Below are positions 1 through 64,000 of a stretch of DNA of 64,000 nucleotides, in pieces. Source of the DNA: Anthopleura xanthogrammica (taxonomy: Eukaryota; Cnidaria; Anthozoa; Actiniaria; Actiniidae). The notes below the pieces were generated by a model, which worked only from the letters and a program-made list of their open reading frames with translations, had not been told where the DNA came from and ran no database searches. A program made the translations under genes and the position numbers. Every line of letters begins with the position of its first letter. Within the stretch, counting starts at the first letter, position 1. The DNA lies in assembly GCA_964019055.1 (NCBI GenBank), contig OZ025217.1:9297966-9361965 (forward strand), in the 5' to 3' direction.

Positions 1-1084
1 CCAAGCTTTGCACACAAAAAATCATAACTAAAAAAAATATCATAACTCGAAAACTAAAAAAGCTATGGAAGTAATTTTGTCAGGACATTTTCGAAGACTA
101 ACTAAAATATTTTAAGAAAGTTTTAAAATGAGCTCAAAATTCAGCATTTTTTTAGATTAATGAACGAATATCGGTGTCAAATGATGACAACATAAAACAT
201 ACAACGCTTTTTTCCTAATAGTTTTTTAAAGTTCTAATAATTTTTTTTTGTCAAACTTTCCCAAAAGATTACTTTTTACTTGTTGTTTTAGGAAATTTAA
301 AGAAAAATATAGATTGCCGTGCAATATTTGAAAGTTATTATGCGGTTTTGAACGGTTTTTTATGCGCGCGCACATCGTGGGCTCAAATTGAACATTTGGA
401 AAGTAGTCACTTTAATGATTTGTTTCATCAACCAAATTAAAAAAAAATTACAACCAAGCTTTGTTTACGTTTAACAATCTATTTAGCTTTTCTACAAAAA
501 ATGACTTTATAGCTCGACTTGTATGTATTGTGCGCAAGCGATTTTCGACAAGAAAAAGGCTGCATTTTAATACCAACTCACTCCTAAACGAGAACGGTGA
601 TCCCTGTTTTTTATTTACTCGTGGAACTTTTATGATGGTCTTTTTTTTCATCATGCGAAATTTGAAGAAGAAAAACATGGGAAACTTTTTTGCCCGCGAA
701 CGTCCTTAACTATGGCGATAGACCTCTTTAGCTTAATAATAGATCTCGGCAAATTTCCTCGTATGTCAACGATTTTCAACAGCCGAAGGCGAGTAATTGT
801 ATATCTGATACAACACGGAAACGAATATTGTATATTACTTATGAAACGTCTAGGTGTATACATTGATGTTCTACTAAAATTTTAAAGATAAAATTGAATT
901 TGGCTGAGAAAATTGGAGTTAAAGTTTATGCAAATCAGGACGATTTTGTATCAGATATACAACCTCCTCCACGGAAAATGATTTCTATTGTGTTTCCCTC
1001 ATTAATTATTCGTGAGTTTTATAATTAAATATAAAATCTAATGCTTTAATCAAGAAAGGTTTTATTCCTTTATGACTATCAAAG
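1..1084. other. Region without a supported gene, upstream of the first recognised DAP3 exon
   Basis: AT-rich sequence. The short open frames around 461-709 show no family resemblance. A 17-bp inverted repeat (TTGTATATCTGATACAA near 796 and its complement near 945) flanks about 130 bp. A possible splice donor GTGAGT at 1012 would give the phase needed by the DAP3 exon at 1085, but the peptide before it does not resemble the DAP3 N-terminus. The missing 5' exons of DAP3 may lie here or outside the window. Confidence 0.5.
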
Positions 1085-4000
1085 ATGGTGAACCAGGTTG
1101 TGGTAAAACCCTGTCTCTATCTCAAGTGGTTCATGCTGCAATGAAGAAAGAAATGTTTATTTTATTGGTACCAAGTGGTAAGAACAACAATTATTCTACT
1201 GCATGATAATTACTGTTATCATTCAAATTATTTTTTCCGTCATTTTGATTGGCCGGGAGAACTGCAAATAACTGCCTACAAATAACGGTCTGCTCATGCG
1301 CATTACGGTGCAAAGCCATTTTGCTGCAAATAACGGTCTGCTCATGCGCAGTAACGTTGTATTTGACAATGGCTCGCTTCCCTGAACTGATAAAACAATG
1401 AACTGACTTCTTTGTTATTGTTTGACTCGTGCGCACTGCCCTCAAATATTAGAAAAAATAATTTGAATTATAAAACAATTATTGAACTCGGTTATCGTAA
1501 AATATCTTGATTTGTTAGTGTCTCGCAAGCAATTATTTGCCTCTGCCTTGGGCAGACTATAAAACTATTTATCCATAACCTATTAGATAAAAAAATACTA
1601 ATAACAATAACTGTTCACGTTACGACCGCATCACCAGAGCTATAAATACCATCTACTCTCTTTCATTCCCCACTGTACTCTGAAGATGACTTCCGCTCAG
1701 GTTGTCGAAACGTCAGTCTCCACCAATAACAGTCTTTCTCAAGGCTACACTCACCCGGACGATCACATTACTCACTCAACTACTACTCCTGGGTTCAAAC
1801 CATTTACTCTCAATGATGATTAAGTTTGAGAATTTATTTTTAAGCTTAAGCAGGGTTAGATAATTATTGGTAATATGACTCGTAACTTACAACTTAACGG
1901 AACTCAAAACATGCACTTGTATCAAAGTCTCTTGCAACCAGCAAAAAATATCTTGAGACAAGCTGCACAGGAAATTATAGTGTGCAACAGAGGCTTCAGA
2001 TCACAGGATTTCTAATCTCAAATCGTATTTTTAATTTTTCTTTTTTCCCTGGTAGTATTTAGTTGGGTACATAGCAAAAATGGTATTCGTTTATCCAAAT
2101 CAAGAGAAGATAGGTTTGACCAGCCTGAGGAGTCAGCCAAATGGCTCAAGATTGTTCGAGATATCAACACAGAGTACTTAAGCAAGGTATTGTCCTCTCA
2201 TCATAAAATATATAGGTTAGCTGTGTAGAATGACTTTTTCAGTGGTGGATACAGGGGGAGGTCACAGGGGGCCCATGCACCTTCCTGCTAGCTGTTTAGC
2301 TGTGTAAAATGGCGTTTTCAGTACAATATCACTTACAATATACTTGTAACGAGATCAAAGGAGAGACCCAACACACTTTATACACATATGGTGCTGGTGA
2401 GACAAGGAATAGCCCCCTTCACAGTTCCTAGCGCCATCTTGAAAGGTAGCCGTGCCTTTGCATTGAAGCGAGACGAACGGTGAGCTTGCAATGATAGAGA
2501 CATGAATAATAGACCATTTCATGGTTGTCGTCGCTCAACCTCAGCCTCGATAGCGTGTAATTATTCTTTAGAATTTGACTAAAGCCCTTTGAAGTTTTAA
2601 GTGTTTCAATACATATTTTTTTTAAAGCTCGCGTGCTTCTCAATAATGGTCTATTGTTTGATAATGTGTATATTACTTAAATTACCGTGAGCTGTAGTCA
2701 AATTCTAAAGAATATATTATACACTATCGAGGCTGAGGTTGAGCGACGACAACCATGAAATGGTCTATTGTCTAAGGTGTTAAAAAAGGTCTATCATTGC
2801 AAGCTCACCATTCGTCTCGCTTCGATGTAAAGATACAGCTGCCATTCAAGATGGTGCAGGGAACTGTGAAAGGGACCATTGAACCCCGGGATCCCAGAGA
2901 TCATTCTCTTCTTGTTCCATTTATGTAGCTGTTTATTATCATTTCCTTGATATTAGATAACAACCAGTGAGAAGTACACATGGGGTAAACTTGACAGCAC
3001 AGAAAAGGGAAAATCGCTACTCACTGTCATTGACCAGGTTGGTAGGACGCGCGTGAAAAACGTCTGCGCATGCTCTAAGTCCGTATGCAAATTAGTCCAA
3101 AGCGTCTTCGTGCTATTGTAAAAATATGCAAATTTGACTTTCACACTTGCCTGAAGAATAGTCTTTACAAAATGCCAAAACTTAAGATCAGTTCTTGAAA
3201 CTTAAGGCTAATTCTTTCATATTGTCTTTATTAATACAGTATCTTGGTCTCACAAAAGTTTAACCACGAAAAGCATTTATTTTCTCACTAAAACTCTATA
3301 AATTCTTGGAAAGCGTGCTGACAGGCACGCATGCGCAAACGTTTTTTCTAGTGTCAGTTGGTAGACCTACCTATAGACCCCTTGCACATGACGTCATACC
3401 AGCTTAATTTGGAGGACAAAAAAAAGAATTTCAATCTCATGAAAATTGGAACCCATTGTTTTGTCCTCCAAACTGAGCTGCGTTTCGACGTGCTGGGTCT
3501 GTACATGATTTTTTCTAAAGATCCCTAAGAGGACTGGAAATTACAGTACTAAAACAGGGATCATTAGCCAATGTGCATGAGCTCGAAATTATAGCACAAA
3601 GCATGATGGGAAAGTGAGTTCTTACGCTTTTTTGGCTCCTCTAAAAATTCATCTGACAATTTTTCCTTCGACATTTTCTATGGAAATAAAAGGATTTCAG
3701 CAGACCAAAATAACAGACTAATTTTTTTCTGATATTTCCTTTGATTTCCCTGTTAGTTACATTTTTAAAGAACTCACTTTCCCAGAGTGCTTTGTGAGCT
3801 TCGATGCACATTGCCTATTGGATAAAACTGACCAATCAGATAATTCCTACAACAATGATATTCCAATGATTGGGCCAATCAACATTAATATTCGAAACTA
3901 GTATTTTTTCAAAGTTTTCCAATTTACCAATATCGATTGGAATTTCGGGATTCTTGGAAGACAGGAAAACAGTAGATATTTTCTATACAAACTTGCGATA

Positions 4001-7000
4001 AGTAGCCATGATTAAAGCTTTCACAACTGCGTTTTCGATAGAAATTACTCAGTCCCATTTTTAACGTAGCTTTGAGTTCCTGTTGTCCGTGTTTACCGAA
4101 TCTGAGCAAAATGGCGTACGGTATTCTATCACGAGATCGTGAGAACGTCATGATCTGATTGGCTAATGCTGTCATGAGTTCAATCTCTGTCTAGTCTACG
4201 TTATCTGATTGGTCAGTTTTGATCAAGTGGTCCTGGTTAGTGTGTTTGCAATGTAAATTTAACGGTAGATTGATTTATGAGAGATAGCATATTATGAACA
4301 CATACATCACAGCAACAGGGCCGTAAGTTAGAAAACTGTAAAAGGTTATTATGTATCCCTCCTTAAATAAAGTTATTGTATTGAATTGTATTGTAACAAT
4401 TCGAATTTTAATAATTTTAATAGCCCCCTTCACAGTTCCCTGCGCCATCTTGAAAGGTAGCCGTGCCTTTGCATCGAAGCGAGACGAAAGGTGAGCTTGT
4501 AATGATAGAGACATGTGAATGATTGTCCAAGGTGTTAAAAAAAGTCTCTGTCATTGCAAGCTCACCGTTCGTCTCGCTTCGATGCAAAGGCGCGGCTACC
4601 TTTCAAGATGGCGCAGGAAACTGTGAAGAGGACCATTGGAAAGTGTGTGTGTTTGTTGACTCACTTTGCCTTCTAAATTAGACAACAACAAAGATAATCA
4701 AAAATAGAAACCGAAAAATGCAATACTCGAGTAAAAGACACCTTATTATTTCAAGAGGGAAAAGTTGTGTTGTATGTAGTGTTTTGAGCACAGTTTATCC
4801 ACCATACATGTGTTGCTTGTTTAGGGCTTAAAACGGATCGATTATGCACCAGATGTTGTGGGCGTGGTACTTAAAGAATTGAAAAAGGAAACCAGGTCAG
4901 TAAATACTGGCTTAGTAATTCAGCTCCATGCATGTGATGATTATAGCTTTAGAATTTGTGGTTTCTTTTGAATTCGGGAGTAAAATGTGGATATGATAAT
5001 AGTAACATTGAATAAAAATTGTATAACCGTAAGATAGGGCATGCACGGCTAAATCACAGATCGAACCCTGAAACAAGCCCTGGGCTGATCTAAGTCAGGG
5101 CACGGCTAACTCACAGATCGAACCCTGAAACAAGCCCTGGGCTGATCTAAGTCAGGGCATGGCTAACTCACAGATCGAACCCTGAAACAAGCCCTGGGCT
5201 GATCTAAGTCAGGGCACGGCTAACTCACAAATCGAACCCTGAAACAAGCCCTGGGCTGATCTAAGTCAGGGCACGGCTAACTCACAGATAGAACCCTGAA
5301 ACAACCTCTGGGCTGATCTAAGTCAGGGCATGGCTAACTCACAGATTGAACCCTGAAACAACCTCTGGGCTGATCTAAGTCAGGGCATGGCTAACTCACA
5401 GATTGAACCCTGAAACAAGCCCTGGGCTGATCTAAGATAGGGCATGCACGGCTAAATCACAGATCGAACCCTGAAACAAGCCCTGGGCTGATCTAAGATA
5501 GGGCATGGCTAACTCACAGATTGAACCCTGAAACACGCCCTGGGCTGATCTAAGATAGGGCATGGCTAACTCACAGATCGAACCCTGAAACAAGCCCTGG
5601 GCTGATCTAAGTTAGGGCATGGCTAACTCACAGATCGAACCCTGAAACAAGCCCTGGGCTGATCTAAGTCAGGGCATGGCTAACTCACAGATCGAACCCT
5701 GAAACAAGCCCTGGGCTGATCTACTGAAGTTAGGGCATGGCTAACTCACAGATAGAACCCTGAAACAAGCCCTGGGCTGATCTACTGAAGTTAGGGCATG
5801 GCTAACTCACAGATAGAACCCTGAAACAAGCCCTGGGCTGATCTAAGTTAGGGCATGGCTAACTCACAGATAGAACCCTGAAACAAGCCCTGGGCTGATC
5901 TAAGTCAGGGCATGGCTAACTCACAGATCGAACCCTGAAACAAGCCCTGGGCTGATCTACTGAAGTTAGGGCATGGCTAACTCACAGATAGAACCCTGAA
6001 ACAAGCCCTGGGCTGATCTACTGAAGTTAGGGCATGGCTAACTCACAGATAGAACCCTGAAACAAGCCCTGGGCTGATCTAAGTTAGGGCATGGCTAACT
6101 CACAGATAGAACCCTGAAACAACCTCTGGGCTGATCTAAGTCAGGGCATGGCTAACTCCCAGATCGAACCCTGAAACAACCTCTGGGCTGATGTAAGTCA
6201 GGGCATGGCTAACTCACAGATTGAACCCTGAAACAACCTCTGGGTTGATCTAAGTTAGGGCATGGCTAACTCACAGATAGAACCCTGAAACAACCTCTGG
6301 GCTGATCTAAGTTAGGGCATGGCTAACTCACAGATAGAACCCTGAAACAACCTCTGGGCTGATCTAAGTTAGGGCATGGCTAACTCCCAGATCGAACCCT
6401 GAAACAACCTCTGGGCTGATGTAAGTCAGGGCATGGCTAACTCACAGATTGAACCCTGAAACAACCTCTGGGTTGATCTAAGTTAGGGCATGGCTAACTC
6501 ACAGATAGAACCCTGAAACAACCTCTGGGCTGATCTAAGTTAGGGCATGGCTAACTCACAGATAGAACCCTGAAACAACCTCTGGGCTGATCTAAGTTAG
6601 GGCATGGCTAACTCACAGATAGAACCCTGAAACAACCTCTGGGCTGATCTAAGTTAGGGCATGGCTAACTCACAGATAGAACCCTGAAACAACCTCTGGG
6701 CTGATCTAAGTTAGGGCATGGCTAACTCACAGATAGAACCCTGAAACAACCTCTGGGCTGATCTAAGTTAGGGCATGGCTAACTCACAGATCGAAGTGGA
6801 ATTTGGCATACTCGGAAAAAAGCCCTTGCATTGAATCAAGGGTGAGACCCAACAAACTCTGTTTTCATGTAAACCAAACTCCAGGAAACGGCGAAATGAC
6901 AACAAACCAAAATAGGACAGCGTGTTTCTCTTTTTTTTATTTATTTTTTATTCTATTATTTTATTTAAAAAAAAACGACTCATATTCTGGGTTTTTTCTT

Positions 7001-10000
7001 CCTTTTTTTTCTTTTGCAGAATTTTCTTGTTATTTATAATGCACGAATCATTTTATTCTAATTTCAGTTTAAAATTCTTATTTGCTGTCGACGAATTCAA
7101 TGGATTCTTTGGCAAAACAACATTCAAGGATTCAAAAGATAAATGGGTAGGTTTGTATGGCTATATAGTATTGATTCACATAATAAAGGTTTTTGAATTT
7201 TTAATGTAACACATTGGGACCTTTGAAGCTCTCAAACGAACCGCAATGCGGGGGAAATAGTTGATTAAAAATAGTTTTTTTTAAACAAGGAATCGCTAAT
7301 GAGACCCCTAACCCATGGGGTGTTTCATGAGGTGGGCGATATTTCTAATAAGCTTCTGTAGACTCCTTACACTTATTCCCATCCTGGGGGTCAAAACGAA
7401 AGAACTCCCTTCTCTTGAAACGTTCAGATCTTTTGTCACGGTAATATTTTTTCTGATTGTTTTGACCCTCAGGTTGGGAATTAGTGCAAGGGGTATATAT
7501 ATATATGTAGAAACTCTTCCTCTTCAAATAGATTCTCATTCTCTTGGCGACTTCTAAGTAATTTTCTTTTTTCAGGCATGGTATTTCGAAAATTTCGCAT
7601 CGAACTTCCACCTTCGAATTTTTCAACACGTGTGTGTGTAAAATAAGGGGCGGGGGTAGGTGGAAATTTTGACCGGCAAACAGCAAAATAGCGTCCGCAA
7701 ATTTCAAAAATTTCGGATTAAGAAAAATAAAATAGCACATTTGACCTACGTTGACATACTTCATCAATGATGGTTATCATCTACGAAAATAGCCAAGCCA
7801 TAAACCATTTATCGAACGTGCTCAGTAGTGGATCCAGGGGTAGTTCCATGGAACCCCCCTTTGTGAAGCTAATCATGTTCTTTACTCTCAGTAAAGATCA
7901 ATGAAATCCCCCTCCCCCATTTTAAAACCGCGCCATTGGTCCTAAATGTACACGAGACAACATTTTTGGAAATATGTTTTTTAACTATTTCAATCCAAAA
8001 TAGCTATCTTGCTTATAGAGAATTTTTCTCAAAAACCAACGTATTTTAGATAAAGCCCAAAGAACTGAGCATTGTCCACCACTTCACGAAGCTCTTAGAT
8101 GCTGAGGAAGGTCTGGTAAGTGTGTCTTCTATTCCAACTAAATAGCACTGACAGCTGTTCAACACGGTTAGCTCTAGCTTTCTCAATCTGACTGTAAAAA
8201 TGGTAACAAGTTCTCGGATATGTAGTGCATACATGTTCCCATGGAAACGACTAGATGGACACCTAACAGAATCAATCCACTTAATCTCGACGGCAAAGAT
8301 CCGTGCGTGTTACTGAGAACGAGACTACGCGATTTGATTGGTTTATTCCCACGAAACTATTGGAAACCATTTAAGTGTCAAGACTTCACGTGGGCACGTG
8401 CTGCAAGTCAGTTCCTTTTCCAACTCGTAGAAAACCCTTAAAGAAAGTTAAATATCCTTGAAAATTATTTTAATTATTCATAATTGAAGGTAAACTTTTT
8501 AGTTGTTTTGTCTAGGTTTACCATAGCAATTAATATTTTTTTTAGAAGAAATGTTTTTATATTCTTATCCCAGAAAAATGCGGCGATGGTGTTTGCATTA
8601 TCGCGAACTGGAATCCAAAGAAACCACAGTAAATCTTATGAAGTCTCTGATCTTCTAGGACAGGTGAATAATAAGAGAAGTCACTAATACCCTGTTCATA
8701 CGAATTATTCATTTTTTTAAGTCTTTAAATCGTATAGAGCTTGTAAGTGTGACGTCAATCGAATGAAGAAACGACTTCCGGGTCAAAAACGAAAAGCAGT
8801 TTTATGAAGATTTTTCTTACTTTTTCTTCGTGACAGGATTTGTTATCCAAAGTTCTTATTGCTTCAGGTGGAGGTTAAATCATTGAGAACATTTTTCGCT
8901 TTATTTTAGCGGTTTTTATGAGCAGTTGGACCCGAAAACACGTCACAACTTAACAGCTCTATGAGTTCCCATTTGCTCCCTTCAAAGTGCATATAAAAAA
9001 AAATACGAGTTCCTGTTTCTTTGTAATCTGTTCAACAATAGACCTGTTTATAGTTCCGTTCAAGTGACCACGAATAATAGTTTCAAGTCGAGGTTGGAGT
9101 TGCCTTGTATAGCAAAAGTATATATCTTGCACGGCAACTCTAACCTCGACTTGGAACTTTTATTCGTGGTCACTGAACGAAAATGTAAAAAGATCTATTA
9201 ACACAATTTCTCAATTATTAGACAGTTTAAGTTCCCGGGTCTTTAATGGCCAAATCTGGCGGCTATGACGTCACTGATATGCATCCACGACTCGCGCGTT
9301 TTCAACCCTGCTATGCGAGTCTACACTATTTTTCGACTGGATCGAGAAGGCGAAAACGAGGCTAGTCAGTCGTCCGTGATCTGTGGAAAGCTGGCTTTTC
9401 CCTTAGACATCACTAAAAACGATTCTTAATGGATGTAAACACCATGTAAACACCATGTAACACCAGTAACAAAGATGAAGCTTGCACACAGATAATGAAT
9501 TACTGACTAGCCTCGTTTTCGCCCCCTCGATCCAGGCCGTCCGTTTTTGTCCGCCATGTTCGGAATCGGTGTATACTCAAAATGTTTTTCTGTACTTTCT
9601 TTTTTTTTTAGAAGGGTGAATCTGCTATTACTCCGTTCACAAGTGTTCACGTACCAGAATATTCTATGCACGAACTAGAAATGTGCTTGAAATTTTATCA
9701 AGAGAATAGCGGATTTTCACAAGGTAAAACAACAGTGCATTGATACAAAGTGAACACAAGTATTCATTCAAGCCTTGGTGTTGATTTTTGTTTTATATGT
9801 GTATGTTAATCCTTGAAAATTGAAAGAAGAAAGAAATAAAGAAATAATGAATGAAAGAACGAACGAACCAACAAACAAACGAACGAACGAACGAACGAAC
9901 GAACGAACGAACGAACGAACGAACGAACGAACGAACGAACGAACGAACGAACGAACGAACGAACGAACGAACGAACGAACGAACGAACGAACGAACGAAC

Positions 10001-10062
10001 GAACGAACGAACGAACGAACGAACGAACGAACGAACGAACGAACGAACGAACGAACGAACGA

Positions 10063-10142
<80 letters not shown>

Positions 10143-10350
10143 ATCCAAATCTTTATGAAAAGTATTGAAAAATGGAAGACAAAAAAGAATAATTGTGACG
10201 AATGAGCGTCCCAATCCAACAAAGTTCTTCAATTTTCATGTTAAGCCTTTTTTCTTTTTTTCAGAGCTCAATTCAGACGTCATTAAAGAGATCGCCATGC
10301 TGACAGGTCGAAGAGGACATGACGTAGATCTTATTTGTAAATCACGATGA
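1085..10350 (+). CDS. DAP3: Mitochondrial small ribosomal subunit protein mS29 (death-associated protein 3), 3' part, nine exons
   Basis: mS29/DAP3 is a GTP-binding protein of the mitoribosomal small subunit, also linked to apoptosis in vertebrates. Exons: 1085-1177, 2056-2186, 2957-3037, 4825-4895, 7068-7146, 8050-8115, 8574-8663, 9612-9723, 10265-10350 (TGA at 10348). All junctions keep phase and use AG/GT, with one weak donor (GTTGGT at 3038). They encode about 269 residues, matching the part of the roughly 400-residue family from the P-loop to the C-terminus. Visible landmarks are the Walker A motif GEPGCGKTLSL (1087 onward), then RFDQPEESAKWLK, EKYTWGKLDSTEKG, DVVGVVLKELKK, LFAVDEFNGFFGKTT, AMVFALSRTG and CLKFYQENSGF, in the same order as human DAP3. 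The first codon is split, so an upstream exon ending in phase 1 is required; the mitochondrial targeting N-terminus was not found. Introns carry several MITEs and a 1.8-kb tandem array. Identification comes from remembered family sequence and is strong. Confidence 0.9.
1221..1468. mobile_element. MITE-like element with 17-bp terminal inverted repeats
   Basis: ATTCAAATTATTTTTTC at 1221-1237 is exactly complementary to 1452-1468. The interior holds a direct duplication of CAAATAACGGTCTGCTCATGCGCA (near 1279 and 1328). There is no coding potential. It lies in a DAP3 intron just after the P-loop exon. Confidence 0.55.
1612..1815 (+). repeat. Retroelement-like fragment with a hammerhead-ribozyme-like core
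   Basis: CTGAAGA (1680-1686) is followed by GAC (1688-1690), a loop, GTC (1704-1706), GAAA (1707-1710) and CGTC (1711-1714). ACT (1677-1679) can pair with AGT (1715-1717). The order CUGANGA, stem II, GAAA, stem III is that of hammerhead ribozymes known from Penelope-like retroelements and retrozymes. One extra unpaired T precedes stem II, and stem III is minimal. Activity is not shown. Confidence 0.35.
2408..2880. mobile_element. Fold-back element family 1, interrupted by a nested fold-back element
   Basis: The left arm (AATAGCCCCCTTCACAG through the GAAGCGAGACGAACGG region, 2408-2500) pairs imperfectly with the right arm (2780-2880, ending GTGAAAGGGACCATT). Other copies lie at 4419-4637 (complete) and 14698-14805 (left arm only). 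A second, better preserved hairpin (2508-2769) occupies the loop. The interruption is intronic in DAP3. Confidence 0.7.
2508..2769. mobile_element. Fold-back MITE nested in the centre of the 2408-2880 element
   Basis: AATAGACCATTTCATGGTTG at 2508 and the following bases to about 2552 are repeated in inverted orientation at about 2726-2769. The arms are almost identical, so this insertion looks younger than its host element. It is non-coding. Confidence 0.7.
3049..3355. mobile_element. MITE family 2 (termini GTGAAAAACGTCTGCGCATGC)
   Basis: The ends CGTGAAAAACGTCTGCGCATGC and GCATGCGCAAACGTTTTTTC are inverted copies. Related copies lie at 36879-37115 (3' end degraded) and 62680-63022 (opposite orientation), sharing the internal TTGACTTTC and AGTCTTTACAAAATGCCAAA blocks. 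It begins only about 11 bp after the DAP3 exon ending at 3037. Confidence 0.7.
3372..3506. mobile_element. Fold-back MITE family 3, degraded copy
   Basis: It starts TATAGACCCCTTGCACATGA, followed by CTTAATTTGGAGGACAAAA, and ends with the inverted partner. The cleaner copy is at 34889-35024, and a partial one begins near 59803. Confidence 0.6.
4419..4637. mobile_element. Fold-back element family 1, complete copy
   Basis: Two arms of roughly 90 bp (4419-4511 and 4545-4637) are nearly perfect inverted copies around a short loop. The arms contain GCGCCATCTTGAAAGGTAGC and its complement. It has no coding potential and lies inside a DAP3 intron. Confidence 0.8.
5029..6795. repeat. 57-bp tandem repeat array, about 30 units, with higher-order structure
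   Basis: The unit contains GGCTAACTCACAGATCG, AACCCTGAAAC and CCTGGGCTGATCTAAG. Units vary between an AAGCCCTGGGCT type (5' part) and an ACCTCTGGGCT type (3' part). Some carry a CTACTGAAG insertion (61 bp). Four-unit blocks recur: inserted units at about 5720/5781 reappear at 5956/6017 (236 bp apart), and the CTCCCAG variant at 6152 recurs at 6380 (228 bp, 4 x 57). The array fills much of a DAP3 intron. Confidence 0.95.
9037..9200. mobile_element. Fold-back MITE (AATAGACCTGTTTATAG termini)
   Basis: Arms containing GTGACCACGAATAATAG and CAAGTCGAGGTTGGAGTTGC are repeated in inverted form before TATTA at 9200. The loop is about 30 bp. It lies in the DAP3 intron between the exons ending 8663 and starting 9612. 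Confidence 0.75.
9851..10143. repeat. Compound microsatellite (GAAC)n(GAAA)n
   Basis: About 200 bp of near-perfect GAAC repeats are followed without a gap by about 80 bp of GAAA. It lies in the last DAP3 intron. The long open frames across it (RTNE, FVRS, FFLS repeats) are artefacts of a 4-bp period. Confidence 0.97.
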
Positions 10351-12225
10351 CGTTGGTCGTGACGTCCACGTGAATATGTTATCTGTTTCTTTCAAATGTT
10401 AAACGTCATTTTTGGTCTCCCGTAGATTTCTTACCCGCTGAATGTTGAAGTAATTTGATCGAAAACTTCGTAGATTATTAAGCATCTTGGTGGGCAGTGT
10501 TTGCCCGCCGTTGTGGGCTGTTGAGATGCATGAGATTCATTCAGGGTAATTGATACCAAGCTGGTCAGTAATAAAATACTCTCTGGTTCAGAGAAAATGA
10601 CAGTAGATTCAGAGATTTATTCAGTTCATTGATACCAACTAATAAAATACTCTGTGGTTGAAAGGGCAGTGTTCGCCAGTCACTGTTAGCTGGTAATTAG
10701 ACTCATGAGATCCATTCACATGAATGATCCAAGAATATGATGCTAATGAGTGGAGCCCAGCTGACGGGCAGTGTACGTGCATCATTGTAACCCGGTGATA
10801 AGATTCATGATATTAACCTGGTTTAGAATTATCACCTCGAAGCACATGATTTATTTCAAGGATTTAAAGGATGTAACTAATTAGTTTAGAAGATAACATT
10901 AAATGTCATCAAGGTTGGCCCTATACTAGATCCTTGCGGTACTTCCGATCCTCAAAGACCTAACATAAATAAACAAGTCTATAGAAAATACCAGATTGCT
11001 AGTTCTTCTCTTCTATTCCTTCTTTTCTAGACTAGAAAGGGCTTGTTTTCTTTTTCTCTACCTTGTTCGCATTCATATTATTAATTTAAGAGGCCTTCAA
11101 TCTCATTTCTGCTGTAGAAAAATCCAGTCGCAGTAGTCTCATTGAGGAAACTAAAAAGTGGCTGCTTTTCAATTCAAAACTCTTGTTATATAGTTTACAT
11201 CACTTGAGCTGAATTTACTAGAACCTTCCTATTTACAAATCCTTATAAATTACGCTTAATGCCGAATGGTTGGGTAGAGTTATCAATTAACATTAATTGT
11301 ACTATTTTTCGCTTATTTCACCATCTTATCAACTGCCTTTAAACAGGGCTGTAATTTTAAGGTCATTGATAGAACATTCTTTAGTTCTTTCATGCGTAGA
11401 ATGAAAATCTAGCCGTATTCATGAACCTTTAGAAACGTATTTCCATTTTTTTTTTTGGAAAAAATATTTTCAAAAATTAGTCCGGCAAAAATCAGTCTAA
11501 ATTTCGGGTTTTTTTTTTTTAATAAAAAATGTTTTTGATATGCTTGAGACAGACCCAAGATGAACACCAATATTTTTTTATACGATTCTTCATGTCCCCA
11601 GATTGCGTTCCCGAGTTTCCCGCTCAAACCACCTACGTTCAATAATGAATGAGGTGAATTTATTGAACAGTTTTATGATCAACTGCTTGTCCCACTCGTT
11701 GGCTTTGTGTAAAGTCAATTAGAGACTGTTTATAAAGGGGTAAAATCATATCCTGTTGATGTGTGACCAACTAAAAGAACCATCTGAAATATTAATTTTT
11801 TGAGTGCAAAGCAACATTGAACCGGGTTGCCCCACGACTTCTCAGTCGATCTAAAAAAGATGTTTGAACTTAGCCTGTAAGCACCGACGAAAACAAGATT
11901 TTACTTGAAACAAGCTGCTCAGATTTAATTTATAAAAAAGTAAGTAAATAACGCTGTCATTACTTTTAAAATCTTGCCAAGGCAATTGTAAAATGGAATT
12001 TAAATTACTGTAACAAGATTGATTTTTCTAGAAAGCGAAGCTGGTGCTTGCATTCAGTTTCAGCTTGGTATAAAAATATCCATAAATAGCGATTGATTTT
12101 AGCAATATTTTCAAGTTCTAATCAAGCAATGTTGTTTGGATGAATGAAAAATTATCTCAAAAGCGTCTAAGATGCTGTTTTATTCATAGCTTGCGTTTTT
12201 TTCATTCAACATTTTTATCTTGAAG
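10351..12225. other. Intergenic region between DAP3 and receptor A
   Basis: No coding sequence seen. 10493-10830 holds three degenerate copies of a block starting GGGCAGTGT and followed by a TGAGATTCATTCA-like stretch. A related stretch occurs downstream of receptor B near 38470. AATAAA-like signals for DAP3 lie near 10567 and 10642. The promoter of receptor A should lie near 12100-12200, but no clear TATA box can be assigned. Confidence 0.5.
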
Positions 12226-18428
<6,203 letters not shown>

Positions 18429-18682
18429 ATAAGTTATTTAGATTGTTCGTCGATATCAAGGAATCTGGGTGACGTCATGAGCTTGACTCAGCGTGTCCTA
18501 TTTCCGGTTTACGGAATGAACTATCACGTGACTGTTATTTGATGGTCAAAATGGGAAATAGAAGAGTTAGAATATATTTGGAAAACATTTTAAGAGACCT
18601 TTAGCTCCATAGGAAAAGCATATTTTAATATACTGTAATTTTATTATGTTTAATAGCCATTATTAGTTTTCACAACATGCTG

Positions 18683-19427
18683 TTAAGGCAATGGGCTCGC
18701 GCAAATTTAACCGATAGATTTTCCTATAATTTTGCATATAGATAGTTTTTGAGATGGACAAAACAGAACAACAACAAAAATCGGGGGTCATCGACATAGA
18801 TTTTGCGCTATGTTAGCTTGAACACGGCACTCCCCAGCGAGTCTAGAACGAAAACAACGCTTCTCAAGTATTACGTCTAGTTTAATTCTGGTGGCTGCAA
18901 TATGAAAAAACAGAGGCTTTCAGAGGTACTAAAGTAAATAAACTTCCTTGAAAAACAGTTTAATGTCACAAAGTTCAGGAAAAATGCTAAGTTTTGACAT
19001 TTCCAACTTGAAAAACAGTCGAAATTACGTGCGAATGTCAAGTCTTTTTTAGATGATGTTTCACGATTTTCTCGAAAACAAACCGATAGATTTTTTATTT
19101 TTTTCGATATGTACTAGCTTTAGTTAAAAGACATCGAATTCAGGAAAAAATTGTATAGGTCACCGTATTCATTTACAAGATATAAGTCGTAAAGCAACGC
19201 AAAATGAAGAGCGACAAACGGAAAGCACACAGGTAGCCCAATCCATGGGTTTTGTCGCGCATGCCTCGAGTCATCGAACATACACAAAATGACTGCCATG
19301 CGACTAATTGTCAAGTTATATAAATACAGTGTATTGTTTCACATTTTGGTCAATATATTATACAATTCTAAATAAAATAAAAAATGCGCAGAAAGATGCG
19401 CACGAGTGCGCGAGCCCATTGCCTTAA
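18683..19427. mobile_element. PiggyBac-type MITE flanked by TTAA
   Basis: TTAAGGCAATGGGCTCGCGC at 18683 is repeated in inverted orientation ending at 19427. The 21-bp ends are perfect, and both outer edges are TTAA, the target duplication typical of piggyBac-like elements. The 745-bp interior has no transposase and is presumed non-autonomous. It lies 250 bp downstream of receptor A. Confidence 0.75.
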
Positions 19428-22184
19428 GAAAGAAAAAATTTACAGTTTATGTAAATGAGTGGGATTATTTTAGGTGGAGGTTAGCTCGTTGAGAATATTT
19501 TTCTCTTTATTTTAGCAGTTTTTGTGAGCAGTTGGACCCGGAAATACGTCAACACTTGACAGCTTTATTGTCTTTCCCTTGATGAATATCAATACCATGT
19601 TATAGGAAATTCACGCTTCATGAAATTAACGCGAATTTCAAAAAATCGCGTAAATTTAAGTCGTGTTAATTTCTTTTAATGTTATTTTCCATATCATTAA
19701 TAAAGTGGAACTCTAATTTTCACAATATGAATTTCTAGCAATCTTATTTGTAATCTGCTTTTGAAAAATTATATACTTAAAACTGAACATTACAGCTAGT
19801 CACTTAATAACAACAACAATTTAGTATTTGTCGGAAATTATCTTTTCGTTTTTCATTATACAAGCTCTTCATTCTGTTTCACTTTCAGATGAGTTATCTT
19901 TGTGTCCATCGCGTTAATTTCATTTCAATGGAAATTTTGGGTTGTCTTTCGCGTTAATTTCTTCATTTGGAAGTATTTTTGCCCTCAATTCGCTTTAATT
20001 TAAGTCGCGCTAATTTCCAATATTTTAAGTTTGACGTCAATCGAATATACTCGCTAGTTTTCTATTGGTTCTGGAATGACCTCATTGGTTGAACTTCGTT
20101 TTCTTATCAAGGTCAACATTTATCGATCTTCCAAATTTTGTCTTATCATGAACAAGCGTAGGATAGTCATGTTGTGTCCTAGTGCAGTAAGTTACTTTGA
20201 CTATGACAAATAGAGTTCACAGTTGAATTTATAAGCTTAAGTATTAAGTAAAAGTAAAAAAAAAAGGCACTAAAAAAATATATAAATAAATAAGAAGGGG
20301 TTTCAACGATAAAATCAAATAATGGATGGACGGATGGATGGATCCAGGTGTCCGGAGCACGCACGAACCGTCCAATCACAGCGCGCTTCGATGCTTAGCC
20401 AAGCGGCCCTTGCTCCAAGTCTCTTCCCAATACAAAAACACGCGTTTCAAAGAATTTAGAGAAAAAAAGTTGAAGTATACGTGTTGTTTAAAAAGTTAAA
20501 GTAAATCTTTGCGATCCATCTCCTCAAATTCTGTGAGATATATGACTTTTAAGACTCGGGCGAGGGCCGCTTGAATTACAACAACAATCCTTTTCGCGCT
20601 TAGTTCAGTTTCGTACAGCTGGATGGATGGGTGAATGAATGATCACTGGATAAATGAATAAGTAAACGAATAACGAATGAACGAACAAAAGAAATATTAA
20701 GTGAATGAACAAAAGAATCAATGAACGGGTTAATGATAAATGAACAAACGAACATACAAATAAAGAAAGAAAGAAAAAGAAAGGAAGGAAGGAAGAACGA
20801 ACTCAAAGAAATCGAATTTTTATGAATGGCCATATCTAGCCACTTTGTGTACAACTTCAAAACAGCCGGCTAGTAATGATTAAAAACCCGCTTATTTTGA
20901 AGTTCCCAGCTTGACACCAGAACCGCCGAGTAGATATGCCATCATATCCGGACGAAATATAAAGATTAATCACTTCTACAAGTTATTAAAAGTGTTCCTA
21001 AACAAAAGGAAGTCTCACGAATATTACTTCATCACGGACCCCTGCGATGACAACAGACATATGCAAACTATAAGCTAAGATTTCTCTCTGCATTCTACAT
21101 TACCGAAGCTACTAGCCCTGAAACACTTCCGAAAAATAATTGTTTTTTTGTCAAAAAGAAACTTGTTGCAAAGTTGGTGAAAATTTTATCGGGTAAGTAT
21201 TTTGTTATTAATTTTTTTCTTTAGTAACCTTAAACGACCTATTTTTTCTGTGATTTAAAGCCGTTTTTAGGCCATTTTTACCCTAAGTAATTAAGAATCG
21301 AAAACTTCTGTGACAGTCTTACCCAAGTCGAACATAATAGATGTTACAAAGGATCACATTTATTAGAGGAACGAACAAAAAAAAAAGATGTTTAAACTTT
21401 CTCTTTTCAAATTATAGGCCAGTCTTAGTCTAAATATTTCAAACGTTATGATAACGAGTTTGATTGCTTTTGCTTCTCGTAAAGACCGGAAACTTTTTAC
21501 AATAATTAAAGTACTGTCCTCATCTAGTATTGAATTGCCACAATTTTATAGTTTTATGAATTATAGCATTTTTCCGTTTATTTGGAGAAAAAAAAGGATA
21601 TGTATAAGTTCGCTGAGAAATCATTCGTTTTTTTCTGAGTTTCATGAGTACTCTCGAAGACTTATTTATTTTTAATTTCTTTGTTGAAATATTATAATTT
21701 TTCACTCACTGATGACTATACGCCTGGGCCAATGTGGTTGTATTATGCAACGTTAGTAGCCAATCAATACTCGTTTGACTTCACTTTATGAATTACAATA
21801 ATGAGTAGTCTAGCACCATGGGGTTCGTAAGTAGTGGCGCCTTGGAAAGTTTTGAGTTCTGATTAAAAGTTAATTACAACTTAGTCTGTTTTGAGTTGAA
21901 TGAAGAGTGATAAGGAGAAATACTGACAGAAGTACTTGGAATTAAGGATTAGTTTCTATTAGTTTAGTGCAAGAGAGCATTAATATTTATGCTCTCTTGT
22001 TGAAGTGGCAACGCTTTTTTCTTTCTTTTCTTTCTATAAAATAATTAAAGCAAAATTAAGGAAATTTCATTTAAGCTAGGACTTTTTTTGTGGTTTTATT
22101 CTCGAGAATTAAAAATTCATTGATAATCTTCCTCTACTAGCTTCCTCTTCTTCCTTTTCTTTGTCTTCTTCGTCTTCTCAGTTT
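19428..22184. other. Region without a supported gene
   Basis: 19473-19565 repeats a block also present at 8867-8965 (GGTGGAGGTTA, then GAGCAGTTGGACCCG). 19607-20020 has several CGCGTTAATTTC-like motifs with inverted ends near GGAAATT. 20620-20800 is degenerate GAAT/GAAC/GAAA repeat. 21960-21998 holds a short hairpin (CAAGAGAGCAT / ATGCTCTCTTG). No exon was recognised. Confidence 0.5.
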
Positions 22185-22545
22185 TTTTTTCTTCTTCTTC
22201 TCCTTCTTCTTCTTCTTCTTCTTCTTCTTCTTCTTCTTCTTCTTCTTCTTCTTCTTCTTCTTCTTCTTCTTCTTCTTCTTCTTCTTCTTCTTCTTCTTCT
22301 TCTTCTTCTTCTTCTTCTTCTTCTTCTTCTTCTTCTTCTTCTTCTTCTTCTTCTTCTTCTTCTTCTTCTTCTTCTTCTTCTTCTTCTTCTTCTTCTTCTT
22401 CTTCTTCTTCTTCTTCTTCTTCTTCTTCTTCTTCTTCTTCTTCTTCTTCTTCTTCTTCTTCTTCTTCTTCTTCTTGTTAGTGTTCTTCTTCTTCTTGTTA
22501 GTGTTCTTCTTCTTCTTTTACTTCTTCCTCTTCTTCTTCCATATT
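22185..22545. repeat. (CTT)n microsatellite, about 350 bp
   Basis: Near-perfect TTC repeat from about 22190 to 22475, then interrupted by two TTGTTAGTG variants. The poly-leucine open frame is an artefact. Confidence 0.98.
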
Positions 22546-24600
22546 TGCAGTTAGTAATTCATAATTAAAATGGAAAGTACAGTAAACATAACTTTGAGGA
22601 AACTTCGTTTGTTCTCCTACAATTATAATCCATGTACTCACGTGCTATATCTCGCCTTTGATTGGCTGTTGATTTAGCCCCCGTCATTCATAGCGTGTGA
22701 ACTTCACATGATGGTATTATTTATTCGCAGCAGAGATTGAAACGTTGTCAGTTTCAGTAGCAGAATTAAATGGTTTTTTTTCACAGTTTCTGACGAAAGG
22801 AATAATGAAATAGTCGTTGAATTCGGTTTTCTCGTGTGGCACCGATGACCTTAAACTCGGCAATAATACACGTACGTAAAAGACCATTTTCGAATTCGTA
22901 CAATACCACTGTGTTCGTTGATTACAGACTCATTTACTATACGTGTTAGCCTCAGCTCAGTGTCAAAATATTCACAAATACCAACGGTAAAGTAAAGAAT
23001 GCACAACTTCAACAATACAAACACTTTGAAATTCCACGGGCCTTAACTTGAACACGTGAATATTCTACACGAAATCGAACCTATATTCTTTGTTTTCCAT
23101 TTTAACAGTAAGCTTTGGACAAAGAATCTTATTCCCAAGGGAGAAATGGCACCTGGTCTATGAAAATATACTGTTTATTTGCATAATATTTGATTATATA
23201 TTGCCTTCGCGTGAAATTTGAAAATGCAAATGAATCAGAAAAGAGCGGGAAAATGTTGACTTCTGGTAAAATAGCACGCGCGCTCTGAAATCAGAAAAAA
23301 AGTGGGAAAATAAGTCATCATTGTTTTGCAAGGTTAATTTTGCAAAACATAATTCACAGGTCGTGTAGTTTCTGGTAAAAGAAGAAAAACGACCCTGCAC
23401 ACATCTGTTTTGGATAATCCGATCGAGCTGATTCAGCCCCAAATCTGGGGCCGAAAAGGTGAGTAAAATATGGCACATATTTTGGGGCTGATTTGGCTTT
23501 TTTCTACAGGGCTGAATTACACCCAGTCTTAAGAGCTGAATTGACCCTCAGAGGAGGTGCTAAAACGAACCGATGCAAATCTGTTTTGGATAATGGAGGT
23601 GCTGATTTGGAATTTGTAGGAGCTGAATTAAATTTTCGTAGAGCTGAAACGTTACGAAAAGTAGTGTTGTTTTGGCTATGACAGGTTCATAAGAGTCTTT
23701 TAAAAGCTGCTTCAGTCCAAATGGAACCAATTTGCAACACAAGGTCTGGTTTTGCCATTCTGTGTAAAAATAAACTGTTTTGGTTAGATGTTGACAACAT
23801 GATGCAACAATATCGTAACCCATCTATTGTAGATTATATAGTATGTAATTAAGAATGATGACACCATTCATTATAATTTTTTTAAATTTAATCTCATAAA
23901 ATCACAATATCAAACATTAGTGTATAAGAGGTAACACATACAATTTATGGAAAAAATACAATATACAAGTGTACAACTAACTGTAGAAAGATTTTCACGA
24001 AGCTCTCAAATAATTTCTGCATTCAAAATTGCATTAAATAATGAAAGAGTTTAAAGATACTAAAGCCTACCCTCTTACTTATCAATCAAGGTCTACCCTC
24101 TTATCAATCATGTTTAGCTATAGTGTACATACAATGCAAAGGGCATTCAAATCATGCATTCTACAGCCTGTGGCTTAACAAACTTTTTTACTTCACCAAA
24201 GTTGGTGTCCCTCTGGGAAAAAAATAGACATTTGCAGTCAATATTATTCCTTAAATAATGATGAATTACAATTGACTTATAAAATGATGGCCTCTTGGCT
24301 TTCCACATACAGGTAATAGATAATCCTTCTTCAATCAAATCACATCATACAAACTCTATATATTTATATATAGCTGGCCATGTAACTGAAACTATATTTT
24401 AGATTCTGTACAAGGTGCACAAATTCCATCATAAATAGCTGGATCAGTGTGTTAATATAATGCTTTGTACCTATATTGGCTAGTTGTAGGAAAATTTAAA
24501 TTTGATACTATGATGCAGCTTTAGAAAAAAAATATTGTAACAAGTTCAAAGCAAAAAAAAACTAAATATTTAGCACTGCTGCCTAAAATGTAAATGTATA

Positions 24601-25330
24601 TCAAGACTCAGGGTCTCGCATGCATTTACCTCGATCACAGATTAGAACAAACACACACAATACACTAACGTCTAAAATGTGACCAAGCAATGCATACTGG
24701 ACATGAGATACCAAGACTCAAGGTCTTGCACTCAACATGCATTTACCTCGATCACAGATTAGAACCACACACACACACATTAACAACATCTAAAATGTAA
24801 CCAAGCAATGCATACTGGACATGAGATACCAAGACTCAAGGTCTTGCACTCAACATGCATTTACCTCGATCACAGATTAGAACCACACACACACACATTA
24901 ACATCTAAAATGTAACCAAGCAATGCATACTGGACATGAGATACCAAGACTCAGGGTCTCGCACTCAACATGCATTTACCTCAATCACAGATTAGAACAA
25001 ACACACACATTACACTAACAACAACGTCTAAAATGTGACCAAGCAATGCATACTGGACATGAGATACCAAGACTCAGGGTCTCGCACTCAACATGCATTT
25101 ACCTCAATCAAAGATTAGAACAAACACACACATTACACTAACAACGTCTAAAATGTGACCAAGCAATGCATACTGGACATGAGATACCAAGACTCAGGGT
25201 CTCGCACTCAACATGCATTTACCTCAATCACAGATTAGAACAAACACACACATTACACTAACAACAACGTCTAAAATGTGACCAAGCAATGCATACTGGA
25301 CATGAGATACCAAGACTCAGGGTCTCGCAC
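24601..25330. repeat. About 120-bp tandem repeat, six units
   Basis: Each unit has CCAAGACTCAGGGTCTCGCA, a CATGCATTTACCTC block, a CACACACA run and CCAAGCAATGCATACTGGAC. Unit starts lie near 24601, 24710, 24829, 24943, 25067, 25187 and 25309. It is located inside the 23420-27048 element. Confidence 0.92.
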
Positions 25331-25912
25331 TAAAGATACAATCATAGCACCTGCACTAAGGTGCTATTAGTGTGGTGCAAAAGTGATGTAGTAGTTCATT
25401 GTAAGTTTTTGTTTACAAAGTGATATTCAACATAATTTTCGAATAATTTATAACTTTTGAGATAAAATACAAGACTAGTTTGTATAAATTTAGCCTTTAA
25501 CAAAACACAGGAGAACTTAGTGGAACTAAAAAAAACATTTTCCGTTGCTTCTTTGAGAGTAGTTTAGTATTTCAACCATTTTGCAACAAAGAAATAGCTA
25601 TAAGCTTATAACTGTTATACATCTTCAATAATACATCTTACCTTTAATTTCTACCTTTCGGGGTCACATCCCAAGGCACATTAATGCTGCTGGATTTTCC
25701 CCCTTTTCTCCCTGAATAAAAAATTAAATAACAGAACTTTTACTAGCATTTAAACTTGTGAGTTCAGTTAGCATTATTTAGGCGCGCTTTTAAATTTAGT
25801 AAGCTTAAATATAACTTTATGTAACCTTACTCAGTAAAGAAAAATGCGGTAAATTTCATTAAGGCAAAACAACTTCACTTACATTTACAGTTTCATGGCT
25901 TTGAGGTGTCCA

Positions 25913-26005
25913 TTAAGGGGTAAATAAACTAGAACCAGAGGATTCTCGAGACTGCATGTCCTCTGGTGGAGAGTCGCTCGAGAGTGTATTGCTGGACATA
26001 GAAGG
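25913..26005 (-). CDS. Possible terminal exon of an unknown gene inside the TIR element
   Basis: After a splice-acceptor-like TTTCAG, a 30-codon frame begins PSMSSNTLSSDSPPEDMQ and ends with TAA. The acidic, serine-rich peptide matches nothing I recognise. It may be the 3' exon of a transposon-encoded or captured protein. Support is only an acceptor, an open frame and a stop. Confidence 0.2.
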   Translation of the reverse strand, partial: PSMSSNTLSSDSPPEDMQSRESSGSSLFTP

Positions 26006-26567
26006 CTGAAACATAAAAACAAAAGATAAAAAGAAGGTTACAAAACATATATGCAATATAACAACACACAAAAGAATAATTTCAAAGCCTTAAAAACGAT
26101 TAATTCAGCAATATTCCTTCAGGCCATGATCAACCCCTTCAACCGTCGTTCGAATTTGCGCCAAAACCAGAGTCCTTATACGCATGCTCAGTGATAAGCT
26201 GAGTGGCTAGGAGACTGGGAACTACCACAGGAAGCCCAAGCTTGGTTTAAAATATGTGTTATAATAAATCGCATTTTTTTCCCAAGATGTTTTAGGAAAT
26301 TGGAGAGGGTTTCTGTTCATGGACCGAGATATAGCACAATTTAAGCCTTTTTAAGGAAAAGATATAATATTTTCCTCACCATTTTCACTAAATTTAGGCA
26401 GATAGTGCCTCATTTTGCCTTCATCCTTATACAAGTCCACTGATACACTCTCATGACGTCCTCGCCATCAGGGCGATCAGCATCTGAAAGAATTAGAAGT
26501 CCCGTACAAAATTAGTACAAAATTAGTACAAAATCAGTACACTAAAGTCAAAAGGTCAAAAACTCAC

Positions 26568-26642
26568 CAATTCTTTCTGTTGTCTTGGGTGCGAACAAAA
26601 GAATTTTGCTTCTGAAGCAGAGAAATTTTTGCGGAACTCCAT
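26568..26642 (-). CDS. Possible first exon of an unknown gene inside the TIR element
   Basis: ATG at 26642 opens a 25-codon frame (MEFRKNFSASEAKFFCSHPR and five more) ending at a good donor (GTGAGT at 26567). The next acceptor-like site (26484) does not continue the frame for long: phase 0 gives ten codons, then a stop. A gene is therefore not established. Confidence 0.2.
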
Positions 26643-27048
26643 AATCCTTTATCGACTACAGTAATTCAACGAGAGGCGCGTGTTTAATTTTCCTTTGATT
26701 CGAAGATATGACGAATTTCACGAGTGCAACTCAATTCAATTCGTTCCCAACTCAGTCATGTCAGCTCTACCGTGAAGTGTCATTTTAGCCCTATACAAGA
26801 CTGAAATGGCCCTTTTGTATGTAGGGTTGAAACGGCCCACTGAGTCGAAACAGTCATGGCGGGAGTCGAAATGGACATGCCTTGAGCTATTCCAGTTTTT
26901 TTGGGAGCCATTTTGGAATTAACAAGGGTCATTTTGGATTTGGATGGGGCTGTTTCGGCCATGCTTTTCAAAACGGCCCCACGGGGACCAAATCAGCCCT
27001 ATCGCTAAAAGGGCTGTTTTGGATTCTGGGGCTGAATCAGCTCGATCG

Positions 27049-28470
27049 AATTTACAGTGTAGGTAATGGAATAATTGTCTTTGGTGAGAAGGTTTGCATA
27101 AGTTAAAGTGAAGTACAGGGAAACAATGAAAACGTCTGCCGTTTTTTGAAAGACAAACGTGATGCTTAATAATTCTGATAATCCTTTTTTGTAATTATTT
27201 AATAGTTGCACTAGCTGTGCAGGTGTGAGTAGAACAAGAAGACCCTCACTTGTCAAACATCCTAATACCCTCATCATTATAAAAACAACACTTGTAAATA
27301 TTCAGTAATTTTGCCTTCTGATTACGCCCACACCACTCCAAACCTCTCACAAATATTCAACACCACTCAACGTTGCCATGACTTCAAAGCATTTTTAGTC
27401 TAGATAATTCTAATATCGTTGATTAGAACATTTTTGGTGTAGATTATTCCAGCTTTGAGTCCTTAAAAGGTACGTAGCTAAGCTAAGTCTTAATCCCTAT
27501 TCATGTAGTTTTCTTTGAGAATATACTTCTTTTGAAACGAAAGAGTTATTTTATGATTGCTTACATAAATGAAAGCACGGGAAAATGCGCTCTGCAAAAT
27601 GTTTATGATTGAACTTGAGTGGTAGCTTTTTTATGTCTAATTTTGTGTATTTTCTCACGCAAGGTTTTCATTGGTTTTTTCATTTTTCAAAAATTTTGGC
27701 AAATGTTTTTTTTATATTTTACTTTATTAAGGGAAGTTTTCAGTACTTTACGATTTGGCTATCAGCGAACACGATGTTGAAGATCATAAGAGGGCTAGCT
27801 TTAATAGTGCGGAAAGGAGAATTTCATTTAAAATCGTAATATCTTAAAATCATCATCACAATAAGGCATTTTGGAAAACTATATTGTAGACGAATTTAAT
27901 GTGAAAATCTATTAAGAATGCTATAAACTAATTAGATTAAAAAAAACTTTATTCCTTACCGATATTTCCCCAGGTTTTTTGTATAGGCAAAAATATTGAA
28001 AGATAGCGATGACGGATCGTTCATTTTTATCATAATGCGATCATTTTCGTATGTATTTTAAGCGATAATCTTGAGTCGCCACTATTATTTTATTGCTTTC
28101 CCCGTAGGCTAAATTAAATTTCCCCGATCAACAATGACCAGTTTTTCTGCAATGTCAACAATTAATAGTCTGCAATTATAAAAAGAGTATAATATGCAAT
28201 TCTTTCTCAAAAACAAGGTAACCAATCGCAATGAAAACTAAAAGAAAAGCGATAAAAAAAAAATCATCAAATTGTTGCTGTTCAAACTTAGTTTTTTAAT
28301 CTCATGTAGCATTAGTGTTGTTTCGTCGAGAACTGAGTAAAAACACTGAATATTTCTTGTCTTTTCGCATTGTAGTTTACGCGAAATTCCTGTTAAGAAA
28401 TATTTCAAAAGACTAGCTGAGCAAAGTAAAGGAAGAAAAAACTATCCAGCTCTGCCATAAACAAGAACGG
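27049..28470. other. Region without a supported gene, upstream of receptor B
   Basis: AT-rich unique-looking sequence with no exon recognised. The promoter of the distal first exon of receptor B should lie near its 3' end, but no core element can be assigned with confidence. Confidence 0.45.
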
Positions 28471-28552
28471 ATGGACAACCAAGTTCAACTTTGGCGCTTC
28501 GTTCTACCCCGAACAGCTTTATATCTACTTGCTATCATCGGATTATCGCAAG
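28471..28552 (+). CDS. Receptor B first exon, version 1 (signal peptide)
   Basis: ATG at 28471 begins MDNQVQLWRFVLPRTALYLL and ends in phase 1 at donor GTAAGA, as required by the acceptor at 32028. The hydrophobic stretch fits a secretory signal. It is unlike version 2 in sequence, though of similar length (27 against 25 full codons). Confidence 0.7.
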
Positions 28553-31500
28553 GTAAGACAATTCCTATGACAATGTTGATAAGAAATTAATTTCACTGCA
28601 ATATATTTAAACGACTGAATCCCAGAATTTCTGGTTTTCTCGTGATGTAACAGTAGGAGTACTAGATTTAAAAAAAAGCTCAGCTTCATCTGTAAAATCC
28701 TCAATGATAAATAGAGCATTTTTATTTAGTTTTATATATTCATTCAGTATTGATTCAGACGGAGTTTTAATTTGATAGAAGATCAGGAACTTAAACTCCG
28801 TTCAGTTAATAGTTATTTGAATTAAAGATTTTCATTGAAGACCTCATCGGAAAGGTGTTTGCTCTACGACAATATTAGTCAAGAATTTTCTCATATTTGC
28901 CACTGGTCGTAACTTGTACTTTCGAATTCGCGGATTTTCTTCTAAAAATTATTTCTGAAAATGAGTTACATTAGAGGAAAAATGAATGCAAACAAAAAGG
29001 ACTTAAAGGGATAGAGGACCACCATAACTATCTTTGTAAAACGTTTTTTACATCAATTGAGAACAATGAAAGTCACAAACTTAATAATCTCTTGCCAGCA
29101 AGGCATGTAAGCAAATACAATTTAAGAAACAACCGTAAATATAAAGTTCCGCCTGTACACACCAATCGAGCAAAGAATTCGTTCATCCTGTCCATGTGTG
29201 GCTGAATTAATCAGTCGGTTATCACACCATGGCCAGCGATGACGTTTCCTTGGTCGGTTGGTGTTTGCAACTATTTTTTACTTATATTTATGTTTTATAT
29301 TTTATTTATAGAGATATTTATTATATATACTATTGTATTGTAAATTTATTCTTAATTATTCTTAAAATTTATTGTATATAATTATGTAATTCAGCTTTCG
29401 GGCTGCGAATAATTTTAATAAACTAGTTATCTATCTATCTATCTAAGCGGAAAAAAAAGAAAAGAAAATATTTCCCGTATTAAATCGCCTTTGTTGTTAT
29501 GTTGCTGTACGAATAACTTAGACATCTTTATTTGATCATTCCCGACCTTCACTAGAGTATTAGTTTTTGTTTTAAAAATAAACATAAAACAGCATTTTTA
29601 ATCGCATAATTTTTATTTCGTTTGGAAAGTGTTTGTGCATGCACTGTTTCATCGAGTTCGTGCGTATTTTTGTCTGTCTGCTGTATAAGCCAATCAGAAC
29701 GCGTGCTTGCGTCGTGTCCATATTTTCACGCGTGTGAAAATCATTCGTCCAATGAGAAGCGAGTAGTAATAGACCTTTCGTGAGTTCGAAATAGATTCAA
29801 GGCAAGGCTGGAGTAGACAAATCAGCTGTAAATGTATAGATTAGAAAACTCCAGCCTGGACTTGAATGTTTTGTTCTGTGGTCAGTCAGGCGAATTCGGG
29901 AAAGGGTTTTTTTTTTAAATAGATTTTTGAGTAAAAAAGAAGATAATTTCAATTGATAATATGAATAAAACTGTCCACACGTCATGGAGAAAAATTGGTC
30001 AAATATGCATGAAAAATAAAAAGCTAATACAGCTATGTGAAAATGTTTTAAACAATCTTTAGGGTTCGAAAAAAAATAGCAGTAACACACCGACAACAAC
30101 AATATAATCGCAAATATCGTTCAAATAAAGGCGACTTATTTCGCAATTTTTTCAATATGACATATCAAAGTTTTTTAGCATTCGTAGATAATTTTAAGTT
30201 TTTGTTTTCTTGGTCTATGACGTAACATTAAATTGTTGGGAAAACTACCCTTTGTTTGGTGATCACTCCTGCTAAGCCGTGATCGGTGTAAGGATAATTG
30301 TTATTTAAATAAATCAGTACTGGCTATACAATTATAATTACATGTCAAACTCTCATTAAATACTTGGAAGGACTCAAGGGATTCCTACTTGTAGTTCAGC
30401 TCAATATATTATTTTGGTACCGCAAGGACAGAGTGAAAAGCAATATATAATAGTTTAGGGAAGTAGATGACAATTCAGCATCGCGCTATGAAAGAGAAGC
30501 TTCAAGAAAAGATCCTGATCTATCTGGTTTCTTTACTTTTAAATTTGAATCAAGTTTGCCAAGGTATGTTACGATAGATATTTATCAACAATTCTTAAGT
30601 TAACTATAAATGCTTTTGAAAAACTTTTCCCTAAATAACTGACAAATTGAGATTTTTTTCAGGCTGGCCTTAAACGGTACCGGGTGAATTTTTAACCGCT
30701 TAAAAATCTGACCTGTTTATACCATTTACACGGATAGGAACTTTGTCTTTAATTTGCACGGCTAGGCGTTCGCCCCGGGGCGTTCGCATTTTTGTCCAGA
30801 TTCTGTGTAAACAGAACGCTTAAACGTATAACTTTTCAAACGTTTAAAAATTCGTCCAGTACCTTGTAAGGACAGCCTCATGATCAGTTTAAAATAGTTG
30901 ACACTAAATATATATCTAAAACTACACTTTGGTATTATAACAAAAAGTTTGGCCTCAGCTGTCTGTGTGTCTTGTACGTATTCTACTATACTATCTTATT
31001 ATAGCAGCTGATTAAAAATTCGTTACTGAGTTAAATTTCTTTTTCTATGAACTAATTATAAGATGCTATTATTCGAAAATACTATTTGTCAGTCATTTCA
31101 CCGTCGGTCTTGACTGAATAATATTTGATGAGAGTTTTTTTAGATTTTTTTTTTGTGGCGGAACTTGAATCGGTTCAAAGCAATTACAACCGTTGTGAAT
31201 CCACCGACCAACCTACCAGCCAGCCAGCCAGCCAGCGCTAGCCAGCCAACAAACAAACCAGCTTTAGTGGCAAAATAAAGATGACACCTCAGTTTGGCAA
31301 ATTTTCTCAGCTCTGATTGTAAATAAAAAAAAATTCTCAGATCAACTGAATTGATTTATATTTTTTTTACGATTTTGGTTGTTTCCAGTACGTATATCAA
31401 AATGGACTGAATTCAGGTTTTAAGGTTTTTATTTTTTATTTTTTAAACATCCATCCAGCTGGACTAGTTTTGTCTGGCTTAATTTGGTTCAAGGCTGAAT

Positions 31501-31887
31501 ACGTTTATTGCATAATAGCGATTAATATTTAGTCCGCTTACCTCACTGATGGCCTCCTTGCCGCCAAAAAAGCCTGTTAATGAGTTGTCGCGTTAAAGTT
31601 AAAGTGTTAATGACAGTTTGAAGTGAAAAGCTTTTGAGATCAACATCGACTATTAAATAAACGGGGCAGCTGTATTCCATTTCTTACCAATCACATGAGT
31701 GAAATCGTATAATTTTCTGTCGCTACAAAATAAGGTTTTGGTGAACGTCAATAAAGGTTTTTCAATTATAACATATATCGTCGGGAAACCCAAAGGGCAC
31801 GCGTCTATAAAATCTAATGAAAAGGTCTTGATGGACGCCCACTTAAACCTACTTAATCGAGACGGAAAATTGCAGTTGAGTGCCACA

Positions 31888-31919
<32 letters not shown>

Positions 31920-34900
31920 GGTGCTGCTTTTTTTAATTACATCTACAAATGGTTAGACCTTTTGAATGACCAAGTAAAATGGCGGTCCCGTCTCTCATTA
32001 TTACAAATGTCTTAATTTTTTTTACTCAGGAATAAACAGAACCAGCGGTTTGGTACGATACGAAAAAATTTTGTACGAAGACTTATTTCGCGACTACAAC
32101 AAGGAAATACTTCCTGTGCTGAACCAATCAGAGGCTGTTCACGTGACCTTTGGATTCGCTCTTTCTGAGATACTTGATGTGGTAAGTTTCCTTCCTCATT
32201 AACAGCTAGTTCTCACAACACAGTTTTCTTGTCTTCCTGTGTTTCAAATTGCACCTAAAGCCTGAAACAAAACTTTCAGTATTGATTCTACATGAAGTAG
32301 ATAGTTGAATGATGAAGTATTTTTGCGTTTGTGTGTTGTTTACGTTTTTGACTGTGACGTCATACCGGACTTCATTGAAAATACAAATATATACGTGAAC
32401 GCAAATCGCGCGCGCATATAGTCTTTGAATCATTTAAATCATTGTAATACCTACTTTTCGCCCTGAAGATACACTAGAAGTTCGAAAGCTCGGTAACTGA
32501 ATAAATATTCGCGGAAGAAACAATCGTATACATCATGGTTATCCCCACGTACAATAACATTTTAGACATCGGAATATTGTTGTGGAGAGGGGATTAAGGC
32601 CCATGCACTTCAAACATCGATCTTCCAATGACCCTAACGTATTGAAAACAATGAATAATAAGGCGGTCTTCTTTGATGTTATTAGGTTCGGCTCATGAGA
32701 AGATCAACGTTTGAACTTGGCCTAAGAAAAGACATTCCAATGTTTTTCTTTGTTTAAACACTGACTCAGTTTTCTCAAATGACTTCTGTTTCAGGACGAG
32801 AAAAACCAAGTGCTTTCAACGAACGTCTGGGTACGACAGGTAAGATACAAAGATACTGGAACACAATGAATTTTCTACATAAAATTGAGGCCGTAAATTT
32901 CACCAGTACCCTTTTTTAATTTCGTCACGCAACGTTCGAGGGAGCGTTGCGTGACGACACTAAGAAACAGCTGCGGGGACTAAGGCTAACCCTGAGCTGA
33001 ACAGAGAACACAAACATGGGAGTGTTTCAGTAGCACTCACGAAGATTGTTGAATGAAGTTTTACAAAATATCACCGCTATGTCAGTGATTCAGTTATCAG
33101 TGGTCATTGAAGACCACTGGAAAAATTCCAATACTTGCATTTGCTCCTTGCACAGTTTAAGCCGCCATTTTTTTACCCATAATTGGAGCATGCGCATTAA
33201 AAACACTGACTCCTGCTCAAGTCGTGTCTAGTGAATTTACAAGTACTCTGTTTTAATTGAACGTAAAGCAAAAATCAATGAGCCTTATTCTTGGTTTGCA
33301 ATCATCCCCAAGGGAGTAAAATTACAAAAGCAGTGGCCGCCATGTTGGAAGATATAACAAAATAATTCATTGAAAAATCTTTTGTCAAATTCTTCCAACA
33401 TGGCAGCCATGTGCAAACGAAGAATGATATTAGCGATGAGTAAACATTTGTGTGTAATGTGTTCTGTGTATATGCATAAATAACAGACGTGGAAGGACAA
33501 GCTGCTGAGGTGGAATGCTTCCCTTTATGGTGGTATTAAAGCCATTAATATTGACCCTATTCATATCTGGAAGCCAGACATTCTCTTATATAACAAGTAA
33601 GTTGGCCACATTTGACAAATGTGCATTCTAATGAGATAGGCGGATGACTGATCTCTTTGACTGTTCTCCAAAATTCTTTACGACACTTAGTTTCAACGGC
33701 ATTTAATCTTGACGACCATCGACATCATTTCTAACGTTAATTTCCCTCATAATCATCAGCACCATCATCATTTATTCCATAACTACAGAAGTATCGCCAT
33801 CATCATTACTGCACTGTTTTATCATTATCGTTCTTATCGCCTTAGTTTAGCTCAGTTGAATGAATTCGCCACTATTTGCCCAGAAGATATTACATAAATA
33901 TACAAACTTTGAATAAAAAAAAGGGAAAAATAAGGATTTGGCAGGGAAAAGGAACATTAAACTTACGTGCTAATTGCGACCTCACTCCTATTGATGGTTT
34001 GTAATCATTCCCATGGCCAATAAAATTGAATTGCAAAGACATGGCGGCCATTTTAGTGGTATTAACAGAGGAAGCTGATGAGAAATCCTTCATTATATAT
34101 CACCAATATGGTGGCGAGGACGTAATGTCCAAAAGGCCCATACCATAAAACTATAAAAAATAAAACAATGAAATGAAATTCAATACACAATAGATCATTA
34201 ATTAAACAAGGTATACAAGTATACGGTGGAATCCGTCAACACAAAAACCGTGCAGGACAACAACACTAACTCACCAGTTCAAATTCATCACCAATTGAAG
34301 ACTGACACTCGATAATCTTTGGAGCTAACAATGAAAATAAATAAATATATGATATATAAATATATAAATTTTATATGTTTAAAAATGGTAAAAGATATAC
34401 AACTACTTGGCTTGGCAGTTTTTAATACACTTTGTGCATTCGTAATTAATGATAACAAGACTTTCAGAAGCTAGAAGTTATGCAACTCTTGCAAACTCGA
34501 ACCGACACTTTTGCAAAGGAAATCATTTTTTAGGAGTAACTTAAGTTAGAAGTTTTTAAAGGCGTTTCTTAAACCCATAGTTATAGGGTCCACTAAGCAT
34601 TTGTGTAAATAACTTTTTGTTTGTTTGTTTGTTTGCTTCTTTTACTTGTTTATTTTCATCGTTCTTTTTATTGGTGTTTGCACCGGATGTTAGTTGCATG
34701 TTTTTCAGCCACATCACATTCCAGTCGATGTTTTAGAACTGCACTCGACTGATATACCCATTCCACCTCAAGCTTGTCATTCCACGGACTCAATTCAAGG
34801 CGATGTTTAATTTCCCCGGAGCCTTGCCTTGATTATTGCTTTGTGCGTGATCACTCAACCAGAATATCGAAAGTGAGCTACTAGTGGTATAGACCCCTTG

Positions 34901-37900
34901 CAGCACGCCGGAATGCAGCTCAATTTGGAGTTCAAAACAATAGGTTCCAATTCTCAGGAGATTGAAATTCTTTTGTTTTATCCTCCAAATTGAGCTGCTT
35001 TGACGTCACATGCAAGGGGTCTATTAAACAAACTAGTCAGCGCTTAAAGTATTATCTTTTCATGGTGTAGACGTGGAAAGATATATCCTTGACCTGGAAT
35101 TCGTCTCTTTATGGCAACATTAAGACTATTAACGTAGCAGCAAAGAAAGTCTGGGTACCTGACATTGTTCTTTATAACAAGTAAGTTGGACATGGGTATA
35201 TCTGTTAATGGCATCTTAAAAAGGAATGATTTACTTGCATTTCTTCCTGAGTCATCAGCGTTTTCATTTATTACTACGACTTTAAAAGCTCATGAATAAT
35301 TCATAAGCCTTTGGTCCAATTGTAGCTCCCATACACGTCACGTGCAAGGACCTTTATACCCGATAAAGTCCTCTCCATTAGTATCCAAGTGATACGTGTG
35401 TTTATATAAAGAATACTAATAAGGATGACTCTATCAAAAACAAAGGTACATGAGCCTCATCAAGGTCAGTCTCACATACGATCACCGATGACCCACAAAA
35501 TCCCGGTTGTGGATACCAGTAAAGTAGAAAGAGGGATTGTTTGAATAAGAGAAAACGTCTGTTTCTGGCTATTGTTATCTGGCTATTGTTTGTTATCACT
35601 AACAGTGTGCGCAAGCTGTACGTACCATTTTGAATGCAGTTTTAAGCACGATAATCTCTCAAATTTAGGCATGATTAGTTCTCGTCATGTAACTTCATTG
35701 TCAAATTCAATATCAGAAATTTCGAGAAATATATGTATATGATCGTACTATACTGAAATGGACTCAGAAAAAATTCTGAGCCCCAAGATGCTCTGCTGAG
35801 CTACAGCAGTATCTAATGGCGAGCAAGGTCGTTAGTGTGGGTATGTTGTGACAAACGTACTCTAAATGCTACAGTTATAGAAATGTCAAAGGAAATATAA
35901 ATGATAAACATGATATGCCTATGATGATAACGAGCTCGTTTCAGTATGGTACTATCATAATATACATATTCATCATTTCATCATCATACGCATATCATGT
36001 TTATAAAAAATTTATTTCTAAATTCTTTCACGACAGACATCGGACTTTTTATGCGAGAGGTGATAACAAACACAACCCTCAATCATTATTTCATATCGGG
36101 TGAAGAAACGAATGGTAATAATGGCACAGTTGACGCAACATTCTAATTTACTAAGACCACACTAATTTTCTTATCTACTTATTATACGTTTCCTCCTACC
36201 CAAAAATAAAACGCCCCAACACCCAACACCCCAAACACCCCAAACACCCCAATCACCCAACACCAACACCCACTTGTTAAAGACATCGCTTACAGTGAGA
36301 TTACTATAACCAGGGCCACCGAGACACCGAGAATCTGTCAACCAATCAAAATGTAGAACGATAACAATACATTCCAACTTTGGGTATTAGAGCAAATCAG
36401 AGACCTGGACAGCACGAGTTGTTTACACGATCGTCTTTTTCTCATTGCAATCGCAATAATTTTGTTGCATTGGATGGACTCAATGTTGTAATGCCATTGC
36501 TTATTATCAATAGACGTCACTTCCGGTAGTATCTCCGTTTTTACTGGCTTGGAGAATGTTGAAAGTTGTCTGTGTATCTTGTTTTCTGGTTTCATGTTGT
36601 AGAAATACTTTGAGGAGTTATTTTGACATGATTTTTTTTAAGAATCACTAGTTGCCCCCAGTCAAATTCAGAAAAGTCACGTGATTGATAGTAAGCAATT
36701 GCTTTTTTATGGTCTCTGATTGGCTCCACTAGCCAAAGTTGGAATGCATTGTTTCCATTCTACATTTTGATTGGTTCTAGCTATCTAAGTGGCCCCGGTA
36801 TTGTTTTCTTGACCTTTGTTTAATGTCACCTGTGGATAATTATCCTCAAACCAAGATTTCCATGATAGAATTTCCATCGACACGCGTGAAAAACGTCTGC
36901 GCATGCTCTAATTATTTCGTATGCAAATTAGTCAAAAGCGTCTTCGTGCTATTGCAAAAATATTTGCAAATTTGACTTTCGCACATGCCCGAAAAATAGT
37001 CTTTACAAAATGCCAAAGCTTAAGGTGAGATACTCGAAGAAAACAAAAATTTCTTTTCTCACTAAAACTCTTGTAATTTCTTGGACAGCGTACTGAAAGG
37101 TTTTCCTCTATTGTCGTAGCCCTCTAAGGAAGAGTGGGTGGGGACAAAAGTTCGTGCGGATCATAATAATGTAACAGAAAGTATCCTCGGTTGTCTTCAC
37201 AGTGTCAACAACAATGACCACGGCGAACAATATCTCTTCAACACCAAAGTGATGATCAGTCATGATGGGACCGTTGAATGGTACTCCCCCAACAAGTTAA
37301 AAACATTTTGTAAGATTGACGTCCAACTTTTCCCCTTTGACACTCAAGAATGTAAGGCAACGTTCGGATCCTGGACTTTTGCTGGGGATAAACTCGATCT
37401 TCATTTTTACAAGAATACTTCAAGGGCCGATTTAAGCATATTCTCAAAGAACGGAGAATGGGACCTAACGTCTGCTGAAGGAGTTCGAAACGTCATTTTC
37501 TACGAGTGCTGTGCAGCACCGTATATTGACTTGACGTACAGCATCATTATCAGGAGAAGACCCCTCTTTTACTTGAATAACCTCATTCTTCCTTGCATAG
37601 TACTGGCACTACTCACGTCCGTCTCTTTCCTATTCCCTCCAGAGACTGGGGAGAGAATCTCATTGGTCATAACAGTGTTGTTGGGAATGACAGTATTTAT
37701 GATTATCTTCACTGAAGCGATTCCCGCCACTTCAGAAGTGACTCCCTTGATTGGTAGATATTTTGCAGCGGTGCTCTTTGAAGTGGCGCTCTGTCTCCTA
37801 GCAACGTGTGTTCCTTTACGGCTTCAACATTTGCATCCAGGCACAGAAATGCCTCGTTGGGCCAAAGTATTGATCTTCGATTATATTGGGTATATTATGT

Positions 37901-38280
37901 GCTCCGAAATGTCTGGGTTCCGAAAGGGTAGGACCAAAGGTAGTCAGTCAGGGAAAGTTGCCAAGATTCATAGCTACTCTAACGATGAAATTAAGCTCAG
38001 CGACACTGAAATTATAGAAAACGGTTATGTAAAGGATCACGAGAAAACGAATCAACGCTCGGTGTCTACAAAGGCAAATGGCTTTGAAAATAACCGACAA
38101 GAAAAAGGAAAGGATCATTCTGTTGTTAATGAGTATATTAAAAAAAGAGAAAGAGAAGACGAGCTGTACGCTGAGTGGAAAAACGCCATTAGTGTCTTAG
38201 ATCGACTTTTCTTTTGGCTTTTTATCTTAACGTTTGTCGTGTCCAGTGTTGTTATTCTGTATGGATATTCCAGACCTTGA
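28471..38280 (+). CDS. Nicotinic-acetylcholine-receptor-like alpha-type subunit (receptor B), with alternative exons
   Basis: Predicted cation-selective Cys-loop channel subunit. Exons: first exon 28471-28552 or 30488-30563; 32030-32181; 32795-32839; exon 4 either 33487-33596 or 35071-35180; last exon 37203-38280 (TGA). The product is about 488 or 486 residues. Seen: VLSTNVWVRQ (loop D), WKPDILLYN or WVPDIVLYN (loop A), GSW (loop B), C166 and C180 13 residues apart, and a YECCAAPYIDLTY loop C with the vicinal cysteines and aromatic residues of true alpha subunits. M1-M3 contain GERISLVITVLLGMTVFM, and M4 lies near the C-terminus. The GE motif before M2 fits a cation channel. Intron positions and the 110-nt size of exon 4 equal those of receptor A. 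All alternatives keep reading phase; that they are alternatively spliced is inferred. Confidence 0.88.
29280..29447 (+). mobile_element. 3' tail of a non-LTR retrotransposon-like insertion
   Basis: The AT-rich end has TTCGGGCTGCGAATAATTTT and AATAAACTAG followed by a short (ATCT)n tail at 29429-29445, the usual look of a 5'-truncated LINE or SINE end. No coding part is present. Confidence 0.4.
30488..30563 (+). CDS. Receptor B first exon, version 2 (signal peptide)
   Basis: ATG at 30488 begins MKEKLQEKILIYLVSLLLNL and ends in phase 1 at donor GTATGT, compatible with the same downstream exon at 32030. Splicing version 1 onto this exon would need an acceptor that is not evident. Alternative promoters with alternative signal peptides are the simplest reading; a leftover from a partial tandem duplication is possible. 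Confidence 0.65.
30661..30878. mobile_element. MITE-like element with inverted ends (AGGCTG... / ...CAGCCT)
   Basis: AGGCTGGCCTTAAACGGTAC, then GTGAATTTTTAA, is mirrored at 30845-30878 by TTAAAAATTCG and GTACCTTGTAAGGACAGCCT. The 218-bp element is non-coding and starts 98 bp after first exon version 2. Confidence 0.6.
33335..33418. repeat. Hairpin with GGCCGCCATGTTGGAAGA arms
   Basis: GTGGCCGCCATGTTGGAAGA at 33335 is mirrored by TCTTCCAACATGGCAGCCA near 33400. The ATGGCGGCCAT-type core resembles a YY1 site. It ends about 70 bp before exon 4a of receptor B. Confidence 0.5.
33487..33596 (+). CDS. Receptor B exon 4a (loop A region)
   Basis: 110 nt between TAACAG and GTAAGT, encoding TWKDKLLRWNASLYGG, then IKAINIDPIHIWKPDILLYN and a split codon. 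It enters in phase 0 and leaves in phase 2, as exon 4b does. It carries the loop A aromatic residues and the WxPD signature. Confidence 0.85.
34889..35024. mobile_element. Fold-back MITE family 3, best copy
   Basis: ATAGACCCCTTGCAGCACG at the left is mirrored by CACATGCAAGGGGTCTAT at the right, with further inverted blocks (CAGCTCAATTTGGAG / CTCCAAATTGAGCTG). It ends 46 bp before exon 4b. Confidence 0.8.
35071..35180 (+). CDS. Receptor B exon 4b (loop A region)
   Basis: 110 nt between GTGTAG and GTAAGT, encoding TWKDISLTWNSSLYGN, then IKTINVAAKKVWVPDIVLYN and a split codon. Same length and phase as exon 4a, with divergence concentrated in the middle. Including both would add 220 nt and shift the frame, which supports mutually exclusive use. 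Confidence 0.85.
36879..37115. mobile_element. MITE family 2, degraded copy
   Basis: It begins ACACGCGTGAAAAACGTCTG and follows the 3049-3355 copy through TTTACAAAATGCCAAAGCTT. The right end has decayed. It ends about 90 bp before the last exon of receptor B. Confidence 0.65.
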
Positions 38281-38565
38281 AATGCATGTAAGAACGAGTG
38301 GAGAAGCTCAGTTCTACTGGGAACCAAACCAAGCTGGCAACAAAATGATATTTAAAAGATTGCCATTAACATCATGCATTTCTGGTCTCGTGCGGAATTT
38401 GTATCAGCGTATCAGCTGAATGAGAAGTTTTCAAAAGACGTGTACATGGGAGATTGAGGATATAGGACAGTATTTGCCGGCATTCACAAAGGATGTTAAT
38501 AAGATTCATAAGATGTAAACTATTGGTTATCCGAAGCAATTGACATACAGTTCGGCAAAATTATA

Positions 38566-38571
38566 AATAAA
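38566..38571 (+). terminator. Candidate polyadenylation signal AATAAA of receptor B
   Basis: AATAAA 286 bp after the stop codon. It is the first exact hexamer downstream in the expected orientation. Confidence 0.45.
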
Positions 38572-38943
38572 GTTAAAAGAAAAAAAGGGAAATTACCACG
38601 GGAAGCAAGGCAACCAAGCGAAGATAGACAGCAAAGACATAAGCCGGCAGCACACCCAGATTCAAAGTTGTGCATTGCTCATTAACATTATTTATTGCCT
38701 TTTTAATCTCGTATCCACATTCGTCATGTTCAGCACCAAAGAACTGAACGAGAAGCTCGGTGAAGGGTTGCAATAGTCAGCTGCGCATGCTTGTTGTGCA
38801 GACTACCGAGATCAAGAGAAGAAAAAGACGACTGACGCACGCGCGTGCTGTGTGCTGTTATAAGGCACGCGGGCATTGACAGAACACGAGAGAAGTGTTA
38901 GAAGAAGCACAATGCTTAGTGGAACTTCTTTATTAATTGGCCC

Positions 38944-39208
38944 TATTGAGTTTTAGTCAACTCTTGAATCAAACTTCGCTTATGAGTATCTCTAGTGACG
39001 TTTGGTCAACGTTTGAATCAAACTTCTCTACTGAGTATTTCTAGTGACTTTTGGTCAACGTTTGAATCAAACTTCTCTACTGAGTATTTCTAGTGACTTT
39101 TGGTCAACGTTTGAATCAAACTTTGCTTTTGAGTATCTCTAGTTACTTTTGCTCAACGTTTGAATCAAACTTCTCTACTGAGTATTTCTAGTTACTTTTG
39201 GTCAACGT
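38944..39208. repeat. 49-bp tandem repeat, five units
   Basis: Units contain GGTCAACGTTTGAATCAAAC and TACTGAGTATTTCTAGTGAC. TTGAATC recurs near 38963, 39012, 39062, 39111 and 39160. It lies between the converging 3' ends of receptor B and the Frizzled-domain gene. Confidence 0.92.
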
Positions 39209-39528
39209 TTGTTCATATTCAATACTTTTAAAAGTCTACAAAAAAACTTGTATTTTGAATTAGAGTGTAGTAATGCAAACAGGATTCTATTTTCCATGTA
39301 TTTACCTAACTTTCTGCCAATAGAGGAATGCATAGACCTTTTCTGAGATGAATAGATTAAATTCCTGCAATGTGGCCTAGCCTACAAACATCTGTTGTGT
39401 ATTGTGCTCATATATGGTATTTTTTGTACCGACACTAACCCACAATGCAACCTGTTTTTTCGAACTCAGAAAATATCTATGCCTTCTCCAATGTATTAAC
39501 AAAAATAAATTCATTACGCATCGATCTG

Positions 39529-39534
39529 TTTATT
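39529..39534 (-). terminator. Candidate polyadenylation signal of the Frizzled-domain gene
   Basis: TTTATT on the plus strand reads AATAAA on the minus strand, 158 bp past the stop codon. Confidence 0.4.
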
Positions 39535-39691
39535 ACATTTGCCTTTTAGACCCTCCTGAAAGGAAATCTTAGAGCCATAGGGTAGAACAGGGTTGAACAG
39601 GGTTCTATATTTGACCCAACAATTCCATACGCATTGCGTTCGGTACCCATGCTAAATTTTGTTGAACAGATTTTGGCTCTCACGTGATCAT

Positions 39692-42600
39692 TCATGAAAT
39701 GCATACTTGTCCGTTTCCTTTTTCGGGAAAGCGTGAGCAGTTGAACTGTGCAGGCCAATGAAAGCCAAATCTCTCTAAAACTGGCTGACAGCCGCGAAAT
39801 GATCGAAGACATAACGAACGACAAGGTGGTATCACACCCAGCTCGGTGCATATCGGAGCATACATTGAACATAGAAACACTTCTAAAGAACTGGAACACT
39901 GGATCTTGACAAGAGGGATGAACTGATTCAGCTCTATCATGGCTTCGTCTTGAGTACGGTGTTCTAAGATATTTGGAAATAATGTGGATTTGTGGCCTAA
40001 TGCAGAACACATCGGTATTGTAAGGTTTTGACAGCGTTTTCCTGGAGGTGGGTCTGTGAAGAAATTGAAGAATCATTCTGTCAGTAAATATAATTTGGAC
40101 CACAATTTTTTTCTCCTGTCACGAATCACTGAGCATTATGCATTGAACCCACTATACGTGACAAGTGAAGCATATCTCCGAAGTATAGTATAGAGGTTTT
40201 GCACCATCACGTACCAGCGCCCATGATATAGCTTGGGCTGCCTGTGGTTAGATGGCAGAACAATAAAATCCCTTTCCTCTCGGGAATTGAATTCTTTCTC
40301 ATGTAAAACGATTGTATTATTTCTGCCATGCAATATGGCTGCAGTCACGTGATGAAGCAAAACCTCTATAGAGGCTTTGCACCATCACGTGATAGCAGCC
40401 ATGACAGGAGGCAAGAACAATTGAATCTGGTCTAATATGGTTTACATGAGAAAGAATTCAGTTTCTCAGAGGAAAAACTCTATTGTTCCGGCCTCTTGTC
40501 ATGGCTGCCATCACGTGATGGTGCAAAGCCTCTATTGGCCGGTTAGTATGCCTCTTTACCTTGGCCGTAATATTTTCCCATTTCAGACCATGTGTCATTC
40601 CCTTGAGTATCATTTCTTTGTTTAGAGGTTGCACTTGAGAAGGCACATAAATATGGATACAACTCAAACAAAGAATCGTATTCTCAAGAGAATGACACGT
40701 GATCTGAAATAAGAAAATGTTACGCTCAGGCTAAAGTCTGTTAAGAAGCCATACAAAATCTAAAATCTTATCAGTGGAGTATTGCTGTGACACAAAGAAC
40801 TAAGTGCCAAACACTTACCCGCGTGAGGAAAAGTACTAGTCTTGGTGATCAGCGGTTTTTGTTTTGTTGGTGGTTCAGAGGTTATTGCATTCGTAAGTTC
40901 TGAAAGACGTATGCATGCATTAGTGGTCTCTATTAATTATTAAAGATCATGATATACCATTGCCGCAAGCTAGATTACTCAAAGTTCAACAAAAACAAAA
41001 ACATTAACCAACAAGATAAATCAACCATGTCCTTTGCTATTCCGAACCATCTATACCAAAGAAAATCCTTCTCAATGTCGTGCTATTTCGTGCGTTTTCG
41101 GTGGGAGAAAAACCGCAGAACTCAAATAAAAACTTTCGAAGCACAGGAGAGACTCATCAAGCGATTCTACTCACCTACAGTACGTACCGAACCTGGCGGG
41201 AATCGAAAACATGTTGCATTGGTCATAGGCGAGCACAACTCACCGCGACGCCAGCTGTGCTTCGGTGTATTTTTAAAATATTGCGCGGCTTAAAATTTCA
41301 AAGTTCAAACAACCGTACCTGTCTGGTTATCAGGGGGCTTTGGTATGCACGTCTCACCACTGCCTTCTTCTGGAAATCTCGAACAGTTGAATTTCGCAGG
41401 CCAGACAAAACCAAATTTATTCAACAAGGGTTCACAGCCCTGCTTTGATTTTTCACAAAGCGAACGACAAGGCGGTAGAGTGCCAATATCCGTGCACACG
41501 GGCGTGTAGATGGAACAAAGAAACAGGTTTAAGTAACTTGAACAACCGATTTTCACTGCGGGAGAAAGTTCCTGGATTTCTGAGGCAGCTTCTTGTTGAT
41601 TGCGGTGACCAAACATGTTGGGGAATTTGGTAAAGTTGTACCCGATACCCTGGCACATTGGTATGGTTATTTCCTGGCAAACGCTGTCATTAAGTATTCC
41701 TGGAAATACAAGGTACAACGTGAAGTAGAACTGATTTTGCTTTAGAGGAGTTATGCCTTTGGTAAATACCTCCCTTTTTTATTTTCAACATGAATTTGGA
41801 AATTAGTAAGAGGGGTTTGATGACGGTCATGCTGTAGGGCATAGCATGAAAATGTAGGATATCCGGCGGGATCCCTATTCCGTCAAATAGACCGAATCGG
41901 CTAAGGTGGTGTTTTTTTTTTTCGTTTCCACTCAATTCAAATCTTGCCAGAAAAAGATTATTTGTCTTTTGTATTTGGATATCACATGTAAATTAAATGG
42001 ATTTTTTTGAAAAAAAAGATATTATTCCCAGAGGTTTTGAAATGGGAGGAAACGTACATAGCAACGCGTTAGCCGATTTGGATTATTGTTTCTACAACAT
42101 GGCTGCCAAGAAACATTTATTCACGACTTTGAGAGGTACATAAATACGTACAATATGTACAATGTTATTCTTCACTGCACATGAAAACTTTTGTGTTTAT
42201 GCAAATGAGCCAAATCGAAATGCTTTATGGGTCGTAAGAAAGCAGCGTATTCTTGGGGTGCAACCACGTGACTGAAAATCCCTTGAGATATAAATAACAA
42301 TGAAACAGTAGCCATATTGATGTAACATGTACCCCCAACTAACCTTGAATTCGTTTTCGCTTGACGTTTCGATTTTCTGGAAATCGTTGAGCTAGATGTG
42401 CTGGTTGGGGAGGACCGGTAGACCTAAATCCTTGGAAACATCCTTTCTTTGGTAGTTTATTGCAACGAAGTGAGAAAGGCCATTTCATTTTTAATTTCTT
42501 CATAACGCGTTTGCAACCTTTTCTTATTTTGTTACACAATGACCTGAAAAAGAGAAAAAAATGTGAAAACATCATTCGTCGTGACACAATGGGTTTTGTA

Positions 42601-45600
42601 GAATTTATAATGGTAATAAAACTAAGTTGAGTGCAATTTGGGCTGAAATCACAAGAGTGATTACAAAATTGCACGACCGCGTAGTGGGAGCGCAATTTGT
42701 TAATCACGAGTGTGATTTCAGCCCAAAATTGCAAGACACAAAGTTCTATTACCTATTAATCATATCCATTTTGAAATCTCAATATATTCAAATACTCAAC
42801 AGTTATATGTAGCTTCAAAAGTGATTGATTGACAAAATGATGCTATTAATGATTCAAAATAGTGCGATTATGGCTTAAATCGCACACTTTTTAGCCAATC
42901 AGATTGCAGGATTTGCTAATGATTTCAAAATGGATATGATTAAGAATATTATTGACGCAAAAGCCCTCCCCCTTGTCCCGGACCTCACATCTACATCGGT
43001 AAAATTTCCCTTATAAGTTTTCCCTAATAATTGTACAAAAAATAATATTGAAGACTGTATTGGGGGGGGGTTAAATGTTGAAACCACTTGTGTATTTTGT
43101 TGTTGTTGTTGTTTTTTGCACTTGAGCATTAATATTTTTGTGCGTGTACCTATAACGGTTGTGATGATATACAGTTGAAGCTCTCCTTGCAACCACTCTC
43201 GTAAGCGACCAGCCCGAGTTACGACCACGATTTTGAAGCCCCGTTTGCATTGCCGCTTATGAGAGCCCATTCTCGTTAACGACCACCTCTAGTTACGACC
43301 ACTTTTTCGATTTCCCGAGGTGTTTGCTTACGAGGGCTTCGACTGTAGTTAGAATATGCATTGAACGCGAACAATGAAAATGTTTGGAATAGAAAAGAGC
43401 AACGCTCAAACGATTGAAACGAAAGATGACTGTGTGACATTTGACCCGGTTTTTAAATTTTAAATTTCATTCCAAGCTTCGTTCTTACCTGCAAGGGATC
43501 TGTGAATGATTATAGATACAAGGGGGCGTGTAGACTCTACAGAGAAACGCCTCAAGCAGTGGTGAGCATTGTTTCCGAAGTACTTTGCCCCAGCGCTTAA
43601 TGACATTTCTTATCTGGTTCTGATCTGTGTGGCCAAAGCTGTTGGGTAACATTGTGTACGTATAGCCTACTCGACGGCAGGTCTTGATGTCGATCCGTTC
43701 ACATAAAGGTTTTACTTTGCGGGCTAAAATTGAACGAGCAAAAATAGGTATAACAACAACGATCGTAGATCGTAAGTAATTTCGGAGGGACGGGGATTCA
43801 TGCAGTTTGGCATTTTCTCTCTACTGATTCGTATACCTTTTTTTTTTTAATAATTTTTTTTATTTACACTTAAGGAGGATCACACTAGGTGTGTTTCTCT
43901 AGATGTTCAATTATTCGTGTACCTGCCAACCTATTGGAAGAATACTCAACCCCAAAGTAAAGTGGCTCAAGATTAATACTAGACATATATACACTGTCAC
44001 ATGTACTGCCTCTCTGCCTCTGTCCGTCTGGGAGACATAGCAGCCACATAAGTTAGGGAACATATAGTCCCCCTACGTATGGAACAGATTTTTCATACTT
44101 CTTTTGGATTTATCAAAATCTACTGTCTCTCTGCCTCTCTCCGTCTGGGAGACATAGCAGCCACATAAGTTAGGAAACATATAGTCCCCCTACGTATTGA
44201 ACAGATTTTTCATACTTCTTTTGCATTTGTCAAATTGCTGAATCACGAAGCTTGGCATAGGCTTGTATATAACGACCATGATCAGAAAGAAAATTTTTTT
44301 GCATATACCCTTACAGATGATAACACCATTTTCTATATACAACTAACGTATTTTCCATTGTACACCTCCTCCTCCTCACACACACACACAAATATAACTC
44401 TAAAAGTCTAAAAATTAAAGTCTAAAAATTAAAATGTAGTCAAAGAAAATAGTTCTGGTGTACAACTATGAACTTGTACATATATACAATATTTTGGGGA
44501 AATACTAAAAAAACTAATTTATAAAGTATGTTTTTTATTTTTAACATTTAATGAAAGCATGCTAAATACAGAATAGTTATTCAATGGGATCATAGTTAAT
44601 ATTTAGCAGTTATTCGCCGAAGGCGAAGTGATTATCGATGAATATTTACCGAGCGGCGAGTCTTCGAGCTGCGAGGAAAATATTCATCGATAATCACTGA
44701 GCCTGAGGTGAATAATTGTTTTAGTATAAATAAAAAGGTGATTATTTCAAAAAAGAAAGAAGGAAACAACATTGAAAGTGAAAATATTTTATTTTTTAAA
44801 AGCGCGACGGTCACGCTGACAGCCATTTTGTCCGAAAAGGTGATTATCGGCTGATAATCCGAGATAGAAAACCAATCAGAGCGCGCGATTTTGTATAATC
44901 ACCTTTGTATTTATACTAATAACTATGATGGGATTCAGCAAAATATCATAATAAGTATCTCAAAGGCGAGTTCAATATTTGTTCTCATCTGACTATTTTC
45001 CTTAATAGTATATGTCCTTCGAGAGAAGATTCCAGCTGCCATGTTTACATAAATAATGCAAATGTCTCTATTATATCCTGATGAATTATTCTGATACAAA
45101 CTTACTGACAATTAGCACGTGGATAGATATTCTCAACTATCATTCCCAACAGAGCGAAATAATACAAAAATGGCGGCCATATTGGTTAGTGTAAAAAAAA
45201 GCGAGACTAATGACGAAGCTTTTGTTTGACTCAACCAAGATGGTGAATACGAAAACCAGCTATATTAAGAAAAGCAATTTATATTCAATTTATGATATTA
45301 CAGATCAGTACAGATATAATTAACTTGAGACTTACCATTAGATAGCAAATTTGATGTAATAATTCGATCGTGATAAAACGCAAAAAATTGTTTTAATTTG
45401 TCTAGGAAGCTATTTATTACACTAAATGCGTATTTTGTGGTATTATTAAAAGACTAATACCATTATAGTACTATTGGTCATTAAGATCATCAGGTGTGCA
45501 AGAGCAGCAAATTATTACTTCATCAAACCTTAACCTTGATCAAACATTGTCCCAGTTATGTGCGAGCAGAAAATTACTGCACTAATAATATTGTAGTATT

Positions 45601-48600
45601 ATGGGTCATTAAGATCATCAGGTGTGCGAGAGCAACAAAATATTACTTTCTGGAACCTTAACCTTCAGTTGATCATTGTTCAAGTTATGTACGAACAGAA
45701 AATTACTGCACTAACAATATTTTAGTTCTATTGGTCAGTGTAATTCAGGATATTCACTCTTGTTTCATCCTCTGACTTCTTCCACTTAGTACTCATAGCA
45801 AAATAAGTAAATTGTTTTAGAATTGGTACAGTTTAATTTAGGGGTAAATAGACAGTACATTTTAGGGATCATTTTCAAAATTTCCGACGAGCATCCCCGG
45901 CCTGTTTTATATATAGTTAGTGTGGAAGTTGTGTCGGACAGAAAACTTTAGTACTGCACTAATGATATTAGTGGGAGAGCAATAATGTACAATTATGTAG
46001 AAATTATGAATCATTTTTACTGAATTGGTCCGGCATTAAATAAGATCATTAGATGTTGGTGAGCAGCTAGCTATAAAATACCTTCTGAAACCTCAAACTT
46101 GTTCATTGTGGAAGACGAGCAGAAAATTATTGCAGTAATAATATCTTAGTACTATTGGTCACAAAGAGCATCAGGTGTGGTAGAGCGGCTATAACTTAAC
46201 TTTCTAGTGATTCGGTTTAACTGACCTGATACTTTATATTCATTTTACAGTGAAGCTGATAAGTGTTTACAATGGACCTGAACAATTCAACACAAGCTGA
46301 TGAAACATTTACGCCACCAATTCCAATTCATACTAAAATAATTCTGTTGTCTATTCTATTTGTCTGGTCTCTGTTCGGTAACATATTCGTCATCGCTGTC
46401 GTGTTTTGCAATGAAAGCTTGAGGACAAATATGAACTACTTGATTGTCAATATGGCAGTATCAGACTTGCTCGTCCCCTTGGTAGGACTCCCATATTGGT
46501 ACAGTTGGTCCGAAGTTGTTTGGCTAGTGGACGGTCCTCTTGGTAATGCTCTCTGTAAACTGGTTCCCTTCCTCGCTAAGATACCACCATTTGTATCATC
46601 TATCAGCCTGGTCATCATAGCTTACCAAAGATTTACAGCTGTTGTTTACCCAACTCGAAGACAAATTCTAACTCGTAAGACATTATGGATTTCGATCTCT
46701 TTACCTTGGATCGTAGCCATGGCTCTCTTCTCTCCAGACATTTACACCTATCGTCTGCTAATAAATGAATGGGACTACATAATGTGCGTCGAATATTGGT
46801 TTCCGGAATCTGAATATTGGACAGCTAGTTTGATAATCCTTTCTATACAACTAACCGTTGGCTTTGTTATTCCTTTGATCACAATCATCATTTTCTATGG
46901 CATCATAATATATAAACTACGCAAAACCTTGAAGAATGTTATGGAGTTAATTGAAAGAGAAACGATACGTTCACGACAGCGGACAAACAGACGAATATTT
47001 AGGATGTCAATAACTATTATTGTAATGTTTACCATATGTTGGTGCCCAAATACTGTGTTAAATTTGTTGATATTTTCCCAACATCCTGCAATATGGTCAA
47101 TGGACTTTCCTCTGACTGAAATGAGCTTTGCGTTTTTGTATATGTGGTACATTCTAGCGGCAATCAACCCTTGCATCTATTTTGTGTTCCTGAAAAACTT
47201 TAGACAAGGACTGAAAAGTCTTTGCTGCAGGAAACCTGTATCAGCAAATGAACGGATAACAAGAAGCACCAGAACACCAGGTGGAGATGTTAACCAGCAC
47301 CCAACATGTACACCACCTCACATCAATACCACTTCAGTATAGGATGAACATCAACACTAGACGACCCTGAACACCTGGTGGAGATGATAGCCAGGACCCA
47401 ACATGTACATCACCTCACATCAATACCACTCCAGTCTAGAATGAACATCAACACTAGCCGCACCAGAACACCAGGTGGAGATAGTACCCAGAACCCAACA
47501 TGTGTATATTCTTACTCACTTCTTATTGCACTTTTTATTTTTATCTTAAATGAAGACCTTTTCGCAGTTTCCCAAGAGTATTTGAAGCAAACTCATCTAA
47601 CTTATCTGACTTTGAAATGCGGGGAAAATTGAACTTTAAGACTATAACTTAACGAGCTTATGACACGTTAATCACAGGCCTTATCAGTGTATGTTGATTG
47701 ATGTTAGTGTTCTCATTGCCACTGGCATACAGACAGAGAAGTGAATTTTCGATTGAATGCAAAAAGAAGTTGGGTTAGTTTCAATTTAATAGAAAGATTC
47801 TGGCGCTGTTTGTAGACATGCTTTACATATTAGACACAATGCAACGAGTAACCTGTTATCTAAAGTTCTGGAGTAGATAGATAGATATATACACTTTATT
47901 TACAGAGGAAAACCGTAATTACAGTAAACCTGTACTCTCCCTTACGGCCCTAACAAAATTATAAAATCGAACTATAACTATAAAAATATATACATATAAA
48001 CTACATTTGTATTTGTACTTGTAAACATATGAAATATAGATTTATTAATCTAAACAGCCATTTGATAAGCCAAGCCTTAAAACTAGCCACAATTAGCGAT
48101 AAATAAAATTACACCTTTTAAGTTTTTCTTTTTTCTGATTCCTTGGCAACGAAGTTGCGCAATAGCACCCAAGGGTCTTCACGACCTTACCCAACAGGCC
48201 TTTGCGAGCATATGCTATGGGGTTCCTGCCTATAGTCCCATCCATTGGTTTTATTGTCACCTATCAATTAATGCCAAACTGGTAAGGCGGTGCACAATAA
48301 AGTACGTTTTCTATATGTGTAAATTATCATTTGATGAAAGAATGCCATATAATACAGAACAGTTATTCAAGGGGCTTCAGCAAAATATCATTCGAGTTTA
48401 ATATTTTTTATCATCTGACTGTTTTTTTAAGGTGTATTTTTTGCTACTTTTCGCTTTCAGAAATTCTCTCGGTTCTATTTAGCCTTCGAGAGAAGATTCA
48501 AGCTGCCTTGTTTACATGAATAATGTAAATGAATACGTATTTTAACTACCATGCCCAACAGAGCGAAATAACAAAAACATGGCGGCCATATTGGTTAGTT

Positions 48601-51600
48601 TAAAAAACAGACTAATGACAAATCGTTTGTTCGATTCAACCAAGAAGGTGGATAAAAAAACCAGCTTTATTTAAAAAAAGAAATTCATATTCAGTTTCTA
48701 ACTATTTCTCATTTCATTCCATTTTTGATGATTATACAGACTATAATTAACTTGAGACTTACTATTAGAAAATTAGATAATTCGATAATACAACACGAGA
48801 ATTTATTTAAATTTGTTCCGCGATGCTCTGAACTCTTAAAGTCTTTCTCCTTAAGGATAAAATGCTATTACACGAATGTGTATTTTGTGATATTAAAGAC
48901 TAACTTATAGTGTTATTAGTAATTAAGATCATAAGGTGTGGGAGAGCAGTAAGATATTACCTCCTGAAAGGCCTTAATCTTGATCATCCTACGTATACCA
49001 AGTTGTGTATGAACAGAAAACTAATGCAATAATAATATAATAGTATAATTGGACCCCATTATCATCAGGTGCGGGAGAGTAATTACTACAATTAATATAG
49101 GTAGTAAAAGGACTACATGATGTCCAATTTGGAAATAATTGGATGATAAAAATTCCTAGGACTGCCAAAATTGGACCAAGCCGATGTTTCAGTTTTCTCA
49201 AGGAAAATATCCAAATTAATCTTTAATTATAATTTGAGCAGGATGAAAAATTTGAAAATAATACCATATTTGCTTGTACTGGATTATAGAGTGATGATAT
49301 GATAAGGAATATTACTGAATTAGTCACTAAATTATATATGACAGATGTTGGCGAACAGCTACTAAAATACATTCTGAAACCTTAACCTTGATATTTGTCC
49401 AAATTATGTCCGAGAAAATTACTGCACTATTAATATCATAGTACTATAAGCAGCAAATTATTACTTTATGAAACCTTAACCTTAATCATTGTCCAAGTTA
49501 TGAACGAATAGTAAAATTACTGCACTAATAATATTATTATAGTACTATTGGTCATTAAGATCATCAGGTGTGCGATAGCAGCAAATGATTACTTTAATTA
49601 TGAAAGCTTAACCTTAACCTTAATCATTGTCCAAGTTATGAACGAGCAGTAAAATTACTGCAATTATAATGATATTATAGTATTAATATTTACGGTGGCC
49701 AAGAAGAATTTTCGTATGTTGAAAGATGGCGGTGGCCTAATCGATACTTGGAAAAAACGACATAAAATGACATAATGACATAAAATGACATAAAAATACT
49801 ATAGAAAAGACCTTTCCTTACACACTTCCTCTGGCTAAATGCTAAATCTTAATTCTTTTTTGCAGCAGAGATACAATTTTTTTTTCATTGCGTAAATATT
49901 TTGATATTCTATTAAATATTCATGCAAGGAAAAAAATCATATCTCTGCTTCGGTAAAGAATTAAGATTTAGCATTTAACCAGCAGGAAGTGTATAAGGAA
50001 AGGTCTTTTCTATAGTATTTTTATGTTATTTCGTTTTTTCCAAGTATCGATTAGGCCACCGCCATCTTTCAACATACGAAAATTACGGCTTTAGAGTATT
50101 TCTGCGAATTACTCAAAATCAAACAAATTGATTTTTTTAAAAGTTTGTGTTGTGCTTTTTTATGGTTGTGTTGTCTTTTTTGTTTATGTTGTGCTTTTTT
50201 TTTATTTGCGTTGTGCTTTTTTTTATTTGCGTTGTGCTTTTTTTTGTGTGTTGGCCCCTTCTGGGCCACCGTAATTACTGCACTATTAATATCATAGTAC
50301 TATAAGCAGCAAATTATTACTTTATTATACCTTGACCTTAATTATTGTCCAAGTTATGAACGAGCAGAAAATTACTGCACTAATACCATTATAGTACTAT
50401 TGGTCATTAAGATGATCGGGTGTGCGATAGCAGCAAAATATTACTTTCTGAATTCTTAAAACCTTGACTATTGTCCGCGTTGTGAACGAGCAGAAAACTA
50501 CTTTAATGAATAATAATATTATATAGTCCTATTGGTTTTAAAGATCATGAGATGTGGTACTGTAAATTGCCTTCTGAAACCTTAAATAGTTGATTAGTGT
50601 GGAAGATGTGTACGAGCAGTAAACTACTGCACTAATATAATATCATAGTTTTATTTGTTTAATAAAATCCTCAAGCGTGGGAGAGCAATAATGTTCAATT
50701 ATGTAGAAATTAAGAATTTAATTATTAGTGAATTGGTTTCGTATTAAATACGATTACTATCAGATGTTGACGAACAGCTATAAAGTACCTTCTAAAACCT
50801 TAAACTTGATGAGTGTGCGATAGCAGAAAACTAATGCCATAGTAATATTGGTCATCAAGATCATCAGGTGTGGGAGAACAGCTAGAAGTTACCTTCTGAA
50901 ACCTTAACGTTGATCATTGTGCAAGTTGTGTACCTGGAGAAACCTACTGCACTAATAATATCATAGTACTATTGGTCATCAAGATCATCAGGTGTGGGAG
51001 AGCAGCTAGAAGTTACCTTCTGAATCCTGAACGTTAACCATTATACAAGTTACGTACGAACACAAACCTACTGCACTAATAATATCATAGTACTATTGGT
51101 CCTCAAGATCATCAGATGTGTGAGAGCAGCTAGAAGTTACCTTCTGAATCCTAAGAGTTGATTCAGTATTGTACAATTGCAAGTTGTGTACGAGCACAAA
51201 CTACTACACAAAGCTCTCCTTCTTTTTAAACAAACAAGGTACACTGTGCTTTATACTTATTGATCTTAACTTTCTAGTTTCTGTTTGACTGATCTGATAT
51301 TTTATATTTATTTTACAGTGAAGCTGATAAGTTTTTACAATGGAGCTGAACAATTCAACACATGCTGATAAAATATTTAACACGCCACCAATTCCAATTC
51401 ATACTGAAATAACCCTGTTGTCTATTCTACTTGTCTGGTCTCTGTTCGGTAACATACTTGTCATCGCTGTCGTGTTTTGCAATCAAAACTTGAGGACAAA
51501 TATGAACTACTTGATTGTCAATATGGCAGTATCAGACTTGCTCGTCCCCTTAGTAGAAGTGCCACGGTGGCTCATTTTGAGCTTTATAGGAGGTGTTTGG

Positions 51601-54600
51601 CTAGTTGACGGTCCCCTTGGTAATGCTCTCTGTAAACTGGTCTATTTCTTCTCTCGAATACCACCATTTGTATCATCCATTAGTCTGGTCTTCATCGCTT
51701 GCCAAAGATTTATTGCTATTGTTTGTCCAGGTCGAAGACAAATTTTAGCTCGTAAAACAAGATGGATTGTGATCTCTTTCCCTTGGATCGTATCCATGGC
51801 TCTCCTCTCTCCAAACTTTTACATCTATCGTCTGACAAATGACCGGGGCTACACAGCATGCGTCAGTTCTTGGCTTCCAGCATTTGAATATTGGACAGCT
51901 AGTTTGATATTCACTTCTATATCTGTAACGGTTGGCTTAGGTATTCCTTTGATCGCAACGGTAATCTTCTATACCATCATACTATACAAACTACGTAAAA
52001 TCTTGAACAATGTCATTGGATTGATTGAACGAGAAACGATACGTTCACGACAGCGGAGAAACAGACGAATATTCATGATGTCAGTGACTATAATTGTAAT
52101 GTTTAACATATGTTGGTGTCCTATTTCTATATTTAGCTTGTTGAGGTCCACCAAACATCCTTTATTTTATCCAATGGACTTTGACACTTTATATCAAATG
52201 CACTTTGCGTTTTTGTATCTGTGGTACATTCTAGCGGCAATCAACCCTTGCATCTATTTTGTGTTCCTGAAAAACTTTAGACAAGGACTGAAAAGTCTTT
52301 CCTGCAGGAAACCTGTATCAGCAAATGAAAGGATAACAAGAAGCACCAGAACACAAGGTGGAGGAAGTAACCAGGACCCAACATGTACACCACCTCACAT
52401 CAATACCATTTCAGCCTAGGATAAACATCCACACAAGATGCACCAGAACACCAGGTGGAGAGAGTAACCAGCACCCAACATGTACACCATCTCAAATCAA
52501 TACCATTTCAGCCTAGGATAAACATTCACACTAGATGCACCAGAACACTAGGTGGAGATAGTAACCAGCACCCAACATGTACACCACCTCAAATCAATAC
52601 CATTTCAGCCTAGGATAAACATCCACACAAGATGCACCAGAACACTAGGTGGAGATAGTAACCAGCACCCAACATGTACACCACCTCAAATCAATACCAT
52701 TTCAGCCTAGGATAAACATCCACACAAGATGCACCAGAACACTAGGTGGAGATAGTAACCAGCACCCAACATGTACACCACCTCAAATCAATACCATTTC
52801 AGCCTAGGATAAACATCCACACTAGATGCAACGGAACACCAGGTGGAGATAGTAACCAGCACCCAACATGTACACCACCTCAAATCAATACCATTTCAGC
52901 CTAGGATAAACATTCACACTAGATGCACCAGAACACAAGGTGGAGATAGTAACCAGCACCCAACATGTACACCACCTCAAATCAATACCATTTCAGCCTA
53001 GGATAAACATCCACACAAGATGCACCAGAACACTAGGTGGAGATAGTAACCAGCACCCAACATGTACACCACCTCAAATCAATACCATTTCAGCCTAGGA
53101 TAAACATCCACACTAGATGCACCAGAACACCAGGTGGAGATAGTAACCAGCACCCAACATGTACACCACCTCAAATCAATACCATTTCAGCCTAGGATAA
53201 ACATTCACACTAGATGCACCAGAACACCAGGTGGAGATAGTAACCAGCACCCAACATGTACACCACCTCAAATCAATACCATTTCAGCCTAGGATAAACA
53301 TCCACACAAGATGCACCAGAACACTAGGTGGAGATAGTAACCAGCACCCAACATGTACACCACCTCAAATCAATACCATTTCAGCCTAGGATAAACATCC
53401 ACACAAGATGCACCAGAACACTAGGTGGAGATAGTAACCAGCACCCAACATGTACACCACCTCAAATCAATACCATTTCAGCCTAGGATAAACATCCACA
53501 CTAGATGCAACGGAACACCAGGTGGAGATAGTAACCAGCACCCAACATGTACACCACCTCAAATCAATACCATTTCAGCCTAGGATAAACATTCACACTA
53601 GATGCACCAGAACACAAGGTGGAGATAGTAACCAGCACCCAACATGTACACCACCTCAAATCAATACCATTTCAGCCTAGGATAAACATTCACACTAGAT
53701 GCACCAGAACACAAGGTGGAGATAGTAACCAGCACCCAACATGTACACCACCTCAAATCAATACCATTTCAGCCTAGGATAAACATCCACACAAGATGCA
53801 CCAGAACACTAGGTGGAGATAGTAACCAGCACCCAACATGTACACCACCTCAAATCAATACCATTTCAGCCTAGGATAAACATCCACACTAGATGCACCA
53901 GAACACCAGGTGGAGATAGTAACCAGCACCCAACATGTACACCACCTCAAATCAATACCATTTCAGCCTAGGATAAACATTCACACTAGATGCACCAGAA
54001 CACCAGGTGGAGATAGTAACCAGCACCCAACATGTACACCACCTCACATCAACACCATTTCAGCCTAGGATAAACATCCACACTAGATGCACCAGAACAC
54101 CAGGTGGAGAGAGTAACCAGGACCCAACATGTATACCACCTCAAATCAATACCATTTCAGTCTAGGATAAACATCCACACTAGATGCACCAGAACACCAG
54201 GTGGAGATAGTAACCAGGACCCAACATGTATACCACTTCAAATCAATACCACTTCAGCCTAGGATAAACATCCACACTAGATGCACCAGAACACCAGGTG
54301 GAGAGAGTAACCAGGACCCAACATGTACACCACCTCACATCAATACCACTTCAGTCTAGGATAAACATCCACACTAGATGTACCAGAACACCAGGTGGAG
54401 AGAGTAACCAGGACCCAACATGTACACCACCTCACATCAATACCTCTTCAGTCTAGGATGAACATCAACACTAGACGTACTTGAACACTAGGTGGAGATA
54501 GTAACCAGAACCCAACATGTACACCACCTCACATCAATACCTCTTCAGTCTAGGATGAACATCCACACTAGACGACCCCGAACACCAGGTGGAGATAGTA

Positions 54601-56586
54601 ACCAGGACCCAACATGTACACCACCTCACTTCTTCCTGCACTTCCTAAAAATGAAGAAGTTTTAGCAGTTTCCCTAATTGAAGCAAACACAATTAGTTTA
54701 TCTGACTTTGAAATGCGAGGATAATTAAACTTTCGCTCTTATTTATTCATTTTTATTTTATTTTTCTTTAATAGCTTCAACAGAGCATAGATTAAGACTC
54801 GTATTCCATGTGGACATGCCCCATATTTACATAAACGTATACAAATTAATACGATTTACAGATACATAACTAACAACTAACATGACATGGATGATAAAGG
54901 GAAAAAAAATCTATCGACAACAAACTGTTGCCGGAATAACAGACCTGTATTTAGAACAAATGGTTTTAAAAGTTCTTATTCGGTCATGATCAAAAGCTGA
55001 ATAGTGGAGTGACTTGTAATGTAAGCGAACTTTCGTTTTAAATGATGACAGAGTAGTGCTTTTCTTAATTTCAAGAGGCAGTGAGTTCCAGATAAGTATA
55101 ATCCTATTAAAGTAAGAGTCCCTAAAAGTTGAGGTTCTAGTTAAATTAGGTTTATAGTCACTGTTTACAAGGGAATTTCTCGTTACACTAGCCTTACTAT
55201 TTGGAGTAACGTACTTAAAGATATCGAGGTTAAATAAATTGTTGCGACATTTATAGAAAAAGACCAGATCTAGATATTCAAACCAATAGAAAACAGGGAT
55301 GAAGTCAAGTTTTATCAACCTATCCCTGTACGAAAGATCTGCGGCGCCAGCCCCACCTGGTGCAAGAATGTACTTACTTGCACGACGCTGTACACGTTCA
55401 AGAAAAAGTAAATCGCGAGTGCTCGACTGAGGGGCCCAAACTTGGCTTCCGTAACACAAGGTTGAGCGTACCAAGAACAGGTAAAGAGCACAGCGCAGAT
55501 CAATTCCCAAAGAGTTAGGTGTGTTCCGCCTAAGGAACCCTTAAAATTTTGTTACACTTGGCAACAGTTGAGATGACATGACTGTGCCATGACAAATTGC
55601 TTGAAGTGATGACACCTAGATCCCTTGCTGAGCTAGTCTCACTAAGAGCATTTGTTTCAATAGTATAATTACGAAAAGCCGGATTTCTCTTTCTAGAGAT
55701 CTTTAAAACGTCACATTTGGCAGGGTTAAAGTTGAGATCCCAATCGTAACTCCGGGATACAAGACCATTTAAATCGTATTGCAGCAAGAGATGGTCCTGC
55801 GGAGATCTCAGCGCACGGTAACATTTGGTATCATCCGCAAAAAGTACCGAACTTATGCTTCTGGCGCCAGTTTCAAACATTTTTTACATATTATTCAACG
55901 AGTAATCTATTAGCTAAAGTTCTCTAGTATTTGTAAATATATTAAATTTAGAATTTATTCATTTAATTTAAACAGCCAATTTTTAAGTCTTAGCGCTAGC
56001 CCAACATATCATTAACTAAAAATATTGGTCCTAATTATCATCATATCTTAACAATACTACTTTCAACTAGTCTCTATTTTCATTAGTTTTAAGGCATGTC
56101 TTTCCCAAATTATACGTTAAAGGGGCACTTGGATGAAAATCGATGAAAATTGGAAATGCCTTGAAACTTGGTTAAACTTATCTATATGACCCCAATAGTA
56201 ACCAAGCAACATATTTTCTTCACAGTCAAAATTTGCGGATAAAATGTTTTTTTTCCAGCATCTAAATTGTGAGTAAATGACGTCAGAAGCTTTAGGTATG
56301 AGGGTGCCAAAATTTGGAATAGCTTGCCGCTTTCTGCTAAATCCTCAAAGTCATTTAAAGAATTTAAAGGAAAACTATGAATCTTATTAATGTAAAGTGT
56401 ATATTTCCTTAGTCTAATTTGTAAATTTTGTAAATATCATAATTTATAATGAGTCATACATTGTAATTTAACACTGATTTTTTACATATTTTGATCCACG
56501 GCTTCCATGGAAAGCAATTTTTTTTAAGTTGATGGAACTACCGTGTCTAAATAAAGGTGATTCATTCATTCATTCATTCATTCATC

Positions 56587-56680
<94 letters not shown>

Positions 56681-57112
56681 AGCTGTACGAAACACTAAGC
56701 GCGAAAAGGATTGCGGTAATTTGAGCCGCCCTCGCCCCAGTCTCAAAAGCCATATTGCGCAGAACTCGAGAAGATGGGGATCGTAAATAGAGAGATTATG
56801 GCAAATCTTCTCTTTAATTTTTCAAAAATCATCTAATTCAATATATATTCTCTTAATTCTTCGTCAAAACGTGTTTTTTCGTCAAAGGGTGTTTTTGTAT
56901 TGGGAAGAGACTGGAAGCTAGGGCCGCTTGATTGGTCAATTCGTGCGTACACCGGATACCTGACTGCAGTCTCTCTCTCTACGTTCGTCCAAACACGTCC
57001 TTTCGTCTGCCCGGAAAAAGGAAATTCCATAATACTTACCGACAGAATTCTCAAGCAATCCTTGAACCAGAACAATAGCAGCAACAGTGAACACAATCTT
57101 TATGCCTCCCAT
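39692..57112 (-). CDS. Secreted protein with three tandem Frizzled cysteine-rich domains, six exons
   Basis: Exons in transcription order: 57112-57040 (signal peptide MGGIKIVFTVAAIVLVQGLL), 43723-43489, 42543-42344, 41699-41319, 40899-40819, 40053-39692 (TGA). Joined, they give about 443 residues. Each CRD has all ten cysteines: CRD1 about 32-138, CRD2 177-287, CRD3 331-441. Family landmarks include the IPMC and FGH/LEH motifs, FLCSIYTPVC, PPCRSLC and W-P before the ninth cysteine. CRD1 is split by an intron after its sixth cysteine; CRD2 and CRD3 are single exons. Most junctions are phase 1, so the CRD2 exon and the 81-nt Thr/Pro/Lys-rich linker exon are symmetric modules. No transmembrane segment or netrin domain follows; the protein stops two residues after the last cysteine. 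A secreted Wnt-binding decoy like sFRPs is the natural guess. The first exon is assigned only by phase, strand and signal character; the other five exons are firm. Confidence 0.75.
40188..40370. mobile_element. Fold-back MITE family 4, copy 1
   Basis: Ends TATAGAGGTTTTGCACCATC and GATGAAGCAAAACCTCTATA, with inverted CAGCGCCCATG / ATGGCTGCAG blocks. It lies in the last intron of the Frizzled-domain gene and abuts copy 2. Confidence 0.7.
40367..40536. mobile_element. Fold-back MITE family 4, copy 2
   Basis: TATAGAGGCTTTGCACCATC is mirrored by GATGGTGCAAAGCCTCTATT. The arms are almost identical over about 50 bp and contain ATCACGTGAT. It shares the TATA at its left edge with copy 1. Confidence 0.8.
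40583..40710. repeat. Dispersed repeat with inverted ends (TTTCAGACCATGTGTCATTC)
   Basis: TTTCAGACCATGTGTCATTC at the left and GAATGACACGTGATCTGAAA at the right are inverted. The interior ATATGGATACAACTCAAACA also occurs twice at 63180-63390. Confidence 0.65.
42630..42734. mobile_element. Fold-back MITE (GTGCAATTTGGGCTGAAATC arms)
   Basis: GCAATTTGGGCTGAAATCAC at 42632 is mirrored by GTGATTTCAGCCCAAAATTG, with CGACCGCGTAGTGGG in the loop. It lies in the intron that splits CRD1. Confidence 0.7.
44004..44236. repeat. Tandem duplication of about 117 bp
   Basis: The block with CCGTCTGGGAGACATAGCAG, CACATAAGTTAGG, TAGTCCCCCTACGTAT and CAGATTTTTCATACTTCTTT occurs twice, starting near 44004 and 44121. 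Confidence 0.85.
44587..44940. mobile_element. TIR element with an internal hairpin
   Basis: The outer ends GGATCATAGTTAATATTTAG and ACTAATAACTATGATGGG are inverted. Inside, GTGATTATCGATGAATATTT near 44628 is mirrored by AATATTCATCGATAATCACT near 44680. No coding frame. Confidence 0.55.
45470..46200. repeat. Degenerate ~124-bp tandem repeats upstream of GPCR 1
   Basis: Units contain TACTATTGGTCATTAAGATC, ATCAGGTGTG, AGCAGC, CCTTAACCTTGATC and GAGCAGAAAATTACTGCACT. The same family lies upstream of GPCR 2 (48900-51230). Confidence 0.8.
46272..47342 (+). CDS. Class A (rhodopsin-family) GPCR, peptide-receptor-like, copy 1
   Basis: Intronless 356-residue seven-transmembrane receptor. I take ATG at 46272 (MDLNNSTQAD); no ATG precedes it in frame after the TTTTACAG at 46250. 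Seen: N-glycosylation site NNST; TM1 with GN; TM2 NMAVSDLL; TM3 cysteine (about 95) pairing with an ECL2 cysteine (about 172); TM6 CWCP; TM7 NPCIYF; and a dicysteine after helix 8 (KSLCCRK) that may be palmitoylated. The DRY motif reads YQR, so the acidic residue is lost. It resembles neuropeptide-type receptors of the large cnidarian class A expansions; the ligand is unknown. The acceptor-like TTTTACAG just upstream is conserved in copy 2, suggesting a 5' UTR exon. It lies antisense within the putative first intron of the Frizzled-domain gene. Its last 25 codons belong to the 97-bp repeat. Confidence 0.9.
   Translation: MDLNNSTQADETFTPPIPIHTKIILLSILFVWSLFGNIFVIAVVFCNESLRTNMNYLIVNMAVSDLLVPLVGLPYWYSWSEVVWLVDGPLGNALCKLVPFLAKIPPFVSSISLVIIAYQRFTAVVYPTRRQILTRKTLWISISLPWIVAMALFSPDIYTYRLLINEWDYIMCVEYWFPESEYWTASLIILSIQLTVGFVIPLITIIIFYGIIIYKLRKTLKNVMELIERETIRSRQRTNRRIFRMSITIIVMFTICWCPNTVLNLLIFSQHPAIWSMDFPLTEMSFAFLYMWYILAAINPCIYFVFLKNFRQGLKSLCCRKPVSANERITRSTRTPGGDVNQHPTCTPPHINTTSV
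47265..47505 (+). repeat. 97-bp repeat, about 2.5 units, overlapping the GPCR 1 C-terminus
   Basis: The first unit is the end of the coding sequence plus 3' UTR (CACCAGAACACCAGGTGGAG, CCAACATGTACACCACCTCA, then TAG). Two further diverged copies follow at about 47362 and 47458. It is the same repeat as 52340-54633. Confidence 0.9.
47874..48120 (-). mobile_element. Possible 3' end of a non-LTR retrotransposon
   Basis: TAGATAGATAGATATATACA at 47874 read on the minus strand looks like a LINE-type simple-repeat tail after AAATAAAGTG. The adjoining CCGTAATTACAG and CTCCCTTACGGCCCTAAC stretch is not coding. The call is weak. Confidence 0.3.
48400..51339. repeat. Upstream part of the duplicated GPCR block, mostly ~124-bp degenerate tandem repeats
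   Basis: 48470-48600 matches 45015-45190 (CTTCGAGAGAAGATTC, CCAACAGAGCGAAATAA, ATGGCGGCCATATTGGTTAG), marking a segmental duplication. 48900-49690 and 50275-51230 carry the ATCATCAGGTGTG / GCAGAAAACTACTGCACTAA repeats; GTCATCAAGATC-type unit starts fall at 50851, 50975 and 51099. No exon is recognised. Confidence 0.75.
49692..50272. mobile_element. Fold-back element with TTACGGTGGCC ends, inserted in the 124-bp repeats
   Basis: The outer ends TTTACGGTGGCCAAGAAG and TTCTGGGCCACCGTAA are inverted. Inside, 49703-49880 (GAAAGATGGCGGTGGCCTAA, then CGATACTTGGAAAAAACG and onward) is mirrored at 49920-50090. The right part is a low-complexity GTTGTGCTTTTTT repeat. Its Lys/His-rich frame is not a credible gene. 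Confidence 0.75.
51340..52419 (+). CDS. Class A (rhodopsin-family) GPCR, peptide-receptor-like, copy 2
   Basis: Intronless 359-residue paralogue of the 46272 gene, very similar at both DNA and protein level. ATG at 51340 gives MELNNSTHADK. Same landmarks: GN in TM1, NMAVSDLL in TM2, paired extracellular cysteines, CWCP in TM6, NPCIYF in TM7. The DRY position is CQR, again without the acidic residue. The two proteins differ most around ECL1 (LILSFIGGVW insertion), ECL2 and ECL3, the usual ligand-contact regions. The conserved TTTTACAGTGAAGCTGATAA before the start suggests a shared 5' UTR splice acceptor. The C-terminal tail is the first unit of the long 97-bp array. Confidence 0.9.
   Translation: MELNNSTHADKIFNTPPIPIHTEITLLSILLVWSLFGNILVIAVVFCNQNLRTNMNYLIVNMAVSDLLVPLVEVPRWLILSFIGGVWLVDGPLGNALCKLVYFFSRIPPFVSSISLVFIACQRFIAIVCPGRRQILARKTRWIVISFPWIVSMALLSPNFYIYRLTNDRGYTACVSSWLPAFEYWTASLIFTSISVTVGLGIPLIATVIFYTIILYKLRKILNNVIGLIERETIRSRQRRNRRIFMMSVTIIVMFNICWCPISIFSLLRSTKHPLFYPMDFDTLYQMHFAFLYLWYILAAINPCIYFVFLKNFRQGLKSLSCRKPVSANERITRSTRTQGGGSNQDPTCTPPHINTISA
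52340..54633 (+). repeat. 97-bp minisatellite, about 23 units, beginning in the GPCR 2 coding sequence
   Basis: Unit landmarks: GATGCACCAGAACAC, AGGTGGAGATAGTAACCAGC, ACCCAACATGTACACCACCT, CAATACCATTTCAGCCTAGG, ATAAACATCCACAC. The spacing is exactly 97 bp (52437 to 52534). The first unit encodes the last ~25 residues and the TAG stop; later units are 3' to it. Variants (AACGGAACACC, CACAAGG, CACTAGG) recur in the same order: the five-unit series near 52530-52930 reappears at about 53210-53600, showing block amplification. Confidence 0.97.
54738..55883 (-). pseudogene. 5'-truncated, frameshifted non-LTR retrotransposon (CR1/Jockey-like reverse transcriptase C-terminus)
   Basis: Minus-strand frames 55880-55530 and about 55540-54911 carry the FADD active-site motif (VLFADDTKC), DLGVITSSNLSWHSH, YGSQVWAP, LERVQRRASKYI and IWNSLPLEIKKS, typical of the reverse transcriptase and C-terminal part of LINEs. 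A frameshift near 55535 separates them. The endonuclease and the front of the RT are missing. The 3' end near 54738 is A-rich with AATAAA-like repeats. The insertion splits sequence that is contiguous in the GPCR 1 duplicate block (near 47630-47850), so it postdates the duplication. Confidence 0.85.
56285..56590 (+). mobile_element. 3' end of a second non-LTR retrotransposon
   Basis: A short frame ending in TGA at 56370 reads RYEGAKIWNSLPLSAKSS, then FKEFKGKL, the typical last residues of CR1/L2-type LINE proteins. It is followed by an AT-rich 3' UTR and an (ATTC)n tail from 56560. Severely 5'-truncated. Confidence 0.65.
56590..56678. repeat. (CT)n microsatellite
   Basis: About 85 bp of uninterrupted CT directly follows the (ATTC)n tail of the LINE fragment, probably grown from that tail. 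Confidence 0.98.
57040..57112 (-). CDS. Signal-peptide exon, probable first exon of the Frizzled-domain gene
   Basis: ATG at 57112 opens 24 codons with a strongly hydrophobic core (IVFTVAAIVLVQGLL), then a phase-1 donor (GTAAGT at 57039). This fits the phase-1 acceptor of the first CRD exon at 43723. No other signal exon in phase was seen between them. Assignment to this gene is inferred. Confidence 0.5.
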
Positions 57113-57556
57113 TGGTAATACGTAACCTAAGAAGCATAAATAAACGGAAATAGTTCACCTCCAGGCAAGCTTTATTTTTTATAGTTTCTTAGCATGTGGC
57201 TTAAAGACACAGCAAGGGACAAAAGACTCAAACAGCTTAATTCTTGGACGTCAACTTTGCCAGATTTCCAAAGGCACTTTATCAGGTCATCTTTTCACTC
57301 AATTAGCGCTTAAAATTCATGATATGCTCAAAAATACATGCCGAAAAAAGTGTCTTCAAATTGAGATGTGGACTGTGTTGAAAAATTTACTTCTTGTTAT
57401 AGTTTAATCGAAAACAACTGCAACATTAGGTGTCTTTTCGGCTCCTTCTCTTGTGCTTTTGTAAACCTTTTTGAGTAAGTAAGCCTATGTACAGCATATA
57501 AAAGCTATTTGAAAATTAGTCAATGAGCTGTTCTAAATGATAGTTTAATTTTACTT

Positions 57557-58032
57557 AGAGTGATTACAATAAACCCGTTCAACAAAATCTGTTAGTCAAA
57601 GTCTACGACTATCTGCTAGCGTTTATTAGTGTGTATTAGCCTAGTGTAACTAGCTCATGTGTGAAGACTACAACTTTATTGGTTAAATTTATCAAGACGA
57701 AATAACGGTCTCATTCTACTGAAAAACAATATTTTTACTACGAGTCATTTGCTTTACAAATTTTAAACTGTAAATAAGTAATTCATTCATTCCGTGTAAA
57801 AGATGATAAAAGATTGAATTAAAGCTACAATCTCTCCAGTTATCCGACTTAAAAATTGAAATACATATAAATGTCAATAAACATGTATAGACTACATTCA
57901 TTTGTTGTCTGTTTAATAATTTTTGTTTTAGTTAGACTATTTGTAGTCTACTTAGAGTCTATTAGCTATTACTTGTGATTAATAGTGTGTATTAGTCTAG
58001 TAATTGTTGAACGGGTTTATTGCAATCACTCT
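57557..58032. mobile_element. MITE family 5, long copy (476 bp)
   Basis: AGAGTGATTACAATAAACCC, then GTTCAACAA, is mirrored by TTGTTGAAC, then GGGTTTATTGCAATCACTCT. The interior has GTGTATTAGTCTAG motifs. It is the first of three related elements in a row. Confidence 0.85.
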
Positions 58033-58049
58033 ATGCAGATATACAGTAT

Positions 58050-58192
58050 AGAGTGATTCTCATAAACCCGTGAAATACACTTTAGTGTATTACGCATTAC
58101 TTCACTCTAATTCTTTTGTTTTCTATTGTGTTTATCTGACTATTACACTTTAATAAGCACACTTTGTTTCACGGGTTAATGAAAACCACTCT
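58050..58192. mobile_element. MITE family 5, short copy (143 bp)
   Basis: AGAGTGATTCTCATAAACCC, then GTG, is mirrored by CACGGGTTAATGAAAACCACTCT. It starts 17 bp after the long copy ends. Confidence 0.85.
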
Positions 58193-58278
58193 ATCTTATT
58201 TCCATAGTCAGCTTTCTTTTGTGTCTATTTGACTACCGTATTACACATTAACAAGTATTTTTTGTTTTAATGAAATAA

Positions 58279-58421
58279 AGAGTTGTTCTCATTAACCCGT
58301 GCAACAAAGTGTGCTTAATAAAGTGTAATAGTCAAACAAAATAAAATAGAAAACATAAGAATCAGAGTGAAATAGAGTGTAATACGCTAAAGTGTATTTC
58401 ACGGGTTTATGAGAACTTTCT
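58279..58421. mobile_element. MITE family 5, short copy in opposite orientation (143 bp)
   Basis: AGAGTTGTTCTCATTAACCC at the left and ACGGGTTTATGAGAACTTTCT at the right. The interior matches the reverse complement of the 58050 copy. Confidence 0.85.
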
Positions 58422-59479
58422 AAATAAGCTAAGTGATGATTATCTATTTTTTTAGTGGCTTAAAAGCCACTGCTGCTGGAGGGAGGCCAAAGTGCCGCTA
58501 GACAAAGAATGCACTCTTACTCCATAACCCGCTGTTTCTGTGTTTGCATTTGGAGTATCAATATTGCGTTCTTTGAATTTATTAAACAGTTATTCCTAGC
58601 TCCATGCTGAGATAACTGAATGAATGGTCGTTCCAATCACAGTGGGTATTCCTTTTTCACTTCTTGTTTCAACGATAAAATGGCACTTGGATAAGAATCA
58701 ATTCAAAGACCCTATAAAATCATGCAGACATGGTCAAGAATCCGTAAAAATGCCATTTACCTGAAATTTACTAACCGTGTTACGGCAATTACGTAAATAA
58801 ACTAAATTTTAATACCACAAAAAAAATGAGATTAAAACATTTGAAGTACAGCCCAATATACTTCTTTTTTGGAAGAATCCGTAAAAATGCCATTGGAAAT
58901 GTACGTTTGTCTGGCCATATAATCACCGTTACGGCATTAACATGAATTAACTAAAATTGAACAGGTTGAATGACCAAAGAAATTAGATCAAAAAAAACAT
59001 TTGTACAGTCCAAAAGAGTACAGTCCAAAAAACTTTTTTTTTTACCCAATTCTTTCTTTCTAGCTGTTTTCAAATCCAACTTCTAAGTATTAGTGCCATT
59101 CACCTTCGAGTACTTTGCTTTCTGGCTAAAAAAAACTAGGTCAGCTCTAAATTGAGGTAAAAGATAAACGTGTATGATTCCTCGGTACAACATGGTTCAG
59201 TTTTCTGGATAGAAAAGCTGCAGAGTCTCAGCCGTATGTTCCCAAAACGTGGCCGGAATTTTTGTCTATTTTTTCGTGGACCATCGCTTTTAGAAAATAA
59301 GTTGCGGACCGAGCTTTAAAACCCCTTAACTCAAGCAGCTCAAGTGATGTCTTAAAGTACACAAGTTTTAACTGAGTTTAATATTACTCTTAAAATCAAC
59401 AAGCCAAAAAGACGAACACTCCAAATTTCAGCTGTTTTTTCTATCGGTGCTGAAGGACTAAAACCCTACTTTACAGTTT

Positions 59480-59760
59480 GATTACTAAAGGTTGGTTTGG
59501 TGGTGTTCAATTATTTAAGTTAAGAATTGTAGATATTTTATCATCAAATGTGCATGAACTGAATCTGTTGTTGAAAGTTCGAAGCAAGGATGATAAATGG
59601 CCTCGTATTACAAAGCATTGAAAATGATCATGAGTTTGAAAGGAATTACTTCCAAGCTCAGTCATATCTCGTTGCCACGATACTTCAAGGACGAGGCTAA
59701 TACAAGTTTTTAGTTACTTTAGGCTTCCAATAGTCCTACAATTTGTCATTCACAGTAAAC
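59480..59760. repeat. Dispersed repeat, partner of 63700-63950
   Basis: ATTTTATCATCAAATG, GGCCTCGTATTACAAAGCA, AAAATGATCATGA and CTTTAGGCTTCCAATAGTCCT are shared in the same order with 63740-63945. No coding potential. Confidence 0.8.
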
Positions 59761-60204
59761 CAGATATTTTAATGGCTACAGACTCACTTATGAAGTAGCT
59801 ATTTATAGACTCCTTGCAGCACTTCGAAATGTAGCTCAACTTGGCTGACAAAAAAAAAAAAGCCCAAAAAGACGAAAAACTTACCTTTATGAACACAATG
59901 TTTCAGCTGTTGTTTTTACCGGTGCTCAAGGACTGAAACCTTTCTTTAAGTTTGATTCCTGAGGGATGGTTTGGTGGTTTTTATTCAGCTGTTATCACTA
60001 ATCTAAAGAAGTCAAATACTTTAACTTTAGGAGAAGGAAAAGGTTAAACTCTCTGGGGTATTTGACCAATTAAGAAATCATGCAAAATGTTATGACTGCC
60101 AAACCCCGTGAGAGCTAAGGTTAGAAGAGACAGAATACTTAGATATGTCTAAACACAGCAGGGTGAAAGAATACTCCAGTCTTGGCTTCTCCGTGCTCAA
60201 GGTT

Positions 60205-61029
60205 CAGAGGCGGATCCAGGATTTTTGAGAGGGGGGTGACTGAGATCCCAAAACTTTGAATGTACTTTTATATAATATTCACGGAGTGCAAAGGGGGTTC
60301 ACGTGATCTGTCACTGGTTTAAAATAACAGATAAAAAAATCTACAATCATCATGACTGACCTCTCAGTGAGTCACTGAATTCGTAATAGAAAAACAGCTT
60401 ACTGAGTTAAAGATGAAATATTTAATTCAAACAAAAGCATTTTTTAAAAAGAGCATACCAGGTCCAGGGTTGGATTTCTTTGCTTGGGACTCGTAGGTTT
60501 CACATTCAGATTGCTTGCCATGTGCTCGAACGGATTGGTCTTCTTGACATTGACTAGTTAAAATCAAATTTCATTTTTGAAATATAACCATTAAATAATT
60601 CATTGACTTTGCAAAACTACTGCCGGCTCCACTCGTATTTAGCACGTTTTACTTACCTACTAGACTGGCTAAAAAACGAAAATAGTTTCTTTTGCTTTGA
60701 CATGATCGTAAAGCTCTTCGATCGAAGTGTTTAGGCCTAGATCTTGCTCAGGTGTACAAACGCGTTTATCAGACATACACAGGAAGCCCAAAAAGGCGGG
60801 AAAGTAGAAAAGGCGGGAAAGTAGAAAAGGCGGGAAAGCAGATATGGGGCAGAAAGCCGTGATGCCTGTTAAACGCGAAAAAATGAGACAGCTTGAATGA
60901 AAAATGATATCAAAATTTTAAAAAATGAAAAAAATCTAAAAAGCTGATGTCAAGATCAAAAATAAATATTCAACTGGCCAAAAAGGGGGTGACTAATCAC
61001 CCCCGTCACCACCCCTAAATCCGCCCCTG
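60205..61029. mobile_element. hAT-like non-autonomous element (CAGAGGCGGATCCAGGA termini), 825 bp
   Basis: CAGAGGCGGATCCAGG at the left is an inverted copy of CCTAAATCCGCCCCTG at the right, and AGGTT flanks both sides (60200-60204, 61030-61034). CAGGGGCGGAT-type ends are common in hAT elements, although those make 8-bp duplications. The interior holds a short GGCGGGAAAGTAGAAAA tandem repeat and one exon-like frame. Confidence 0.65.
60459..60553 (-). other. Exon-like sequence inside the hAT-like element
   Basis: A 95-nt stretch between AACTAG and donor GTATGC is open in two frames; one begins QCQEDQSVRAHGKQSECETY. It is not recognised. It may be a captured host exon or chance. Confidence 0.25.
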
Positions 61030-62679
61030 AGGTTAGCCTCCATTTTGTATAGAATATTCATGTGTTCCAGTAAAGGTCCGTGGAATTTCAAAGTTGTTGA
61101 AGTTGAGTATTCCTTACTTTATCGTTGGTATTTGTTGACACTGAAAATGAGGCTAACCCTGAATACAATACAATAAAATACTTCTTATTCACATTTCTAT
61201 TAGTATATATATTTACAGGTTTACATAATCTGCTATATTTTTTTTTCAGCACAAGTTGTTTTAAGGTTGTTTTTTTTTAGCAAAAATATAGTTTTTTGAA
61301 ATGTTTAGTATCCAAATGAACCATTAGGTTTTCTAGTTATATTAGATACATTTTGATGAGCTAACACACACAACAATAAATATATCAATTTACATAATAA
61401 AGAACGAAGGAAGAAAGTATAGAATAAATGAGTCTATAATCAAGGAACACAGCGGTTTTGCAGGAATTCAAAAATATTCATTTCTAGTACATGGGCTATT
61501 GTTGTATTTAGGCTACAGACTAAGCCACAGGGAGCCCAATTTAGTTAGTGAACGAGTGAAAATACATTCCGATTTTTCTTCTGTATTTGAGGTCAAGATA
61601 GTGTATCTTTTCCGAAAGCTTATCAAAGTATGTTTATACAAAGCAACCACGGTACGAAGAATGAAAAATGGTCCCAGGGGGATTTGGCGATTTTATTGGT
61701 TTTATTTAGCCGGTTGTGCCCTGTAGTGGCGGGGTATCGGGTAGAATTCCCCCCACTCCTTCCCCCCGACTAAAAATATTATATGGCTCACCTCAAAACC
61801 GATAGTACATATATCACTTCAATTTGGCTTTCAGTTTGGACATAATTAGAGGACAAAACCAGGGAGTACACTAAACCTCATTCGGGGGTGGATGGGTGGA
61901 TAGGTCTAAATTGGCTCCCTCCACGTTTTAGCCTCGTTCCTCAAAGGGTTTTGTGATGATTACTGACTAGGAGGGGAGGGTTGGGTATTCAACAACCAAC
62001 ACATGGAGATGTTTTGTGACAAAGAATGTCTTTATTGTGCTATAAAAGTTACTCATAATTCACTGGCAACAAGCTATGCATCTTTCTTTGCAGTCCTGGA
62101 ATAATTGTTAATCAAGAGTCAATTTTTGATATTCTTGTTAATTGAGTGATCAAATATGCTCTAATCTGAATTTATGCTCATCCTCGGGGTAATAATGGGC
62201 TGATGTATTCTTCGTTTTCACATGACGTCATGTTAAAGTAATTTAACATAAGATTTTTCAATGAATTCTTTGGTTATATCTTCCAACATGGCGGGCTTAC
62301 CTTTTGTTTTTTCGCTCCCTTGTCAATGATTGAAAACCGCGAATTTGTTCCTTTGCTTTCCCTGATGCCTCGAGTTTCTTCTTACATTCTTAATTAGTGA
62401 TCACTCAACCAAACTGACATCAAAAGTGATCTGAAACCAGAGAAAATCTACTACGCATGTTCGTAGGATATATGCAAATGTGCATATTACGTCAGTATTC
62501 GTGCTGTTTTTTAAAGCTAGATAAATTCATAAAAATCCTTATTAAGAAAAGGGTTTTATAAAATACCAAAACTTAAGTCACCAATACTTTCATATTATCT
62601 TTCTTAATACAATTTCTTGCATTTTCCAACGTTTTGCATAGTTGGAGCAAAGAAATTCATTTCTTCTCGTACCTTGGTC
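61030..62679. other. Region without a supported gene
   Basis: AT-rich sequence with no recognised exon. 62260-62300 has AATGAATTCTTTGGTTATAT and TTCCAACATGGCGGGC, related to the hairpin near 33335. Confidence 0.5.
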
Positions 62680-63022
62680 GACACTATAGCTAGAGAAAAA
62701 CGTTTGCGCATGCGTGCCTTTCCGCACGCTTTCCAAGAATTTACAAGCATTTTAGTGAGAAAATAAATGCTTGTTTTCTCCGAGTATACAAAACATTTCG
62801 TGAGTATACTTTTGTGAGACCAAGATACTGTATTAATTAAGACAATATGAAAGGATTAACCTTAAGTTTCAAGAACTAACCTTAAGTTTTGGCATTTTGT
62901 AAAGACTATTTTTCAGGCAAGTGTGAAAGTCAAATTTGCATATTTTTATAATAGCTCGAAGAGTCTTTTGACTTATTTGCATACGGACTTAGAGCATGCG
63001 CAGACGTTTTTCACGCGTGTCA
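62680..63022. mobile_element. MITE family 2, full-length copy, opposite orientation
   Basis: It starts GACACTATAGCTAGAGAAAA and ends GTTTTTCACGCGTGTC. The body is the reverse complement of 3049-3355. Another loose terminus (GCATGCGCAGACGTTTTTCT) follows at 63066-63090. Confidence 0.75.
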
Positions 63023-63174
63023 CCTTGGTCTTTTGTCTCGGAAAAACGAGCTGAAATGCACGCATGCGCAGACGTTTTTCTCTAGTGTCGCTCTATTGTT
63101 TTAGGTATGGATTACGTCACAGAATGCTACCTATAGTTCCATAAAAGACCTTTTTAGCTTGAGCGGTTTGTTGT

Positions 63175-63400
63175 TCCATTTCAGACCACGTGCATTCCTT
63201 AGAATATCATTTCTTTGTTTAAAGGTTGTGCATAAGAAGACACATGAATATGGATACAACTCAAACAAAAAATCTTATTCTTAAGACCACATGTCATTCC
63301 CTAGAGTATCATTTCTTTGTTTAACGGTTGTGCTTAAGAAGACACATGAATATTGATACAACTCAAACAAAAAATCTTATGTGGTCTGAAAATGGGGCAA
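63175..63400. repeat. Two copies of the TTTCAGACCA repeat
   Basis: GAGTATCATTTCTTTGTTTA and GAAGACACATGAATAT, GATACAACTCAAACAAAAA occur twice (about 63200 and 63300). They are related to 40583-40710. Confidence 0.75.
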
Positions 63401-63699
63401 CAAACCACCTAAACTAAAATTAAAGGTCATCCAGCTGATCTGAGAAAAAATATTAGCAAATCAGAATTGAGAGAATTTGCAAAACTGAGGTGTCATCCTT
63501 AGTAGCCAGGCTTCTTGAGAAACGGTTATTTCTTTATTTCATTTTTCCACTCAATGATAAATATCATAGTAAATGCTTACAAAATATCAAAAACCTCTCC
63601 TCAAACTCTAGATTTATCTCAGATAAATATAAGTCAAATTTCGGTATCAGGTATCATGACTCCTCAGTTTTGCTGTGACGTCATTTTACGTCACTATTT

Positions 63700-63960
63700 C
63701 AGATCAGCTGGATTAAATACTGTACGGTGAAAATTGTAGAAATTTTATCATCAAATGAGCGTGAATCTGTTGCTGGAAGTTCGAAGAAAGAATGATAATC
63801 GGCCTCGTATTACAAAGCAGTGAAAATGATCATGAATTTGAGAAAGAGATAACTACCAAGTTCCGCCATTTCTCGTTCCCACAACTGCCTTGGATGACGA
63901 ACGAGCCCATTACCAGTCTGACTTACTTTAGGCTTACAATAGTCCTATTTCTAATTTACT
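63700..63960. repeat. Dispersed repeat, partner of 59480-59760
   Basis: It shares several blocks in the same order with 59480-59760 and runs to near the window end. Non-coding. Confidence 0.75.
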
Positions 63961-64000
63961 GTATGAACTGTATTTACTATTCACTATATGTTGGACATTA

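Follow-up and report, generated by a model that had tools for sequence, protein, structure and literature searches.

In the cnidarian Anthopleura xanthogrammica, we found that a gene for a nicotinic-type receptor subunit (gene B) carries two versions of its fourth exon, 4A and 4B, which are probably mutually exclusive, with one of them in each mRNA, and which appear to be an old tandem duplicate of exon 4 in an alpha-type subunit gene. Reading the genome sequence in this way, we put the probability of this explanation at roughly 0.8. Since a whole protein results when either version is used alone, two receptor forms are probably produced in this animal. In the mechanism that we propose, the fourth exon would have been duplicated in tandem long ago, the mature mRNA would take 4A or 4B, spliced in each other's place, and any mRNA including both, being out of frame, would be lost; the changed stretch that precedes loop A would give the two resulting subunits unequal assembly, gating or agonist sensitivity, with the contact residue the same in both.

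Gene B lies on the plus strand, at ~30488-38280 of the window, by which we mean the whole stretch of 64,000 nucleotides analysed here (C12:9297966-9361965 in a 290 Mb assembly). Its exons are as follows.

30488..30563, plus strand: tentative exon 1, signal peptide; phase-1 donor GTATGT, in-frame join to exon 2, hydrophobic leader (an alternative Met lies at 30467)
32030..32181, plus strand: exon 2, start of the ligand-binding domain; tblastn against Nematostella P0003, splice sites
32795..32839, plus strand: exon 3, 45 nt, loop D (NVWVRQ); splice sites and frame
33487..33596, plus strand: exon 4A, 110 nt, TWKDKLLRWNASLYGGIKAINIDPIHIWKPDILLYN; frame, profile score of 67.9 bits, tree grouping with the sister gene at 97/84
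35071..35180, plus strand: exon 4B, 110 nt, TWKDISLTWNSSLYGNIKTINVAAKKVWVPDIVLYN; frame, profile score of 66.4 bits
37203..38280, plus strand: last exon, with loop E, Cys-loop, loop C (YECC), TM1-TM4 and stop; ORF and Pfam

The last exon matches PF02931 (Neur_chan_LBD, 109.4 bits) and PF02932 (Neur_chan_memb, 128 bits) and contains the vicinal cysteines of loop C in its YECC motif, and the predicted product of gene B is an alpha-type nicotinic-type Cys-loop receptor subunit. Among the best 120 of 1569 database matches listed, the closest named protein is Nematostella vectensis 'alpha-10 isoform X2' (P0003, 59% identity), and unnamed sequences are up to 96% identical to gene B across the last exon. 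The window holds a second nicotinic-type receptor gene, receptor A (15933-18428, plus strand), with a single 110-nt fourth exon at ~16610-16719 and a long last exon that is 52% identical to that of gene B over the matched part.

Further features of the window are two Frizzled cysteine-rich pieces (Fz, PF01392) on the minus strand at 41305-41718 and 42339-42734, the second scoring 29.2 bits, below the curated cut-off of 32.1; Rhodopsin-family GPCR genes on the plus strand at 46263-47342 and 51340-52419, each a single uninterrupted ORF of 359 aa; and long simple-repeat ORFs (TNER/SFVR-type, poly-Leu tracts) at 9820-10158, 12942-13412 and 22161-22568. Two ORF pieces at 54911-55880 on the minus strand have no Pfam match and presumably resemble a disrupted retroelement reverse transcriptase.

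Exons 4A and 4B have the same length of 110 nt. Both are preceded by AG and followed by GTAAGT, are entered in phase 0 and left in phase 2, and end in LYN and the AA of a split Asn codon, which the T at 37203 completes; their donors are alike over GTAAGTTGG. The original prediction had described two such exons at these positions, with these phases and endings, and that description is confirmed, as are the junction coordinates that it gave (32839, 33487, 33596, 35071, 35180 and 37203), all of which fit. The two exons are identical at 70/110 nucleotides (24/36, 29/36 and 15/36 at the three codon positions) and at 22/36 residues. Joining exons 1 (tentative), 2, 3 and the last exon to either 4A or 4B produces an ORF of 486 residues; using both shifts the frame, as had been predicted, and yields a truncated product of 134 residues, and skipping both leads to an early stop, such that the frame is intact only with exactly one of the two. 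By published criteria (PMC3228551), exons are predicted to be mutually exclusive when they are alike in length, agree in splice sites and frame, and are homologous, and the 4A/4B pair displays all three features.

The truncation that follows from joining 4A and 4B is also what would be expected if 4B were a poison exon, whose addition to 4A gives an out-of-frame mRNA that is degraded. Yet 4B has kept a receptor-like protein sequence, for which a poison exon has no need, and we regard this explanation as highly improbable; such a role could, moreover, coexist with exclusive use of 4B.

We found that 35 of 38 other fourth-exon stretches in the genome contain a 110-nt exon of the same phase, which indicates that what has been duplicated in 4A and 4B is the standard fourth exon of this family. 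They form the only tandem pair among the 50 fourth-exon places found in the genome, as judged by ordering these places and 87 downstream matches along the contigs and taking neighbours with no downstream match between them; both counts are lower bounds, and more distant receptor genes may therefore be missing. As controls, 40 of the 48 other fourth-exon places were taken with 5 kb each, and 37/40 were resolved as 110-nt exons (the exceptions being L076, L087 and L095). Against these 37 exons, the earlier description of the splice sites as good holds for the donors, both of which outscore every control, but not for the acceptors, where only 4/37 score lower than 4A and 14/37 lower than 4B. As far as sequence can speak to it, mutual exclusion itself is favoured by the frame logic, the equal length and phase, the homology of the exons and the resemblance of 4B to a working exon.

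From their sequences, both 4A and 4B look like conserved coding exons. Identity between them is much lower at third codon positions (15/36) than at first and second positions (53/72; Fisher p 0.0016). When a copy of 4A was left to drift neutrally to a matched third-position identity, the simulated exons kept 5.7 identical residues on average and 20 at most, compared with 22 in the real pair, and 0/1856 runs reached 22/36 (215 were stop-free); the model is simple and places all change in one copy, so these figures serve as a guide rather than an exact probability. By the NG86 method, dN between the exons was 0.31, with dS not obtainable. In a profile built from 37 other fourth exons of the genome, from which 4A and 4B were left out, 4A scored 67.9 bits and 4B 66.4 bits, against 60.9-79.2 bits for the members themselves. 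Exon 4B carries the conserved residue in 6/6 columns that are at least 90% conserved among 56 reference exons, and at 12 of the 14 positions where it differs from 4A its residue occurs in other receptors. The profile scores and the simulations rule out a chance resemblance between the two exons, and their identity of 64% is far too low for duplicated haplotypes in the assembly.

These data bear on the alternative that 4B is a dormant or decaying copy which is spliced in rarely or never. Its acceptor scores below the middle of the other fourth exons, a foldback repeat lies ~45 nt upstream of it, the sister gene has no second copy, and its residues I63 and S64 are found in 0/56 reference exons (as is H84 of 4A). 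The third positions, however, have diverged strongly while frame, splice sites and conserved residues stayed intact, and both the neutral runs, none of which retained 22/36, and a profile score like that of other exons argue against decay, leaving this alternative distinctly unlikely in our estimate.

Under the preferred reading, in which 4A and 4B are used in exchange for one another, the duplication appears to be old. The closest paralogue of gene B (the sister gene) lies 0.9 Mb away on the same contig, with last exons 74% identical, and a search of it for a second fourth exon found only one fourth exon. A rebuilt tree of fourth exons, which leaves out P0121, P0087 and P0122 (the last having been cut out of register), joins 4A to the fourth exon of the sister gene at 97/84 and sets 4B beside that pair at 74/84; with 36 columns, this placement of 4B is weak. 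At face value, and weakly, it would mean that the exon duplication predates the split from the sister gene, which would then have lost its second copy. The distance between 4A and 4B (22/36) is about that between 4A and its Nematostella counterpart (20/36).

A different origin for 4B, from another receptor gene through exon transfer or from a lost neighbouring gene rather than from 4A, would be compatible with exclusive use, and we consider it rather unlikely. The protein closest to 4B belongs to a gene on contig C20 (23/36, against 22/36 for 4A), and the closest DNA is that of locus L059 (70/108), followed by the exon of another gene (69/108) and 4A (68/108). Both FastTree (0.605) and our first careful tree, which included P0121, P0122 and P0087 and had one row out of register, placed 4B apart from 4A, and a clade of 4A and 4B was neither supported nor rejected (p-AU 0.197). 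Against such an origin, 4A and 4B begin alike with TWKD, and L71 is present in 4A, in 4B and, among the 56 references, in the sister gene alone; the rebuilt tree, weakly, also keeps 4B beside 4A and the sister gene. Moreover, no other exons of a lost gene were found in the introns around 4A and 4B, where a search for exons 2, 3 and 5 returned no match better than E 0.14, which rules out 4B as an obvious remnant of a second gene.

The intron between 4A and 4B contains three features, the first of which may be a regulator.

34759..34786, plus strand: single-copy element within the intron, antisense to exon 4A nt 2-31; local score 46
34806..34880, no strand: repeat with many genomic copies; at least 74 matches besides itself, all at ~34803-34880, with 40 of 1022 candidates scored
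34888..35027, no strand: foldback MITE-like repeat with inverted arms (pair I2), ending ~45 nt upstream of 4B; at least 81 matches including itself, with 40 of 2004 candidates scored

In the first of these, 27/28 aligned bases match 4A, with one 2-nt gap. The highest antisense score was 39 in 500 dinucleotide shuffles (0/500 reached 46) and 33 for the 37 other fourth exons, each compared with its own 5 kb, and no second copy of the element appeared among the genome matches listed. The predicted energy of the duplex between 4A and the element (-49.3 kcal/mol) ranks second among 38 loci and is no outlier, and the antisense score of 4B in the same intron is 24, which is at chance level (328/500 shuffles were as high). 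In a weaker step of the proposed mechanism, the first 30 nt of 4A, an exon with a poor acceptor, would pair with this antisense element 1.2 kb downstream and so mask the exon, favouring the use of 4B; such masking is reasonable but unproven. Two other candidates in this region were rejected. A whole inverted copy of the exon was suggested by a weak minus-strand protein resemblance (E 5.2), but the exon profile gave no minus-strand row, so that only the 28-nt nucleotide match stands; and an inverted repeat beside the 4B donor (34731-34761 / 35192-35222), considered as a second docking arm, is one of at least 13 inverted pairs, several of them alike in quality.

Exon 4 was placed by alignment to human alpha7, where it covers approximately residues 59-94, with W55 and Y93 of that protein taken by us as the numbering anchors. 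W60, D62, W67, W86, P88, D89, L92, Y93 (the loop-A tyrosine, which we take to be the contact residue) and N94 are the same in 4A and 4B, and an N68-x-S sequon is kept in both. The 14 differences, at positions 63, 64, 66, 69, 74, 77, 80-85, 87 and 91, fall in the beta2-beta3 region, whose residues 66-76 are presumably the main immunogenic region, and in the stretch preceding loop A. Since Y93 is unchanged and the differences lie around residues 66-76 and before loop A, the swap would hold the contact residue and alter the scaffold surrounding it. The suggestion that the animal thereby switches the ligand-binding face of the receptor was overstated, given that the loop-A tyrosine, W86, P88 and D89 are identical in the two exons; the differences may affect assembly, gating or affinity.

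We also searched for 4B-type exons in other sequences. A region search of the protein database with 4B produced one candidate and no match, and a second search produced five matches, led by the 4A-like Nematostella protein, with no counterpart of 4B; since clustering of the database at 90% identity conceals splice forms, this absence is weak evidence. Of the proteins listed, 96 matched exon 4 (123 sequences, from the best 120 of 1569 listed); for 19 of these 4B was a better fit than 4A, and the six largest margins shown among the matches listed belong to distant proteins. The Nematostella protein P0003 is like gene B in its 59% identity and in having a 4A-like fourth exon (20/36 identical to 4A, 17/36 to 4B), and no 4B-type form of it was seen. 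Scans of viral and genome contig collections confirmed no relative.

Tandem-duplicated exons in the nAChR extracellular domain are known from insects, and the original prediction had placed the insect alternative exons in the same region as 4A and 4B, which proved incorrect. In insect alpha4, exon 4/4' alters loop E and positions close to the Cys-loop (PMC2064938 for Tribolium; PMC2045683 for Drosophila and silkworm) and exon 3a/3b of Dalpha6 changes loop D (PMC8505678, Table 1), whereas the exon considered here spans ~59-94. The alpha4 exons of Drosophila, Tribolium and Bombyx resemble 4A/4B in being a tandem duplicate and are alternatively used, with both forms transcribed in Tribolium and the exon 4' form assembling less well in Drosophila (PMC2064938, PMC2045683); they differ in lying near loop E and the Cys-loop rather than in the exon before loop A, and in belonging to another phylum. 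Insect alpha6 3a/3b likewise lies in the ligand-binding domain and is described as mutually exclusive (PMC1919356, PMC8505678), as 4A/4B would be on sequence grounds, but it is the loop D exon, and silkworm 3a and 3b together stay in frame, unlike 4A and 4B. The predicted independence of this arrangement from the insect cases is supported, because a different exon was duplicated.

Exon clusters with docking sites and selector sequences, as presented in PMC6071210, share with 4A/4B the combination of duplicated exons and a complementary intronic element. Here, by contrast, the element matches the body of 4A rather than two selector sequences, and 4B is matched no better than by chance, which sets the locus apart from the textbook docking-site arrangement. 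A Nematostella nAChR paper (PMC6825365) makes no mention of splice, isoform, exon or loop A, and in the literature that we covered, which included few subscription journals, we found no report of switching at this exon or in cnidarian nAChRs. Within that limited coverage, 4A/4B would represent a familiar type of switch at a receptor position for which we found no earlier report of one. The fuller proposal, that a cnidarian has a very old exclusive pair leading into loop A, at a position unreported for switching, and that 4A is silenced by antisense pairing, is as a whole fairly unlikely.

If both exons are expressed, the exon switching in extracellular domains of nAChR-type receptors that is known from insects would extend outside Bilateria, on a different exon. 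The two natural forms of the subunit, 14 residues apart and with the same loop-A contact, would then offer a test of the stretch before loop A. With a single such pair among ~50 fourth exons, this one receptor family presents duplication both of genes and of an exon.
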